From assembly GCA_005792285.1 (NCBI GenBank), contig SXSI01000017.1, forward strand, positions 1-64,000: a DNA stretch of 64,000 nucleotides, given 5' to 3'. The DNA is from Bacteroidota bacterium (GTDB lineage: Bacteria > Bacteroidota > Ignavibacteria > UBA10030 > UBA8401). Of the stretch, positions 1-64,000 are shown piece after piece. The notes below the pieces were generated by a model. The model was not told the origin of the DNA and ran no database searches. It saw nothing but the letters and a program-made list of their open reading frames with translations. Made by a program: the position numbers and the translations under genes. The stretch's first letter is position 1. Every line of letters begins with the position of its first letter.

Positions 1-1659
1 AACATTTTTTCTAATTGCTGAAATTGTTGTTCGCGAAACTATTTTACTCCCTATTGCAGATTGAATTGTAACTTCAAACATTTGGCGGTGAATTAACTCT
101 TTTAGTTTAGTGCATAATTTTCTACCGACATCAAAAGATTTATTTCTGTGAACAATTGTTGAAAGTGCGTCAACAGGTTCACCATTTAATAATATATCTA
201 ACTTTACAAGATCGGATGCGCGATAATCTATGTATTCGTAATCGAGAGAAGCATAACCCCGAGTTAAAGATTTCAATTTATCATAAAAGTCAAAAATAAT
301 TTCCGATAATGGAAATTCATAAGTAACATCTGCACGAGTTGGGTCGAAGTAATGTGTATTTTTCCAAATCCCTCTACGATCATTACAGAGTTTCATAATA
401 TTACCAATGTATTCAGATGGAGTTATTATTTGAGTTTTAATATATGGTTCTTCAATTCGATCAATATTTCCGGCGTTTGGCATATCCGCAGGATTATCTA
501 CAATAACCTTTTCTCCATTTAATTTGTAAACATTAAGTTCGACATTTGGTACAGTTGTAATTAAATTTTGATTGTATTCTCTTTCCAATCTTTCCTGAAT
601 AATTTCCATATGAAGCAATCCAAGAAATCCGCATCTGAAACCAAACCCGAGGGCAGTTGAATTTTCGGGTTCGTAAATTAAAGATGAATCATTTAAATTT
701 AGCTTTTCAAGTGAATCTCTTAATTCTGCATAGTCATCACTATTTGAAGGATAAAGTCCACTGAAAACCATCGGCTTAACTTCTTTATAGCCAGGAAGAG
801 CTGTTGTTGCGCCATTTTCAAATGTAGTAATTGTATCTCCAACTTTTGTGTCGCGTACATTTTTTAATCCGGCAATTAAATATCCAACATCTCCAGCAGA
901 AAGTTCACCGGTTCTGTCTCGCTTCATAAAAAGATTTCCAACTTCATCTGCAATTGCAACAGTTCCTTTATTAATAAATTTTATTTTTGTTTTCTCATTT
1001 ATTTTTCCATCAACAACTCTAATATATGCGACTGAACCTCTGTATGAATCGAAAGCAGAATCAAAAATAAGTGCGCGAAGTGGTTTGTCAACATCTCCTT
1101 TTGGAGGAGGAATATATTTTACAACAGCTTCAAGAATATCTTCAATTCCAATTCCTACTTTTGCACTTACTTTAATAATATCATCTGGGGAACAACCAAT
1201 GAGGTTTACAATTTCGGAAGTAACTCGTTCGATCATTGTTGAAGCAGATGGAAGATCAATTTTATTTAGTACAGGAATAATTTCTAAACCGGATTCAATT
1301 GCCAAATATAAATTACTAATTGTTTGTGCTTCAATACCTTGTGAAGCATCAACAACTAAAATTGCTCCTTCACATGCAGCGAGCGATCTTGAAACTTCAT
1401 AAGAAAAATCAACGTGACCAGGAGTATCAATTAAATTTAAATTATATTTTTTCCCATCTTTAGCATTGTAATGCATTTTAATGGCGTGGAGTTTAATTGT
1501 AATTCCACGTTCCTGTTCCAACTCCATATCGTCAAGAACTTGGTTTACAACTAAATCGCGTTGCGTTATTGTACCAGTATATTCAAGTAATCGATCCGCG
1601 AGAGTTGACTTGCCGTGGTCAATATGTGCAATGATACAGAAGTTACGTATATCTTTCAT
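1..1659 (-). CDS. lepA: Elongation factor 4 (LepA), 3' end cut by window
   Basis: This translational GTPase acts on stalled or mis-translocated ribosomes. My reading of the minus strand gives 553 codons open to base 1. It starts [19 protein letters not shown], with the G1 loop HIDHGKST at about residues 12-19, the switch region ERGITIK near 50, DTPGHVDF near 80 and NKIDLP near 132. The typical Lep[15 protein letters not shown] segment follows later. The family is about 600 residues long, so roughly the last 45-50 are outside the window. The start was chosen because [15 protein letters not shown] is where the family begins. The ORF track shows only its shadows (848-1402 and 1481-1702), because the gene runs off the edge. 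It is divergent from the cold-shock gene. Confidence 0.97.
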
Positions 1660-1963
1660 TGATTGTTTTATCCCTCTATTCTATAAGTATTTAAGTGAAT
1701 GAGGAATTTAGTTGGTCAATTTAAGAGTAATATAGTAGAAGTGCAATCTGATTGTTAGAGTAATGTGCTTTTAGATATAAAAAATTTAATTATACAAACA
1801 CTTGCTTTTATAAAATAAAAATGATATTCTGTTGCCAATTAAAGTACAACGTTTTACGCTTGTGTTGCCCCGATGTGAGTTCACAATCGTTTGTTAATCT
1901 GTTTAACAACAAATTACTGCGTGAGTACACAACCAATAAACTAAATGAAAGGATATAAAGTTT
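1660..1963. other. Divergent intergenic region and csp leader
   Basis: This 304-base gap separates lepA (minus) from the cold-shock gene (plus). I see no credible gene in it; the minus-strand ORF 1808-2050 is a shadow that overlaps the csp coding region. The right half would be a leader of roughly 125 nt for csp, as is usual for cold-shock genes. It contains a short inverted repeat, GTTAA-TCTGT-TTAAC, near 1894-1908. An SD-like AAAGGA lies about 10 bases before the csp start. I could not identify a clear lepA promoter. Confidence 0.6.
1802..1830 (+). promoter_or_regulatory. Putative csp promoter
   Basis: TTGCTT (1802-1807) and TATTCT (1825-1830) are separated by 17 bases, a fair sigma-70-like arrangement. 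It would give a leader of roughly 125 nt. The assignment rests on the motif only, and the surrounding DNA is AT-rich enough for chance matches. Confidence 0.4.
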
Positions 1964-2164
1964 ATGGAAGTTGGCACCGTTAAATGGTTCAATAATTCTA
2001 AAGGCTTCGGTTTTATACAACGTGAGAATGGCGAAGATGTTTTCGTTCATTTCAAATCGATTGTAGGCGATGGCTATAAATCATTGAATCAAGGACAAAA
2101 AGTGCAATTTGAGGTCGAACAAGGACCCAAAGGCTTACAAGCTTCAAACGTTACTAGAGTGTAA
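1964..2164 (+). CDS. Cold-shock domain protein
   Basis: This is a small single-stranded nucleic-acid-binding protein that acts as an RNA chaperone in the cytoplasm. The 66 residues form one complete cold-shock domain. RNP1 is visible as KGFGFI and RNP2 as VFVHF, preceded by the family opening GTVKWFN. The length is normal (65-70). An AAAGGA Shine-Dalgarno-like element lies upstream, and a strong intrinsic terminator follows within 35 bases, so the gene is probably transcribed alone. The long leader suggests post-transcriptional temperature control, as in other csp genes. The csp subtype cannot be decided from sequence alone. Confidence 0.97.
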
Positions 2165-2195
2165 TGTAAATCCGACTTGTATTTGCACCAACAAC

Positions 2196-2222
2196 AAACC
2201 CCGTCTTAAGATGGGGTTTTTT
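2196..2222 (+). terminator. Intrinsic terminator after csp
   Basis: The stem CCCCGTC/GATGGGG (one G-T pair) closes a TTAA loop and is followed by six T residues. A-rich flanking bases extend the pairing. It ends the csp transcript and insulates the hut operon. Confidence 0.92.
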
Positions 2223-2248
2223 GTTTATAGAGCGGTACAAACTTTTTT

Positions 2249-2256
2249 TATATTTC
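2249..2256 (+). promoter_or_regulatory. Possible -7 element of the hut operon
   Basis: TATATTTC matches the Bacteroidota -7 consensus TAnnTTTG at all fixed positions but the last. It lies five bases before the start codon at 2261, so the lipoprotein mRNA could be leaderless or nearly so. The upstream TTTG at 2220-2223 is 25 bases away, longer than usual. This is a weak, motif-only call. Confidence 0.3.
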
Positions 2257-2260
2257 GATT

Positions 2261-3508
2261 ATGAAATTTCTGAAATCAATTATTACAATTCTCATTTTTT
2301 TTCTTTTGAATTCATGTACCGAACAAAAGGGAGAAAATTCTTACATTATAATTCCCGGAGATTATAAGGGAATGTACTATTATACAAGATCTCACGGAGG
2401 CGTTGAAGATGATGAAGGAAGATCAATGGTTCTTCTTTCAAGTGGGAATGTTATGATTGTTGGAGCAACAAACTCAATTGGTTCCGGATTAGTTGACGCT
2501 TGGCTTTTTAGTGCAGATACTTCTGGCAAGCAAGCAAGTACTAGACCAATTGGTTCAAGTTTAAATGACAGACCTTATTCAATACGACAAGTTTACGATG
2601 GAGGTTTTTTAATTTCCGGAACAAGTAATTCTTTAAGTTCACCTTCGAACGATGATATGTGGATTGTAAAAACTTTATCATCAGGTGTTGAAGAATGGCA
2701 AACAACTGTTAGTAGTTCAAAAGTTGATAGTGGTTTCTCTGCACTTCAATCTACCGATTCACTAATTGCGTTACTTGGCGGAACCACAAAAAATATTACA
2801 GGCGACCTTGATGTTTGGTTTGCAAAATTAAATAAACTTGGTGAAAAACAATACGACTCAGTTTATGGTGGAAGTGGAAATGATATTGGTACACATATAA
2901 TTCAAACCTCAGATAAAAATTTACTTTTTATTGCAACAACAACTTCTTATGGATTAGGACAAGAAGAAATCTGGCTTGTAAAAACAACTTTAAATGGAAC
3001 GAGGCTTTGGTCTAAAACTTTTGGAAGAAATTTAAAAGATATTGGTTACAAAGTTATCGAATCAACAGATGGATATTTAATTGTTGGATATTCAAATTCA
3101 TACACTGTGTCACTCGGTGGATTTGGTGGAGAAGATTTGTTCTTAATTAAAACTGATAAAAATGGATTAAGATTATGGGATCGTCTTTATGGTGGAAGTG
3201 GTGACGATCGTGGTTATTCAATAATTTCAACAAGCGATGGCGGATTTGCTGCAGTTGGTTCAACAAAATCTTTTGGAAGTGGAAATGAAGATGTCTGGTT
3301 ATTAAAACTTGATGTAACAGGGGGTAAATTATGGACACGAACTTTTGGTGGAAGTGGAAGTGATATTGGATACGATCTTGTTCAAATGAGTGATGGAGGA
3401 TTTACAATTACCGGTTCAACAACATCTATCGGCGCAGGAAAAAAAGATTTGTGGTTAATTCGAACAGATAAAAATGGAAACATAACAAGCAACGATCAAC
3501 AACCATGA
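2261..3508 (+). CDS. Lipoprotein with seven ~52-residue propeller-like repeats
   Basis: This is a predicted envelope lipoprotein: a hydrophobic N-terminus runs into Cys19 (LLNSC). From about residue 52 the rest is seven tandem repeats of roughly 52 residues. Their core resembles [41 protein letters not shown]. The last repeat lacks its final strand, and the N-terminal stretch YYYTRSHGG resembles that missing strand, so a closed seven-bladed beta-propeller is likely. This is inference from repeat count, not a fold match. The function is unknown. The gene overlaps the hutU start (ATGA), so it is co-transcribed with the histidine pathway; a surface binding role is possible but unproven. Confidence 0.85.
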
Positions 3509-5157
3509 TTAAGAAAAATATTCACGCACCACGTGGTTTAAAATTAAATTGCAAAAGTTGGATACAAGAAGCAGCGCTTAGAATGTTAATGAACAATCTT
3601 GATCCTGCAGTTGCAGAAAAACCAGACGAACTAATTGTTTATGGTGGAACTGGAAAAGCTGCAAGAAATTGGGAATGTTATAACGCAATAGTTTCATCAC
3701 TTAAAAAATTAAAAAATGCCGAAACACTTTTAATCCAATCAGGAAAGCCAGTTGGAATTTTTAAAACTCATCTTGACGCACCGCGAGTTATAATTTCAAA
3801 TTCAATGATTGTTCCAAAATGGGCAACTTGGGATGAATTTAGAAAACTTGAAGGATTAGGATTAACAATGTATGGACAGATGACTGCGGGAAGTTGGATT
3901 TATATTGGCTCTCAAGGAATTTTGCAAGGGACTTATGAAACTTTTGCAGAATGCGGAAAAAAATATTTTAAAAATTCACTTAAAGGAAAATTTATTTTAA
4001 CAGCTGGACTTGGTGGAATGGGAGGAGCACAACCACTTGCCGCAACAATGAATGGTGCAGTTTGTCTTGTTGTTGAATGCGATCCAGATAAAATTGCAAA
4101 ACGTATTCAAACAAAATATCTCGACACAATGACAACGAGTTTTACCGATGCAATGGAAATGATTGAGCGAGCAATAAAAAGAAAAGAAGCAATTTCAATT
4201 GGATTGTTGGGAAATGCTGCAGAATTAATTCCAAAAATTGCAAAAGGAAAAATATTACCCGATATAGTTACAGATCAAACTTCTGCGCATGATACATTAA
4301 ATGGATATGTTCCTTTTCAACTTTCATTTGAAGAATCGATTTCACTTCGACAAAAAAATCCAAAAAAATATATTGAACTCGCAAGAACTTCAATAGCAAA
4401 ACATGTTGAGGGACTTTTGTTATTAAAAAAGAGAGGTGCAATTGTTTTTGATTATGGAAATAATATTCGTGGCGAAGCACTTTCAAAAGGTGTGAAAAAT
4501 GCATTTGATATTCCCGGATTTGTTCCGGAATTTATTCGTCCATTATTTTGCGATGGCAAAGGACCATTTCGTTGGGTTGCACTTTCTGGAGATCCGGACG
4601 ATATTTACAGAACCGATCGCGCAATTATGGAAACTTTTCCAAAAAATAAACAACTTTGTAATTGGATTGAAAAAGCGCAAAAGCAAGTTGCTTTTCAAGG
4701 ATTACCTGCGAGAATTTGTTGGTTGGGTTATGGCGAGCGAGCTAAAATGGGAAAAATTTTCAACAAACTTGTCCGCAATGGAGAAATAAAAGCACCAATT
4801 GTAATCGGTAGAGATCATCTCGATTGTGGAAGTGTCGCTTCTCCAAATCGCGAAACGGAAAAAATGAAAGATGGAAGTGATGCAATTGCAGATTGGCCAA
4901 TTTTAAATGCAATGTTGAATACAATCGGTGGTGCAAGTTGGGTTAGTGTTCATCATGGCGGCGGAGTTGGAATCGGAAATTCAATTCATGCAGGAATGGT
5001 TGTAGTTTGCGACGGAACAAAAGAAGCCGACGAAAAATTAGATCGTGTTTTAAATTATGATCCCGGAATGGGAATTATACGTCACGCAGATGCTGGATAC
5101 AAACAGGCGATTGGCAATGCCAAAAAATTTAAAATTCAAATTCCAATGTTGAAATGA
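3505..5157 (+). CDS. hutU: Urocanate hydratase
   Basis: It converts urocanate to 4-imidazolone-5-propionate in histidine degradation, using tightly bound NAD+ as an electrophile. The 550 residues match the family length. Visible hallmarks are [11 protein letters not shown] (about 46-56), [15 protein letters not shown], the glycine-rich [12 protein letters not shown], and the signature [18 protein letters not shown] with its conserved cysteine at about 441. [18 protein letters not shown] follows near the end. The start ATG overlaps the stop of the preceding lipoprotein gene (ATGA), and menG follows after 7 bases, so the operon assignment is firm. hutI and ftcD downstream catalyse the next steps. 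No hutH (histidine ammonia-lyase) is in the window. Confidence 0.97.
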
Positions 5158-5164
5158 TAAATCG

Positions 5165-5908
5165 ATGCAAGAATTAAAACATGACAAAGTAGTTCCATTC
5201 GAGAATTCGGCTCTCAGTAAAAAAGATCAAGTTGCGAATATGTTTAATAGAATTGCAAATCGATATGATTTACTTAATCATTTGCTTTCAGCTAATATTG
5301 ATAAATTATGGCGAAGAAAAGCAATTTTGAAACTTTCAGCAGATAATCCAAAAATAATTTTAGATGTTGCAACCGGAACTGGAGATATGGCAATTATGAT
5401 TTTGAAATATCTTCATCCTGAAAAAATTGTGGGAGTTGATATTTCTACAAACATGTTAGAATTTGGAAAAAAGAAAATAGAAACTTTAAAATTGCAAAAT
5501 ATTATTCAACTTGAAGAAGGAGATTGTGAATCTCTAAAATATTCTCCCGATAGTTTCGACGCAGTTACAGTTGCATTTGGTGTAAGAAATTTTGAAAATT
5601 TAATTAAAGGACTTAAGGAAATAAATAGAGTTTTAAAGGTTGGTGGTAAAGTAATAATTTTAGAATTTTCTAAACCAAAAAATATATTTATCAAGCAATT
5701 TTATAATTTTTATTTGAGTGTAATAATTCCAATTGTTGGAAAAATAATTTCCAAAAGTAATGTAGCGTATAAATATTTAGGAGAATCAGTGTTAGCTTTT
5801 CCAGAGGGAGATTCCTTTTTAAAAGTTTTAAGTGAAGCTGGATTTTCCGATGTTAAATTACAGACATTAAGTTTTGGAATTAGTACCATTTATATTGCAA
5901 CTAAATGA
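5165..5908 (+). CDS. menG: Demethylmenaquinone methyltransferase (UbiE/MenG family)
   Basis: This SAM-dependent class I methyltransferase makes menaquinone from demethylmenaquinone. Its 247 residues begin with the family opening, including VANMFNRIANRYDLLNH at about 23-39. The SAM-binding motif I is VATGTGDMA (about 68-76), followed by VGVDIS and the diagnostic FGVRNFEN. The pathway choice (menaquinone rather than ubiquinone) is inferred from the likely Bacteroidota/Chlorobi host. The gene sits between hutU and hutI, overlapping the hutI start by four bases, although it has no known part in histidine breakdown. SAM would come from metK further along the window. Confidence 0.93.
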   Translation: MQELKHDKVVPFENSALSKKDQVANMFNRIANRYDLLNHLLSANIDKLWRRKAILKLSADNPKIILDVATGTGDMAIMILKYLHPEKIVGVDISTNMLEFGKKKIETLKLQNIIQLEEGDCESLKYSPDSFDAVTVAFGVRNFENLIKGLKEINRVLKVGGKVIILEFSKPKNIFIKQFYNFYLSVIIPIVGKIISKSNVAYKYLGESVLAFPEGDSFLKVLSEAGFSDVKLQTLSFGISTIYIATK

Positions 5909-7143
5909 ATCTTCTAATTAATAATATAAAACAACTCGTTACCGTTTCTGCAAATAGAAGAGGAATTAAAGCGGGATGTGAAATGTCTGATATCGGAGTT
6001 GTTGAAAATTCTTCAGTTTTAATTGTGGATGGAAAAATTTCTAAAATTGCACCTTCCAGCAAAATAAAAGTTAATGATGAAATATTTGTTTTAGATGCAG
6101 AAGGAGGAATTGCACTTCCGGGTTTTGTTGATTCGCATACACATCTTATTTTTTCTGGAAGTCGTGAAAATGAATTTGCAATGCGCGCCGAAGGAAAAAC
6201 TTACCAGGATATTGCTTCATCTGGAGGAGGAATTCTTTCAACGGTTCGTGCAACGCGCGAAGCTTCAAAAAGAGAATTATTTCGACTTGGCGAAAAAAGA
6301 TTAAACGATATGCTGAAACTTGGAACTACAACTGTTGAAATAAAATCCGGTTATGGTTTATCGCCTGATAGCGAAATTAAAATTCTTGAAATTATAAATG
6401 AATTAAAAAGAGATCATTTTTCAACAATTGTACCAACCTTTCTTGGTGCACATGCAATTCCGTTTGAGTTTAAAGAAAATCCGGATGAATATGTTGAATT
6501 GATTTGCAATTATATACTGCCACATATTTCAGAAAAAAAAATGGCCATATTCTGTGATATATTTTGTGAGAATGGTTACTTCAATTTAAAACAATCTGAA
6601 AGAATTTTATCGAAAGCTAAAGAAGTTGGATTAAAAATAAAATTACATGCAGATCAACTTTCAACTTTTGGGGCAACTGAACTTGGAGTTTCACTTGGCG
6701 CAATTTCGGTTGACCATCTTGAATTAATAAATGAAAATGGAATTAATACATTAAGTAAATCCAAAACGATTGCATCAATTTTGCCCGGTTCATCATTTTT
6801 TTTAAATCATAAATATGCGCCCGCTCGCACAATTATAGATTCAAATATTCCTGTTGCACTTGCAACTGATTTTAATCCCGGAACTTCAATGTGTTATTCA
6901 ATGCCGATGATGATGACAATTGCTTGCACGCAAATGAAAATGAGAGTTGAAGAAGCAATTACTGCATCGACTTTAAATGGTGCCGCTGCTCTTGGTTTAT
7001 CAAATGAAGTCGGAAGTATTGAGGTTGGAAAAAATGGGGATATTATTATTTTCGACGTTCCTGATTATAAATATATTCCATATCATTTTTCTAATAATTT
7101 TGTTAAACATGTAATAAAAAACGGGGTGCTGTTAGAAATGTAA
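5905..7143 (+). CDS. hutI: Imidazolonepropionase
   Basis: It hydrolyses imidazolonepropionate to N-formimino-L-glutamate. The 412-residue protein is an amidohydrolase-fold metalloenzyme. The metal-binding HTH is in GFVDSHTHLIFSG (about 72-84). Further hallmarks are TTTVEIKSGYGL, FLGAHAIP, KLHADQL (metal-binding His) and ALATDFNPG (metal-binding Asp). The length is normal. It overlaps menG upstream by ATGA and the next gene by TAATG, so translation is probably coupled along the operon. Confidence 0.97.
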   Translation: MNLLINNIKQLVTVSANRRGIKAGCEMSDIGVVENSSVLIVDGKISKIAPSSKIKVNDEIFVLDAEGGIALPGFVDSHTHLIFSGSRENEFAMRAEGKTYQDIASSGGGILSTVRATREASKRELFRLGEKRLNDMLKLGTTTVEIKSGYGLSPDSEIKILEIINELKRDHFSTIVPTFLGAHAIPFEFKENPDEYVELICNYILPHISEKKMAIFCDIFCENGYFNLKQSERILSKAKEVGLKIKLHADQLSTFGATELGVSLGAISVDHLELINENGINTLSKSKTIASILPGSSFFLNHKYAPARTIIDSNIPVALATDFNPGTSMCYSMPMMMTIACTQMKMRVEEAITASTLNGAAALGLSNEVGSIEVGKNGDIIIFDVPDYKYIPYHFSNNFVKHVIKNGVLLEM

Positions 7144-7874
7144 TGAAAATAAAAATTAATTATTTCAAATCATTACTTATATCCAGTTTTATTTTTATTA
7201 GTTGCAGTCCGATTTATTATTCTCCGAATTCACAAAACATTCCATTATTTACAAAAGAAAAAGAAATTACTGGAACAGTCGCAGTATCAGAAAATCATTT
7301 TGAAGCACAAACAGGTTATTCAGCAACAAAAAATATTGGACTCATTGCAAACTTCTATAATTATAACATTAAAAAAGATGATCAGGGTGATTATGGTAAT
7401 GGTTCAATTTTCGAAACAGGAATTGGCTACTACTCAAATGACAGTTTAAAAATATTATTTGGTTTTTACGGTTTAGTTGGCGTTGGAAGTTTTTATAATA
7501 ATTTTCCATCCACAAAAGAAGTAAATCCAAATTCAACAGGAATATTAAAGGGTAACTTTTTACGAACAGGAATCCAATCTTATTTTGGATATAAATGGAA
7601 ATATGCCGAAGCAATTCTCTCAACAAGAATTATTAATTTAAATTATGGAGAAGCCGAAGGAGATTTAATGTGGGATAATAAAAATCAAAAAGAATATTTA
7701 GGAGAAGAAAAAAGTCAGTTTATTTTCGAGCCAGCCATAACAGTTCGAGCGGGAATTGAAAATGTTAAATTACAGCTTCAATATTTTGGAAGCTTAAATA
7801 TTTCAAATAAAAACTTTAAGCAAAATGAAAAGGGATTAACATTTGGTATTCATTTTATTCACAACATGAATTAG
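7143..7874 (+). CDS. Lipoprotein, likely beta-barrel-like, function unknown
   Basis: I do not recognise a family. The 243 residues start with a signal sequence ending in SFIFISC, so Cys21 is a likely lipidation site. The rest is rich in alternating polar and aromatic stretches such as IGLIANFYNYNI, GIGYYSND and VKLQLQYFGSL, ending FGIHFIHNMN. This pattern fits a small outer-membrane-associated beta barrel or sheet. The start ATG shares its A with the hutI stop (TAATG), and ftcD follows after 34 bases, so it is expressed with the histidine genes. A role in uptake or in the envelope is a guess from position only. Confidence 0.75.
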   Translation: MKIKINYFKSLLISSFIFISCSPIYYSPNSQNIPLFTKEKEITGTVAVSENHFEAQTGYSATKNIGLIANFYNYNIKKDDQGDYGNGSIFETGIGYYSNDSLKILFGFYGLVGVGSFYNNFPSTKEVNPNSTGILKGNFLRTGIQSYFGYKWKYAEAILSTRIINLNYGEAEGDLMWDNKNQKEYLGEEKSQFIFEPAITVRAGIENVKLQLQYFGSLNISNKNFKQNEKGLTFGIHFIHNMN

Positions 7875-7908
7875 AATGTTATAAAGATTTTTCTCATTAT
7901 ATTTCTAT

Positions 7909-9534
7909 ATGCGTATAATTGAATGTGTCCCAAATATTTCTGAAGGAAGAGATAAATCAATTATTAATTCTGTTGCGGATAGTGTAAGAAATATAATTGG
8001 TGTGAAGTTGCTTGATGTCGATTCCGGAGAAGCAACAAACAGAACAGTTTTTACATTTGTTGGTGAAGCAAATTTAGTTTGTGAAGCAGCTTTTCGTTTG
8101 ATCGAAACAGCTTCCAGATTAATTGATATGAAAAATCAAAAAGGTGAACATCCGCGAATTGGTGCGACTGATGTTTGCCCATTAATCCCGATTTCCGGAA
8201 TTTTAATTGAAGAATGTATTCAGCTTTCTAAAAAACTTGCTGAACGAGTTGGAAGCGAACTTGGAATCCCAGTTTATTTATATGAACATGCAGCAACTTC
8301 ACCACAAAGAAAAAATCTCGCAGACATTAGAAAAGGGGAATACGAAGGACTTTCTGAAAAAATTAAACTTCCGGAATGGAAACCAGATTATGGTCCAACT
8401 ATATTTAATTCTAAAAGTGGTGCAACAGTAATTGGAGTTCGAGATTTTTTAATTGCTTACAATGTTAACTTAAATACAACTGACCAAAAATTAGCAAATG
8501 AAATTGCTTTCAGAATTCGCGAACAGGGAAGAGCAAAAAGAGATTCGGATGGAAATATTTTAAGAAACAAAAATGGTGAATCGATTAAAATTCCCGGCAC
8601 ATTAAAAAATGTAAAAGCAGTTGGTTGGTTTATTAAAGAATACAATCAAGCACAAATCTCAATTAACTTGACAAATTTTAAAATTACTCCGCCACATGTT
8701 GCATTTGAAGAATGTGTAAAGGAAGCAAATTCACATGGGCTTCGTGTAACAGGAAGTGAAATAATTGGACTAATTCCAAAAGAGGCAATGTTAATTGCAG
8801 GAAGATATTTTTTAGAGAAACAGGGAAAATCACCAGGTTTGCCAGAAAAAAATTTAATTGAAATTGCAATACAATCACTCGGCCTTTCGGATATTTCACT
8901 ATTCGAACCGAATAAAAAAATAATTGAAAATGTTTTGGAGGAAAATGTGAGCTCACTAAATAATTTAACCGTTCGTCAGTTTGTTGATGAACTTTCTACA
9001 GATTCGCCAGCTCCCGGCGGAGGAAGTGCAGCAGCTTTATCGGGAAGTATTGCAGCAGGCTTAGTTGCGATGGTTGCTAATTTAACAGTTGGTAAAAAAG
9101 GATATGAGTCGGTTTTTGATGAAATGAAAAATATTTCTATTTCTGCACAAAAATTAAAGGACGAATTATTATTATTAGTTGACGAAGATACAAACGCTTT
9201 TAATAAATTAATGGAAGCAATCCGACTTCCAAAAAAATCCGAAGAAGAAATTAATAAAAGAAATAAATTAATTGAAGAAACAACTTTATATGCATCAGAA
9301 GTTCCACTGCGAACAATGGAAAAATCATTTGAAGTTTTGAGTCTTGCTAAAATAGTTTCTGAGAAAGGAAATAAAAATTCCAATAGCGACGCCGGAGTTG
9401 CAATTTTACTTTCTCGCAGCGCAATAAAAGGTGGCGCAATGAATGTTGAAATTAATTTAAAAGAACTTCAGGAGTCAGAACAAAAAAAAACCATTCAAAA
9501 TAAAATGGAAAATATTTTACAAAAAACTAATTAA
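7909..9534 (+). CDS. ftcD: Bifunctional glutamate formiminotransferase / formiminotetrahydrofolate cyclodeaminase
   Basis: It transfers the formimino group of formiminoglutamate to tetrahydrofolate, releasing glutamate, then deaminates the product to 5,10-methenyl-THF. The 541 residues match the fused enzyme. The formiminotransferase part is about 1-300 and opens MRIIECVPNISEGRD, with GEHPRIGATDVCPLIP containing the conserved catalytic His region. A linker near 300-345 follows. The cyclodeaminase part is about 350-541, starting LTVRQFVDELSTDSPAPGGGS. Many bacteria use separate proteins or HutG/HutF instead, so this organism takes the folate-dependent branch. The crotonase gene follows after 9 bases. 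Confidence 0.96.
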   Translation: MRIIECVPNISEGRDKSIINSVADSVRNIIGVKLLDVDSGEATNRTVFTFVGEANLVCEAAFRLIETASRLIDMKNQKGEHPRIGATDVCPLIPISGILIEECIQLSKKLAERVGSELGIPVYLYEHAATSPQRKNLADIRKGEYEGLSEKIKLPEWKPDYGPTIFNSKSGATVIGVRDFLIAYNVNLNTTDQKLANEIAFRIREQGRAKRDSDGNILRNKNGESIKIPGTLKNVKAVGWFIKEYNQAQISINLTNFKITPPHVAFEECVKEANSHGLRVTGSEIIGLIPKEAMLIAGRYFLEKQGKSPGLPEKNLIEIAIQSLGLSDISLFEPNKKIIENVLEENVSSLNNLTVRQFVDELSTDSPAPGGGSAAALSGSIAAGLVAMVANLTVGKKGYESVFDEMKNISISAQKLKDELLLLVDEDTNAFNKLMEAIRLPKKSEEEINKRNKLIEETTLYASEVPLRTMEKSFEVLSLAKIVSEKGNKNSNSDAGVAILLSRSAIKGGAMNVEINLKELQESEQKKTIQNKMENILQKTN

Positions 9535-9543
9535 AATAATTTT

Positions 9544-10326
9544 ATGGAATATCAAACATTACTTATTTCAGAAGAAAACAGAATTGCAATTGTTACAATA
9601 AACCGACCGGATAAATTAAACGCGCTTAATAAAATTGCAAAAGAGGAACTAAAAAACTATTTTATTTCTGTAACTACAAAAAATGAAATTGATGTAATTA
9701 TAATTACTGGAGCGGGCGAAAAATCTTTTGTTGCCGGCACCGATATTGTGGAGCTAACCTCGCTTGATAGAAATTCCGGCGAAGAATATTCTAAAAATGG
9801 GCAAAATGTTTTTAATTCTATCGAGTTGTGTGGCAAACCTGTTATTGCCGCAATAAATGGTTATGCGCTTGGTGGCGGTTTAGAATTAGTGCTTGCTTGC
9901 CACATTCGAATTGCAAGTGAAAATGCAAAATTTGGTCAACCGGAAGTTAATTTAGCAACTATTCCCGGGTACGGTGGAACACAGCGCTTACCCCGAGTTG
10001 TCGGTATTTCAAAAGCTACCGAAATGATTTTAACAGGAAATCCAATTGATGCGCAAGAAGCATTTCGGTTGGGACTTGTTAGCAAAGTTGTCCCGCAGAG
10101 TGAACTTATTTTATCAGCGAAAAAATTAGCTGAAATAATTTCTTCAAAAGGACAAATTGCAATTAAAAAATCGTTAAGCGCAATTCATGCAACTATGCAA
10201 GAACCACTTGTAATTGGTTTACGAACTGAAGCTACTTTATTTGGAGAATGTTGTGCTACAGAAGATATGAAAGAGGGGACAAAAGCTTTTATTGAAAAAC
10301 GGAAACCAGATTTTAAAAATAGTTAA
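9544..10326 (+). CDS. Enoyl-CoA hydratase/isomerase (crotonase) family protein
   Basis: This crotonase-fold enzyme of 260 residues probably hydrates short-chain enoyl-CoA. The oxyanion-hole segments are AGEKSFVAGTDIVEL (about 57-71) and INGYALGGGLELVLACHIRIA (about 101-121). The acidic residues of the second active-site loop lie in FGQPEVNLATIPGYGGTQRLPR. Both glutamate positions of true hydratases (GGGLE-L and QPEVNL) appear present, which favours hydratase over isomerase. Substrate cannot be assigned. It is the last gene of the hut operon, before a strong terminator, and is not an obvious step in histidine degradation. Confidence 0.9.
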   Translation: MEYQTLLISEENRIAIVTINRPDKLNALNKIAKEELKNYFISVTTKNEIDVIIITGAGEKSFVAGTDIVELTSLDRNSGEEYSKNGQNVFNSIELCGKPVIAAINGYALGGGLELVLACHIRIASENAKFGQPEVNLATIPGYGGTQRLPRVVGISKATEMILTGNPIDAQEAFRLGLVSKVVPQSELILSAKKLAEIISSKGQIAIKKSLSAIHATMQEPLVIGLRTEATLFGECCATEDMKEGTKAFIEKRKPDFKNS

Positions 10327-10343
10327 TTAATGTAATTTAAAAT

Positions 10344-10377
10344 AAAAAATCCCGAGCTTGTACTCGGGATTTTTTTT
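10344..10377. terminator. Bidirectional terminator between crotonase and OMP genes
   Basis: The stem AAAAAATCCCGAG/CTCGGGATTTTTT encloses a CTTGTA loop. A-rich left and T-rich right flanks let it serve the plus-strand hut operon and the convergent minus-strand outer-membrane gene. Confidence 0.93.
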
Positions 10378-10400
10378 GTAGAGAATTATGAATAAAAAAA

Positions 10401-11087
10401 TTATAGAGCGTATAAAACTCCAATTGATAAACCAAGACCACTTCTTGTTCCATCACCACCATGAATCCATAATTGATTATCCAAGCCCATTGAATAAAGA
10501 GCTGTTGCAGTAGCAGAAAGTTTTGCGTTAACAGGATATTCTACCCCAGCACCAAATTGTAAAATTTTATCACTTGTTTTTTCATCATCAGTAGATGAAA
10601 GTACTCCACCGGCACATGCAAATGCTTTCATATTATTTGGCAGTTTTGCAGGCAAACCAAATTTTAATAGAGCAGAAATTTCTGTATGAGAAGTTTCTTT
10701 CTCTTTATGAGTTTTGTATGTAACTTTTTTTGTTGCAACACCGAATCCAACAAATAAAGATGCATTTTCTAATTGTGGAATATATTTTGCGAGACTTAAT
10801 TCTATTCCTCCGCCAATTGGCATTCCATTATCTGCTTCATCTGCATTTGCGACTGAGGACATAAGTCCAATTCCTAATCCTCCTCCAACTCTAAGACCTT
10901 TACTTGCTGCGGGAGCTTCCATTTCTTCAGCAACTGCTTCTTCAATTGGTACTACTTCTTCAACAGCAACTGCTTCGGGAGCTGGTTGTTCTACTGGTGG
11001 TGGAGTTGTTTCTTGACTATAGCCCCAGCTAACTGTCAAGAGTGTCATCACTACGATGACTAAAAAACTAATTGTATTTCTTTTCAT
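10401..11087 (-). CDS. Outer-membrane beta-barrel protein with acidic Pro/Ala/Glu linker
   Basis: This 228-residue exported protein has a clear signal peptide (MKRNTISFLVIVVMTLLTVSWGYSQ) and likely cleavage after about residue 24. Residues 26-60 form a Pro/Ala/Val/Glu-rich low-complexity linker. The rest has an OmpA/porin-like small-barrel pattern: GLRVGGGLGIGL, ASLFVGFGVATKK, ISALLKFGL, LQFGAGVEYPVN, LSATATALYSMG and a terminal GLSIGVLYAL. A strong Shine-Dalgarno (AAGGAGG) lies 5 bases before the ATG. A promoter candidate lies about 60 bases upstream. Family and function are not recognised; an adhesin or structural barrel is possible. Confidence 0.85.
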   Translation of the reverse strand: MKRNTISFLVIVVMTLLTVSWGYSQETTPPPVEQPAPEAVAVEEVVPIEEAVAEEMEAPAASKGLRVGGGLGIGLMSSVANADEADNGMPIGGGIELSLAKYIPQLENASLFVGFGVATKKVTYKTHKEKETSHTEISALLKFGLPAKLPNNMKAFACAGGVLSSTDDEKTSDKILQFGAGVEYPVNAKLSATATALYSMGLDNQLWIHGGDGTRSGLGLSIGVLYAL

Positions 11088-11151
11088 ACATCCTCCTTAT
11101 TAATGATTGAATTTTATTACTTTTATTAATTTCATTTCAAATAACCCATCA

Positions 11152-11181
11152 CAATGTTAGTATTTTTTTTTAAAATGTCAA
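11152..11181 (-). promoter_or_regulatory. Putative promoter of the OMP gene
   Basis: On the minus strand, TTGACA (11181-11176) is followed after 16 bases by TAACATTG (11159-11152). That combines a perfect -35 with a near match to the TAnnTTTG element. The predicted leader is about 58 nt and carries AAGGAGG. Confidence 0.55.
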
Positions 11182-11218
11182 TAGTATAAAAATTAAATAA
11201 ATGTTACTATCTTAATGA

Positions 11219-12169
11219 GTGAAAAAGACCTTGTTTGTATTGTTTTTATGCTATTGCTTTGTACTTCCAACTGCGTTTTCACAATTGGAAGCGCAACCAG
11301 AGCTAATGGTTACCTTCTCACAGAAAAATGTTAAGCTCTATTTAAATGATAAGTATTGGGGAATATTTTCAAGGAATACTTTAATCAAACCAATTCAAAG
11401 AGGAACATTAAGAATAAAAGCAGAGTGTGAAGGATTTTTTTCGGACTCAATAACTTTTGAAATAAATAGAAGCATTCGTTACAGTCATAATTTCAGATTG
11501 CGTTCAACTTCATCTGGAGTATTAAAAATAAAATCGGAACTTGGCGTGTTTGTTGAAATCGACGGTGATAATCTTGGAAAAAATAAACCGGAAGGATTTG
11601 TACTTGCAGCTGGTGCAAGAAGTGTAAAATTAACTCGTGCAGGATATGTTCCTTATCAAGAGTTGATTGATGTCACAGAAGGTGAAGAGATCGTTCGCGA
11701 TATTACGTTGGAGCCAAAATCAATGAACGAAGCACTTTATAGATCTGCATTATTCCCGGGATGGGGTCAGGAATATAGTGACCGCGATCCCGCATTTGTA
11801 CAATATTCAAATCTTAGTGCAATTGCATCAATTGCCGGAGTGCAAATGATGTATTCTTATTACACAACACAATGGAATACGAGTTACGATAATTATGCAA
11901 ACGCTAAAACAACTGAGGATGTACAAAAATATCGTGCCGAAGTAGATAAATATCACGCGTCAATGGAATCGATGTTAAAAGCTCGGAATGTTACAATTGC
12001 ATTATTTATTTTTACTTACAGTTATAATTTATTGGATATAGTTGTGAACGATCCATCACTATCGGCAAGTAATTTAAAAAAAATAAACAATCAAATTTTG
12101 CCGAATCATAATATTGCTTTATCAATTATGAATGGCCAACCACAAATTAAATATCAACTTACATTTTAA
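11219..12169 (+). CDS. PEGA-domain exported protein with C-terminal membrane segment
   Basis: This 316-residue protein begins with a GTG codon. An ATG four bases upstream is out of frame and was rejected. The N-terminus (MKKTLFVLFLCYCFVLPTAFSQ) is a signal peptide. Residues about 28-95 and 95-165 form two PEGA-like modules: LYLNDKYWGIFSRNTLIKPIQRG, and VFVEIDGDNLGKNKPEGFVL followed by GARSVKLTRAGYVPY. The C-terminal part has SALFPGWGQEYSDR, as in proteins annotated DUF5683, plus a hydrophobic segment IALFIFTYSYNLLDIVV near 265-281. PEGA modules are thought to bind surface glycans or peptidoglycan. It leads a three-gene operon with the cohesin-like lipoprotein and the giant T9SS protein, so an envelope-anchoring role is plausible. 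Confidence 0.82.
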   Translation: MKKTLFVLFLCYCFVLPTAFSQLEAQPELMVTFSQKNVKLYLNDKYWGIFSRNTLIKPIQRGTLRIKAECEGFFSDSITFEINRSIRYSHNFRLRSTSSGVLKIKSELGVFVEIDGDNLGKNKPEGFVLAAGARSVKLTRAGYVPYQELIDVTEGEEIVRDITLEPKSMNEALYRSALFPGWGQEYSDRDPAFVQYSNLSAIASIAGVQMMYSYYTTQWNTSYDNYANAKTTEDVQKYRAEVDKYHASMESMLKARNVTIALFIFTYSYNLLDIVVNDPSLSASNLKKINNQILPNHNIALSIMNGQPQIKYQLTF

Positions 12170-12177
12170 TTTATAAA

Positions 12178-13032
12178 ATGAATCAGCAATTTAAATCGAT
12201 TGTTATTTCAATTGTGTATCTGATGGTTGGAATTATTTTTGTTGATTGTACAACTCCGAAACAAAAAACTTTTAACAATCCTTATGATCCTCTAAGTGAT
12301 GTTTATGACTCCTCTATTGTAGTAATTACAAGCGGACCTGATAGTAATCAAATTATTAATAGTACAAGGAAAGTCTCTTTTGGATTTACTGCAACCAATT
12401 CAGTTGAATTTTTAGAATACAAACTTAATTCAATGCCAAATTGGATTAATCCTAAAAAGGATTCTTCCTTTGCTTATGTAAAAGATTCCACAATAACTTT
12501 TCCGCAATTAGATGATGATACTTATACAATTTTTTTCCAATCGAAACATAAAAATCAAAGAGACTCTGTTTCAGTAAAATCCAGAACTTTTAAAATAGAT
12601 AGTTTACAAACACCATCATTTTTCTTAAGTCCGGGATATCAAAGAGTTAAGCGTGGAAGTACAAATAGTATTTTTTGTAAAGTAAAAGAAATTCCCGCAC
12701 TACTTAGTTCGAGAATTATTATTGAGTATGATAAAAATTTAGTTACTGTTGATTCGTTTGCAACAGTTAATTCATTTTTAAAAAAGAATGGCGGAACACC
12801 AATTACTTTTGTAAAAAAAGATTCCGGAAGAGTTGAAGTTAATATTGCAGTTGCAATGGGTTCACCACTTGGAGTTACAGGTTCGGGCGGATTGTTTGAA
12901 CTTATTTATAAAACTAATGTTCGTGGAGTTGTTACATTTCAATTTAAACAAGATTCGACCGTGGCTAAAGATACTGCTGATAGAGTTATTACAATGCGTG
13001 GTTATGATAAGTCAACAATTTACATTGATTAA
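12178..13032 (+). CDS. Putative lipoprotein with C-terminal cohesin-like domain
   Basis: The 284 residues begin with a hydrophobic segment ending in FVDC, so Cys24 may be lipidated. The Asp just before it is unusual for a lipobox, leaving lipidation uncertain. Residues about 40-135 look like an Ig-like beta domain (VVITSGPDSNQIINSTRKVSFGF). Residues about 140-284 resemble a cohesin fold: KRGSTNSIFCKVKEIP, RIIIEYDKNLVTVDS, and SGGLFELIYKTNVRGVVTFQF. The next gene, three bases downstream, encodes a giant protein with a dockerin-like segment, so the two may bind each other; that is inference. Expression is coupled to the neighbours by 3-8 base gaps. Confidence 0.75.
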   Translation: MNQQFKSIVISIVYLMVGIIFVDCTTPKQKTFNNPYDPLSDVYDSSIVVITSGPDSNQIINSTRKVSFGFTATNSVEFLEYKLNSMPNWINPKKDSSFAYVKDSTITFPQLDDDTYTIFFQSKHKNQRDSVSVKSRTFKIDSLQTPSFFLSPGYQRVKRGSTNSIFCKVKEIPALLSSRIIIEYDKNLVTVDSFATVNSFLKKNGGTPITFVKKDSGRVEVNIAVAMGSPLGVTGSGGLFELIYKTNVRGVVTFQFKQDSTVAKDTADRVITMRGYDKSTIYID

Positions 13033-13035
13033 GAA

Positions 13036-16000
13036 ATGAAAAAATTATTATTAAATATAATTTTCTTTATTTCTTTTACAGGGTTTCTGTTTGCACAGCT
13101 AGGCCCTACTATTTCGAATATTACAACAAAAACAATAAATGAAGATGCAAACACTGGTACAATTAATTTTACAGTTGGTGATGTTGATACCCCAGTGGGA
13201 AATTTGACATTAAGTGCTTCCTCAGGCGATGGAACTATTATACCAAATGTAAATATAGTTTTTGGTGGTTCAGGTGCAGATAGGACTGTAACGGTTACTC
13301 CTGCTGCAAATCAAACTTCTGCTGGTGGAGTTGCTGTTACTGTAACAGTTTCTGATGGAGCACTGACTGCAAGTGATGTTTTTTTAGTAATAATTAATCC
13401 CGTAAACGATATCCCTACAATTTCGCCACCAGCAAACCAAACAATAAATGAAGATGCAAACACAGGGACAATTAATTTTACAATTGGAGATGTTGAACAC
13501 CCAAGTGATCTTGTTGTAACTTCAAGTTCAAGTAACACAACAATAATCCCCTCTTCAGGAATAGTACTTGGTGGCACCGGAACAAATAGAACTATTAAAG
13601 TAACTCCAGCCGCTGATCAATTTACAACTTCACCAGTTACTATAACTTTAACAGTCACAGATCCAAATGATGCAACAGTAAACGGGACTTTAACTATTAC
13701 AGTAACTTCTGTAAATGATGTACCAAGTTTTATAAAAGGTGCTAATGTAGAAGTTTTACAAAATTCGTCGGCATATAGTCAGGCATTTGCAACAAGTTTA
13801 AGTGCAGGTCCTTCAAATGAATCAAGTCAAATTTTATCTTTCACTGCTACAAATAATAGTAATGTATTATTTACTGTTCAGCCGTCAGTTAGTTCGAGCG
13901 GAGTTTTATCATTTACTCCGGCAAATAATCAAGTTGGTACTGCAACAGTAACACTTTCAATTCAAGATGATGGTGGAACTGGAAACAGTGGAAATAACTC
14001 AAGCGCAAATCAAACTTTTACAATAACTTTTTCTGCAGTAAATCAAGCGCCAACAATTAATGCAATTTCTACTTTAAATATATTAGAAGATGCAGGGGTA
14101 CAAACTGTTAATATGGCTGGTATTACAAACAGTGGTTTAGCTGGAGAAAGCGCTCAAACAATTGCAATTACTTCTACTTCAAACAGTGCATCTATAGTTG
14201 GAAATCCGACAGTTAACTATGTTTCCGCCAATGCAACTGGAACGTTATCATTGACACCAGCAGCAAATGCAAACACAAGTAGTGGTCCTGTTACAATTAC
14301 AGTTAGAGTTCAGGATAATGGTGGCACTTCTTTCAATGGAGTTGATACTGCGAAAATTACATTTCAAGTTAATGTAACAGCAGTAAACGATGTTCCAAGT
14401 TTTACAAAAGGTAGCAATGTTACTGTGATGCAAAACTCAAGTGCGTATAGTCAGGCGTTCGCAACTTCTTTAAGCAAAGGAGGTGGATCTGATGAAAGCT
14501 CACAAACTTTATCCTTTACAGTTATAAACGATGCGAATCCATTATTTACTTCGCAACCAGAAGTCAATGCAAGTGGAGTTTTAGCTTTTACTCCGGCAAC
14601 TAATCAAACAGGAACTGCCAATATTACAATTTCAATTCAAGATGATGGTGGAACAGCTAATAGTGGAAGTAACTCAAGCGCAACCCAAACTTTTACAATT
14701 ACAATAACACAAGTAAACCAAGAACCGACTATTGATAATTTAAGTAACTTAACAATTCTTGAAGATGCAGTACAACAAACTGTAAACTTAACAGGAATAA
14801 AAAGTAATGCATCTAATTTGGCCTGGGAGTCTAATCAAGTATTAGCTGTTACTGCTACATCCAGTAACACTGCTATTGTACCAAACCCAACTGTAACATA
14901 TTCATCTGCAAGTACAACCGGTTCAATTGCATTTACTCCAAATGCAGATAAATTTGGGACGGTAACTATTTCGGTAACAGTTACTGATAATGGAGGAACT
15001 GGAAACGGTGGAGATGATGCGATTACAAAAACTTTTACAATTACAATTACGGGAGTAAATGATAGACCAAGTTATACTGCTGGTGTAAATCAAACAGTTC
15101 TTGAAGATGCAGGAGGACAAAGTGCATCTTGGGCAACAAGTTTAAATAAAGGAAATAGCGATGAATCGGCTCAAACACTTTCATTTGTAATTCAGAATAA
15201 TACAAACACTGCACTTTTTTCTGCAGGACCTGCAATTGATGCAAGCGGGAACTTAACTTATACCTCTGCGACAAACAAAGTTGGAGTTGCAACAATTACA
15301 GTTTACATGCAAGACGATGGTGGGACTGCAAATAGTGGTGTAAATAATACAAGTGACGATCCAAAAAGTTTTACAATCACAGTTACTGGTGTAAATGATG
15401 AACCAATAATAAATTCCGTATCTGATATTTCTGTTGATGAAGATGCGTCGGCACAAACCATCTCTTTATCTGGAATTGGTGCAGGAGGAGGAACAGATGA
15501 AAATAGTCAAACCCTGGCTCTATCAATAACTTCGAGCAACACAACTATAATTCCAACTCCAACAATTTCTTATACTAGCGCAAATCCAATAGGGACAATA
15601 AATTATACTCCAGCTGCAAATCAATTTACATCCGGATCTCCAGTAGTTTTAACTTTAACTTTACAAGATAATGGTGGCACAGCAAATAGTGGTGACGATA
15701 CAAAAGTAATTACAATAAATGTTACAGTTAATTCTGTAAATGACCAACCGACACTTTCTGATATTGTAAATCCAGCAACAGTTTTAGAAGACGCAGGTGG
15801 AAATATTTCAGTTAGTTTAGGCGGAATAACAAGCGGATCTGTAAATGAAATTCAAACTTTAACAGTTACAGCAACATCAAGTGATCAAGCAGTAATTCCA
15901 AATCCAACAGTAACTTATTCAAGTGCAAATGCAATTGGAACTCTTACATTAACTCCACAAGCCGACCAAAATGGAGTAATTACAATTACAGTTACGGTTA

Positions 16001-19000
16001 GCGACGGAGGAGTAACAAACAGTTCAATTTCAAAAACTTTTCAAGTAACAATAACTCCAGTAAACGATTCACCAAGTTTTATAAAAGGAGCAAATCAAAC
16101 AGTACTCGAAGATATCGCAAGCCAAACTATATCGAGTTGGGCAACTCTTGTAAAAAAGGGACCGACAAATGAAAACTCTCAAACTTTAACTTTCACAATT
16201 ACTTCAAATAGCAACACTGGACTTTTTGATGAACAGCCAGCAATTTCTGCAACTGGTGATTTATCATTTAAGCCAGCATTAAATAAAAATGGCTCAGCAA
16301 CAATTACAGCTTATTTAGAAGATAATGGTGGAACAACAAATGGTGGCGATAATTCTACTTCTGATACGCCAATAACTTTCTCAATTACAGTTACTGCAGT
16401 AAACGATGAACCAACTTTAACAAAACCAACTGATTTAACAATTGATGAAGATGCGGGAACTCAAACTGTTAATCTTGGAGGAATAAGTGTTGGTGGAGGA
16501 TCAGATGAAGTGGGACAAGCAATGATTGTTTCAGCTACCTCAAGCAGCACAACAATTATTCCAACTCCAACAATAACTTCATATTCAAGTCCCGGCACAA
16601 CTGGTACTATGACATTCAGACCGGCAGATGGAAAAAATACTTCCGGAATAAGTCCTGTGACAATTACAGTTCGTGTAACTGATGATGGAGGAACTTTAAA
16701 TAGTGGAGATGATCAAGTAGAAAAAACTTTTACGGTTACAATTAATCCGGTTAATGATCCCCCAACTTGGCTAACAATTAGCGATTCATCAATTGCAGAA
16801 AATGAACCTGCCGATGCTGTAATTGGAACTCTTAGTACAACAGATCCTGATGGAGATGTCTCATTCACATATTCATTAGTTGCAGGATCAGGTTCGGATG
16901 ATAATTCCTCATTCCAAATTTTGAATGATAAATTGAAAGCGAAAGAAAGTTATAATTTTGAAGCAAAGAAAGAATATACAATTCGCCTTCGTACAACTGA
17001 TTCCGGAACACCGATAAAGTTTTTTGAGAGAGCAATTATTGTTTTAATTGAAGATGTAAATGAACAACCTCAACTAGTTTATCCGGAAAGTTCTACAGTT
17101 AGAATTGCAATTTCTACAACATTAAAATGGAGAAAAGTTTCAGGAGCAATTTCTTATAGAGTTGAAGTTTATGAACAACCTCACACTGCTACTATAGTAG
17201 ACACAACTTTAACAGCATTTTATAGAGGTGATGTAACTGGTGGAGATACAATTAAAGCATTTACTAACTTCAAAAATTATAAAAAATATTTTTGGAGAGT
17301 TTATTCGATGGATAGTAAAGCGAATATAAGTTTCTGGTCTTTCGTTTGGAATTTTAGGACTGTAATTGGTGCGCCAATTCATAAAAGTCCGGCTGATAAA
17401 AAACTATGGACAAAAATTCGTGATACGTTAACTTGGCTTGATACAAATAAAGTAGCCACGAAATATGATTTGCAAATTTCACTGAGTTCAAGTTTTGCTA
17501 GTGTTGCTAAAGATGTTGCCAGTATCGATTCTTCATTGAAGAATCATTATTACGATACATTAACAACAAATTTAACTTATTACTGGAGAATGCGAGCGAG
17601 AAATATAACAGATACAAGTTCCTGGACTACTGCTTGGGAGTTTAGAGTTGTTCCCAAAAAACCGGAAGTTGATTCGGTTGTAGTTTCCAAAAACCAATTT
17701 AATTTTACTTCAGATACACTTAGAATTCTTTATTATCCAAAAGGCGATATTGGAGATACCGCAACTATGGTATTTGATTATTCGCTTAACAATGGATTAA
17801 CATGGTTTTCGACTACAAATATTTTAGTCCCTTCAGCAAAAACTGCGATAAAAAACCTCCCAATATTAATGGCTTGGTTATCTGTTAAAGATTTTTCATT
17901 TATTGAAAACGATTCTGTAAAAGTTCGTATTACTTTAGTTGGAATTGGTGGAGCTGGAACTCCGAGAGCCTCATCTGTTTTTTCATTAGACAATAATCCT
18001 CCAACATTTGGTGGTTTGACAACTGCATTTGCTGAAACTACCGGGAATGCAATTACATTAAGTTGGGCAAAGGGAAGTGATAAAAATGGGCCGGTTCGAT
18101 ATTATATTTTCTATGCAGAAAAAGATTCTAATGCAATTAATTATTCTACACCAATCGACAGTATAACTAACGAAAATACTTTAACAAAAACTTTAATCGG
18201 ATTAAAAAATTATGTTCGATATTATTTAGCAGTTCGTGCTCGGGATCGTGCCGATAATTATGATGGGAATACAGTTGTAAAGAAAGCAACTCCATCAAAA
18301 CCGGTAAGATTAATTTCAATTACTTCGCCAAGTGGAGTATTTAAAGATTCGGTTTATATTCCATTTGAAGTTGTAGCTGCAATTGATGATACAATTACTA
18401 TGATTGGTGAATTTAGTAAAAATGATGGTTCAACTTGGTTCTCAATTTTGCAATTAGGTGGAAGAGCTACAAAAGTTTCCAATGTAAATTTTAAAGATTC
18501 AGTTTTATGGCGAACAAGAAGTGATAATGAGTTTACAGAATCTATGACGACAAAATTTAGATTGACTGCTTTTGGTTTAGCAGTTAATAGTGCAACTTTA
18601 CAAACAAATAAATTTATAGTCGATAATACTCCACCATATATTGACAGCATTAAATCAGTTGTAAATAACGGACAAAATATTGCAGGCTCAGTTGCGTTAA
18701 GTTGGACAAAGCCAACTGATTTCAGTTCGCCAGTGGCTTATCAAATGTATGTTTCAGAAACAGCAACTTATAATAGAGCAACTCCAAATCGGGCTTTCCC
18801 TTCAAAAAAACCCTCCATAAATGTAGATTCAATGTGGATTCCCGGATTAAAAGCTTTGACAAAGTATTACTTCTCAATGTGGTACAAAGATTCGTTGTCA
18901 AATACAGATAGCACACTTGTTTCAAAAGCAAAATATTTTACAACAGGAATATTGACTGACTACACAAACGATGCAAGAATTTTAACAGACGATTTGGCGA

Positions 19001-19917
19001 AATTTAGTGATGCTTGGAAAAATAATAACAAACTTATTGGAGATATTTCTCCGTATCGAGGAACTTTCCCTGCGGTTTCAATTGATAATGATGGTTTAAT
19101 TGATTTAGAAGATTTAACTTTATTTGTAAGAATTTGGAATTGGGCTTTTGTAAATGGCAAAGGGGGAACTTTAAGTAATTCGCTTGCAAAAGGAAGTAAT
19201 GCAAACGAATCTGAAGGAAATATTTCAACCGGTGAAACTAAATTATTAAAAGATGGCAAAACACTTTCAATTCCACTTTTTGTTACTGGAGTAAAAAGTT
19301 TTGATGCAATGAACTTGATGTTAAATTATAATACAAATTCAGTAAAAGTTGATTCGTTTGTTTTGAATAACGGATTAAAAAAATACTTTGGTGAATCGAT
19401 TGTAGCGCTATTTAATTCAGACTCAAAATATGGACTTACAACAACTGCATTTGCAAATCTTGGATTTAAAGAATTAACTCCAGAGACAACTACTGAACTT
19501 GGTGTTTTATATGCGACAATAAAAAATAATACTTTCGAAGGAAGTTTCAGCGGAGGATTTGAAATTTACTCCGTTTCAAAAAATATAAATCAAAATGGAA
19601 CTCTCTCATTAAATTACAAAACCGAACCGGTATTACCGAAAATTTTTGCATTAGAACAAAATTATCCAAATCCATTTAATCCAAAAACAAATATTAAATT
19701 TGCATTACCAGTTACGAGTAATGTTAAAATTGAAATTTATAATATACTCGGAGAAAAAGTAATCGAGTTAGTAAATCAGCAACACAATGCAGGATTACAC
19801 ACGGTTGAATGGAACGCAAATGTTTCGAGTGGTTTATATTTCTATAGAATTAACGCTGAAAGCATTGATAAAACAAGACGTTTTGTACAAACCAAAAAAA
19901 TGCTTTTCCTAAAATAA
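13036..19917 (+). CDS. Giant T9SS-exported repeat protein (cadherin/Ig-like, FN3, dockerin, cohesin-like modules)
   Basis: This 2293-residue cell-surface or secreted protein has a signal peptide (about 1-20, ending FLFAQ). Eleven Ig/cadherin-like repeats of about 105-120 residues run from about 21 to 1240. Each typically opens LEDA or NSSAYSQAF, carries DDGGTANSG, and ends TITVTxVNDxP. A twelfth cadherin-like repeat at about 1240-1350 has SIAENEPADAVIGTL. Several FN3-like modules span about 1350-1970. A dockerin-like pair, including DNDGLIDLEDLTLF, is at about 1975-2040, and a cohesin-like module at about 2060-2190. The C-terminus is a type A T9SS sorting domain, with NYPNPFNPKTNIKF and SGLYFYRINA, at about 2205-2293. 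Probable roles are adhesion or matrix. No T9SS machinery gene is in the window. Confidence 0.93.
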   Translation: MKKLLLNIIFFISFTGFLFAQLGPTISNITTKTINEDANTGTINFTVGDVDTPVGNLTLSASSGDGTIIPNVNIVFGGSGADRTVTVTPAANQTSAGGVAVTVTVSDGALTASDVFLVIINPVNDIPTISPPANQTINEDANTGTINFTIGDVEHPSDLVVTSSSSNTTIIPSSGIVLGGTGTNRTIKVTPAADQFTTSPVTITLTVTDPNDATVNGTLTITVTSVNDVPSFIKGANVEVLQNSSAYSQAFATSLSAGPSNESSQILSFTATNNSNVLFTVQPSVSSSGVLSFTPANNQVGTATVTLSIQDDGGTGNSGNNSSANQTFTITFSAVNQAPTINAISTLNILEDAGVQTVNMAGITNSGLAGESAQTIAITSTSNSASIVGNPTVNYVSANATGTLSLTPAANANTSSGPVTITVRVQDNGGTSFNGVDTAKITFQVNVTAVNDVPSFTKGSNVTVMQNSSAYSQAFATSLSKGGGSDESSQTLSFTVINDANPLFTSQPEVNASGVLAFTPATNQTGTANITISIQDDGGTANSGSNSSATQTFTITITQVNQEPTIDNLSNLTILEDAVQQTVNLTGIKSNASNLAWESNQVLAVTATSSNTAIVPNPTVTYSSASTTGSIAFTPNADKFGTVTISVTVTDNGGTGNGGDDAITKTFTITITGVNDRPSYTAGVNQTVLEDAGGQSASWATSLNKGNSDESAQTLSFVIQNNTNTALFSAGPAIDASGNLTYTSATNKVGVATITVYMQDDGGTANSGVNNTSDDPKSFTITVTGVNDEPIINSVSDISVDEDASAQTISLSGIGAGGGTDENSQTLALSITSSNTTIIPTPTISYTSANPIGTINYTPAANQFTSGSPVVLTLTLQDNGGTANSGDDTKVITINVTVNSVNDQPTLSDIVNPATVLEDAGGNISVSLGGITSGSVNEIQTLTVTATSSDQAVIPNPTVTYSSANAIGTLTLTPQADQNGVITITVTVSDGGVTNSSISKTFQVTITPVNDSPSFIKGANQTVLEDIASQTISSWATLVKKGPTNENSQTLTFTITSNSNTGLFDEQPAISATGDLSFKPALNKNGSATITAYLEDNGGTTNGGDNSTSDTPITFSITVTAVNDEPTLTKPTDLTIDEDAGTQTVNLGGISVGGGSDEVGQAMIVSATSSSTTIIPTPTITSYSSPGTTGTMTFRPADGKNTSGISPVTITVRVTDDGGTLNSGDDQVEKTFTVTINPVNDPPTWLTISDSSIAENEPADAVIGTLSTTDPDGDVSFTYSLVAGSGSDDNSSFQILNDKLKAKESYNFEAKKEYTIRLRTTDSGTPIKFFERAIIVLIEDVNEQPQLVYPESSTVRIAISTTLKWRKVSGAISYRVEVYEQPHTATIVDTTLTAFYRGDVTGGDTIKAFTNFKNYKKYFWRVYSMDSKANISFWSFVWNFRTVIGAPIHKSPADKKLWTKIRDTLTWLDTNKVATKYDLQISLSSSFASVAKDVASIDSSLKNHYYDTLTTNLTYYWRMRARNITDTSSWTTAWEFRVVPKKPEVDSVVVSKNQFNFTSDTLRILYYPKGDIGDTATMVFDYSLNNGLTWFSTTNILVPSAKTAIKNLPILMAWLSVKDFSFIENDSVKVRITLVGIGGAGTPRASSVFSLDNNPPTFGGLTTAFAETTGNAITLSWAKGSDKNGPVRYYIFYAEKDSNAINYSTPIDSITNENTLTKTLIGLKNYVRYYLAVRARDRADNYDGNTVVKKATPSKPVRLISITSPSGVFKDSVYIPFEVVAAIDDTITMIGEFSKNDGSTWFSILQLGGRATKVSNVNFKDSVLWRTRSDNEFTESMTTKFRLTAFGLAVNSATLQTNKFIVDNTPPYIDSIKSVVNNGQNIAGSVALSWTKPTDFSSPVAYQMYVSETATYNRATPNRAFPSKKPSINVDSMWIPGLKALTKYYFSMWYKDSLSNTDSTLVSKAKYFTTGILTDYTNDARILTDDLAKFSDAWKNNNKLIGDISPYRGTFPAVSIDNDGLIDLEDLTLFVRIWNWAFVNGKGGTLSNSLAKGSNANESEGNISTGETKLLKDGKTLSIPLFVTGVKSFDAMNLMLNYNTNSVKVDSFVLNNGLKKYFGESIVALFNSDSKYGLTTTAFANLGFKELTPETTTELGVLYATIKNNTFEGSFSGGFEIYSVSKNINQNGTLSLNYKTEPVLPKIFALEQNYPNPFNPKTNIKFALPVTSNVKIEIYNILGEKVIELVNQQHNAGLHTVEWNANVSSGLYFYRINAESIDKTRRFVQTKKMLFLK
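13120..16770 (+). repeat. Tandem domain-repeat region of the giant gene
   Basis: Eleven coding repeats of roughly 310-360 bases share nucleotide-level similarity, for example recurring gatgatggtggaac and acaattacagtta strings. Two subtypes alternate. One has PSF-KG-N-TV openings (starting near 13722, 14393, 15064 and 16065). The other has PTI---S-L-ILEDA openings (near 14050, 14731, 15400, 15745 and 16405). The pattern suggests past duplication of a two-domain unit. Confidence 0.8.
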
Positions 19918-20051
19918 GCTTTACAATTCTTTAGCTTCAGATTTAATATCAATTTTACAATCAAAATCCTTTCTTCAGAATTTATTCAATATTTGTTTAT
20001 TAACTAAATTAAAATGAATTTTGGAAATAATAATAAAGTTGAAAAATAAAA

Positions 20052-20729
20052 ATGAGTAAAACAGTCCTAATAGTTGAAGATGAAAAAGATATTGTTGAGT
20101 TATTAAAATACAATTTACAGAAAGAAGGCTTTAATGTTTTGGTTGCACATAATGGTAAGGATGCGCTCGACAAAGCAAAAAAAATTCCAAATTTAATTCT
20201 TCTTGATGTAATGATTCCAGAGCCAGATGGATTGGAAGTAACAAGAAGATTAAAAAAAGATAAAGAAACTTCTCATATTCCAATAATATTATTAACTGCA
20301 AAATCAACTGAACTGGATGAAGTTGTAGGATTAGAACTTGGAGCTGATGATTATATTACAAAGCCAGTAAGTATCCCACGACTTCTTGCCAGAATAAAAA
20401 AAGTTATTCGAAATAAAGAAAATCCAACCGAGAAAAATTCCACAATTATTTTAGATGGCGTTGTAATCGATTCAACTAATTATAAAGTATTGATTGATAA
20501 AAAAGAAATATTTTTTCCAAGAAAAGAATTCCAATTACTACTTTATCTTGCAGAAAATAAAGGAAGAGTAATCAAGCGAGATTCAATTTTAAGTGCAATA
20601 TGGGGAGATGGAGTTGTAGTTCTAGATAGAACGATTGATGTTCACATTCGTAAAATCAGGGAAAAACTTGGTAAATACGCTGACTTGATTCAAACAATAA
20701 AAGGTGTTGGTTACCGAATTGAATATTGA
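20052..20729 (+). CDS. phoB: Phosphate-type response regulator (PhoB/OmpR family)
   Basis: This transcription factor of 225 residues is phosphorylated by the adjacent kinase. The receiver domain spans about 3-118 and contains the acidic pocket VEDEKD, phospho-acceptor Asp52 in ILLDVMIP, and the Lys of DDYITKP. An OmpR/PhoB winged helix spans about 130-225, with FPRKEFQLLLYLAENKGRV and RTIDVHIRKIREKLG. The PhoB assignment rests on the downstream pstSCAB-phoU genes and on an 11-bp direct-repeat array before pstS. Its stop overlaps the TTG start of phoR. A tiny upstream ORF (ATG at 20014, 11 codons) is present, without evidence of use. Confidence 0.92.
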   Translation: MSKTVLIVEDEKDIVELLKYNLQKEGFNVLVAHNGKDALDKAKKIPNLILLDVMIPEPDGLEVTRRLKKDKETSHIPIILLTAKSTELDEVVGLELGADDYITKPVSIPRLLARIKKVIRNKENPTEKNSTIILDGVVIDSTNYKVLIDKKEIFFPRKEFQLLLYLAENKGRVIKRDSILSAIWGDGVVVLDRTIDVHIRKIREKLGKYADLIQTIKGVGYRIEY

Positions 20730-22177
20730 TTTCTAGCATAAAAAATAAATTAATTCTAACACTTCTGCTACTTTGTACCAGCATTATTGTTATAACGGGA
20801 ACAATTTCAATAATTGTACTTGATAATTTTTATGAAAATCAAATTATTGATGATCTTAAAATTAAGACAAATGAAATAAAATATTTTATTGGAATTCCGA
20901 AAGGGAATAATGAAGATGCATACGAGCAACTTCAAAAATTAACAAAAGAGGGCAAATACAGATTAACACTTATTGATAGTGTTGGCAATGTGATTTTTGA
21001 TTCCGATATACAAGAAAATGAACTAGGGAAACTAGATAATCATTTATTGCGGAGTGAAATAGTTCAAGCTTTAGAATCTGGAGTAGGTGTTAGTAAAAGA
21101 TTTAGTAATACAATAAAAAACGAAATGCAATATCTTGCATTACGAATTGAACCTCGATTACCACTAAACTCAATATTTTCGAAAGCATATTTTATTAGAA
21201 TAAGTATCCCTCTGAATAAAATTAAGTTTGCAACAAATGAAGTTAAGTCGACAATAATAATTTTATGTAGTTTGGCGTTTTTAATTATTGCAGTTGTAAC
21301 TTTTATTATTTCCGGAAAAATTACGCATCCACTTAAATCGATGGCAGATATTGCAATTGAAATAAAAAAAGGAAGCTTAGATAAAAGAATTTCCTATAAT
21401 TCAAAAGATGAACTTGGGGAACTTGCTACTAGTATAAACTCAATGGTTGATACGATGAATGAAGACATCGTTCAATTAAAAAAATTAGAAAAAATGCGAC
21501 GCGAATTTTTAGGAAATGTGTCACACGAATTAAGAACCCCAATATTTGCAATTCAGGGATTGCTCGAAACTTTGCTAAATGGTGCATTAGAAGATTCAGA
21601 TGTAAGAAAAGATTTTGTTGCTCGCGCTTTGTTAAACACAAAACGACTTGATACTTTATTAGATGAATTAATTACAATCTCAAGTATTGAAACAGGTGAG
21701 ATGAAAATGAGTTTCAGATATTTTAATTTACAAGAGTTTCTATCGCAATCCATATTTGAAATGGAACCACTTGCTGAATCTTTTAATGTTAAATTGAAAT
21801 TAGAAAAAATTGATAATAATATTGAAGTGTACGGTGACAAAGAAAAACTAAAACAAGTTGTAATTAATCTAATTCAAAACGGAATTAAATATAATATTCC
21901 AAAAGGAACAGTTGTTATATCAACAATGAAAGAAGCAGATCAAATTAAAATTATTATAAAAGATTCTGGAGTTGGAATATCTGAAGAACATATTTCAAGA
22001 ATATTTGAAAGATTTTACAGAATCGATAAAGAGCGATCGAGAGATATGGGAGGAACAGGTTTGGGTCTTGCAATTGCGAAACATATTGTTGAAGCTCATG
22101 GTAATAAATTGGAAGTTTTAAGTGAATTGCAAAAGGGTTCCAAGTTCAGTTTTACATTACAACGTAGTAAAATATAG
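20726..22177 (+). CDS. phoR: Phosphate-type sensor histidine kinase (PhoR-like)
   Basis: This inner-membrane kinase has 483 residues and probably starts at TTG, overlapping the phoB stop (TTGA). TM1 is about 8-30 and an extracytoplasmic region spans about 31-170. TM2 is about 172-196 (STIIILCSLAFLIIAVVTFII), followed by HAMP at about 198-250. The H-box FLGNVSHELRTP has the phospho-accepting His at about 267. The ATPase domain shows the N-box VVINLIQNGIKYN, DSGVGI (G1) and GGTGLGLAI (G2). With phoB next door and pst genes downstream, it is best read as the phosphate sensor. No cytoplasmic PAS domain is obvious, unlike E. coli PhoR. Confidence 0.9.
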   Translation: MISSIKNKLILTLLLLCTSIIVITGTISIIVLDNFYENQIIDDLKIKTNEIKYFIGIPKGNNEDAYEQLQKLTKEGKYRLTLIDSVGNVIFDSDIQENELGKLDNHLLRSEIVQALESGVGVSKRFSNTIKNEMQYLALRIEPRLPLNSIFSKAYFIRISIPLNKIKFATNEVKSTIIILCSLAFLIIAVVTFIISGKITHPLKSMADIAIEIKKGSLDKRISYNSKDELGELATSINSMVDTMNEDIVQLKKLEKMRREFLGNVSHELRTPIFAIQGLLETLLNGALEDSDVRKDFVARALLNTKRLDTLLDELITISSIETGEMKMSFRYFNLQEFLSQSIFEMEPLAESFNVKLKLEKIDNNIEVYGDKEKLKQVVINLIQNGIKYNIPKGTVVISTMKEADQIKIIIKDSGVGISEEHISRIFERFYRIDKERSRDMGGTGLGLAIAKHIVEAHGNKLEVLSELQKGSKFSFTLQRSKI

Positions 22178-22208
22178 CTTATTTGTAGGATTCGAAAAGG
22201 GGAACGAG

Positions 22209-22247
22209 TTAACAATTTCTTAACATTGGCATAATAATTTTTTAATA
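22209..22247 (+). promoter_or_regulatory. Pho-box-like array upstream of pstS
   Basis: Four hexamers recur at exactly 11-base spacing: TTAACA (22209), TTAACA (22220), ATAATA (22231) and TTAATA (22242). The first two are identical. An 11-bp direct-repeat period is the known layout of PhoB and PhoP operators, and TTAACA resembles the Bacillus PhoP half-site. The array ends 9 bases before the -7 element and probably replaces a -35. Confidence 0.75.
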
Positions 22248-22256
22248 GTGTAATTC

Positions 22257-22264
22257 TATTTTTG
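22257..22264 (+). promoter_or_regulatory. pstS promoter -7 element
   Basis: TATTTTTG matches TAnnTTTG exactly and lies just downstream of the Pho-box array. It would give a leader of about 60 nt before pstS. Confidence 0.6.
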
Positions 22265-22330
22265 TCTGAAATTAGTAACTAGTAATTGTGAATTTATTAA
22301 AAAATAACCAATAATTTAACAAAACAAAAA

Positions 22331-23155
22331 ATGAAAAAAATAATAACTCTAATACTAACTTTAGCCATTATAAATATTTCTACAAATTCTGCAGAAATTA
22401 TTACAGTTAAAGGTTCCGATACAATGGTAATATTATCACAAAGATGGGCTGAAAATTATATGGCAAAATTTCCAGACGTTACAATTCAAGTAACCGGGGG
22501 TGGATCAGGTACTGGAATTTCTGCTCTCATAAATGGCACAACTGATATTTGTAATGCATCACGTCCGATGAAAAAAACAGAAAGAGAAAAATTAAAAGAA
22601 AAATATAATTCATTCGGTATTGAAATTAAAACCGCTATCGATGCTTTATCAGTTTATGTAAATGAGACAAATAAAATTAAAGAACTTAGTTTAGCTCAGT
22701 TAAAAGATATTTATCAAGGTAAAATAACAAACTGGAAAGAAGTTGGCGGAGCAGATGAAAAAATAATTCTTTATAGTCGTGAAAATAGTTCCGGTACATA
22801 CGAATACTTTAAAGAACATGTACTTCTCAACGAAGATTTTTCACAATCTTCACAAAATATGCCGGGCACCGCAGCAGTTGTAAATGCAGTTTCAAATGAT
22901 AAATCAGGAATTGGATTTGGTGGAGCAGCTTTCAGTAAAGGAATTAAATCTTTAAAAATTAAAAAAGATGACTCTTTAAAAGCTTACGAGCCAACAGAAA
23001 AAAATGTTAAAAGTGGTAATTATCCAATCTCACGATATCTCTTTATGTATGTTAAATCAAAACCAACAGGAGCATTAAAAAAATATATTGACTGGATTTT
23101 AAGTAAAGAAGGCCAATCAATTGTAAATAAAGTTGGCTACTTTCCGATAAAGTAA
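22331..23155 (+). CDS. pstS: Phosphate ABC transporter substrate-binding protein
   Basis: This periplasmic phosphate receptor has 274 residues. A signal peptide spans about 1-20 (MKKIITLILTLAIINISTNSA). Phosphate-binding hallmarks are VKGSDTMVILSQRWAE, TGGGSGTGISALINGTTDI, SRENSSGTYEYFKEHVL and the terminal WILSKEGQSIVNKVGYFPI. It belongs to the short PstS type typical of gram-positives and Bacteroidota/Chlorobi, rather than the ~320-residue enteric type. It heads pstSCAB-phoU and is preceded by the Pho-box array, so induction on phosphate starvation is expected. Confidence 0.96.
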   Translation: MKKIITLILTLAIINISTNSAEIITVKGSDTMVILSQRWAENYMAKFPDVTIQVTGGGSGTGISALINGTTDICNASRPMKKTEREKLKEKYNSFGIEIKTAIDALSVYVNETNKIKELSLAQLKDIYQGKITNWKEVGGADEKIILYSRENSSGTYEYFKEHVLLNEDFSQSSQNMPGTAAVVNAVSNDKSGIGFGGAAFSKGIKSLKIKKDDSLKAYEPTEKNVKSGNYPISRYLFMYVKSKPTGALKKYIDWILSKEGQSIVNKVGYFPIK

Positions 23156-23192
23156 AAACCCAGAATAACTATAGTTTAAATAAAATACTTCG

Positions 23193-24233
23193 CTGAAAAA
23201 AAATCAAATAAGAAAAAAATTTCGATTATCAGGATTAAAAGAAATTATTGCTGAGTTTTTAATAAAATCAATTTCTTTTACTGCGTTTATATTTATTATT
23301 CTGATATTCTTATTTGTATTTAGAGAGACACTACCAATATTTTTTCAACAAGAAAAAAAAGTAACAATTGAAAATGTTGAAGAATATGAGACATACGGAG
23401 ATGAATCAATCTCATTAAATTTATTACCAACAGAACTTACCGTTACAAAAAATGAACAAATATCCGATGAAGGAACACTTTCAAAAATAATCGGGGAAAT
23501 CTGGCAACCAATATCAAACAATCCTAAATTTGGATTAATTTCGCTTTTTATTGGAAGCTTAAAAGTTACAATTATTGCAATATTATTTGCCGCACCAATA
23601 GCAATTGCGGCTGCGTTATACACATCATTTTTTGCTTCAAAAAAAATTAGAGTAATATTAAAACCAACAATAGAATTTCTTGCAAGCTTCCCATCAGTTG
23701 TAATTGGATTTTTAGCTCTTACAGTATTTGCAACTTTTTTTCAACAGTTATTTGGAACTGTATTTCGGCTAAATGCTTTCGTTGGCGGAATTGCTTTAGC
23801 GTTAGCTGTAATTCCAATAATTTATACTGTTGCAGATGATGCGCTTGTGGCAATCCCAACACATTTTACGGAAGCGAGTTACGCACTTGGCGCATCCAAA
23901 TGGCAAACTGCTATTTATGTAATTTTACCGGGAGCGATTCACGGAATTTTTGCTGCAGTACTTTTGGGTATTGGTCGTGCATTTGGCGAAACGATGATTG
24001 TATTAATGGCAACTGGAAATGCTGCACTTATTTCTTTTAATTTTGCAGAACCTGTTCGCTCATTAACAGCAACAATTGGGGCAGAGATGGCAGAAGTTGT
24101 TTTTGGAGATACACATTACAATGTTTTATTTTTTATTGGTACACTTCTTTTAGTATTCACTTTCATCTTAAATATTATTGCGGAAGTTGTTGTTAAAAAA
24201 GGAATTATTAAAAAATTTAGTGGCTCCGAATGA
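23193..24233 (+). CDS. pstC: Phosphate ABC transporter permease PstC, non-canonical start
   Basis: This inner-membrane permease pairs with PstA. The ORF track begins only at an internal GTG (23847), but the same frame is open and clearly coding back to a stop at 23181-23183. That adds TM1 (SISFTAFIFIILIFLFVF), a periplasmic loop, and a permease core with LFAAPIAIAAALYTSFFASKK and FLASFPSVVIGF. No ATG, GTG or TTG exists in this frame upstream of 23847. The best start is CTG at 23193 (LKKNQIRKKFRLSG), giving about 346 residues, within the family range. A rare CTG, an ATT or ATA start, or a sequencing indel in the adjacent A-run are the alternatives. The EAA-like loop YALGASKWQTAIYVILP is intact. 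It overlaps pstA by ATGA. Confidence 0.85.
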   Translation: MKKNQIRKKFRLSGLKEIIAEFLIKSISFTAFIFIILIFLFVFRETLPIFFQQEKKVTIENVEEYETYGDESISLNLLPTELTVTKNEQISDEGTLSKIIGEIWQPISNNPKFGLISLFIGSLKVTIIAILFAAPIAIAAALYTSFFASKKIRVILKPTIEFLASFPSVVIGFLALTVFATFFQQLFGTVFRLNAFVGGIALALAVIPIIYTVADDALVAIPTHFTEASYALGASKWQTAIYVILPGAIHGIFAAVLLGIGRAFGETMIVLMATGNAALISFNFAEPVRSLTATIGAEMAEVVFGDTHYNVLFFIGTLLLVFTFILNIIAEVVVKKGIIKKFSGSE

Positions 24234-25126
24234 AAAATAGAATAATTGGAAGTTTTGTAATATTTCTATCTGCATTTTCTGCTTTTATTATTGTTGCAAT
24301 AATTTTATTAATGTTCTATATAATTTATTCGGGCGGAAGTAATTTATTATCATTAAGTTTTCTATTAGATTCTCCAAAAGATGGAATGACTTCCGGTGGA
24401 ATATTTCCTGCAATTGTTGGAACTTCATTATTAGTTATTATTATGACAATTGCAGGTGTTCCCGTTGGAACAATTACCGCAATTTATCTTCATGAATATG
24501 CAAGTCAAAAATCTATTTTTACAAGAATGATTAGATTTGCAGTAAACACACTCGCCGGAATTCCTGCAATTGTATTTGGATTATTTGGTTTCGGATTCTT
24601 CATCCAATTTGTTGGAGTTGGAATAGATAAAAATTTAGGAGTTGAAACAGTTCGTTGGGCGCAGCCAAATATTTTATGGGCAAGTTTAACAATGGCATTA
24701 CTTACACTTCCGGTTGTAATTGTTTCAGTTGAAGAAGCATTAAGAAATGTACCGAAAGAATATAGAGCAGCAAGTTTAGCACTTGGCGCAACAAAATTTA
24801 CTACAATAATAAAAGTTGTTGTGCCAAATGCAATTTCAGGAATATTTACAGGATCAATTCTGGCAGTGGGAAGAGGAGCCGGAGAAGTTGCACCTATTTT
24901 ATTTACAGGAGCTGCATATTTTTTACCTCAAATTCCACAATCACTTTCAGATCAGTTTATGCATGTGGGTTATCATTTGTATATTATGACAACGCAATCC
25001 GCAGATGTAGAAGCTACTAAACAGATACAATTCGCGAGTGCGTTTGTACTTCTTTTATTAACATTTATTCTAAATTTTTCTGCTATACTTTTAAGACAGC
25101 GAATGCAGAAAAAATTAGTTTCATAG
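24230..25126 (+). CDS. pstA: Phosphate ABC transporter permease PstA
   Basis: This is the second transmembrane subunit of the Pst phosphate importer, 298 residues with about six hydrophobic segments. Hallmarks are [41 protein letters not shown] and the ABC-permease loop [22 protein letters not shown], followed by [20 protein letters not shown]. The length is typical. The start overlaps the pstC stop by four bases, and pstB follows after 13 bases. Confidence 0.96.
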
Positions 25127-25139
25127 TTTAAAAAATTTT

Positions 25140-25922
25140 ATGGATCCTTTGGAATTAGAAATTGAAATAATCTCAAAAATAAAAGTTGAGAATTTAAATC
25201 TTTATTATGGGAGTAAACAAGTTCTTAAAAATATTTCATTAAATATTAAAGCAAACCAAGTAACTGCATTAATTGGTCCTTCCGGTTGTGGAAAATCCAC
25301 ATTCATAAGATCGCTTAACAGGATGAATGATCTTATAGATTCAACTCGAACTGAAGGAACAATTTTACTTGACGATGTAAATATTTACGACAAAGATATT
25401 GATGTTGTTGAATTAAGAAAAAAAGTTGGAATGATATTTCAGAAGTCAAATCCATTTCCAAAATCGATTTATGAAAATGTTGCATTTGGTCCGAGAATAA
25501 ATGGAATAAATAATAAAAAAACACTTGATGAAATAGTAGAAAAAAGTTTAAAAAGAGCAGCACTTTGGGATGAAGTAAATTCTAATTTAAATAAAAGTGG
25601 ACTTGCACTTTCAGGCGGACAGCAACAGCGACTTTGTATTGCAAGAGCATTAGCGGTAAATCCGGAAGTATTATTAATGGACGAACCGGCAAGTGCATTA
25701 GATCCAATTGCAACTGCAAAAATTGAAGAACTTATTTTTGAATTGAAACAAAAATATACAATTGTAATTGTTACACACAATATGCAACAAGCAGCTCGTG
25801 TTAGCGATGAAACCGCTTTCTTTTATCTTGGAGATTTGGTTGAAATAAACGAAACAAAAAAATTATTTACTTCACCAGATAAAAAACAAACCGAAGATTA
25901 TATAACTGGAAGATTCGGATAA
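25140..25922 (+). CDS. pstB: Phosphate ABC transporter ATP-binding protein
   Basis: This cytoplasmic ATPase drives PstCA. Its 260 residues include Walker [10 protein letters not shown] (about 49-57), Q-loop [22 protein letters not shown], signature [17 protein letters not shown], Walker [14 protein letters not shown] and switch [18 protein letters not shown]. The Q-loop context ([15 protein letters not shown]) is specific for PstB. The first residues ([13 protein letters not shown]) are slightly longer than some relatives, so an internal start is possible, but none is clearly better. Confidence 0.97.
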
Positions 25923-25953
25923 AAATTATTGTAAATTAATATATAGGAAAAAC

Positions 25954-26676
25954 ATGGAACGACATTTTAAAAATGAATACGAACATTTATTTGCTAGCTT
26001 AATAAAAATGGGTAGTTATGTTGAAGAGGCAGTAGAACATTCAATAAAAGCACTTCTTACAAACCAAATTAATTTAGCGAAACAAGTTATAGATGGTGAT
26101 AATAGAATTAATGTATTAGAAATTGTAAATGATAATTTGATAATCGATCTTTTAGCACTTCATCAACCTGTTGCAACGGATTTGCGGATGCTTCTTGCCG
26201 ACACAAGAATAAATAATCACTTTGAAAGAATTGGCGACCACGCTGTAAATCTCGCAGAGTCAGTGATTATATTATTAAATTCAAAGAATTCTAAAGATAA
26301 TCTTCTTGAAATTCCGAAGATGGCAGAGTTAACAAAGAAAATGTTACAGGGTGCAATTAATTGTTTTATTCACAGAGATGTTCAACTTGCTGAATCTGTT
26401 TTAAAGCAAGATGACGAAGTTGACGATTTGAATAAATCGATGATGACTTTAGTTGCTCAAGAAATATATATTGAAATGGAAGAGAAAGTTGCAAATCCAA
26501 AATCTCACGATACCGATAAAAACCTTGAAAGAATTAAATCAGGAATGGAGCTTTTAAGGATTAGCAGAAATTTTGAGCGAATTTCAGATCTCGCTACAAA
26601 TATTGCTGAAGAAGTTATTTTTATTATTCAAGCCAGAACCGTAAAACATAATATTACCGTGAGCGAACAAAAATAA
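25954..26676 (+). CDS. phoU: Phosphate signalling protein PhoU
   Basis: This cytoplasmic helical-bundle protein links Pst transport to PhoR and restrains the Pho response when phosphate is plentiful. Its 240 residues carry two PhoU repeats. The first has IDGDNRINVLE, LHQPVATDLRMLLADTRINNHFERIGDHAVNLAE; the second has KQDDEVDDLNKSM and RISRNFERISDLATNIAEEVIF. Both metal-binding E/D clusters are present. It is the last gene of the cluster, 31 bases after pstB. No terminator is obvious before the decayed region. Confidence 0.95.
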   Translation: MERHFKNEYEHLFASLIKMGSYVEEAVEHSIKALLTNQINLAKQVIDGDNRINVLEIVNDNLIIDLLALHQPVATDLRMLLADTRINNHFERIGDHAVNLAESVIILLNSKNSKDNLLEIPKMAELTKKMLQGAINCFIHRDVQLAESVLKQDDEVDDLNKSMMTLVAQEIYIEMEEKVANPKSHDTDKNLERIKSGMELLRISRNFERISDLATNIAEEVIFIIQARTVKHNITVSEQK

Positions 26677-26690
26677 AAAAGTAATTTACT

Positions 26691-26975
26691 TTATTTAAAG
26701 TTCGTCAGTAAATCTACATTTTTATTTCTTAAATCTTTACCACCTTCAATTACTGATTTAAGATTAGCTAAATAAAAAGCCCAACCGACCGAACATTGAA
26801 CGTATAAATTTTTTACAGGATTCCTTTCAATTGGAATTTTATCCTTTGTAAGTTCAAGAAGTGTAATTCCTTTTTTACTTTTTATTTTTACAGTTACAAT
26901 ACAACATTTTGTAAATGTAAATTGAATTAAGTTCTTCCCGTTAGCTTTTAAAATTTCCCAAATCCATTTAATCCT
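26691..26975 (-). pseudogene. C-terminal remnant of an AHSA1/SRPBCC-family gene
   Basis: Minus-strand translation ending at a stop at 26693-26691 reads GKNLIQFTFTKCCIVTVKI, then ...GITLLELTKDKIP..., then GWAFYLANLKSVIEGGKDLR. This strongly resembles the C-terminal half of AHSA1/SRPBCC (START-like) proteins, which are normally about 140-160 residues. Only about 95 codons remain. The frame is closed by a stop at 26978-26976 and has no start codon. The break coincides with the start of the T9SS remnant on the other strand. It was probably created by a deletion; expression is unlikely. Confidence 0.8.
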
Positions 26976-27193
26976 TCAACAACAATAAGTTATACAATTC
27001 CCTTCTCAGGAATAACTGTAGTAAAAGTATTTGATATTCTTGGAAAAGAAGTAGCTACACTTATTAATGAAAATCAAAGTGCTAGAAATTATAAAATTAA
27101 TTTTGATGCAAAAATCTTTCATCCGGTATTTATTTTTACAGTTTAAAATCTGGAAGTTTTATACAAGTAAAGAAATTGACTTTAATGAAGTAA
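26952..27193 (+). pseudogene. Orphan, frameshifted T9SS type A sorting domain remnant
   Basis: Plus-strand translation from 26952 reads NFPNPFNPSTTISYTIP, then VVKVFDILGKEVATLIN, the hallmark of a T9SS C-terminal domain. The frame ends early at 27144-27146. The other frame from about 27113 continues it exactly, with NLSSGIYFYSLKSGSFIQVKK and LTLMK, and stops at 27191-27193. One A missing from an A-run near 27110-27114 explains the shift, and a sequencing error there is also possible. An in-frame stop lies immediately upstream (26949-26951) and there is no start, so this is a tail that has lost its passenger domain. A strong terminator follows. Confidence 0.85.
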
Positions 27194-27225
27194 GTTATAT
27201 TTAGAGGGGAAGTATTTTTGATATC

Positions 27226-27262
27226 AAAAGGTGCATAACGGGAAGTGCACCTTTTATTTTTT
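27226..27262 (+). terminator. Intrinsic terminator after the T9SS remnant
   Basis: The perfect 10-bp stem AAAAGGTGCA/TGCACCTTTT closes a 10-base loop and is followed by ATTTTTT. It survives although its gene is broken, and it insulates the helicase promoter. Confidence 0.92.
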
Positions 27263-27280
27263 ATAATAGCCAAAATTTAG

Positions 27281-27288
27281 TATATTTG
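27281..27288 (+). promoter_or_regulatory. Putative helicase promoter -7 element
   Basis: TATATTTG matches TAnnTTTG exactly, about 107 bases before the helicase ATG and 18 bases after the terminator. TTTT rather than TTTG sits 20 bases upstream. Long leaders are common for cold-regulated helicases. Confidence 0.5.
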
Positions 27289-27395
27289 AGGCACAATCTA
27301 ATTCGAAACAGACATAAACAGTCATCTCCTCAAGAAATTTCTCGCCAGAGTTAATCGAACTAGCACAATTAAGTAGTAATAATAGATAATATAAT

Positions 27396-29108
27396 ATGCA
27401 ACAAACAATTACATCCGACAACTTTTATGGTCTTGGTATAGCTCCTGGACTATTAGAAGTACTAGAAAAATTAAAATTTACAACACCAACACCAATTCAA
27501 CGCCAAGCAATTCCAATCGGAGTAGAAGGAAAAGATGTAGTTGGTATTGCTCAAACAGGAACAGGAAAAACATTGGCATTTGGAATTCCAATGGTTCAAC
27601 GTTTAGCACAATCAAAAAATAGAGGATTAATTTTAGTTCCTACTCGTGAACTTGCACTTCAAGTTGATAAAGTTCTTCACACAATTGGAAAAACTCTTGG
27701 ACTTCGCACAGCAGTATTAATTGGCGGCGCTGCATTTCGACCGCAAATGCAAGATCTAAAAAATAATCCAAATGTAATTATTGCAACCCCCGGACGATTA
27801 AATGATCATCTACAACAAAAAACAGTTTCACTTAATGCTGTGAATATGTTAGTAATTGATGAAGCAGATCGAATGTTAGAAATGGGATTTCAAGAACAAA
27901 TTCAAAAAATTCTAAAATTAGTACCACACGATAAACAAACAATGCTTTTTTCTGCAACACTTTCGCCAGACGTAATGAAAATAGCTTCTTCAACAATGAA
28001 GTTGCCGGTACAAATTGAAGTTGTACCACAAGGAACAACCTCAGATAGAGTCGTGCAAGAAATATTCATCGTAAAAAATAGTTCAAAAAGTAGATTGCTC
28101 GAAAAGATTTTAACTGAACATCATACATCAACTTTAGTTTTTACACGCACAAAACGTGGTGCATCAAAAGTTATGAAGTCGGTTCGAAGTATGGGACATA
28201 GCGCTGCAGAAATTCACTCAAACCGAACACTCGGTCAGCGAAGAGAAGCGCTTGAAGGTTTCAAAACTGGGAAATATAAAATTCTAGTTGCAACTGATAT
28301 TGCCGCACGAGGAATTGATGTTACAGGAATTGAACTCGTATTAAATTATGATTTACCTTCAACCGCAGAAGATTATGTTCACCGTATTGGAAGAACTGGT
28401 CGCGCAGGTGCTGGCGGTCGTGCAATTTCATTTGGAATGCCGGATCAACAACACGATATACGCGACATCGAAAGATTTATTCGCAAAACTTTACCACGAA
28501 TTCCATTGCCTGAACTTCCACCTGAACGTCCTCGTGTAGATGATGACCAGGAGAACGAAGAAAGAAGAGATGGTCGAAGAGGTAAAAGCCGTGGAGGTAG
28601 TAACCGAAGAAATGATCGTGGAGAAAGAAAATTTGTATATAGAAACAAAAGCCGAACTAGCTTTAACTCAAATGATGATCGTGGAGAAAGAAGATTTGTA
28701 CATAGAAACAAAAGCCGAACTAGCTTTAACTCAAATGATGATCGTAGAAATAGAGAAAAAGTTAGCAGTAAAGGAAGTCCTTTTCGAAGTGACGATCGAG
28801 GAAATAGAGAGCAAGTTAATACGGATAGAAATGACAGTCGCGGAAATCGAGAACAGAAAAGTGGTGAGCGAAAATACGAAAGCAGAAATCGTAGATTTGC
28901 TGGTGGTGGAAGAAAATTTAGTAGTGACACCAGAGGTGCAGTTCGTGGTGAGCGAAAACCATTTTCCGATAGTACTCAACGACCACAACCACAAGGAGAT
29001 GATAGACGACATCGTAAACCACAATCGGGAAGTTCGTCTGGACCAAGCCGAAATAAATTTACTACACGAATTCGAAGTAGTGCGCCTCGCAGAGATTCAA
29101 CGCGATAA
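27396..29108 (+). CDS. DEAD-box RNA helicase (RhlE-like) with basic repetitive tail
   Basis: This ATP-dependent RNA helicase has 570 residues. The core (about 1-375) shows the Q motif TPTPIQRQAIP, motif I AQTGTGKT, Ia PTRELALQV, Ib TPGRL, II DEAD, III SAT, V ATDIAARGIDV and VI HRIGRTGRAG. Order and spacing fit the RhlE group. From about 380 the tail is rich in Arg, Gly, Asn and Ser, and probably binds RNA nonspecifically. It includes two nearly identical 21-residue copies (DRGERKFVYRNKSRTSFNSN). Likely roles are ribosome assembly, mRNA turnover or cold adaptation. The antisense and frame-shifted ORFs over the tail are composition shadows. Confidence 0.95.
   Translation: MQQTITSDNFYGLGIAPGLLEVLEKLKFTTPTPIQRQAIPIGVEGKDVVGIAQTGTGKTLAFGIPMVQRLAQSKNRGLILVPTRELALQVDKVLHTIGKTLGLRTAVLIGGAAFRPQMQDLKNNPNVIIATPGRLNDHLQQKTVSLNAVNMLVIDEADRMLEMGFQEQIQKILKLVPHDKQTMLFSATLSPDVMKIASSTMKLPVQIEVVPQGTTSDRVVQEIFIVKNSSKSRLLEKILTEHHTSTLVFTRTKRGASKVMKSVRSMGHSAAEIHSNRTLGQRREALEGFKTGKYKILVATDIAARGIDVTGIELVLNYDLPSTAEDYVHRIGRTGRAGAGGRAISFGMPDQQHDIRDIERFIRKTLPRIPLPELPPERPRVDDDQENEERRDGRRGKSRGGSNRRNDRGERKFVYRNKSRTSFNSNDDRGERRFVHRNKSRTSFNSNDDRRNREKVSSKGSPFRSDDRGNREQVNTDRNDSRGNREQKSGERKYESRNRRFAGGGRKFSSDTRGAVRGERKPFSDSTQRPQPQGDDRRHRKPQSGSSSGPSRNKFTTRIRSSAPRRDSTR
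28614..28739 (+). repeat. Two tandem 63-bp repeats in the helicase tail
   Basis: Copies at 28614-28676 and 28677-28739 differ at only a few bases and encode DRGERKFVYRNKSRTSFNSND and DRGERRFVHRNKSRTSFNSND. A third, diverged unit begins gatcgtagaaat at 28740. The unit keeps the frame (21 codons), which fits recent slippage or unequal crossover. Confidence 0.92.
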
Positions 29109-29151
29109 TAAAATTTAAAAATTATATTTACTATTTACAAAAATTAAAATT

Positions 29152-29730
29152 ATGATACGAAAAACTTTACTTGGTTTGATATTAACTATATCAACTCTCA
29201 TTTCACAATCGAAGTGGTCGTTTGATGTAACACACTCAAATGTAAAATTCAGTGTTATTCACTTAATGATAAGTGAATTAGAAGGAAATTTTAAAAAGTT
29301 TGAAGGTGAAGTAATTTCCACAAACGATGATTTTACAGACAGCAAAATAAATTTCACAGTTGATGTAAACTCAATTGATACTGATAATGAAGGAAGAGAT
29401 AAACATTTAAAGTCGAGTGATTTTTTTAGCGCTGATACATTTCCAAATTTTACATTTACAGGAACATCATTCAAAAAGGTTTCCGAAAAAAAATATAAAC
29501 TTGTCGGAAATTTTACTATGAAGGGAATAACTAAGCCAATTACACTTGACGCTACTTATTTTGGTACCGTAAAGGATGGTCGCGGAAATTCCAAAGCTGG
29601 ATTTAAAATTGTCGGCTCACTCAGCCGAAAAGAATTTGGTGTAACGTGGGATAGAGCTACAGAAACTGGTGGTATAGTTGTGAGTGATAATGTTGATATT
29701 ACGTGCCATATTCAGTTAAGAAAAAACTAA
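29152..29730 (+). CDS. YceI-family periplasmic lipid-binding protein
   Basis: The protein has 192 residues and a signal peptide of about 1-20 (MIRKTLLGLILTISTLISQS). The YceI lipocalin-like fold is recognisable from KWSFDVTHSNVKFSVIHLMIS, INFTVDVNSIDTDNEGRDKHLKSSDFF, FPNFTFTGTSFK, GNFTMKGITKPITLD and GSLSRKEFGVTWD. Family members bind polyisoprenoids or other lipids in the periplasm. It starts 43 bases after the helicase stop and ends in a bidirectional terminator. Physiological role is not assignable from sequence. Confidence 0.94.
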   Translation: MIRKTLLGLILTISTLISQSKWSFDVTHSNVKFSVIHLMISELEGNFKKFEGEVISTNDDFTDSKINFTVDVNSIDTDNEGRDKHLKSSDFFSADTFPNFTFTGTSFKKVSEKKYKLVGNFTMKGITKPITLDATYFGTVKDGRGNSKAGFKIVGSLSRKEFGVTWDRATETGGIVVSDNVDITCHIQLRKN

Positions 29731-29750
29731 AGAAAAAAATAAGTTTCTCT

Positions 29751-29778
29751 AAAACCATCTTGCAAAAGATGGTTTTTT
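29751..29778. terminator. Bidirectional terminator between yceI and the SRAP gene
   Basis: The stem AAAACCATCTT/AAGATGGTTTT closes a GCAA tetraloop, with T-rich ends on both strands. It overlaps the stop codon of the convergent SRAP gene (29777-29779). Confidence 0.92.
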
Positions 29779-30436
29779 AGTTTAAGGGGGTGTGTATTTC
29801 CGCCGAATTATTTCTCGGCGAATTAACCATTAGCGAAATCGGACACGCTTCCATCTCAATTGCAGGATATGAAGTTATCAGTGAACTGATTTCATTAACA
29901 TCATTTGCGAGCAACCATTTTTCTTCATCATCTTTTTGTAAAATTACCGGCATGCGATCATGAATTTCGCTCATTAAATTATTTGGTGATGTGGTGATTA
30001 TTGAAAATGTACTTTTAATTTTTCCATCTACATCTTTCCATTCATCCCAAATGCCGGCAAGTGAAAAAAGCCCTCTCTTTTTTAATTTTATTCTGAATGG
30101 TTGTTTTTTTTCTTCAGTTTTTTTCCACTCATAAAAACTATCTGCTGGGACTAAACATCTTTTATTTCTTATACAACTTCTGAATGATGGTTTCTCAAAA
30201 ATAGTTTCTCCACGCGCATTTATCATTTTGTTTCCAATTGTTGGATCTTTTGACCACGATGGAATTAATCCCCACGAAAATAATTGTAATTTTTTTGGAT
30301 CGGTATTTGTAATAACTGGAAGCTTCATCATTGGTGCCGCATTAAAGAGTTGCGCTGAAAAATCTTTTAAAACTTCAATTTTAAAGTTTTCTACAATCTC
30401 TTCTATATTTTTTGAAATCGAATATCTTCCGCACAT
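29777..30436 (-). CDS. SRAP/HMCES-family protein (YedK-like), abasic-site protein
   Basis: It covalently crosslinks to abasic sites in single-stranded DNA and so shields them. The 219 residues begin MCGRYS; after removal of Met, Cys2 is the crosslinking residue. The conserved active-site set is visible: Asn73 in INARGET, Glu103 in SFYEWKK and His159 in IHDRMPVIL, along with WGLIPSW. Its start is one base from the umuC stop, so it is the last gene of an operon with umuD and umuC. That agrees with the known association of SRAP genes with SOS and translesion-polymerase genes. Confidence 0.95.
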   Translation of the reverse strand: MCGRYSISKNIEEIVENFKIEVLKDFSAQLFNAAPMMKLPVITNTDPKKLQLFSWGLIPSWSKDPTIGNKMINARGETIFEKPSFRSCIRNKRCLVPADSFYEWKKTEEKKQPFRIKLKKRGLFSLAGIWDEWKDVDGKIKSTFSIITTSPNNLMSEIHDRMPVILQKDDEEKWLLANDVNEISSLITSYPAIEMEACPISLMVNSPRNNSAEIHTPLN

Positions 30437-30437
30437 G

Positions 30438-31709
30438 TTAAATATTTATAGTTAGTAAATCATTCCACTGTGTAGTGTAACATTGCGTAAGTCGTTCTTG
30501 TCGAAGCCGCCACACTCTGTCAACTCCTTGTGCAGCATAACGAACAACATCGCGTCCCATTATTTTATTTAGTCTGTCAAGTGTCTGTGCGGCAATGTTG
30601 AATTTGTCTCGGGAAATTTTTCCGACTTCATCAAATAAATTATTTTGTATGAAGTTTTCAGAAGTCAAACCACTTACAATTATTCCCGCTTTTTTATAAT
30701 TATATCCTTCGCGAAAAATTGATTCGAGTCCGAAAAGAGCATGCCGCAAAAGTTCAATTGTATTATTAGTTGCTGTTGTAATGTGAATTGTGCGGGATTT
30801 ATTATACTGCGGCAACTCGGGTTTAAAAGGATTTGTTTCAATAAAAACAGTTATCAAATTAGCCACAGTTTTTTGCCGGCGAAGTTTTTCTGCACAACGA
30901 GATGTGTAAGTTGAAACTGCTTCACGAATAAGTGAAATATCAGTTGTCGTTTTTCCAAACGAGCATGAAGTACAAATTTCTTTTTTTGATGAACGAATTG
31001 GTTCAAGCATCATGCAAGAAGTTCCGCGTAATTCTTCAGCGATACGCAAACCGACAACAGTATAAATTTTACGAATCCATTCATCTTGCATATTCCGGAG
31101 TTCGAGCGCTGTAGTAATTCCGTATGAACGAAGCGAACGGGAATATTGCCGACCAATTCCCCAAATATCTTCAACGGGAAATGTTGAAAGAACCTCTTCA
31201 ATTTTTTTTTCTTCCGAAATAATAAAAAGACCTTCCGATTTAGAATTCTTTTTCGACAATTTATTTGCAACTTTTGCTAAAGTTTTCGTCGGTGCAATTC
31301 CAATTGAAACAGGAATACCTGTCCACCGTTTTATTTTTGTCTGAAGTCCCCGGGCAAATATTACCAAACGATCAAGTGGAATATTTGCCACATCAAGAAA
31401 TGCTTCGTCAATAGAATATATTTCAATATTAGGAGCATGCTCTGTAAGAATACTCATTACACGATCGGATATATCTCCGTACAAAGCATAATTGGAAGAG
31501 AAGACAGCAACATTATTATCGCGGAGAACATTTTCAATTTTAAACGCAGGAACTCCCATTTTAATTCCGAGCACTTTGGCTTCGTTGGATCTTGCAACAA
31601 TGCATCCGTCGTTATTTGAAAGCACAACCGCTGGACGATTTTTTAATGTGGGACTAAATATGCGCTCGCACGAAATATAAAAATTATTACAGTCAACTAA
31701 TGCAAACAT
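30438..31709 (-). CDS. umuC: Y-family DNA polymerase V catalytic subunit UmuC
   Basis: This translesion polymerase has about 423 residues. I start it at the ATG at 31709 (MFALVDCNNFYISCERIF), two bases after umuD. The ORF track's earlier start (31748) adds 13 residues not seen in the family and lies inside umuD. Catalytic features are the DCNNFYISCE motif, AVVLSNNDGCIVARSNEAK, and YSIDEAFLDV with the paired acidic residues. A helix-hairpin-helix region (FPVEDIWGIG) and the little-finger domain follow. The length matches UmuC rather than DinB. Confidence 0.96.
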   Translation of the reverse strand: MFALVDCNNFYISCERIFSPTLKNRPAVVLSNNDGCIVARSNEAKVLGIKMGVPAFKIENVLRDNNVAVFSSNYALYGDISDRVMSILTEHAPNIEIYSIDEAFLDVANIPLDRLVIFARGLQTKIKRWTGIPVSIGIAPTKTLAKVANKLSKKNSKSEGLFIISEEKKIEEVLSTFPVEDIWGIGRQYSRSLRSYGITTALELRNMQDEWIRKIYTVVGLRIAEELRGTSCMMLEPIRSSKKEICTSCSFGKTTTDISLIREAVSTYTSRCAEKLRRQKTVANLITVFIETNPFKPELPQYNKSRTIHITTATNNTIELLRHALFGLESIFREGYNYKKAGIIVSGLTSENFIQNNLFDEVGKISRDKFNIAAQTLDRLNKIMGRDVVRYAAQGVDRVWRLRQERLTQCYTTQWNDLLTINI

Positions 31710-31711
31710 AA

Positions 31712-32161
31712 TTATGGTTTGTGAATAATATAACTTACAACGCCCCAAATTTCAAATTCATTTTCTTTTAAAATTTTAATTGGAGTGAAATCCGGATTTT
31801 CCGGAACGAGATAAATTTCTGATTTAACTTTTTTAATTCTTTTAACAGTAAATTCACCATTCAACATACAGACCGCAATGTCTTTGTTTTTTGCTTCCAA
31901 CGATCTGTCAACAATTAAAATATCACCATCATTTATTCCGGCATTTATCATTGAACTTCCTTTTACACGAACATAAAAAGTAGCAGCAGGATGTGAAATA
32001 AGAAATTTATTAAGGTCGAGTTTTAATTCTACATAATCTTCCGCAGGAGAAGGAAAACCAGCTGCAACTTTAGATGTGAATAGTGGAAGTTTTAATGGCG
32101 TATTTGTATCTGCAGTGTAAAACTCAAGTTTTGTAGAATTATATAATCGTTTAAATTTCAT
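31712..32161 (-). CDS. umuD: UmuD-like S24 peptidase / polymerase V subunit
   Basis: Self-cleavage of this 149-residue protein activates polymerase V. The cleavage site is visible as Ala34-Gly35 in KVAAGFPSPAEDYVE. Catalytic Ser70 is in KGSSMINAGINDGD and catalytic Lys107 in GEFTVKRIKK. There is no N-terminal DNA-binding domain, which distinguishes it from LexA. It overlaps the MFS gene upstream by 11 bases and precedes umuC by 2 bases. I could not identify an SOS box with confidence; the operon promoter may be upstream of the MFS gene or inside it. Confidence 0.95.
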   Translation of the reverse strand: MKFKRLYNSTKLEFYTADTNTPLKLPLFTSKVAAGFPSPAEDYVELKLDLNKFLISHPAATFYVRVKGSSMINAGINDGDILIVDRSLEAKNKDIAVCMLNGEFTVKRIKKVKSEIYLVPENPDFTPIKILKENEFEIWGVVSYIIHKP

Positions 32162-33353
32162 TTGTTGGTAAAGTTAAATCTTCTTCGAATTTTGTTTTCC
32201 TAAATTTTAATTTTGTTGAAATAAATAATGCAGCCAAACAAAAAAGTGCTGCAAGTAAATATGGATAATATGGCTCGCTTTCAAATAATTTTCCAGCAAT
32301 AATTGGCGCAATCGCCATTGATGCAGACATAATTGAACCAAGTACTCCAATAACTTCTCCTTTAGTTTGCGGTGTTGCACTTGCTGCAGCTTGACTTGTA
32401 ATTACAACTCTGATAACAGACTGTCCAATTCCGAGAAATAATATTCCAATGTAAAAAAATAAATTTATTTTCGTTGCCATTAAAAAAAATCCGATTGATA
32501 AAATTGCCATCATTAAATATTCTAGTTTTGATTCAGAAAAATATTTAAGCCAAACCCTCTTTAATAATACTGCTTGATTTACCAAAACTATTGCACCGAG
32601 AAATGAAAATAGAAACCCAGTTACCGTTGAATTGAAATGAAAAACTTTTTGTGCAAATAATGAGAAGACTACCTGCGATAAAACAAATGCGAATGTGAAC
32701 AAAAACCAAGTTGTATATAAAGGTCTTAATTTTTTATCTACAAATGCTTTTTTTAAAGGCATAATTGGATTTATAGAAAATCGTTTTACAGATTTGTTGT
32801 GATGTGATTCCGGTAAAAAAAGAAATGCAATAAGAGCATTCAATAAAGCTAAAATTCCTGTAAACCAAAATGGAAAAGAGATTGAAATGTTACTTAAAAT
32901 TCCGCCGATCATTGGTCCAATCATAAATCCTAATCCAAAAGTTGCACCTGCTAAACCTAAATTTTGAGTTCGTTCTTTATCGTTTCTGGAAATGTCTACC
33001 ATATAACTTTGCAAGGTTGTAAATTTTCCAGCTGCGAGACCATCAACAATTCTTCCCAAAAATAATAACCACAAAGAATTTGCGCTTGCGAAAATAAATA
33101 AACCGATTGCACTTACAATCATTCCCCAAATAATTACTGGCCTTCTACCAACACGATCCGAAAGTACTCCAAGTGAAGGACTGCTGAGAAATGAAAAAAG
33201 TGAAAATGCTGAAAAAAGTAAAGTAATTGTAAATGGTGTCGCTTGAAATTCTTCCAGATAAAATGGAAGAAGTGGAATTACAATTCCAAAGCAAACTACA
33301 TCAACAAATATTGTAAAAAGTATTATTAATTTTTGGCGAGGAAGGTTGTTCAT
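32151..33353 (-). CDS. MFS transporter (DHA1/TetA-like)
   Basis: This inner-membrane proton-coupled efflux or uptake carrier has 400 residues and about 12 hydrophobic segments. It begins LIILFTIFVDVVCFGIVIPLLPFYLEEF, typical of the tetracycline-efflux-like DHA1 group. Motif A is present between TM2 and TM3 as GVLSDRVGRRPVI, and motif C-like GLGFMIGPMIGGIL follows. The substrate is unknown and the name does not imply tetracycline resistance. Its 3' end overlaps umuD, which makes it the first gene of a mutagenesis operon, an uncommon place for a transporter. Confidence 0.9.
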   Translation of the reverse strand: MNNLPRQKLIILFTIFVDVVCFGIVIPLLPFYLEEFQATPFTITLLFSAFSLFSFLSSPSLGVLSDRVGRRPVIIWGMIVSAIGLFIFASANSLWLLFLGRIVDGLAAGKFTTLQSYMVDISRNDKERTQNLGLAGATFGLGFMIGPMIGGILSNISISFPFWFTGILALLNALIAFLFLPESHHNKSVKRFSINPIMPLKKAFVDKKLRPLYTTWFLFTFAFVLSQVVFSLFAQKVFHFNSTVTGFLFSFLGAIVLVNQAVLLKRVWLKYFSESKLEYLMMAILSIGFFLMATKINLFFYIGILFLGIGQSVIRVVITSQAAASATPQTKGEVIGVLGSIMSASMAIAPIIAGKLFESEPYYPYLLAALFCLAALFISTKLKFRKTKFEEDLTLPTNEI

Positions 33354-33418
33354 TTATTATGTTGCTGAATATAATTCGTAAATAACCCAATTAATAATAA
33401 TATTTAAATCAAGTTTCA

Positions 33419-33450
33419 TTTGTTACTAACTTTTTTAATGAATATATTTG
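33419..33450 (+). promoter_or_regulatory. rpsT promoter, Bacteroidota type
   Basis: TTTG (33419-33422) and TATATTTG (33443-33450) are 20 bases apart, a full match to the -33/-7 promoter described in Bacteroidota. It predicts a leader of roughly 30 nt before rpsT. Confidence 0.7.
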
Positions 33451-33488
33451 CACAACATTTATCATAGATTAATAAAAAAATATAAGTT

Positions 33489-33743
33489 ATGGCTCAACAT
33501 AAATCATCAATAAAAAGAATTCGTTCGACTTCCCGCAGAACTGCGCGTAATGTTACAAAAGTTTCAAAATTGAAAACATTAACTAAAAAAGTTCGTTCCT
33601 TAGAATCAAAAGATCTATCTGCAACAACATTAAAAGAAGCTATTGCCTATTTAGATAAAATGAGACGTAAAGGAATTATTCACAGAAATAAAGCAGCAAA
33701 CCAAAAATCTAAATTAACTCGTTTAGTTAACAAGTTAAAGTAA
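33489..33743 (+). CDS. rpsT: 30S ribosomal protein S20
   Basis: This primary 16S rRNA-binding protein is 84 residues, highly basic and helical, as expected for bS20. Family features are MAQHKSSIKRIRSTSRRTARN at the N-terminus and GIIHRNKAANQKSKLTRLVNKL near the end. It is transcribed alone from a clear promoter. Its stop codon directly abuts that of the convergent TPR gene. Confidence 0.97.
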   Translation: MAQHKSSIKRIRSTSRRTARNVTKVSKLKTLTKKVRSLESKDLSATTLKEAIAYLDKMRRKGIIHRNKAANQKSKLTRLVNKLK

Positions 33744-34496
33744 TTACTTTCCCTCTTTTTTTAATTTAGCAATTTCAAAAGAAAGATTTTTTAATTCTAA
33801 AATTCTTTTTTCGAATTCCTCTTTTTCTAAAGGCCTTCTCACAATAAGCGTTTTATATAATCCAATTGCGTCAGCAAACTGTTCCTGATTTGCATAAATT
33901 TCTGCAAGTGTTGGGGTAACTATTGTTGGTTCAAAAGAATCAACATCGGGCAAAGAAGTATTTTCACCATTTTCATTTGGTACAATTTTTTCTGCTTGAG
34001 AAAGTAATTGTGCTATTTCATCAATTTGTTCAGCTTGATTTTTTTCACTTCCACTTTTATTTATTGATAAATATTTATCCAACGAAATCATTTCACTTTC
34101 AGGAAATTGAACTTGATGCTGATTTGAATATTCTTCAAATGTTGGAAAACTCTGAACAACCTCAGGAATAATTTCTTCGGTTGGAATATTTTTGATAAAT
34201 CTTGCAGCTACTTGATTTGTAGGACATTTTTGAATTGCTGTTAAAAAACTCTTTTTGGCTAAAGAATAATTTCCTTTTTTCAAATGAATTTTTCCTAAAA
34301 TAACAAAGGCAGAAACATAATCAGGATATTTTTTGATTCCACTTTCACACAAAGCCAACGCCTCGTCAACTTTTTCAAGTTGTAATAAGCCATCAGATAA
34401 TCGTGCAAATAATGGGGAAGATGGATTTGATTTTAGTTTTTCTGATAGAAAAACTATTTCACTTTCCGAAAATATTTTTTTAGCTACAGTAGTCAT
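33744..34496 (-). CDS. TPR-repeat protein, function unknown
   Basis: The protein has 250 residues and no signal peptide, so it is probably cytoplasmic. Tetratricopeptide-like helices lie at about 8-105, with SSPLFARLSDGLLQLEKVDEALALCESGIKKYPDYVSAFVILGKIHLKKGNYSLAKKSF broken into canonical A/B helices. An acidic, less ordered middle (110-190) follows. A last TPR at about 195-235 reads PTLAEIYANQEQFADAIGLYKTLIVRRP. TPRs mediate protein contacts; the partner is unknown. It is at the end of the miaB operon but has its own promoter candidate overlapping a terminator. Confidence 0.85.
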   Translation of the reverse strand: MTTVAKKIFSESEIVFLSEKLKSNPSSPLFARLSDGLLQLEKVDEALALCESGIKKYPDYVSAFVILGKIHLKKGNYSLAKKSFLTAIQKCPTNQVAARFIKNIPTEEIIPEVVQSFPTFEEYSNQHQVQFPESEMISLDKYLSINKSGSEKNQAEQIDEIAQLLSQAEKIVPNENGENTSLPDVDSFEPTIVTPTLAEIYANQEQFADAIGLYKTLIVRRPLEKEEFEKRILELKNLSFEIAKLKKEGK

Positions 34497-34503
34497 TTAT
34501 TAA

Positions 34504-34534
34504 TAAAAATGCCGACAAGAAAACTCATCGGCAT
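34504..34534 (-). terminator. Terminator between glycosyltransferase and TPR gene, overlapping a promoter start site
   Basis: On the minus strand, ATGCCGA and TCGGCAT form a 7-bp stem followed by TTTTTA. It lies 8 bases before the TPR start codon, and its 5' arm coincides with the predicted start site of the promoter at 34537-34565. Confidence 0.75.
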
Positions 34535-34536
34535 AT

Positions 34537-34565
34537 ATTATACATTGAACTTAATTGTAAAACAA
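34537..34565 (-). promoter_or_regulatory. Putative promoter of the TPR gene
   Basis: TTGTTT (34565-34560), a 17-base spacer, and a perfect TATAAT (34542-34537) on the minus strand. The predicted start is near 34530, inside the 5' arm of the terminator stem. Confidence 0.6.
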
Positions 34566-34567
34566 TC

Positions 34568-36070
34568 TCAAGCTGATACAACATCAGCGCGTTGAAATCG
34601 CGCGCGTAGTAATATTATTCGTTCCGCAAATGCCAACCTTAAAGATTGATATGACATAAATGCGAATCCAATAAAAAATAAAAGTTGAAATGGAATCGAT
34701 GCTAATTCTAAAAAGTAAATTGAAGTTAAAATGCCAATAAAACAATAAATAGCAAGTGAAAATTCAACCCAAACAGTCCAGTGAATTTTTTTAACTGTGT
34801 ATTGTTTGTTTTTCCAGGAATCATTTTTTTCTTTAATACTGTATTTTGGAGTTCGAACAAATTCAGATTTTATACCAAATAATCCTTCTAAAACAGCACG
34901 TGTATTATTTACAGCAAATCCCATACTTCCAGCCATAAATAACGGAAAGAAATAAATCCGTCTTCTCCAATCGGTGTAAATATCTTTTTGTGAAAATAAA
35001 TAAAAAAGAAATGAGCCGATAAATGCAAAGATAAAAATCGACATCATTTGGAAATAACTTTCATAACCACCGTAATGTTTTATAAACATTAGCGGTAGAT
35101 TTAAAATAGCAGCAACTAAAATAAATGGAAATACAAAATTATTTGTTAAATGAAATGTTGAGTGAACTTTTTTCTTAATTGATAATTTCGACTTCCAAAC
35201 CATTGGAAGTAATTTAATTGCAGTTTCAATTGCACCTTTTGTCCAACGAAATTGTTGAGATTTTAGCGCGTTAATCTCTGCAGGCAATTCTGCTGGAGAA
35301 GTTACATCACGTAAAAATTTAAATTTCCATCCACGGAGTTGTGCTCGATAACTCAAATCAAGATCTTCTGTAAGTGTATCAGCTTGCCAATTTCCGGCAT
35401 CTTCAATACAACTTTTTCTCCAAACGCCACCAGTTCCGTTAAAATTTATAAAGAACCCAGCTTTGTTGCGAACATTTTGTTCAATTACAAAATGACCATC
35501 AAGAGCTAAAGATTGAACTCTAGTTAGCACAGAATAATTTTCGTTCAAATGTTCCCAACGAGTTTGCACCATTCCAATATTTTTATCTGAAAAGAAATAT
35601 GGAATTGTTTCCATTAAGAAATTTTTATTTGGAACAAAGTCCGCATCAAAAATTGCTACAAATTCTCCTTTTGATTTTACGAGACCTTCTTTTAATGCAC
35701 CAGCTTTGAAACCAGATCTGTTTGTTCTGTGAATATGCTTAATGTCAAATCCAAGTTTTTGTTTTTCTTTTACAATATTTTCCACAAGAATAAAAGTATC
35801 ATCGGTTGAATCATCAAGTATCTGAATTTCTAATTTATTAATTGGATATTCAATTTCGCAAACTGAATCTATTAATCTCGGAACAACATATCGTTCATTA
35901 AAAATAGGGAGTTGAATTGTTACAATAGGAAACTCTTTTGGAATTGCTAAAGGATTTTCTTTATCATTTCTATGTTTAAAGTAATGATAAACCATTACAA
36001 ATCCGTGTGATCCAAAAACAAAAAGGATCAAAAGGGAGACAAAATAAATTGTTAAAATTGTGTCTGTCAT
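34568..36070 (-). CDS. Family 2 processive-type glycosyltransferase, multi-span membrane protein
   Basis: This membrane glycosyltransferase has 500 residues and resembles the cellulose-synthase/glucomannan-synthase-like group. TM1 spans about 5-30. The GT-A domain then carries VTIQLPIFNERYV, DDSTDDT, IFDADFVPNKNF (DxD-type metal site), GTGGVWRKSCI and SQQFRWTKGAI, the Q-Q-x-R-W motif of processive enzymes. Several C-terminal TM segments follow from about 310. Donor and acceptor are unknown. No PilZ domain is visible. It follows lptE after 33 bases in the miaB operon, which fits envelope polysaccharide or lipid glycosylation. Confidence 0.9.
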   Translation of the reverse strand: MTDTILTIYFVSLLILFVFGSHGFVMVYHYFKHRNDKENPLAIPKEFPIVTIQLPIFNERYVVPRLIDSVCEIEYPINKLEIQILDDSTDDTFILVENIVKEKQKLGFDIKHIHRTNRSGFKAGALKEGLVKSKGEFVAIFDADFVPNKNFLMETIPYFFSDKNIGMVQTRWEHLNENYSVLTRVQSLALDGHFVIEQNVRNKAGFFINFNGTGGVWRKSCIEDAGNWQADTLTEDLDLSYRAQLRGWKFKFLRDVTSPAELPAEINALKSQQFRWTKGAIETAIKLLPMVWKSKLSIKKKVHSTFHLTNNFVFPFILVAAILNLPLMFIKHYGGYESYFQMMSIFIFAFIGSFLFYLFSQKDIYTDWRRRIYFFPLFMAGSMGFAVNNTRAVLEGLFGIKSEFVRTPKYSIKEKNDSWKNKQYTVKKIHWTVWVEFSLAIYCFIGILTSIYFLELASIPFQLLFFIGFAFMSYQSLRLAFAERIILLRARFQRADVVSA

Positions 36071-36103
36071 GTTAATATATTTTAAAGTGAATAAAGATTT
36101 TAT

Positions 36104-36592
36104 TTACCAATTTGATACGGTTTGTAAAAGAATATCTTCCGAAATTTTTCTTAATGCTTCTGTAATTGCTTTTTGTCTTTCTTCAAAGTTTCCTGTTTTG
36201 TAATCGCCCCAGTTTGCAAAATCTTTTTCCCACATCATTTTGCGTAATTGTAAATCTTGCAGTGTAATTCTTGTTGAAATAGTAATTCTACGGGAATCAA
36301 CTTTTTCACCTTTTTCAATTACAATTGGAGCATCGCTAACAGCGACAACAGTTCCTTCAATAATTGCATCAGCAGTTGAACGATCTGCGATTGACAAAGT
36401 GTTATCATTTATAAATAAGTCAGTCAACTTTTTTGTTAATTCTTCTTTTAAGTTTGGCTCGCCAAAACCACTTTGATCTTGCATAAGTGGAATTGAAATA
36501 GTTTTCATATGTGGTGGAACAGATGAACCCGTAAATGAATAAATACATCCCGAAAGTGTTGCTAAAATAAATATCCAAAATGCGTTCTTCAT
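36104..36592 (-). CDS. lptE: LptE-family LPS-assembly lipoprotein
   Basis: This outer-membrane lipoprotein of 162 residues plugs LptD and helps insert lipopolysaccharide. A lipobox (LATLSGC, Cys16) follows a short signal sequence. The body is like LptE of Bacteroidota/Chlorobi: YSFTGSSVPPHMKTISIP, an NLKEELTKKLTDLF helix, then ADAIIEGTVVAVSDAP and a terminal helical segment ISEDILLQTVSNW. It overlaps the sigma-54 activator by four bases. It implies an LPS-bearing outer membrane. Confidence 0.88.
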   Translation of the reverse strand: MKNAFWIFILATLSGCIYSFTGSSVPPHMKTISIPLMQDQSGFGEPNLKEELTKKLTDLFINDNTLSIADRSTADAIIEGTVVAVSDAPIVIEKGEKVDSRRITISTRITLQDLQLRKMMWEKDFANWGDYKTGNFEERQKAITEALRKISEDILLQTVSNW

Positions 36593-37722
36593 TTTAAACC
36601 GTACTCCTTAATTTTTCTATACAAAGTTCGCTCACTAATTTTTAAATGTTCTGCGGCAAGACGTCTGTTATTTTGAGAATTATCCAAAGTTTCAATTATT
36701 AATTTTCTTTCCATTTCATCGAGAGAACCATTATGCGAAGGAAGAGCTGGATATTCTCCAACGTGATTTGTGTTTACTGATGAATTTGTTCCTTGAATTA
36801 TTTTTTTAACTTCACTTATATCATTTTTCAAATCTACTAATGCGCGATAAATGAGTGCTCTTTCTTCCAACTCATTTTTAATTGGAAGCATCGGAAGTCC
36901 TCGTTCAACATCGGAATTACTTTGTGTTTGATAATTATTAAGAAAAATTTTAACATCATTTGTAGAAATTAATTTTCCACGATTAATAACTAACATACTT
37001 TCAATTACATTTTTAAGTTCCCTAACATTTCCAGGCCAATAATATTCTTTCAGAATTTCTAAAGCTCCAGTTTCAAAGCCTGAAAAAGTTATATTATTTC
37101 TATTTGCAAAATCAGTTGAAAATTTTGTAGCAAGTGTAGGAATATCTTCAATTCTATCTCTTAAAGGCGGAAGATGAATATTCACAGTTCTTAATCTGTA
37201 ATATAAATCTGCACGAAATAATTTATTTGAAACAAGTGATTGCAAATTCTTATTTGTTGCAGCAATTACACGGACATTTACTCTTTTTGGAGTTGACGAA
37301 CCAACTCTCATAAATTCACCATTTTCTAAAATTCGGAGAAATTTAACTTGAACATTTAATGGAAGTTCACCGATTTCGTCAAGGAAAATTGTACCCCCAT
37401 CAGCAAGTTCAAAATAACCTTTACGCAATTCTGCAGCACCAGTAAACGAACCTTTCTCATGTCCAAAAAGTTCACTCTCAATTATTCCTTCCGGAATGGC
37501 ACCGCAATTTACAGTAATCATCGGTTTTTTAGATCTCGAACTATTCGAATGAATCGCTTGAGAAACTAATTCTTTTCCAACACCACTTTCGCCGGTAATT
37601 AAAACTGTAATATCAGTTGGTGCAACTTGAAGTATTACATAATTAATTTCTTGCATAACTGCAGATGAAGAAACAATACTTTGTTTATTTTCAGTTGGAA
37701 TATTTAATTGAAAATTTGTCAT
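36589..37722 (-). CDS. Sigma-54-dependent activator without sensory domain
   Basis: This AAA+ enhancer-binding protein has 377 residues. The ATPase domain starts almost at once (about 20-250), with Walker A GESGVGKE, the sigma-54 contact loop as GSFTGA (Ser instead of the usual Ala), Walker B GTIFLDEIGELPL and sensor motifs (RVIAATNKNL; YYRLRTVNIHLPPLRDR). A Fis-type helix-turn-helix ends the protein (RRLAAEHLKISERTLYRKIKEYG). There is no receiver, PAS or GAF domain, as in PspF, so control must be by a partner protein or by level. It overlaps lptE and abuts the SPOR gene. Confidence 0.93.
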   Translation of the reverse strand: MTNFQLNIPTENKQSIVSSSAVMQEINYVILQVAPTDITVLITGESGVGKELVSQAIHSNSSRSKKPMITVNCGAIPEGIIESELFGHEKGSFTGAAELRKGYFELADGGTIFLDEIGELPLNVQVKFLRILENGEFMRVGSSTPKRVNVRVIAATNKNLQSLVSNKLFRADLYYRLRTVNIHLPPLRDRIEDIPTLATKFSTDFANRNNITFSGFETGALEILKEYYWPGNVRELKNVIESMLVINRGKLISTNDVKIFLNNYQTQSNSDVERGLPMLPIKNELEERALIYRALVDLKNDISEVKKIIQGTNSSVNTNHVGEYPALPSHNGSLDEMERKLIIETLDNSQNNRRLAAEHLKISERTLYRKIKEYGLK

Positions 37723-38427
37723 TTATCGTTTTACAAAAATTGCTGTAATTTGATATTTCTGTTTTAACTCAGAGATGTAATTTCTTGCAGATTTTTCAGT
37801 TTCAAATCCTTCAATAAAAACTTGAAATAAAATTGTTGTTGTTTCTTTTTTTTGAATGGAAGTTTGCTTTCCAAGTTTTTGGAAAAAATCTGCTTTTAAT
37901 TTTGCATTCGCTTCATTTACAAATGCTCCAACTTGAACAGCAAAAGGAGAAAAAGTTTTTTCGACTTTAGAATTTTTTTCAGGTTTCGGTGAATTATCAA
38001 CTTCATTATTGAGTACAATTTTTTGTGGTTCTGGTACAATTTGTTTTTTTGGAATATTTAAATATTCAGATTGCGGATATCTTTTTTTTAATGTTTCAAA
38101 AAAGTCGTCACTTTTTTTATACATTCCAATTGCATAGTTATATTCATAAATTCTGTACAATGCATCGTCAGCCCATTCACTTTCTCTAAATTGATTTGCA
38201 ACTTGTTCGTAAAATTGAACAGCTTTAACAGCGTCAACAGTTAAAATCCCTCGAAGATATTTTATTCCCGGATTATCTGAATATTTTTTTTCTAATTCTG
38301 GAAGTTCTTTCAAAATTGCTTCTGCATTTCCATTATAAACCGACATAATTTTATTTCGAACAATTTCATTCACAGATTGTGTTTGCGGGAAGAAGAAAAG
38401 AAGCATATAAATTGTAAAATATATCAT
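37723..38427 (-). CDS. Exported SPOR-domain protein with TPR-like region
   Basis: The protein has 234 residues. The N-terminus (MIYFTIYMLLFFFPQTQS) is a signal peptide or anchor. Residues about 25-125 contain TPR-like helices (KYLRGILTVDAVKAVQFYEQVANQF, WADDALYRIYEYNYAIGMYKKSDDFFETLKKRYPQSEY). After a charged linker, a SPOR domain (about 155-234) begins PFAVQVGAFVNEANAKLKADFFQKLG. SPOR domains bind denuded glycan strands at division septa. It overlaps miaB (ATGA) and is directly followed by the sigma-54 activator. A role in septal or envelope maintenance is inferred. Confidence 0.88.
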   Translation of the reverse strand: MIYFTIYMLLFFFPQTQSVNEIVRNKIMSVYNGNAEAILKELPELEKKYSDNPGIKYLRGILTVDAVKAVQFYEQVANQFRESEWADDALYRIYEYNYAIGMYKKSDDFFETLKKRYPQSEYLNIPKKQIVPEPQKIVLNNEVDNSPKPEKNSKVEKTFSPFAVQVGAFVNEANAKLKADFFQKLGKQTSIQKKETTTILFQVFIEGFETEKSARNYISELKQKYQITAIFVKR

Positions 38428-39758
38428 TCAACAATCCTTCCAAAAAGTGTTGCAGAGTTTGATTTTATAATTTGAACATTCACTAAATCACCACGTTGGG
38501 CATTACCTTTTTCGAATACAACAATTTTATTTGTTTCAGTTCTACCGAACCAATCATTGGTTGATTTTGAGCTTTCTTTTTCTGTAAGCACCGAAAAAGT
38601 TTTTCCAATAAGTTTGCTATTTATTGTTGAAGCAATTTCATTTTGAATTTCAATAATTTGATTTAGTCGCGAACTTTTAATTTCACTCGAAACTGAATCA
38701 CCCATTTCCCATGCTTTAGTATTTTCTCGTGGAGAATATTTAAACATAAAAGCTCCATCATACTTCACCTCTTTTAAAAAATCAACAGTTAACTGATGAT
38801 CTTCATCTGTCTCAGTTGGAAAACCGACAATAATATCTGTCGTAAACGAAACATCAGGAATTTGTTTTTTTATTTTTTCAACTAAACCATAATAATGTTC
38901 GATGTTATAAGTTCGATTCATTAATTGTAAAATTCGATTCGATGCAGATTGAACAGGAAGGTGAATATAATTACAAAGATTTTTATGTGAAGCAATTGTT
39001 TCAATTAGTTTGTCGGACATATCTTGAGGATGCGATGTTGTAAATCTTATTCGCATTGTTGAAGCAACACGACTTACCTCGGTCATTAAATCTGCAAAAT
39101 CAAATTTATCATCTCGATATGAATTTACATTTTGTCCGATAAGATTAATTTCTTTAAATCCACTTTCTTTAAGTTGAATAACTTCCTCGAGAATACTATT
39201 TAAAGATCTACTTCTCTCACGACCACGCGTAAATGGAACAACACAAAAACTACAAAACTTATCACAACCTCGCATAATAGAAATCCATGCAAAAAAATTA
39301 TTTGTTCGAAGTGGAGTTATGTCGTCATAAGTTTCAACTCGTGAAAGACGAACAGCAATTCCTGGAGTTTCCTCTTTTGCTTCATTTATTAATTCAGGAA
39401 GTTTTCGATATTCATCTGGACCGACAACAATATCAACAATATTATTATTTTCGATTAATTCTGTTCGCAATCGTTCTGCCATACAACCAACAATTCCAAT
39501 TATAACATTTGGATTTTTTTTCTTGTAGTAACGTAAATGTTTTAATCGCTCATGAATTTTTTGTTCCGCATTATCTCGTATGCTGCAAGTATTTAAAATA
39601 ATAACATCTGCATTATCAGCTTGTTCCATATGACTGAAACCATTTTTATTTAGAAGTCCGGATATAATTTCACTATCGGCTGTATTCATTTGACAGCCAT
39701 AAGTTTCAATATAAAAACCACGCAAAGTAGTTGGAATTTCTAGAATTTCTTCTTTCAT
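38424..39758 (-). CDS. miaB: tRNA-2-methylthio-N6-isopentenyladenosine synthase MiaB
   Basis: This radical-SAM enzyme methylthiolates i6A37 in tRNA. I start it at the ATG at 39758 (MKEEILEIPTTLRGFYIETYGCQMN), giving 444 residues. The ORF track's 39818 start adds 20 residues upstream of the promoter described below. The N-terminal Fe-S cluster cysteines are in ETYGCQMN, LNTCSIRDNAEQK and VGCMAERL. The radical-SAM cluster is CDKFCSFCVVPFTRGRERSR. A TRAM domain ends the protein (GKTFSVLTEKES to the end). It is the first gene of a six-gene minus-strand operon and appears to be translated from a leaderless mRNA. Confidence 0.96.
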   Translation of the reverse strand: MKEEILEIPTTLRGFYIETYGCQMNTADSEIISGLLNKNGFSHMEQADNADVIILNTCSIRDNAEQKIHERLKHLRYYKKKNPNVIIGIVGCMAERLRTELIENNNIVDIVVGPDEYRKLPELINEAKEETPGIAVRLSRVETYDDITPLRTNNFFAWISIMRGCDKFCSFCVVPFTRGRERSRSLNSILEEVIQLKESGFKEINLIGQNVNSYRDDKFDFADLMTEVSRVASTMRIRFTTSHPQDMSDKLIETIASHKNLCNYIHLPVQSASNRILQLMNRTYNIEHYYGLVEKIKKQIPDVSFTTDIIVGFPTETDEDHQLTVDFLKEVKYDGAFMFKYSPRENTKAWEMGDSVSSEIKSSRLNQIIEIQNEIASTINSKLIGKTFSVLTEKESSKSTNDWFGRTETNKIVVFEKGNAQRGDLVNVQIIKSNSATLFGRIVE

Positions 39759-39764
39759 GAGGAG

Positions 39765-39796
39765 CAAAGATACAACCCATACTGACAAATAGTCAA
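39765..39796 (-). promoter_or_regulatory. miaB promoter producing a leaderless mRNA
   Basis: On the minus strand, TTGACT (39796-39791), an 18-base spacer and TATCTTTG (39772-39765) combine a sigma-70-like -35 with an exact TAnnTTTG. Only six bases (ctcctc) separate it from the miaB ATG, so transcription should start at or next to the A of ATG. No Shine-Dalgarno is present. Confidence 0.7.
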
Positions 39797-39932
39797 CCAA
39801 AATTCGGTTTATTAACAAAAATTAATGTAATCGCAATTATTAAAATTCACCTAATAATATAAGTCTGAAATTAAAATCCATCTTAAATAAATTCGAGAGT
39901 ACAATAAGAATCCTATAATTCCCAAATTTTAC

Positions 39933-39961
39933 TTGACTTTACAGTAATATTGCGTACTTTG
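39933..39961 (+). promoter_or_regulatory. Putative dcw (mraZ) promoter
   Basis: TTGACT (39933-39938) and TACTTTG (39955-39961) are separated by 16 bases. The predicted start near 39968 places the MraZ operator in the first transcribed bases, suitable for repression. Confidence 0.6.
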
Positions 39962-39970
39962 AACAAAAAA

Positions 39971-39997
39971 GTGGGTAGAAGTGGGTAAGTGAGGGTT
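39971..39997 (+). promoter_or_regulatory. MraZ operator, three 10-bp repeats
   Basis: GTGGGTA at 39971 and 39981 and the variant GAGGGTT at 39991 recur with an exact 10-base period. MraZ is known to bind tandem TGGG-type repeats upstream of its own gene, so this is very probably the autoregulatory site of the dcw cluster. Confidence 0.85.
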
Positions 39998-40027
39998 TTG
40001 CTCAACACTTTTTTAGAGAGAAGAAAA

Positions 40028-40471
40028 ATGTCATCATTTATAGGATCATATTTGTATACCGTTGATGCGAAAGGAAGAATTAATATTCCTTCACGCATGA
40101 GGAAAAACATTTCATCGAATGCAAATGAAATGTTTATAATTACGCGTGGTTATGAAGAGTGTTTATTTCTTTACCCGTATGATGAATGGTTAAAAGTTGA
40201 AGAGTCGATTAGAAATTTAATTTCCGCAGATCCCCAACATCGGTTTATTGCAAGAACACTTCTTGAATGGGCAACTGAAGCTTTACTTGATAAACAATCT
40301 CGCATTGTAGTTCCAAAAGAATTACTTCAATTCGCACAAATTAAAACAGACGTAAAAATTATTGGCGTGTTAGATCGTATCGAAGTTTGGAATCCAGAAC
40401 TTTATGAATCGTACAAACAAAAACAGCAACAAAGTTATGAAGATGTTGCCGCAAAAGTTTTTAAAAAATAA
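40028..40471 (+). CDS. mraZ: Transcriptional regulator MraZ
   Basis: This is a DNA-binding repressor of the division and cell-wall cluster. I start it at the ATG at 40028 (MSSFIGSYLYTVDAKGRINIPSRMR), giving 147 residues. The track's 39989 start runs through the operator and adds 13 residues foreign to the family. Two SpoVT-AbrB-like MraZ repeats are visible: DAKGRINIPSRMRK near the N-terminus and DKQSRIVVPKELLQFA in the second half. rsmH follows after 18 bases. Regulation is probably through the triple TGGG repeat upstream. Confidence 0.95.
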   Translation: MSSFIGSYLYTVDAKGRINIPSRMRKNISSNANEMFIITRGYEECLFLYPYDEWLKVEESIRNLISADPQHRFIARTLLEWATEALLDKQSRIVVPKELLQFAQIKTDVKIIGVLDRIEVWNPELYESYKQKQQQSYEDVAAKVFKK

Positions 40472-40489
40472 TTGAATTAATCGACTAAT

Positions 40490-41434
40490 GTGGAAAAACA
40501 TAAAACAAATTATCACAAACCGGTACTTCTTGAGGAATGTATTTCTAATCTTATTTCCGATAAAGATGGAATTTATGTTGATTGCACAATGGGAGGTGGC
40601 GGTCATTCGATTGCAATCTTACAACAACTGTCCGCAAAAGGGAAAGTCATCGCGATTGATAGAGATGACGACGCAATTAAATTTGTCTCAACAAATTTTT
40701 TTGAGTGGATTAATAAAGATCAACTAATAATTGTGAAAAATAACTTTCAAAATATTTCTGAAGTTTTAGCCTCTAAAAATATTTTAAAAGTAAACGGAGT
40801 TCTTGCAGATCTTGGCGTTTCTTCCTTTCAAATTGAAAATCAAGACAGGGGATTTTCTTATTTATTATCTGGTGAAATTGATATGAGAATGGATAAACAA
40901 GATGAAATATCTGCAAAAAATATTCTTAATTCTTATAGTGAAGAATCGTTATCTAATATTTTTTATAAATATGGCGAAGAACCAATGTCGCGAAGAATTG
41001 CACGAGAAGTAGTAATCTCACGCAACTCAAAACCAATAAATGAGACCGCAGATCTTGTATCATTAATTAAAAAATTATCATCAGGAATACATGTAGTAAA
41101 AATATTATCTAGAATTTTTCAGGCATTACGAATTGAAGTAAACAAAGAATTAGATGCATTAACAAAATTGTTAGAAAGTTTAAGTGAAGTTTTAATTCCA
41201 GGCGGTCGAGTAGCAATAATTTCATATCACTCCTTAGAAGACAGAGCTGTAAAGCAATTTTTTGTAAGCCAATCAAGAACCATTGAGAAATCTACACATA
41301 AAGCTATTCCTGATAAAATAGTTCAACCAAATTTTTTAATGATAAATAAAAAACCAATTACAGCATCGGTTGAAGAATTAACATTAAATAAAAAATCGAG
41401 AAGCGCTAAACTTCGTGTTGCAGAAAAAATATAA
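40490..41434 (+). CDS. rsmH: 16S rRNA (cytosine(1402)-N4)-methyltransferase
   Basis: This SAM-dependent methyltransferase (MraW) modifies C1402 in the ribosomal P site. It has 314 residues and starts at GTG (YHKPVLLEECISNL follows); an ATG two bases upstream is out of frame. Motifs are YVDCTMGGGGHSIAIL (SAM binding), AIDRDDDAI, GVLADLGVSSFQIE, the DRGFSY element, and GGRVAIISYHSLEDRAVKQFF. The stop shares bases with the ftsL start (TAATG). Confidence 0.97.
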   Translation: MEKHKTNYHKPVLLEECISNLISDKDGIYVDCTMGGGGHSIAILQQLSAKGKVIAIDRDDDAIKFVSTNFFEWINKDQLIIVKNNFQNISEVLASKNILKVNGVLADLGVSSFQIENQDRGFSYLLSGEIDMRMDKQDEISAKNILNSYSEESLSNIFYKYGEEPMSRRIAREVVISRNSKPINETADLVSLIKKLSSGIHVVKILSRIFQALRIEVNKELDALTKLLESLSEVLIPGGRVAIISYHSLEDRAVKQFFVSQSRTIEKSTHKAIPDKIVQPNFLMINKKPITASVEELTLNKKSRSAKLRVAEKI

Positions 41435-41859
41435 TGAGAAAAACTTCTGAAAATATTTTAAATAATCAACAAGACAGAAGATATATTTATAATGACAACT
41501 CATCTAATGTTGAAAGAAATGAAGAAGAAAATTCACTGCCAAAAAATAGAAGTGTTCATAAAAGGAAACATTCAACTTTTAATATTGTTAGTTGGATGTT
41601 TGGATTTGCAGTGGTTGCGCTGCTTTATATTGGCAATGTAATTGCTGTTGAAGGTTTAGTAAAAGAAGTTGATGAATTAAAAATAGAACACAAAAAAAAT
41701 TTAAATATCAACCAGTTGTTACAGTCTGAAATAAATCGAAAAACGAGCATTGAAAGAATTTCAATTGTTGCAGGACAAATGTTGCAAATGACAAATCCAA
41801 CTACACCACCAAAATGGTTTTCAATTGATATTGATAAAATTGAAGAGGTGAAAAAATAA
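41434..41859 (+). CDS. ftsL: FtsL-like divisome protein
   Basis: This small bitopic inner-membrane protein of the divisome has 141 residues. A polar cytoplasmic part (1-48) precedes a single TM at about 52-72 (IVSWMFGFAVVALLYIGNVIAV). A periplasmic coiled-coil-prone segment follows (EGLVKEVDELKIEHKKNLNINQLLQSEINR). FtsL sequences are poorly conserved; the call rests on topology and on position between rsmH and ftsI. It is coupled to rsmH by TAATG and precedes ftsI by 2 bases. Confidence 0.8.
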   Translation: MRKTSENILNNQQDRRYIYNDNSSNVERNEEENSLPKNRSVHKRKHSTFNIVSWMFGFAVVALLYIGNVIAVEGLVKEVDELKIEHKKNLNINQLLQSEINRKTSIERISIVAGQMLQMTNPTTPPKWFSIDIDKIEEVKK

Positions 41860-41861
41860 TT

Positions 41862-43928
41862 ATGCGCAAACAATCCTCAATTGATGTTCGAAGTGTTCGG
41901 ATTGTTTTGGTAGTAGTAACAGTTTCAATATTATTTTTGGTAACCATAAGTCGTTTAGTTATAATTCAAATTATTGATTCGCCTAAATATATTAAACTCG
42001 CACAAAATCAGTATGAGAAAGTTGTTCCACTTCCACCAAATCGCGGATTAATATATGATCGGAATAATATTTTACTCGTTTCAAATACTACACTAATTTC
42101 TTTTGCAGCAGATCCAGTAGTTGTAAAAGAAAAATTATCAAATACTGTTAAAGTATTTTCGCAGATATTTAATAAACCAAATTCACATTACAAATCGAAA
42201 TTAGCAACTAAAAAAAGATTTGTTTGGCTTGAGAAAAATGTTCATCCAGCCACAGCCGAAAAAATAATTCAGAAAAAAATTCCAGGAATAATTGCTGCTA
42301 ATGAACCAAGAAGGTTATTTTATCACGGTGGTGTTGCTGTACAAACAATTGGAATTGCAAATTTTGAAAATATTGGAAAAAGTGGTTTAGAGTTTCAATA
42401 CAATTCGATTTTAAAAGGAGATTCCGGTTATGTAATTATGCAACGAGATGGACGTGGCGGAAGTCATGCATCAATTGAATATCCGCGACAGGAACCTATA
42501 AATGGAAATTCGTTGCAATTAACAATCGATCTTGATTATCAATCAATTGTAGAGGATGAATTAAAAAAAGGAATTGAAAGAACTAAATCCGATGCCGGTT
42601 GCGTAGTAATGTTAAATCCAAATACAGGTGAAGTTTTAGCAATTGCTAATTATCCAACTTTCGATCCTGGTTTAACTCGTTCGTTTCAACAAGAAGCTTT
42701 AAAAAATAGAGCAGTTACAGAATTATATGAACCAGGATCTTTGTTTAAAGCTATTACAGTTTCTGCAGGGATTTCTAATAATTCAATTTCAATCGATCAA
42801 AAAATAAATGCTGAAAATGGAAAATATGTAGTTGCATTAAATAATGGAAAAACTCGCACAATTGAAGATACACATCCATTGTACGGAAGTGTTTCAGTTG
42901 CAGATGGATTAACGCAATCCAGCAATATTGTGATGGCAAAAATAAGTAATATTATTGGCGCTGAACAACTTTATACTCATGCAAGAAGTTACGGTTTGGG
43001 AGTTCCAACAAATATCGAAATTCCGAATGAAGCTTCTGGTGAATTAAAAAAACCGCATACTTGGTCACTTACAACTTTAAACAATATGTCCTTCGGATAT
43101 GAATTAAACGCGTCACCACTTCAAATGGCAAATATGTATGCAGTAATTGCAAATGGTGGTTTGTTGATGAGACCTTTTATTGTTAAAAATATTTTAAATG
43201 AACAAGGTGAAATTATTGAAGAGAATGAACCAAAATTAGTTCGTCGAGTTATTTCAAGAGAAGTTTCTGAAACTTTGAAAAAAATGTTACAGAATGTTGT
43301 TGATGAAGGAACGGGTTCTGGAACAAAACTAACAGATCTTCCAATTGCTGGTAAAACTGGAACCGCCAGAAAATTTGTTGATGGTGAATACAAAAAAGGA
43401 TTTTATAATGCTCTCTTCGCCGGCTTTTATCCTGTTGAAAAACCAGAAGTTGTTTGTGTTGTGTTATTAGAAAATCCAAAAGGTGGATATTACGGTGGAA
43501 CTACAAGTGCAATAATATTTCGCGGAATTGCCGAAAGATTGCACAGAAATAAAGGAATATTCAAAAGCAGTGAACCAATCCAGTTAGTTGAAAATGTTGA
43601 AGTAGCAAAACCTGAAAAAATAGAAAGTATTTCTTCAAATCAAAACATTGCAAGCTCTGAGAAAATTATAAAATCGCAAAGCGTAAATATAGTAAATGGT
43701 AAAAATATTCAACTTCCAAATGTTTGTGGAATGACTTTGCGTAAAGCATTAACAGTATTGAAAACAAATAAATTATCGGTAAAATTTTCTGGTTCAGGAA
43801 TTGTAGTTCAACAAACTCCAGTTGCGGGAAGTGAAATTCCTTTTGGAAGTACAGTATCGCTTCAATGTTCAAATTCAATTGCAATGTTAGCTTCAACAAA
43901 TAATAAAAAATTTACTTTAGCAAATTAA
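41862..43928 (+). CDS. ftsI: Septal peptidoglycan transpeptidase FtsI (PBP3) with PASTA domain
   Basis: This division-specific class B penicillin-binding protein has 688 residues. One TM lies at about 12-34, followed by a PBP dimerisation domain (PPNRGLIYDRNNILL; then RRLFYHGGVAVQTIG). The transpeptidase domain has the SxxK active site as SLFK in ELYEPGSLFKAIT, SxN in LTQSSNIVMAKI and KTG in PIAGKTGTARK. A C-terminal PASTA domain (about 612-672: NIQLPNVCGMTLRKALTVLK) makes it SpoVD-like and longer than enteric FtsI. It is partnered by ftsL upstream and ftsW downstream. Confidence 0.96.
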   Translation: MRKQSSIDVRSVRIVLVVVTVSILFLVTISRLVIIQIIDSPKYIKLAQNQYEKVVPLPPNRGLIYDRNNILLVSNTTLISFAADPVVVKEKLSNTVKVFSQIFNKPNSHYKSKLATKKRFVWLEKNVHPATAEKIIQKKIPGIIAANEPRRLFYHGGVAVQTIGIANFENIGKSGLEFQYNSILKGDSGYVIMQRDGRGGSHASIEYPRQEPINGNSLQLTIDLDYQSIVEDELKKGIERTKSDAGCVVMLNPNTGEVLAIANYPTFDPGLTRSFQQEALKNRAVTELYEPGSLFKAITVSAGISNNSISIDQKINAENGKYVVALNNGKTRTIEDTHPLYGSVSVADGLTQSSNIVMAKISNIIGAEQLYTHARSYGLGVPTNIEIPNEASGELKKPHTWSLTTLNNMSFGYELNASPLQMANMYAVIANGGLLMRPFIVKNILNEQGEIIEENEPKLVRRVISREVSETLKKMLQNVVDEGTGSGTKLTDLPIAGKTGTARKFVDGEYKKGFYNALFAGFYPVEKPEVVCVVLLENPKGGYYGGTTSAIIFRGIAERLHRNKGIFKSSEPIQLVENVEVAKPEKIESISSNQNIASSEKIIKSQSVNIVNGKNIQLPNVCGMTLRKALTVLKTNKLSVKFSGSGIVVQQTPVAGSEIPFGSTVSLQCSNSIAMLASTNNKKFTLAN

Positions 43929-43930
43929 TT

Positions 43931-45442
43931 ATGAAATTATCTGAACTCATCCAAAATGTTGGAATCATAAAATTTTACAACACTATTTATGGCCAAACAA
44001 TTTTGAAGGATGATATTCATATAAGTAGGGTTCAATATAATTCCAGCCAAGTACAAAAAAATGATCTCTTTGTAGCAATTCGCGGAAAAAATATCGACGG
44101 ACATAAATTTATTGGAGAAGCAATTTCAAAAGGTGCGAGAGTTGTTATAGTTGAAGATGAAACATCGTTGTCAGATTCTTTATGTATGCATCAGGGAGTT
44201 GCAAAACTTGTTGTAACAAATAGTCGTAAAACTTTAGCGCAACTTGCAAATAATTATTTTAATAAGCCTTCAGAAAAACTTCAAGTAATTGGTATTACTG
44301 GAACTAATGGAAAAACCACCACAACTTATTTGGTAAAACAAATGTTAGAGCAAAGTAATTTTCCAAATGTTAAAGTAGGATTAATTGGAACTATTGAATA
44401 TGACGATGGTAAAAAAAGATTTCCTGCAACTCATACAACTCCAGAATCTCTTGAAATACAAAGTTTAATTTCGGAAATGGTTAATAATAATTGCACTCAC
44501 GTTGTAATGGAAGTTTCATCTCACGCACTTCATCAACATAGAATTGAAGAAATAAATTTTAAAGCAGCAATATTTACCAATTTAACGCAAGACCATTTGG
44601 ATTATCACAATTCAATGGACGAATATCTAAATGCAAAGAAAATTTTATTTGATTCATTGTCGTCAAGTTCATTCGCAGTTACAAATATTGATTCAGAGTA
44701 TGGCAAAAAAATTGTTGCTAATACAAAAGCAAGTGTAATTTTTTACAGCACACAAAGAGGAGCAGATATTTCTGCTCACGAAACATTATTTACAACGCAG
44801 GGATTTACAACAACTATTTTTAATCATAAATCAAATACTGGTTTAATATCATCTTCTCTTTTAGGAAATTTTAATCTCGAAAATTTTCTTGCTGCTTATT
44901 CAACTTTATATTCATTAGGAATAAAGTGGGAAAATATAAATTCAGTTGTACAAAAATTGAAACCTGCACCGGGACGATTACAAAAAATTTCATCTCCAAA
45001 AAATTGGATTGCAATTGTAGATTATGCACACACTCCAGACGCATTGAAAAATTGTTTGGAGGCAATTCGACCATTTGTTCAAGAAGGTAAAAAACTAATA
45101 ACACTTTTTGGTGCAGGTGGCGATCGAGATAAATCAAAAAGATCAATAATGGGAAGTATTGCAGAACAACTAAGTGATGTTGTTGTTGTAACCTCCGATA
45201 ATCCAAGAACTGAAAATCCGGATAAAATTATTGAAGATATTTTAATGGGAATGAAAAAAAATAAAATTACAATTATTGAATCAGATAGAAAAATTGCACT
45301 TACGAAAGCTCTTGAACAAGCTAATTCCGGAGATGTTGTTGTAGTCGCCGGGAAAGGACACGAAGAATATCAAGTTATTGGAAATAATAAAATTCACTTT
45401 AGTGATGTTGAAATTATTGAGGAGTATATAAAAAATTTATGA
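43931..45442 (+). CDS. murE: UDP-MurNAc-tripeptide synthetase (meso-DAP adding)
   Basis: This Mur ligase adds the third stem-peptide residue to UDP-MurNAc-L-Ala-D-Glu. It has 503 residues. The ATP loop is GITGTNGKTTTTYLVKQML (about 117-135). TTPESLEIQ and VMEVSSHALHQHR follow, and then PGRLQKI. The specificity motif DNPR (SDNPRTENPDKI) is the signature of enzymes adding meso-diaminopimelate rather than lysine. The start is 2 bases after ftsI, and the stop overlaps murF (ATGA). Confidence 0.97.
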   Translation: MKLSELIQNVGIIKFYNTIYGQTILKDDIHISRVQYNSSQVQKNDLFVAIRGKNIDGHKFIGEAISKGARVVIVEDETSLSDSLCMHQGVAKLVVTNSRKTLAQLANNYFNKPSEKLQVIGITGTNGKTTTTYLVKQMLEQSNFPNVKVGLIGTIEYDDGKKRFPATHTTPESLEIQSLISEMVNNNCTHVVMEVSSHALHQHRIEEINFKAAIFTNLTQDHLDYHNSMDEYLNAKKILFDSLSSSSFAVTNIDSEYGKKIVANTKASVIFYSTQRGADISAHETLFTTQGFTTTIFNHKSNTGLISSSLLGNFNLENFLAAYSTLYSLGIKWENINSVVQKLKPAPGRLQKISSPKNWIAIVDYAHTPDALKNCLEAIRPFVQEGKKLITLFGAGGDRDKSKRSIMGSIAEQLSDVVVVTSDNPRTENPDKIIEDILMGMKKNKITIIESDRKIALTKALEQANSGDVVVVAGKGHEEYQVIGNNKIHFSDVEIIEEYIKNL

Positions 45443-46830
45443 ACATAAGTCTTAAGGATTTAAAATCATTAACCGATAGTAATATTTTAAACGAAAAACT
45501 TTTTCGATTAAAAAAAATAATCGGAGTCTCTTCCGATTCGAGAACTGTTCATGAAGGAAATATCTTTTTTGCAATTCGTGGAGAACATCATGATGGTCAT
45601 AATTTTATAAATCATGCACACAAAGAAAAAGTTACAGCAATAGTTGTAGATAAAGAATGGTATCACGATCCATTAAATACAGTCAAACCTTCATTGGTAA
45701 CAATTGTTGTAGTTCCGGATACAACTAAAGCGCTTGGTGAACTTGCAAATATTTATAGAAAAAAATTTAATATTCCAATAATTGCAGTTGCCGGAAGTAA
45801 TGGTAAAACTACAACTAAGGATATGATTGCTTCGGTTTTGCAAACAACTTACAATGTGCTTTGTACACAAGGAAATCTTAATAATCATATTGGCCTGCCA
45901 CATATGTTGTTTCGATTACGAAAAGGAATTCAAATTGCGGTTTTAGAACTCGGAACAAATCATCATGGCGAACTTGATTATCTCTGTTCAATTGCCGAAC
46001 CTAATTATGGAATTGTAACAAATATTGGTAAGGAGCATCTAGAATTTTTTTCAAATTTGAGTGGAGTTGCAAAAGAAGAAACATCTATTTATAAATATTT
46101 AAATGGACGGGGAACAGTTTTTATAAATAGCGATGAGCCATTTTTAATGAAGGCAACGACAACAAATAAAAATAAAATTCATTATTCAATTAATAAAAAA
46201 ACAGATTTTTATGCTTCCGATATTGAATTAAATAAACGAGGTGAAGCATCGTTTCTTTTAAAGTCAAAGAAAAAGAGAATTAAAATTCCGATCTCGCTAA
46301 ATGTTCCAGGGAAACATAATATTACAAATGCGTTAGTTGCAGGAGCTGTTGGAGTTGTTTTCAATGTACCAAAAGAAAAAATCGCAATCGGATTATCCAA
46401 ATTTACTTCTCCTTCAAAAAGATTAGAAGTTATTCATCGACATGGATTAATAGTGTTGAATGACACTTACAATGCAAATCCCGATTCTGTAATGGTTGCA
46501 TTAGAAACATTAAAAAATATTATTGCACCGGGAAAAAAAATTATTGTTATGGCAGATATGTTAGAGTTGGGAGTTGCTTCTAAAAAAGAACATACACTCA
46601 TCGGAAAAAAAATAAAATCGATGAAGTTCAAACACCTTTTTACATATGGCTCAATGGCTCAGCATATTAATAATTCTGCAAAGCTTGAAAATAATATTCA
46701 TTTCGATTCTAAAAATGATTTGAAAGATTTGTTGTCTGATATTGTTAATAGAGGCGATGTGGTTTTAGTTAAAGGATCTCGTGGAATGCGAATGGAAGAA
46801 ATTGTTGATCATTTACAGGAAGTTGGATAA
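45439..46830 (+). CDS. murF: UDP-MurNAc-tripeptide-D-alanyl-D-alanine ligase
   Basis: It adds D-Ala-D-Ala to complete UDP-MurNAc-pentapeptide. The 463 residues carry the Mur ligase ATP loop AVAGSNGKTTTKDMIASVL (about 116-134). LNNHIGLPHML, AVLELGTNHHGELDYL and TNIGKEHLEFF are typical of MurF. The nucleotide or peptide-binding region is LIVLNDTYNANPDSV. It overlaps murE upstream and mraY downstream (TAATG). Confidence 0.97.
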   Translation: MNISLKDLKSLTDSNILNEKLFRLKKIIGVSSDSRTVHEGNIFFAIRGEHHDGHNFINHAHKEKVTAIVVDKEWYHDPLNTVKPSLVTIVVVPDTTKALGELANIYRKKFNIPIIAVAGSNGKTTTKDMIASVLQTTYNVLCTQGNLNNHIGLPHMLFRLRKGIQIAVLELGTNHHGELDYLCSIAEPNYGIVTNIGKEHLEFFSNLSGVAKEETSIYKYLNGRGTVFINSDEPFLMKATTTNKNKIHYSINKKTDFYASDIELNKRGEASFLLKSKKKRIKIPISLNVPGKHNITNALVAGAVGVVFNVPKEKIAIGLSKFTSPSKRLEVIHRHGLIVLNDTYNANPDSVMVALETLKNIIAPGKKIIVMADMLELGVASKKEHTLIGKKIKSMKFKHLFTYGSMAQHINNSAKLENNIHFDSKNDLKDLLSDIVNRGDVVLVKGSRGMRMEEIVDHLQEVG

Positions 46831-47945
46831 TGTTATATCATTTATTTACATGGATTGAAAATTTATATTCACCTCCAGGATTTGGAATAGTTCGCTTTTT
46901 AACTTTTCGTGCTGCAGCTGCAGCAATTACAGCATTACTAATTAGTTTTTGGCTCGGACCAAAAATAATTGCACTTCTCAAAAAAAATCAAATTGGTGAA
47001 TCAGCCAAACTCGAAGCGCCAAAAAATCATTTAAGTAAAGCTGGCACTCCAACAATGGGTGGCTTAATTGTACTCACGGCATTATTATTGCCTGTTATTT
47101 TATGGTCGAATCTTCAAAATATTTATGTGCAATTAATTTTATTTGTAACAATTGGAATGGGAATTGTCGGATTTATAGATGATTACTTAAAAGTAAAAAA
47201 GAAAAAAGAAAAAGGATTAATCGGGTGGTATAAAATTATTGGTCAGTTTGCCGTTGGAATTGTATTTGGATTAATTTTAATGAATTCAAATGAGCTGACT
47301 TCAATTAATGCAGCAACTATAACTACAGTCCCATTTTTAAAAGATATCAACTTCGATTTAACATATTTTTATTTACCAGTTGTAGTATTTATAATAATTG
47401 CAACTTCGAACGCAGTTAATTTAACAGACGGTTTAGATGGTTTAGCAATTGGCACAGTTGGTATTGTTGGATTAACACTTGGGGTTATTTGTTACATCTC
47501 AGGAAATATTGAACTGAGCAATTATTTAAATATTATTTTTTTAAGAGGGAATGGTGAATTAGCAATTTTCTGTGCAGCACTTGGCGGTGCAGCACTTGGA
47601 TTTTTGTGGTTCAATTCTTATCCAGCACAAGTTTTTATGGGAGATACTGGATCACTTGCACTTGGTGGTGCAATTGGTGCAATTACAATTATGGTAAAAA
47701 AAGAATTTATTCTACCAATTCTTGGTGGAATATTTTTTATTGAAACTTTGTCTGTAATAATTCAACGACTTTATTTTAAATACACAAAAAAGAAATATGG
47801 TCAAGGAAGAAGAATTTTTCTAATGGCACCACTTCATCATCATTTTGAATTAAAAGGAATTCCCGAACCAAAAATTGTAACTCGATTTTATATAATTGCA
47901 ATTCTTTTAATGATAATAAGTTTAACAACATTTAAAGTTCGATAA
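46830..47945 (+). CDS. mraY: Phospho-N-acetylmuramoyl-pentapeptide-transferase
   Basis: This inner-membrane enzyme transfers phospho-MurNAc-pentapeptide to undecaprenyl phosphate, making lipid I. It has 371 residues and about ten TM segments. Conserved catalytic loops are GTPTMGGLIVL, GFIDDYLKVKKKKEKGL (the DD pair), NAVNLTDGLDGLAIGT, VFMGDTGSLALGG and the histidine loop MAPLHHHFELKG. The length matches the family. It overlaps murF and murD by TAATG. Confidence 0.98.
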   Translation: MLYHLFTWIENLYSPPGFGIVRFLTFRAAAAAITALLISFWLGPKIIALLKKNQIGESAKLEAPKNHLSKAGTPTMGGLIVLTALLLPVILWSNLQNIYVQLILFVTIGMGIVGFIDDYLKVKKKKEKGLIGWYKIIGQFAVGIVFGLILMNSNELTSINAATITTVPFLKDINFDLTYFYLPVVVFIIIATSNAVNLTDGLDGLAIGTVGIVGLTLGVICYISGNIELSNYLNIIFLRGNGELAIFCAALGGAALGFLWFNSYPAQVFMGDTGSLALGGAIGAITIMVKKEFILPILGGIFFIETLSVIIQRLYFKYTKKKYGQGRRIFLMAPLHHHFELKGIPEPKIVTRFYIIAILLMIISLTTFKVR

Positions 47946-49339
47946 TGGATAAAAGTGTAAAAGGCAAAAATATTACTGTTGTTGGCGCAGCAAGAAGCGG
48001 ACTTGCTGTTGCGCAATTACTTTCTAAACAAGGAGCAAATGTATTTGTTACTGATAATGGAAATTCTGAACTATTACAAAAAAATATTTCTGAACTTGAA
48101 ATTCAAAAAATACCATTCGAAATTGGAAAACACTCAGCGCGTGCGTTAGATGCTTCTATTATAGTAGTGAGTCCCGGAGTGCCAACCAATTCACAATTAA
48201 TTTCTGAAGCATTACAAAAAAATATATTAGTAGTAAGTGAAATTGAAATTGCAAGCTGGTTCTGCCAAAATCAAATTATTGCAGTTACAGGCAGTGCCGG
48301 TAAAACAACCACAACAACTTTAATAGAAAGGATGTTGAACGATGCAAAGAAAAAATACATTACTGCGGGTAACATTGGCACGGCATTCTCATCACATGTT
48401 TTGGGACTTTCTCCGTCGGATATTGTTCTTTTGGAAGTAAGCAGCTTTCAGCTCGATTTGTGCCACACATTTCATCCTTCAATAAGTGTAATTACAAATG
48501 TTACACAAAATCATCTTGATAGATATGAGAATTCTATGGAGCTATATGCCAATTCCAAAAAGCGAATTTTAATGAATCAGGTTGAAAAGGACTTGCTTAT
48601 TTATAATCGGGATGATGAATGGACAAATAAAATTATCACTTCATCAAAACCAAAAAAAATGTCTTTCACAACTAAAAGTAATAAACCTTTTGGAACTGAT
48701 GGCGCATTTCTTGATGGTGAAAATCTTGTTGTTTTCATGAATGGCAAACTTACTGAGATAATTAATATTTATGAAATAAGTATTAAGGGTGAACATAATA
48801 TCAGAAATGTAATGGCATCAACTCTTGTTGGAATGTCTGTTGGAATAGGAACTGCCTCACTTCGTGCAACTCTTAGAAATTTTAAGGGTGTTGAACATCG
48901 ACAGGAGTTTGTTGCAAATGTAAATGGAATAAAATTTGTGAATGATTCAAAATCAACAACAGTTGAAAGTTTGCGTTCTGCACTTGAAACAATTACGGAA
49001 CCAATAATTCTACTTCTCGGTGGAAAAGATAAAGGAAATGATTATTCAACTGTAAATAAAATTGTGTCCGAAAAAGTTAAAGTAATTGTAGCTTTTGGAG
49101 ATTCGAAAGATAAAATTATAAATCACTTTTCGCAAATTATTAAAACAATTTCAGTTGATACTACTGGAAATGAAAAACCAAATATTGATTCGATGAGTAA
49201 AGTTTTAAATTCAGCCATCTCACTTTCACAAAAAGGAGATTGCATTTTATTTTCACCAGCTTGCGCTTCATTTGATTGGTTTAATAATTATGAAGAAAGA
49301 GGAAGTGCATTTAAAAATCTTGTTCATAAATCTGAATAA
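47945..49339 (+). CDS. murD: UDP-MurNAc-L-alanine:D-glutamate ligase
   Basis: This cytoplasmic Mur ligase adds D-Glu to UDP-MurNAc-L-Ala. It has 464 residues. A Rossmann-like N-terminus binds UDP (ITVVGAARSGLAVAQLLSKQG). The ATP loop is AVTGSAGKTTTTTLIERM (about 115-132), and EVSSFQLDLCHTFHP and NVTQNHLDRY are typical of MurD. The C-terminal domain has FVNDSKSTTVESLRSAL and LLLGGKDKGNDYS. It overlaps mraY (TAATG), and ftsW follows after 11 bases. Confidence 0.97.
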   Translation: MDKSVKGKNITVVGAARSGLAVAQLLSKQGANVFVTDNGNSELLQKNISELEIQKIPFEIGKHSARALDASIIVVSPGVPTNSQLISEALQKNILVVSEIEIASWFCQNQIIAVTGSAGKTTTTTLIERMLNDAKKKYITAGNIGTAFSSHVLGLSPSDIVLLEVSSFQLDLCHTFHPSISVITNVTQNHLDRYENSMELYANSKKRILMNQVEKDLLIYNRDDEWTNKIITSSKPKKMSFTTKSNKPFGTDGAFLDGENLVVFMNGKLTEIINIYEISIKGEHNIRNVMASTLVGMSVGIGTASLRATLRNFKGVEHRQEFVANVNGIKFVNDSKSTTVESLRSALETITEPIILLLGGKDKGNDYSTVNKIVSEKVKVIVAFGDSKDKIINHFSQIIKTISVDTTGNEKPNIDSMSKVLNSAISLSQKGDCILFSPACASFDWFNNYEERGSAFKNLVHKSE

Positions 49340-49350
49340 GCAAAATAAAA

Positions 49351-50514
49351 ATGGCAACACAAAATAATTACATAGATAGATTTATTTTACTTTTGGTTTT
49401 TATGCTGATGATTTTCGGCACGATGGTTATTTTCAGCGCATCATCTATGTTTGCATCGCAAAAACTTGGCGGAAGTAACGCACTTCTAAATAAACATTTA
49501 AATTTTATTTGGATGGGACTTGTTGTAATGTTTTTCTCTATGAAAATTAATTACAAATTTTATAAAAAAATCTCCAAAATATTAATGATTGGTTCTATCT
49601 TACTTCTCGCAATGACTTTGATTTATGGTAATCACGAAAAAGGTGCAATCCGCTGGATTACTTTAATGGGATTTAGATTTCAACCATCAGAACTTGCAAA
49701 AATTGCTTTGATAATTCATTTAAGCGCCATGCTTACAATTAAACAGGAAATAATTGAAAACTACAAAAAAGGACTTTTACCATTATTAATCTGGATTGGA
49801 ATTGTCGTCGTATTAATTTTTCTTCAGCCAAATTTTAGTATGGGTGTAATGCTCGGTTTATTGGGAATTATAATTGTCTTTGTAGGAGGTGCGAAATTTT
49901 CTCATTTATCATATACATTTTTATCACTTTTGCCGTTAATTCTAATTTATATGGTTAGTGCGCCATATCGACGTGCGAGATTATTTTCATTTTTTGGAAT
50001 TGGTGATTCAAATAGTTCTGGTACATCATTTCAACAACTTCAGGGAATTATTGGTTTTGGAAACGGTAGTTTTTTTGGAGTTGGAATGGGTGAAAGTAAA
50101 CAAAGAAATTTCTTTTTGCCTGAATCTTACAATGATTTTATTTTTTCAATTGTTGGTGAAGAATATGGTTTTATCGGAACAATTTTATTAACAATATGTT
50201 TCATTCTAATTTTTTATCGCGGAATTAGAATTGCGAAATACACTCCAGATTCTTTTGGCAAATATTTAGCATTTGGAATGACAATTTCAATAACTCTTTA
50301 TGCATTAATTCACATGCTAATTACACTTGGAATATTTCCAACAACTGGACTTCCAATGCCATTTGTTAGTTACGGCGGAACTTCATTTTTACTTTCATGT
50401 TTCTCAATTGGCGTGTTGCTTAATATTTCTTCGCAAACAGATTTATTCCCAAGAGAAAGAAAAGAAAATCAGGACGACACAAGAAATTTAATTATTAAAC
50501 CATCAAATATTTGA
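49351..50514 (+). CDS. ftsW: Septal lipid II glycosyltransferase FtsW
   Basis: This SEDS-family integral membrane protein polymerises lipid II at the septum together with FtsI. It has 387 residues and about ten TM segments. Family marks are FILLLVFMLMIFGTMVIFSASS in TM1, GAIRWITLMGFRFQPSELAKIALI, FLQPNFSMG, QQLQGIIGFGNGSFFGVGMGESKQR, FLPESYNDFIFSIVGEEYGFIG and GLPMPFVSYGGTSF. Position inside dcw favours FtsW over RodA. Confidence 0.96.
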   Translation: MATQNNYIDRFILLLVFMLMIFGTMVIFSASSMFASQKLGGSNALLNKHLNFIWMGLVVMFFSMKINYKFYKKISKILMIGSILLLAMTLIYGNHEKGAIRWITLMGFRFQPSELAKIALIIHLSAMLTIKQEIIENYKKGLLPLLIWIGIVVVLIFLQPNFSMGVMLGLLGIIIVFVGGAKFSHLSYTFLSLLPLILIYMVSAPYRRARLFSFFGIGDSNSSGTSFQQLQGIIGFGNGSFFGVGMGESKQRNFFLPESYNDFIFSIVGEEYGFIGTILLTICFILIFYRGIRIAKYTPDSFGKYLAFGMTISITLYALIHMLITLGIFPTTGLPMPFVSYGGTSFLLSCFSIGVLLNISSQTDLFPRERKENQDDTRNLIIKPSNI

Positions 50515-50525
50515 TTTGAAAAAGT

Positions 50526-51635
50526 GTGCAAAATAAATACAAACATATATTATTTACAGGCGGAGGAACAGGTGGGCACATCTTTCCTGCACTTGCAATT
50601 GCAGAAGAGATCAAAGAAATGGATTCGAATTGTATGATTTCATTTATCGGAACATATAATAAAATTGAAGCTACAATCGTACCTCAAAATGGATATGCGT
50701 TTTATCCAATTTGGATTAGCGGATTACAAAGAAGAATTACATTAAAAAATTTATTATTGCCAATTAAACTAGTTGTCTCATTTGTACAAGTATTTACAAT
50801 ATTGAAAAAATTGAAACCAAATTTAGTTGTTGGAACGGGTGGATATGTTTGTGGACCAGTTTTGCGTGTTGCTTCATGGTTTAAAATTCCAACTATCATA
50901 CATGAAAGTAATAGTTATCCAGGAATCACAACTCGCTTGCTTGCAAAAAAAGCATCGAAAGTATATTTAGCATTTAACGAAACAAAAAAAATGTTGAGTA
51001 AAAATATTAATTCTGAAGTTGTTGGTAATCCAACAAGAAATAAATTTGGAAAGGTTTCAGCAAATGCCGGCAAAAAATATTTTGGTTTAGAGCAAAACCT
51101 GAAAACAATTTTAATTTTTGGTGGAAGTCTGGGTGCAAGCAAAATCAACAGTTCTATTTACTCCATTATAACTTTGGTACATCAAAAAAATTACCAAGTA
51201 ATTTGGCAAACTGGTAAAACCGAAGCAGCTTATTATCAATCATCAGTAAAACAAATGAACATAAAAATCCTTCCATTTATTGATGAAATGGAATATGCTT
51301 ATGCCGCCGCCGATGTCGTTATTTGTCGATCCGGGGCAATTACAATTTCAGAATTAACTTTGCTCGGTAAACCAGCGATATTGATTCCATATCCGCACGC
51401 TTCTGAAAACCACCAATATTTTAATGCAAAAGTTTTGACAGATAATAATGCCGCATTATTAATTGAAGAAAAAGAATTAGAAGAAAAATTATTTTCAAGT
51501 TTATACGATCTCTTAAGCTCCGATTCAAAACTTAAAGAAATGGCAATTCAATCAAAAAAATTAGGAAGACCGCACGCTTCAAAAATAATTGCCAAGCAAC
51601 TAATTCAACAAATAGAATCGAACTCGAATGATTAA
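50526..51635 (+). CDS. murG: UDP-GlcNAc:lipid I GlcNAc transferase
   Basis: This peripheral membrane GT28 enzyme makes lipid II from lipid I. It has 369 residues and starts at GTG (HILFTGGGTGGHIFPALAIAEE follows). Other marks are the GTGGYVCGPVLRVA loop, IHESNSYPGITTRLLA, IFGGSLGASKIN and ICRSGAITISELTLLGKPAILIPYPHASENHQ, all characteristic. Its last bases overlap the start of the next, unrecognised gene by 8 bases. Confidence 0.97.
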   Translation: MQNKYKHILFTGGGTGGHIFPALAIAEEIKEMDSNCMISFIGTYNKIEATIVPQNGYAFYPIWISGLQRRITLKNLLLPIKLVVSFVQVFTILKKLKPNLVVGTGGYVCGPVLRVASWFKIPTIIHESNSYPGITTRLLAKKASKVYLAFNETKKMLSKNINSEVVGNPTRNKFGKVSANAGKKYFGLEQNLKTILIFGGSLGASKINSSIYSIITLVHQKNYQVIWQTGKTEAAYYQSSVKQMNIKILPFIDEMEYAYAAADVVICRSGAITISELTLLGKPAILIPYPHASENHQYFNAKVLTDNNAALLIEEKELEEKLFSSLYDLLSSDSKLKEMAIQSKKLGRPHASKIIAKQLIQQIESNSND

Positions 51636-52146
51636 GGAATATAACTACAAGCTCGATTTTTATTATCAGCAAGCCATCATCTATTTAACAACCTTAATCT
51701 TGTACTTTGGTATTAAGGGAAGTTTTATAGATAAAGATTTTCAAATTACAATTCAAGATCCAATTATTTATATAATAACAATTTTTGTAATTCTTTCGAA
51801 TGTTGTTTTAGTGCTTAACAGATGGAGAGGTAGAAAATTATTACTTACAAATGATGCAATAATATTTTCAAGCAGAAATAAAAAAAGAGAAATAAAAATA
51901 AAAGAAATCGAATGGATTTATATTGGCCGCGAAAGAAGTGTAAAAACAGCCGGACTTCACCAGATGGTTCTCATAAAAGTAAAAAATAGACATCGAGCTT
52001 TTAGAATTAGAGTTGGAAGATATGAATTACAAAAAAATCTATTGGAACAATTTCAACATCTTGCTGAAAGTGTGCCAACTAAAAAAAGAAGAACAATTCT
52101 TAATTATACAAAAGAACTTACAAGACGGAAAAGTATAAATGTTTAG
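51628..52146 (+). CDS. Unrecognised membrane protein with PH-like C-terminal domain, inside dcw
   Basis: I do not recognise the family. The 172 residues contain two TM segments at about 15-32 (AIIYLTTLILYFGIKGSF) and 46-66 (IIYIITIFVILSNVVLVLN). A cytoplasmic domain follows (about 68-150: RKLLLTNDAIIFSSRNKKREIKIKEIEWIYIGRE...), with the strand pattern of bacterial PH (DUF304-like) domains. The C-terminus is strongly basic (KKRRTILNYTKELTRRKS). It overlaps both murG and murC by 8 bases, so it is an integral part of the cluster. A membrane-linked role in lipid II synthesis or division is a reasonable guess only. Confidence 0.8.
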   Translation: MIKEYNYKLDFYYQQAIIYLTTLILYFGIKGSFIDKDFQITIQDPIIYIITIFVILSNVVLVLNRWRGRKLLLTNDAIIFSSRNKKREIKIKEIEWIYIGRERSVKTAGLHQMVLIKVKNRHRAFRIRVGRYELQKNLLEQFQHLAESVPTKKRRTILNYTKELTRRKSINV

Positions 52147-53521
52147 TTCAATTAAAAAAATACACTTTATCGGAATTGGTGGAATTGGAATGAGTGGAAT
52201 TGCAGAAATTATACTCGATCAGGGATTTAAAGTTTCCGGTTCCGATCGTGCTTTGAGTGAAGTGACTCAACGATTAGAATCATTGGGTGCGAAAATATTT
52301 GAAAGTCATGAAGCAAAAAATATTTACGATGATGTTGATACGGTTGTTTATTCTTCAGCGGTTTCTCCAGACAATCCAGAAATTCAAGAAGCCAAAAAAA
52401 GAAAACTTCCAATTGTTCGCCGAGCAGAAATGCTCGCAGAAGTTATGCGATTAAAATATGGAATTGGTGTTGCAGGAACTCATGGTAAAACCACCACAAC
52501 TTCAATGATCAGTTTAGTTTTGATGGAAGGGGATTTGGATCCAACAGTGATCGTTGGCGGAAAACTTAGTGGTCTCGGTGGAACAAACGCGCGACTTGGA
52601 AAAGGTGATTATATCGTTGTAGAAGCTGACGAATTTGATCGATCCTTCTTGTCGCTAACTCCGACAATAGCAATTATGACAACTTTGGAAACTGACCATC
52701 TTGATACTTATCGTGATTTGGAAGATATAAAAAGTGCTTTTGTTCAATTTGCAAATAAAGTTCCTTTTTATGGATTTGTAGTTTTATGTCTGGATGAAAC
52801 AGCATTACAAGATATCATTCCACAAATTTCTAAAAAGAAAATTTATACTTATGGATTTTCTCCGCAAGCAGATCTTCAAGCTGTCGATATAGTTCACAAA
52901 GAACAGGAAACAAAATTTACTGTATTAAAAAATGGTGAAGAGTGTGGAAAAATAACTTTGCAAATCCCAGGAAAACATAATGTCCAAAATTCACTCGCTG
53001 CAATTTTAATTGGACTTCAGTTGGGAATTCCATTTGAAAAAGTTAAAAGTGGAATTGAAAAATTTACTGGCGTTTATCGTCGTTGGGAAAAAAAGGGCGA
53101 AGTGAATGGGATTACTTTGTATGACGATTACGCACACCATCCAACCGAATGTCGTGCTACATTATCAGGCGCAAAAGATGGATGGAAAAAAAGAGTTGTC
53201 TGTGTATTTCAACCACATTTATTTTCGAGAACAAGAGATTTCTATGAAGAATTCGGTAAAGCATTTTTACTCGCCGATGTTTTAGTTGTAACAGATGTTT
53301 ATCCGGCACGTGAATCACCTATTCAAGGTGTAACAGGTGAATTAATAATTATGGCTGCGAAAAAATTCGGGCATAAAAATACACATTATGTTTCTGATAA
53401 AAATAATATTCCTGTATTTCTTAAATCGATTACTAAAAAAGATGATATCGTTATTACAATGGGTGCAGGAGATATCTGGAAATATGGTGAAAGTTTTTTA
53501 AGCGAGATTAAAAGTAAATGA
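52139..53521 (+). CDS. murC: UDP-N-acetylmuramate-L-alanine ligase
   Basis: This first Mur ligase adds L-Ala to UDP-MurNAc. It has 460 residues. The N-terminal domain begins IHFIGIGGIGMSGIAEIILDQGFKVSGSD. The ATP loop is GVAGTHGKTTTTSMISLVL (about 109-127), and EADEFDRSFLSL and TTLETDHLDTY are MurC-specific. The C-terminal domain has YDDYAHHPTECRATL and FQPHLFSRTRDF. It overlaps the unknown gene upstream and murB downstream (ATGA). Confidence 0.98.
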   Translation: MFSSIKKIHFIGIGGIGMSGIAEIILDQGFKVSGSDRALSEVTQRLESLGAKIFESHEAKNIYDDVDTVVYSSAVSPDNPEIQEAKKRKLPIVRRAEMLAEVMRLKYGIGVAGTHGKTTTTSMISLVLMEGDLDPTVIVGGKLSGLGGTNARLGKGDYIVVEADEFDRSFLSLTPTIAIMTTLETDHLDTYRDLEDIKSAFVQFANKVPFYGFVVLCLDETALQDIIPQISKKKIYTYGFSPQADLQAVDIVHKEQETKFTVLKNGEECGKITLQIPGKHNVQNSLAAILIGLQLGIPFEKVKSGIEKFTGVYRRWEKKGEVNGITLYDDYAHHPTECRATLSGAKDGWKKRVVCVFQPHLFSRTRDFYEEFGKAFLLADVLVVTDVYPARESPIQGVTGELIIMAAKKFGHKNTHYVSDKNNIPVFLKSITKKDDIVITMGAGDIWKYGESFLSEIKSK

Positions 53522-54438
53522 TCAACTTAGAAGAATTGAAAAAAACATTTCGTGGATTTATTGCTCTAAGTGAGCCAATGTCGAAATATACTTCTTTTAG
53601 AATTGGTGGACCAGCGGATGTTTATATTGAGCCAGCAGATAAATTCGATTTGGTAAAAATTATTGATTTTTTAAAAACAAATAACGAACCATATATAATT
53701 ATCGGAAGAGGATCTAATTTATTAATCAGCGATGAAGGATATCGTGGAGTAGTATTAAATTTTGAATCCGGACTTTCAAATATTTCCATTAAAGAAAATA
53801 TTGTTACAGCAGAATCAGGTGTTACAACGGGGCGATTTGTTGATTTTTGCATTCAAAATAATTTAGCCGGTGTTGAAATGTTAGCAGGGATTCCTGGAAC
53901 AGTTGGTGGCGCAATAATGATGAATGCCGGCGCTTACGGAGGTGAAATTTCTGATTTCATAACCGAAGTTGAAATATTAAGAGATGGTAAAATTCAAACA
54001 ATTTCGAAAGCCAATAGTAATTTTAAATATAGAAAATCTGGATTTTCAAATGATATAATTATTGGTGGAAACTTTTCCCTTCCAAAAGGAAATACAGGTG
54101 AATTATTAAAACGACGAAGAGAACTTCTTTTAAAAAGAAATGAATCGCAACCACTTAATTTTCCAAACTCTGGAAGTATGTTCAAAAATCCGGATGGAAC
54201 TTTTGCAGCAAAAGAAGTTGAATCAGTTGGATTAAAAGGCAAACAAGTTGGTGGCGCACAAATTTCAGAAAAACATGGAAACTTTATTCTCAATAAAGGG
54301 AATGCAAAAGCAAATGATGTTTTTGAATTAATTAAAATTGCGAGAGAAACCGTGTTTCAAAAAAATAAAATCAAACTAGAACTCGAAGTAAAAATGATTG
54401 GATTTTCACAACAAGAATATGAACAAGTGCACATATAA
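53518..54438 (+). CDS. murB: UDP-N-acetylenolpyruvoylglucosamine reductase
   Basis: This FAD-dependent reductase makes UDP-MurNAc. It has 306 residues. The FAD domain has SKYTSFRIGGPADVYIEP and IIGRGSNLLISDEGYRG. AGIPGTVGGAIMMNAGAYGGEI and KYRKSGFSN follow. The proton-donor serine is in PNSGSMFKNPDG, and QISEKHGNFILNKGNA carries the region around the terminal catalytic residues. The YRKSGF motif and overall size suggest a type II MurB. It overlaps murC (ATGA) and precedes ftsQ by 2 bases. Confidence 0.97.
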   Translation: MINLEELKKTFRGFIALSEPMSKYTSFRIGGPADVYIEPADKFDLVKIIDFLKTNNEPYIIIGRGSNLLISDEGYRGVVLNFESGLSNISIKENIVTAESGVTTGRFVDFCIQNNLAGVEMLAGIPGTVGGAIMMNAGAYGGEISDFITEVEILRDGKIQTISKANSNFKYRKSGFSNDIIIGGNFSLPKGNTGELLKRRRELLLKRNESQPLNFPNSGSMFKNPDGTFAAKEVESVGLKGKQVGGAQISEKHGNFILNKGNAKANDVFELIKIARETVFQKNKIKLELEVKMIGFSQQEYEQVHI

Positions 54439-54440
54439 TA

Positions 54441-55196
54441 ATGGCAAACAATAATTCAAATAAGATTAATATTTTATTTTTCGGAATAATTTTAATTCTC
54501 GCATTTGGTGTTGGAGTAAGTGCAACATTTTGGAAAAACCATGCTGTAATTTCAAAACTAACTGTAGTTGGTAATAATTTAATTACACAAGAAGAAATTA
54601 TTTCTTTATCAGAAATAAAAATCCCGACAAAAATGTACAATAAAGATTTAAATTTACTTCGCAATAAAATTAAAAAAGAACCATATATTCAATTGGCAAT
54701 ACTTCAGCGAGATGCACCATCGAGATTGATTATTAAAGTTGAAGAACGTGAACCAGTTGCAATTATTGCAAACGAAAGTGGAAGTATGAACTACGTCGAC
54801 AAAGAAGGTTTTGTATTACAACTACGTAAATTTAATTCAGTTCTCGATTTGCCGGTTATAATTTCAAATAGTAAATATTTAGAAAATAAAATTGAGAAAA
54901 ATGAAAAGGTGCAGTTACCATTATATGTATTGTCGATAATTAAAAAAGTTGACACAACACTTTATAAAAATATTTCAGAATTAAAATTAATGAATCAAAA
55001 TAAATTATTAATTAGAACAACCGAACAAGGATTACCAATTGTTTTATCACAAGAAAATATTGAAGAGTCAATTGTAAAACTAGCTGGGTTTTTTAAAACA
55101 TACGAAGAGCATTTATTTCAAACAAAAGCAGGATATATCGACGCAAGATTTGGAGACCAAATTATTGTATCGCCCTATTCTTTAGTACTTAATTAA
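54441..55196 (+). CDS. ftsQ: Divisome protein FtsQ (POTRA domain)
   Basis: This bitopic inner-membrane protein has 251 residues. The single TM is at about 9-28 (ILFFGIILILAFGVGVSATF). A POTRA domain follows at about 35-105 (ISKLTVVGNNLITQEEIISL, then PYIQLAILQRDAPSRLIIKVEEREPVAII). The FtsQ/DivIB C-terminal domain has NYVDKEGFVLQLRK and LPVIIS. Sequence is weakly conserved in this family; topology and location before ftsA support the call. Confidence 0.93.
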   Translation: MANNNSNKINILFFGIILILAFGVGVSATFWKNHAVISKLTVVGNNLITQEEIISLSEIKIPTKMYNKDLNLLRNKIKKEPYIQLAILQRDAPSRLIIKVEEREPVAIIANESGSMNYVDKEGFVLQLRKFNSVLDLPVIISNSKYLENKIEKNEKVQLPLYVLSIIKKVDTTLYKNISELKLMNQNKLLIRTTEQGLPIVLSQENIEESIVKLAGFFKTYEEHLFQTKAGYIDARFGDQIIVSPYSLVLN

Positions 55197-55213
55197 AGGA
55201 GTTAAAGTATAAA

Positions 55214-56455
55214 ATGGAAAATATTTACGTCGGTCTTGATATTGGTACAACAAAAGTTTGTGCAATTGTTGCATCGGTCAATGAAAGTAATGAGATCAAC
55301 ATTTTAGGAATTGGAAAAAGTAAATCGGAAGGATTGACTCGCGGTGTAATTACACATATTGAAAGAACTGTAAGTTCAATTCAAGCTGCAATTCGAGATG
55401 CAGAACAACAGTCGGGAATTAAAATCCAAAATGTTGTTGCAGGAATTGCTGGGGACCACGTTTCAAGCTTTCAAAGTCGCGGTGTAATTTCTATTAGCAA
55501 TCCTGATAATGAAATTTTATCAAGTGATGTTGACAGATTAATTGCAGACACAAGAAAAATTGCGCTTCCTTCAGATAGAAAAATAATTCACGTCATCCCT
55601 CAAGAATTTATTGTTGATGGACAAGATGGAGTTTACGATCCAGTTGGAATGTCGGGAGTTCGACTTGAAGCAACAGTTCATATTATTACCGGTCTTGTTT
55701 CGGCAACTCAAAATATTATTAAATGCATTCGAAAATCTGGAATTGAAAGTCAAGACATTGTACTTGAACCAATTGCATCAAGCGAAGCAGTTCTTCACAG
55801 AGATGAAAAAGAAGTTGGTGTTGCGTTAATCGATATTGGTGGAGGAACAACTGATCTTGCGGTTTTTGAAGACAACACAATCCGACATACTGCTGTACTT
55901 GGAATTGCCGGACAAAAAGTTACAGATGATATTCGTCGTGGCTTGGGAATTTTAAATAATCAAGCTGAAGATTTAAAAATAAAATATGGCCATGCATATT
56001 TGCCTACTATTGTAGATAACACTATTATAACACTTCCGGGAATTGGTGGAAGAAATCCAATTGACATAGAAAAAAAATTACTCTGTCAAGTTATTCAACC
56101 AAGAATGGAAGAAATAATTGAAATAGTTGCGTTAGAAATAAAACGTTCAGGTTATCAAAAACATCTTGCAGCTGGAGTTGTTATTACTGGAGGAGGTTCT
56201 TTAATAAGAGGAACAGCAGAATTAGCAAAAGAAGTTTTAGGTATTCCGGTAAAAATTGGAATCCCACAAGGATTTAAAGGTGGTTTTATAAGTGAAATTC
56301 AAAATCCAATGTACGCAACCGGCGTTGGATTGGTATTGATTGGTCTAAAAAATAGAAACAGAACAACAGCCGGATCAGTTGCACCTCCAGGAAAAATGGA
56401 TGGAAAATTTGCAACAGTTTTTACAAAAATGAGAGATTGGTTTAATGAACTATAA
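55214..56455 (+). CDS. ftsA: Cell division protein FtsA
   Basis: This actin-like ATPase tethers FtsZ to the membrane. It has 413 residues. Phosphate 1 is YVGLDIGTTKVCAIVAS, the SHS2/1C region has GITRGVI-type sequence (EGLTRGVITHIE), phosphate 2 is VALIDIGGGTTDLAVFED and adenosine VVITGGGSLIRGTAEL. The C-terminus is an amphipathic helix (FATVFTKMRDWFNEL), the membrane-targeting sequence. GGAG lies about 12 bases upstream of the start. Confidence 0.97.
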   Translation: MENIYVGLDIGTTKVCAIVASVNESNEINILGIGKSKSEGLTRGVITHIERTVSSIQAAIRDAEQQSGIKIQNVVAGIAGDHVSSFQSRGVISISNPDNEILSSDVDRLIADTRKIALPSDRKIIHVIPQEFIVDGQDGVYDPVGMSGVRLEATVHIITGLVSATQNIIKCIRKSGIESQDIVLEPIASSEAVLHRDEKEVGVALIDIGGGTTDLAVFEDNTIRHTAVLGIAGQKVTDDIRRGLGILNNQAEDLKIKYGHAYLPTIVDNTIITLPGIGGRNPIDIEKKLLCQVIQPRMEEIIEIVALEIKRSGYQKHLAAGVVITGGGSLIRGTAELAKEVLGIPVKIGIPQGFKGGFISEIQNPMYATGVGLVLIGLKNRNRTTAGSVAPPGKMDGKFATVFTKMRDWFNEL

Positions 56456-56513
56456 AATGTACAAAAATTTATTAACAGTAATTATTCAATAACAATTAAC
56501 AAAAGGAGCTAAA

Positions 56514-57683
56514 ATGATAGAATTCGATAAATCTTTAGATCACGGAGCAAAAATTCGCGTGGTTGGAGTTGGCGGAGGTGGCAGTAATGCAGTCAATGGA
56601 ATGATTGCACGTGGACTGTCTGGAGTAGATTTTGTCTGTATTAATACAGACACTCAAGCACTAAACAGGTGTCTTGCAGAAAGTAAAATTCAAGTTGGAA
56701 AAAATTTAACACGCGGACTTGGAGCTGGCGCTGATCCTACAATTGGACATCGTGCTGCTGAAGAAGACAAAGAAGAAATTGCGCGATTGTTAAATGGAAG
56801 TGATATGGTTTTTATAACCGCTGGAATGGGTGGCGGTACTGGAACAGGAGCGGGTCCTGTTGTAGCTAATATTGCAAAAAGTATGGGCGCACTTGTTGTT
56901 GGAATTGTAACAAAACCATTTAATTGCGAAGGGAAGAAAAGATTTTCTCAAGCAGAATATGGAATTGAAGAAATGAAAAAACAATGCGATACTTTAATCA
57001 TTATTCCAAACCAAAAACTACTTTCGGTTGTAGAAAGAACTACTCCACTTGAACAAGCTTTTGAAATTTGCAACAGTGTACTTTATAATGCAACTCGCGG
57101 AATTTCAGAATTAATTACAGTTCCCGGATTAATAAATCTTGACTTTGCAGATGTTCGCACAGTGATGAGAGAAATGGGAGATGCAATTATGGGTTCTGGT
57201 GTTGCATCTGGCGAGAACCGAGCTGTAGAAGCTGCTAACAAAGCAATCTCAAGTGAACTTCTCGAAGGTGTTTCAATTTCAGGAGCACAAGGTGTAATAA
57301 TAAATATTACCGGTGGCAAAAATATGTCACTCATCGAAGTTGAAGAAGCAACTGAAATTATTCACAAAGAAGCAGGTGAAGATGCAAATGTTATTCTTGG
57401 TGCTGTAGTAGATGAAAAGATGACAGATGAAATTATGGTTACTGTTATTGCTACTGGATTTAAAAAGAAAAAACAGGATCAATTATATGTTCCAAAAAAA
57501 TCATCAGTGTTAGATGTTCCAACTGGAGTAATTAATCTTAGGAAATTTGACGAACCAACTTTTGTTCGCCAAGGTTTAGAAATTTCCCAAGTCAACCAAT
57601 TGGAAGATGAACGAACTTCATCGCAACAACATCACCAACATGATGACGAAAGGCCAGCTTTTCTCCGCAAAATAATGGACTGA
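56514..57683 (+). CDS. ftsZ: Cell division protein FtsZ
   Basis: This tubulin-like GTPase forms the Z-ring. It has 389 residues. The nucleotide site shows IRVVGVGGGGSNAVNGMI and the signature AGMGGGTGTGAGPVVANIAK (about 103-122). The T7 loop region is LINLDFADVRTVM. After a variable linker (about 325-375), the conserved C-terminal peptide is DERPAFLRKIMD, which binds FtsA. A strong AAAGGAG Shine-Dalgarno precedes the ATG, unlike many neighbours, consistent with high expression. A terminator 28 bases after the stop ends the dcw cluster. Confidence 0.98.
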   Translation: MIEFDKSLDHGAKIRVVGVGGGGSNAVNGMIARGLSGVDFVCINTDTQALNRCLAESKIQVGKNLTRGLGAGADPTIGHRAAEEDKEEIARLLNGSDMVFITAGMGGGTGTGAGPVVANIAKSMGALVVGIVTKPFNCEGKKRFSQAEYGIEEMKKQCDTLIIIPNQKLLSVVERTTPLEQAFEICNSVLYNATRGISELITVPGLINLDFADVRTVMREMGDAIMGSGVASGENRAVEAANKAISSELLEGVSISGAQGVIINITGGKNMSLIEVEEATEIIHKEAGEDANVILGAVVDEKMTDEIMVTVIATGFKKKKQDQLYVPKKSSVLDVPTGVINLRKFDEPTFVRQGLEISQVNQLEDERTSSQQHHQHDDERPAFLRKIMD

Positions 57684-57710
57684 CATCCATTCTTTTCTCT
57701 ATCCACGAAA

Positions 57711-57736
57711 CGCCCCAATAACATGGGGCGTTTTTT
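57711..57736 (+). terminator. Intrinsic terminator of the dcw cluster
   Basis: The GC-rich stem CGCCCC/GGGGCG closes an 8-base loop and is followed by six T residues, with A/T flank pairing. It ends the mraZ-ftsZ transcript. Confidence 0.93.
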
Positions 57737-57830
57737 ATTGTATCTATTACATTAGTTTCATATTTTTAGGATCGTTTTTAAAGAAAATTTTTTATAGACT
57801 TAATATTCCCTATTTTTTACAAATATTAAT

Positions 57831-58805
57831 ATGAGAGCAATAATTCCTGTTGCAGGTGTTGGAAGCAGACTTCGTCCGCATACTTTTACTATTCCTAAAG
57901 TAATGCTGAATGTTGCCGGCAAACCAATTATTGGGCACATAATGGATAAAATTATTGCCGATGGAATTACAGAAGCCACTATAATAATTGGTTACTTGGG
58001 CGATCTTGTAAAAGAATACATTGATCAAAATTATAAAATACGTGTAGATTATGTTGAGCAAGAAGAAAGATTAGGATTAGGTCATGCAATTTATCTTGCC
58101 AAACATACAATTTCAACTTCTCCTATTTTAATAATTCTTGGTGATACAATTTTTGATGTCGATTTGAAAAAAATGATTTCGTCAGAACATTCATCAATTG
58201 GTGTGCATAAAGTAGATGATCCCCGAAGATTTGGAGTTGTTGAGGTTAAAGATGGTTTCATTTCAAAATTAGTTGAGAAGCCGGACAATCCAAAAAGTGA
58301 TTTAGCAATTGTTGGAATATATTTTATAAAAAATCCACAACTATTATTAAATTTTTTGGAAAATAACATTAATAAAAATATAACTACAAAAAATGAATTT
58401 CAATTAACAGATGGTTTGCAACAATTATTAGAAAATGGAGAAAAAATAATTCCATTTAATATAGATGGATGGTATGATTGTGGAAAGCCAGAAACTTTAC
58501 TTTCAACAAATCAACATCTTTTAATGAATGCAAAAAACCATTATGTAATTCCAACAGTTATAACAATTCCACCAGTTTACATTTCACCAAAAGCGGTAGT
58601 TCAAAATTCTATAATTGGTCCAAATACTTCCATTTCAGAAGATTGTAAAATTTTAAATTGTATTATTAGCAATAGTATTATAAATAACATGGCACAAGTT
58701 CAAAACGTTTTGCTCGAATCATCTATTATAGGTACAAATGCGGTTGTAGATGGAAAGTTCAGAAGAGTTAATATTGGCGACTCGTCAGAATTAGAATTTA
58801 ATTAA
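57831..58805 (+). CDS. Sugar-1-phosphate nucleotidyltransferase
   Basis: This NTP-transferase makes an NDP-sugar, probably dTDP- or UDP-glucose-like. It has 324 residues. The nucleotide loop is IIPVAGVGSRLRPHTFTIPKVML (about 4-26). The metal Asp lies in LIILGDTIFD, and VGIYFIKNP and GWYDCGKPETLLSTNQHLL are typical of RmlA/RfbA-like enzymes. From about 240 the sequence turns into left-handed beta-helix-like hexads (AVVQNSIIGPNTSISEDCKI). Base specificity cannot be decided. TATTTTTT at 57811 is a possible -7 element. metK follows after 22 bases. Confidence 0.9.
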   Translation: MRAIIPVAGVGSRLRPHTFTIPKVMLNVAGKPIIGHIMDKIIADGITEATIIIGYLGDLVKEYIDQNYKIRVDYVEQEERLGLGHAIYLAKHTISTSPILIILGDTIFDVDLKKMISSEHSSIGVHKVDDPRRFGVVEVKDGFISKLVEKPDNPKSDLAIVGIYFIKNPQLLLNFLENNINKNITTKNEFQLTDGLQQLLENGEKIIPFNIDGWYDCGKPETLLSTNQHLLMNAKNHYVIPTVITIPPVYISPKAVVQNSIIGPNTSISEDCKILNCIISNSIINNMAQVQNVLLESSIIGTNAVVDGKFRRVNIGDSSELEFN

Positions 58806-58827
58806 CATTTAACAAAAGGATATTTTA

Positions 58828-59967
58828 ATGAGATATTTATTTACATCTGAATCAGTTTCCGAAGGACATCCAGATAAAGTTTGCGATCAAATTTCTGATG
58901 CAATTTTAGATGCGATGTTGTCTAAAGATTCAAACTCAAGAGTTGCTTGCGAGACAATGGTAACAACTGGTCTCGTTGTAATTTGTGGAGAAGTAACAAC
59001 TAATGCGAAAGTTGATATTCAAAAAACAGTTCGCGAAGTAATAAAAGAAATTGGTTACACAAAAGCAGAATATAAATTTGATGCAGAATCTTGTGGAATT
59101 TTAACAAGCATACATCCTCAATCTACGGATATTGATCGAGGTGTAAAAACCGGCGGAGCAGGAGATCAGGGAATGATGTTCGGTTATGCGAATAATGAAA
59201 CTGCCGAATTAATGCCTGCCCCAATTATGTACGCGCATAAATTAGTTAAACAACTTGCAGATATTAGAAAGAAGCAATTATCTTTGATGCCATATCTTCG
59301 TCCCGATGCAAAATCGCAAGTTACAATTGAATATGTAGGACGCAAGCCAGTTCGAGTAAATGCAATTGTACTATCAACCCAGCATGATCCCGATGCAAGT
59401 CAAGAGCAAATTAAAAACGACATTATAAATAATGTAATTAAAAAAATTATTCCGGCAGAATTACTTGATGGCAATACAAAATATCATATCAATCCAACTG
59501 GAAATTTTGAAATTGGTGGTCCGCATGGTGATTCCGGATTAACAGGAAGAAAAATAATTGTTGACACTTATGGTGGAAGAGCTCCGCATGGTGGAGGCGC
59601 GTTTTCTGGAAAAGATCCATCTAAAGTTGATAGAAGCGCTGCGTACGCAACAAGACATCTTGCAAAAAATATTGTAGCTGCAGGAATTGCGGAAGAATGT
59701 TTAATTCAAGTTGCTTATGCAATTGGTGTTGCTGAGCCAGTTTCGATTTATGTTAATACTTACGGTACAGGAATTATTCCTGATGAAAAAATTTCTTCTA
59801 TTTTAATGAAAGAAGTTGATATGACGCCGGAAGGAATTATAAAAAGATTAAACCTTCGTAGACCAATTTATAAAATCACAGCTTCATATGGTCACTTTGG
59901 CCGAACAGAAAAAGAATTTACATGGGAATTAACAGACTTAGTTCCAGCTTTGAAAAAACTAATTTAA
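58828..59967 (+). CDS. metK: S-adenosylmethionine synthetase
   Basis: It makes SAM from methionine and ATP. It has 379 residues. Motifs are [23 protein letters not shown] (about 4-26), the ATP-binding [12 protein letters not shown], the P-loop-like [20 protein letters not shown], and [27 protein letters not shown] lies 11 bases upstream of the start. No SAM riboswitch-like leader is visible. ahcY follows after 21 bases, so SAM production and S-adenosylhomocysteine removal are co-expressed. Confidence 0.98.
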
Positions 59968-59988
59968 TTATTTAAAGGAGATATCTTA

Positions 59989-61326
59989 ATGCAGGACGTT
60001 GCTGAATTAAAAAAAACAGAAATAAAAAAATACAGTCCATATAAAGTTAAAGATATAAATTTAGCTACATGGGGAAGAAAAGAAATTGAACTTGCTGAAG
60101 CAGAAATGCCCGGCTTAATGTCACTTCGAAAAGAATTTAAAACAGAACAACCCCTTAAAGGAACACGAATCGCAGGTTGCTTGCACATGACAATTCAAAC
60201 CGCAGTTCTAATTGAAACTTTAAAAGAACTCGGTGCTGAAGTAACATGGTCGAGCTGTAATATTTTTTCAACTCAAGATCACGCGGCTGCTGCAATTGCT
60301 GCTGCAGGTTTTCAAGTTTATGCTTGGAAGGAAATGAGTACAGAAGAATTTGATTGGTGTATCGAACAAACTTTATTTTTTGGTCCCGAACAAAAACCAT
60401 TAAACATGATACTTGACGATGGTGGCGATTTAACAAATATGGTTTTGGATAAATATCCACATTTGGTTTCAGACATTAAAGGAATTTCAGAAGAAACAAC
60501 TACCGGCGTTCAAAGATTATATGAAAGAGTTCAAAAAGGAACACTTCTAATTCCGGCAATTAATGTAAATGATTCAGTAACAAAATCGAAATTTGATAAT
60601 AAATATGGTTGCCGCGAATCATTAGTAGATGCAATTCGTCGTGCAACAGATTTAATGTTGGCCGGAAAAGTTGCAGTTGTCGCAGGTTATGGTGATGTAG
60701 GAAAAGGTTCCGCGCAATCTTTGAAAAGCCAAAATGTTCGTGTAATTGTTACAGAAATTGATCCGATTTGTGCATTGCAAGCTGCAATGGATGGATATGA
60801 AGTTAGAAAAATGGAAGACGCTGTAAAAATTTCTGACATAATTGTAACTGCTACAGGAAATAAAAATATTGTTACAGGAAAACATTTTGAAGCGATGAAA
60901 GACAAAGCAATTGTTTGTAACATCGGTCACTTCGATAATGAAATTGATGTAACGTGGTTAAATAATAATCATGGAAATTCAAAAGTTACAATCAAACCAC
61001 AAGTTGATAAATATACAATTAAAGGAAAAGATATTATTTTATTAGCTGAAGGAAGATTAGTAAATCTTGGTTGCGCAATGGGGCATCCATCTTTTGTAAT
61101 GTCAAATTCATTTACAAATCAAACTTTAGCGCAAATTGAATTGTGGAATAATTCTGACAAATACGAAAATAAAGTTTACACACTTCCAAAACAGCTTGAT
61201 GAAAAAGTTGCAACACTTCATCTTGCAAAACTTGGAGTTGAGCTTGAAGTTTTAACCGACGAACAAGCAAAATATATCGGCGTTTCGGTTGATGGTCCAT
61301 TCAAGTCAGATTCTTACAGATATTAA
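59989..61326 (+). CDS. ahcY: Adenosylhomocysteinase
   Basis: It hydrolyses S-adenosylhomocysteine to homocysteine and adenosine, relieving product inhibition of methyltransferases. It has 445 residues. Substrate-site segments include [34 protein letters not shown] and [16 protein letters not shown]. The NAD domain is [22 protein letters not shown] (about 221-242), and [18 protein letters not shown] follows. The C-terminus [24 protein letters not shown] is typical. AAAGGAGATAT supplies a good Shine-Dalgarno. Confidence 0.98.
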
Positions 61327-61355
61327 AAAGCTGTAAAGTTAAAATTATATTTTAA

Positions 61356-62102
61356 ATGAAGATATTGGTTTGCGTTAACCACGTTCCTGATACTACAACT
61401 AAAGTAAATGTAGCAAGTGATAATATTTCACTCGACGTAAATGGAGTTAACTTTATCTTAAATCCATACGATGATTTTGCGATTGAAGAAGCTTTAAAAA
61501 CAAAAGAAAAATTTGGCGGAGAAGTAGTTGTAGTTTCACTCGGAGGAGATTCACACAAAGAAACTTTACGAAAATCACTTGCAATGGGATGCGATAGAGC
61601 TGTGTTGTTAAAAGATTCTTACAGTAGAGATTCATTTTCAATTGCATTTGCTATTTCTGAATTTGCAAAATCATATTCCCCTGAAATAATTTTTATCGGA
61701 AAGCAATCTATAGATTATGATAATTCGCAAATGTGCGGACTTATCGCAACTTTTCTTGGATGGCAATCAGTTTCTGTTGTAGTAAAATTCGCGATTGAAG
61801 GAAATAGCGTTATTGCAGAAAGAGAAATTGAAGGTGGGCATGAAATTGTATCAGCAAAATTGCCCGCTGTAATTGCTGCACAAAAGGGATTAAACGAGCC
61901 ACGATATCCTTCATTAAAAGGAATAATGGAATCTAAACGAAAACCAATTGAAGAAATAAATCCTGAACAATGCGCAAATAAAATTAATGTGCTTCGTATG
62001 AGAAAGCCAACTGCAAAACAAAAAGGAAAAATTGTTGGAACAGATATTTCAGCAGTCCCTGAATTAATAAAGCTTCTGCATGAAGAAGCAAAAGTAATAT
62101 AA
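61356..62102 (+). CDS. etfB: Electron transfer flavoprotein beta subunit
   Basis: EtfB pairs with EtfA to carry electrons from acyl-CoA or other dehydrogenases to the quinone pool. It has 248 residues. Features are ILVCVNHVPDTTTKV at the N-terminus, NPYDDFAIEEALK, the AMP-binding IGKQSIDYDNSQMCGLIATFLGW, and the recognition-loop sequence KLPAVIAAQKGLNEPRYPSLKGIMESKRKPI. It is one base from etfA. Links to the crotonase gene earlier in the window are possible through fatty-acid or amino-acid oxidation but not shown. Confidence 0.96.
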   Translation: MKILVCVNHVPDTTTKVNVASDNISLDVNGVNFILNPYDDFAIEEALKTKEKFGGEVVVVSLGGDSHKETLRKSLAMGCDRAVLLKDSYSRDSFSIAFAISEFAKSYSPEIIFIGKQSIDYDNSQMCGLIATFLGWQSVSVVVKFAIEGNSVIAEREIEGGHEIVSAKLPAVIAAQKGLNEPRYPSLKGIMESKRKPIEEINPEQCANKINVLRMRKPTAKQKGKIVGTDISAVPELIKLLHEEAKVI

Positions 62103-62103
62103 A

Positions 62104-63072
62104 ATGAAAATTTTAGTTTTTGCAGAGCAACGAGATAATTGCTACAAAAAAACTGCATTCGAAGTTAGCCAAGCTGCGAGTAAAATTGCAGCTAAATTAA
62201 ATTCCGAAGTCATTGCTTTAACGATTGGAGAAAATATTTCATCAATCGCGCCGCAACTTGGAAATTATGGAATTAAAAAAGTTATTGTTGTTAATGAACC
62301 TCGATTAAAAAATTATTCAACTTCTGCATTCACTTCAATTGTAAATCAAATAGTAGAAAAAGAAAATGTGTCGGTAATATTTCTTCCTGCAAGTTCAATG
62401 GGAAAAGATCTCGCTCCATGTTTATCTGCGAAACTAAATGCCGGAGTTGCATCGGATTGTACTCAACTTAAAGTTGAAGATGGAAAAATAATCGCAACTC
62501 GTCCAGTATTTTCCGGAAAAGGATTTCTCGATTTAGAAATTACTTCAGAAAAAAAAATATTTACACTACGACCAAATGTTTTTACAATAAGTCAGACAAC
62601 TACTGAATTAGCAACAGTTGAAGAATTTAAACCACAGTTAGAAGAAAAAAATTTTTCAACAATAGTAACTGAGGTAAAGCAATCTTCGAGTAAAAAAGAT
62701 GTAACAGAAGCAGATATAATTGTAACTGGTGGAAGAGGATTAAAAAGCCCTGAAAATTTTGCGATGATAGAAAAATTAGCTGATACACTTGGGGCTGCGG
62801 TTGGTGCATCACGAGCAGTTGTAGATGCAGGTTGGAGACCACACGATGAACAAGTTGGACAAACCGGGAAAACAGTTTCTCCTTCACTTTATATTGCTGT
62901 TGCTGTTTCCGGAGCAGTTCAACATATGGCGGGGATGTCAACTTCAAAATATATTGTAGCTATAAATAAAGATAAGGACGCCCCTATTTTTTCAATTGCA
63001 GATTATGGTATTATTGGTGATGCTTTTGAAATTGTTCCTGCAATGATTGAAGAAATAAACAAGCTTAAATAA
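62104..63072 (+). CDS. etfA: Electron transfer flavoprotein alpha subunit
   Basis: The FAD-binding partner of EtfB has 322 residues. The N-terminal domain (about 1-185) includes VIFLPASSMGKDLAPCLSAKL. The C-terminal FAD domain (about 195-322) has ADIIVTGGRGLKSPENF, the signature GAAVGASRAVVDAGWRPHDEQVGQTGKTVSPSLYIAVAVSGAVQH in pieces, and KYIVAINKDKDAPIFSIADYGIIGD. The length is normal. No electron-bifurcation features can be judged from sequence alone. Confidence 0.97.
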   Translation: MKILVFAEQRDNCYKKTAFEVSQAASKIAAKLNSEVIALTIGENISSIAPQLGNYGIKKVIVVNEPRLKNYSTSAFTSIVNQIVEKENVSVIFLPASSMGKDLAPCLSAKLNAGVASDCTQLKVEDGKIIATRPVFSGKGFLDLEITSEKKIFTLRPNVFTISQTTTELATVEEFKPQLEEKNFSTIVTEVKQSSSKKDVTEADIIVTGGRGLKSPENFAMIEKLADTLGAAVGASRAVVDAGWRPHDEQVGQTGKTVSPSLYIAVAVSGAVQHMAGMSTSKYIVAINKDKDAPIFSIADYGIIGDAFEIVPAMIEEINKLK

Positions 63073-63133
63073 CCTTGTAACTTAATTTGATAATTCCCTA
63101 CTTTTTTATAATGTTATACTGAAAAGAAATTCA

Positions 63134-63706
63134 TTGGAAAAAATCGCAGTCGAAATATTAGGTCTTTCCTCAACACCAAGTCATGGTGGCGCTTACGCAT
63201 TATTACTTAAAGAAGTTAACGGAAATAGACAACTTCCAATAATTATTGGTGCATTAGAAGCAAGTTCAATTGCAATGGAAATGGAAGGAGTGAAACCGCC
63301 GCGACCACTAACTCACGACTTGATTCGAAATATAATTGAAAATTTAAGTTTGACAATTATTGATGTTATAATAAATGAATTGAGAGATGGAACATTTTAT
63401 GCAAAAATTAGTATCGAAAATCTTTCTCAAATAATTGAAATTGATTCTCGGCCAAGTGATGCAATTGCATTGGCTGTAAGATTTGGTTCTCCGATTTATG
63501 TTTCAGAAGATGTATTTGATGATGCAGGAGTTGTTGGTGATGATTCCGATGAGGGAGAAGAAAAAGCAGAAGTAGTTAGCAAACATCCCTCGGTAAAAGT
63601 TTCCGAGTTGGAACAATTAGAAAAAAAACTCCAAAAATTTATTGACGATGAAAATTACGAACAAGCTGCAAAAGTTCGAGACGAAATTAAAAAACATCAA
63701 CGCTGA
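63134..63706 (+). CDS. BFN-domain (DUF151) protein with C-terminal UVR motif
   Basis: The 190-residue protein appears to start at TTG (MEKIAVEILGLSSTP); I see no better start. The bifunctional-nuclease domain (about 1-135) has LPIIIGALEASSIAMEMEGVKPPRPLTHDL and IDSRPSDAIALAVRFGSPIYVSEDVF. An acidic linker leads to a UVR (UvrB/UvrC-interacting-like) motif at about 155-188, LEQLEKKLQKFIDDENYEQAAKVRDEI. This domain pair is known in Bacteroidota/Chlorobi, and its biochemical role is uncertain. It is convergent with pdxJ, separated by only 18 bases. Confidence 0.92.
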   Translation: MEKIAVEILGLSSTPSHGGAYALLLKEVNGNRQLPIIIGALEASSIAMEMEGVKPPRPLTHDLIRNIIENLSLTIIDVIINELRDGTFYAKISIENLSQIIEIDSRPSDAIALAVRFGSPIYVSEDVFDDAGVVGDDSDEGEEKAEVVSKHPSVKVSELEQLEKKLQKFIDDENYEQAAKVRDEIKKHQR

Positions 63707-63724
63707 CATTAATCTGTAAAAAAA

Positions 63725-64000
63725 TTAAATTTTAATTCCCTTTACAATTGTAAGCATTTCACTTACAGCTTTATCCAATCCAACAAATATTGCCCGGCTC
63801 ATAATTGAGAAACCAATACTCACTTCGTAAATCGTTTTCAATTTAACAATTGGTAAAATATTTTCGTAATTCAAACCATGTCCGGCATTAACACGAAGTC
63901 CGAGAGAATTTGCAAAAATAGCACTTTCAGAAATTGAAGATAAAGTATTTTTTTTATCTTGCGAAGTAATTGCATTTGCATAAATTCCTGTGTGAAGCTC
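63725..64000 (-). CDS. pdxJ: Pyridoxine 5'-phosphate synthase, 5' part cut by window
   Basis: This enzyme closes the pyridoxine ring from deoxyxylulose 5-phosphate and aminoacetone phosphate derivatives. My minus-strand reading gives the last 91 residues: ELHTGIYANAITSQDKK, LGLRVNAGHGLNYENILPI, then YEVSIGFSIMSRAIFVGLDKAV and a stop at 63727-63725. The GHGLN and SIGFSIMSRA segments match the phosphate-binding and active-site regions of PdxJ, except that GF replaces the usual GH in IGHS. The start lies outside the window. It is absent from the ORF track. Confidence 0.93.
   Translation of the reverse strand, partial: ELHTGIYANAITSQDKKNTLSSISESAIFANSLGLRVNAGHGLNYENILPIVKLKTIYEVSIGFSIMSRAIFVGLDKAVSEMLTIVKGIKI

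Follow-up and report, generated by a model that had tools for sequence, protein, structure and literature searches.

Between phoU and a DEAD-box RNA helicase gene of this Ignavibacteria genome, the ends of two broken genes stand head to head, and with a probability of roughly two in three we interpret their joint as a gene-loss scar from one deletion, which would have joined the remnant of an AHSA1/SRPBCC gene to that of a gene for a T9SS-exported protein. The window, by which we mean the whole stretch of 64,000 nucleotides analysed here, lies on a 67 kb contig (C7) of a draft genome (G000) of 1.68 Mb, 50 contigs and 95.6% completeness. The relatives at class level comprise an Ignavibacteriales MAG, by which the organism is assigned to Ignavibacteria. 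It is 94% coding apart from its largest gap, the 719 bases without an intact gene that hold the two gene ends. To the left, phoU (25954-26676, plus strand; NCBIfam TIGR02135, 153 bits) is intact, closes the pstSCAB-phoU series and converges on the AHSA1 remnant across a spacing of 14 bases, while to the right the helicase gene (27396-29108, plus strand) is likewise intact and matches NCBIfam models of the CshA/RhlE type.

Remnant of an AHSA1/SRPBCC Gene

What remains on the minus strand (26691-26957) encodes, in about 88 codons, the C-terminal half of an AHSA1/SRPBCC-domain protein, up to 64% identical to intact homologues over query residues 7-94. The open frame of this remnant runs from 26975 to 26691, with the stop codon at 26691-26693, and the surviving part contains no stops and no frameshifts. 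Intact relatives have about 165 codons, of which some 77 N-terminal ones are missing here. Alignments with intact homologues, of at most 64% identity, begin at query residue 7 or 8 (26957 or 26954), a start found in nearly all close matches, and end at residue 94; frame residues 1-6 (26958-26975) lie outside the homology. Comparison of the edge residues, (E)-x-G-[EKQT]-[IV]-L-E-A-N-G in the homologues and I-W-E-I-L-K-A-N-G in the window, places the end of the AHSA1 sequence between residue I8 and the site of the conserved glycine. One alignment carried the homology past the joint by pairing KWIW, which is PNPFN read in antisense, with the conserved W-x-W of AHSA1; it was rejected because the intact homologues are all about 11 residues longer at this point and because these bases also match the sorting domain.

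The remnant retains the whole conserved C-terminal half of the AHSA1/SRPBCC subgroup that carries the motif GWxFYLxNLKSxxEGGxDLRNK. Unlike proteins of the PF08327 family, it lacks the N-terminal residues and a start codon and does not reach the Pfam cut-off by itself (15.4 bits against 22.1), matching only profile positions 77-125 of about 125; its identification therefore rests on close homologues, and without a complete domain above the curated cut-off it is a remnant and not a member of that family. The AHSA1 frame holds no ORF of at least 40 aa beginning with ATG, GTG or TTG, and neither of the two broken frames has a usable start near its 5' edge.

The highest identity within the class is 52%, and the 64% matches are found in Mucilaginibacter and in a Flavobacteriales MAG. 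In a tree built on 87 columns, the remnant branched with these Mucilaginibacter and Flavobacteriales copies (support 95/88) and not with those of Ignavibacteria, a placement that suggests import of the gene from Bacteroidota; its position as sister of the Flavobacteriales MAG alone (94/58) was not well supported. Considering that 19 of the 20 columns with at least 90% conservation are kept and that no stops have accumulated, the gene was probably broken fairly recently.

Remnant of a T9SS-Exported Protein Gene

On the plus strand, an orphan T9SS type A C-terminal sorting domain (26950-27193) matches TIGR04183 and PF18962 and shares with the other tails of this genome the motif order NFPNPFNPST...DILGKEVATL...SSGIYFY...LTLMK. 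The homology extends from 26950 or 26952 to the stop codon at 27191-27193, and the domain is not contained in one frame. The first frame reaches 26.8 bits with TIGR04183 (cut-off 23), while Por_Secre_tail (PF18962) is matched in each of the two frames, with E values of 5e-5 and 0.006, and in a read-through with 3e-12. The frame loss reported in the initial annotation could be located in the A-run at 27110-27114; such runs are usual slippage sites, and this frame change may be a sequencing error.

In contrast to T9SS type A exported proteins, the tail has no cargo and no signal peptide; an in-frame TAA (26949-26951) stands directly before it, and AHSA1 antisense sequence lies directly upstream. 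The intact terminator that had been ascribed to this gene was recovered as a plus-strand hairpin followed by a T-run at 27226-27255 (one intrinsic-terminator-like structure found, 0.3 expected by chance), which presumably once terminated transcription of the T9SS gene. The Pfam count of T9SS tails in the genome is 38, and the tail in the window is at most about 55% identical to any of the others.

The Joint and the Proposed Deletion

Both genes have lost the side that faces the joint, and no sequence separates them. This agrees with the initial annotation, which had described two broken frames without their N-terminal parts at the positions found here; the homologues of both are full-length. 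It had also let them meet within 26950-26978, and the direct meeting holds in a tighter zone, as the two homologies abut or overlap within 26950-26959, where 3-10 bases can be assigned to either gene. The stretch AAAATTTCCC at this place can be read as ..(G)-E-I-L of AHSA1 on the minus strand and as (Q)-N-F-P of the T9SS domain on the plus strand, which makes it a candidate microhomology, deduced from the homologues, that would fit illegitimate recombination at short homology; it is short and AT-rich and could have arisen by chance.

According to the proposed mechanism, an AHSA1/SRPBCC gene behind phoU (minus strand) and a gene for a T9SS-exported protein ahead of the helicase gene (plus strand) would have stood back to back, and a deletion would have taken the 5' parts of both together with everything between them. 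The AHSA1 gene would thereby have been cut near codon 78 and fused to the opening codons of the sorting domain, the fusion probably falling in a common stretch of 3-10 bases. Neither remnant can yield a working protein by translation, and the T9SS tail has in addition lost its frame in the A-run. The joint would then be one among several scars of this sort, in a genus whose genomes are strongly reduced.

Both truncations, the direct joint, the loss of frame, the further scars and the small genome are seen directly. We infer a single event, deletion as its mechanism and a role of the short shared sequence from several observations. The 5' sides were lost in both genes, which is the right orientation for one deletion, with nothing left between them, and the homology of both remnants stops at the same place. 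Moreover, this is the sole trace of AHSA1 found in the genome: no second gene was found in G000 and none in its congener G001, even though at least one AHSA1 gene occurs in 49 of 60 relatives. Genomes of 1.7 Mb in the genus, against 2.9-4.5 Mb for the other 20 sampled members of the family, and the further scars described below point in the same direction. One deletion for both losses, as first suggested in the initial annotation, is the simplest and most economical reading; the directly joined 5' truncations and the short shared stretch speak for it, but no relative offers the ancestral interval.

Gene Order in Related Genomes

The phoU-helicase interval is conserved in no relative examined: other genes follow PhoU in 10 of 10 relatives, and PhoU is absent from the congener. 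The comparison of this interval across related genomes, which the initial annotation had envisaged, thus returned neither an ancestral interval nor the same arrangement. Near the 80 GTDB and 13 class-level AHSA1 loci, no AHSA1 gene diverging from a T9SS gene was found (T9SS genes being recognized by motif only), and together with the 10 phoU neighbourhoods these loci gave no undeleted AHSA1-T9SS arrangement, an absence that does not refute the deletion.

In G001, YceI follows 77 bases after a giant T9SS gene that is 72-75% identical to window positions 13036-19917, and the pst-phoU-helicase block is absent from this place. In G000, a block of 9.2 kb (19918-29151) lies between the giant gene and YceI and contains a response regulator and a kinase, pstSCAB, phoU, the AHSA1 remnant, the T9SS tail and the helicase gene, the last of which is bordered by gene-order breaks relative to G001. 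This different layout indicates that gene order here changed more than once. The giant exported proteins themselves differ in the length of a repeat or linker region, with 2293 aa in the window (13036-19917) and 2606 aa in the G001 orthologue.

Alternative Explanations

The joint could also be a rearrangement breakpoint, at which the helicase gene and the end of a T9SS gene were moved beside phoU and AHSA1 while the missing halves stayed behind at other places and disappeared. We regard this as unlikely, although the gene order of the congener speaks for it: there the helicase gene lies at another place (contig C48), between an intact T9SS gene, which it follows directly, and SurA-TilS-Hpt-FtsH. 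In G000, SurA-TilS-Hpt-FtsH is found on another contig (C6), preceded by an orphan T9SS tail, where G001 has the T9SS gene and the helicase. In addition, the best match of the window tail among the 40 tails of G001 is that of the T9SS gene preceding the helicase, and the reciprocal search gave a tie for first of 36. However, that match is weak (52%, with a narrow score margin) and clear orthologous tails of the two genomes are far more alike; the two helicases are 57% identical, no closer to each other than to that of a genome from another family; and the G001 stretch before the helicase has a G+C content of 0.37-0.45 against 0.24-0.35. A chimeric join of two unrelated pieces during assembly, conceivable in a 50-contig draft in which T9SS tails are repeated and some contigs end in them, appears quite improbable: the 21-mer spanning the joint has no second occurrence in the genome at up to 3 mismatches, an ambiguous stretch of at most 10 bases is too short for an overlap join, the flanks of the junction have normal composition, no second AHSA1 match was found, and a search of the assembly for the missing N-terminal half of AHSA1, run without a positive control, gave nothing.

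Two further readings concern what the remnants do and where the break fell. The 5' edge of the sorting domain, present in some 38 related copies in the genome, might be a preferred site of illegitimate recombination by which domains are shuffled between genes and orphan tails are left behind, and if this were true, the joint, within a few bases of the domain start, would represent one failed product of such shuffling; we give this idea very little credence. Continued function of the remnants, perhaps in the form of an RNA or short peptide, is scarcely credible. The AHSA1 half does keep an open frame with conserved residues, but there is no start codon for a usable ORF, the T9SS tail is out of frame, no Rfam match was obtained, a simple sigma-70 scan (with a pattern ill suited to this group) detected no promoter-like site, and the arrangement occurs in no relative examined.

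In the gap before the G001 helicase gene, the 5' end of the neighbouring LamG/T9SS gene (L043:10087-12600) recurs in incomplete form at L043:12857-13040 (contig C48). Near this place the G+C content falls from about 0.40 to 0.25-0.32, so the preceding stretch may be of foreign origin or a misjoin.

Other Scars in a Reduced Genus

One deletion would place the joint among the pseudogene remnants and deletion scars of reduced bacterial genomes, with which it shares truncated ends, short shared bases at the joint, occurrence at several sites and a small genome; two genes broken at one joint make it a neat case of the same process. What is seen here is ordinary gene decay in a reduced genome and not a new kind of element, and no general view is changed by the AHSA1-T9SS scar. 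It provides a clean marker of gene loss for an Ignavibacteria genus of reduced genomes, in which an AHSA1 gene, probably imported, and a gene for an exported protein would have been lost at one joint, and it warns annotators that orphan T9SS tails are not necessarily part of functional genes.

A parallel deletion scar is present in the congener, where the SRAP gene has suffered at least two deletions and persists as a remnant (L251:6861-7300, contig C46) in which residues 72-168 are joined out of frame to residues 206-218. The matching neighbourhood in G000 keeps SRAP-UmuC-UmuD-MFS, and the UmuC, UmuD and MFS genes of the window (30438-33353) were not found at the SRAP place on C46. Within G000, the orphan tail ahead of SurA-TilS-Hpt-FtsH is a minus-strand ORF of 74 aa (L258:4608-4832, contig C6) that resembles a T9SS tail without the NYPNP start; its homology begins within the domain, near a tRNA-like stretch. 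A further T9SS gene has decayed on the plus strand of contig C21 (about 18970-19640 of the contig, of which L046:4996-5640 covers about 18995-19640). Its LamG-like 5' part, interrupted by an internal stop and by changes of frame, is joined to a sorting domain that is truncated.
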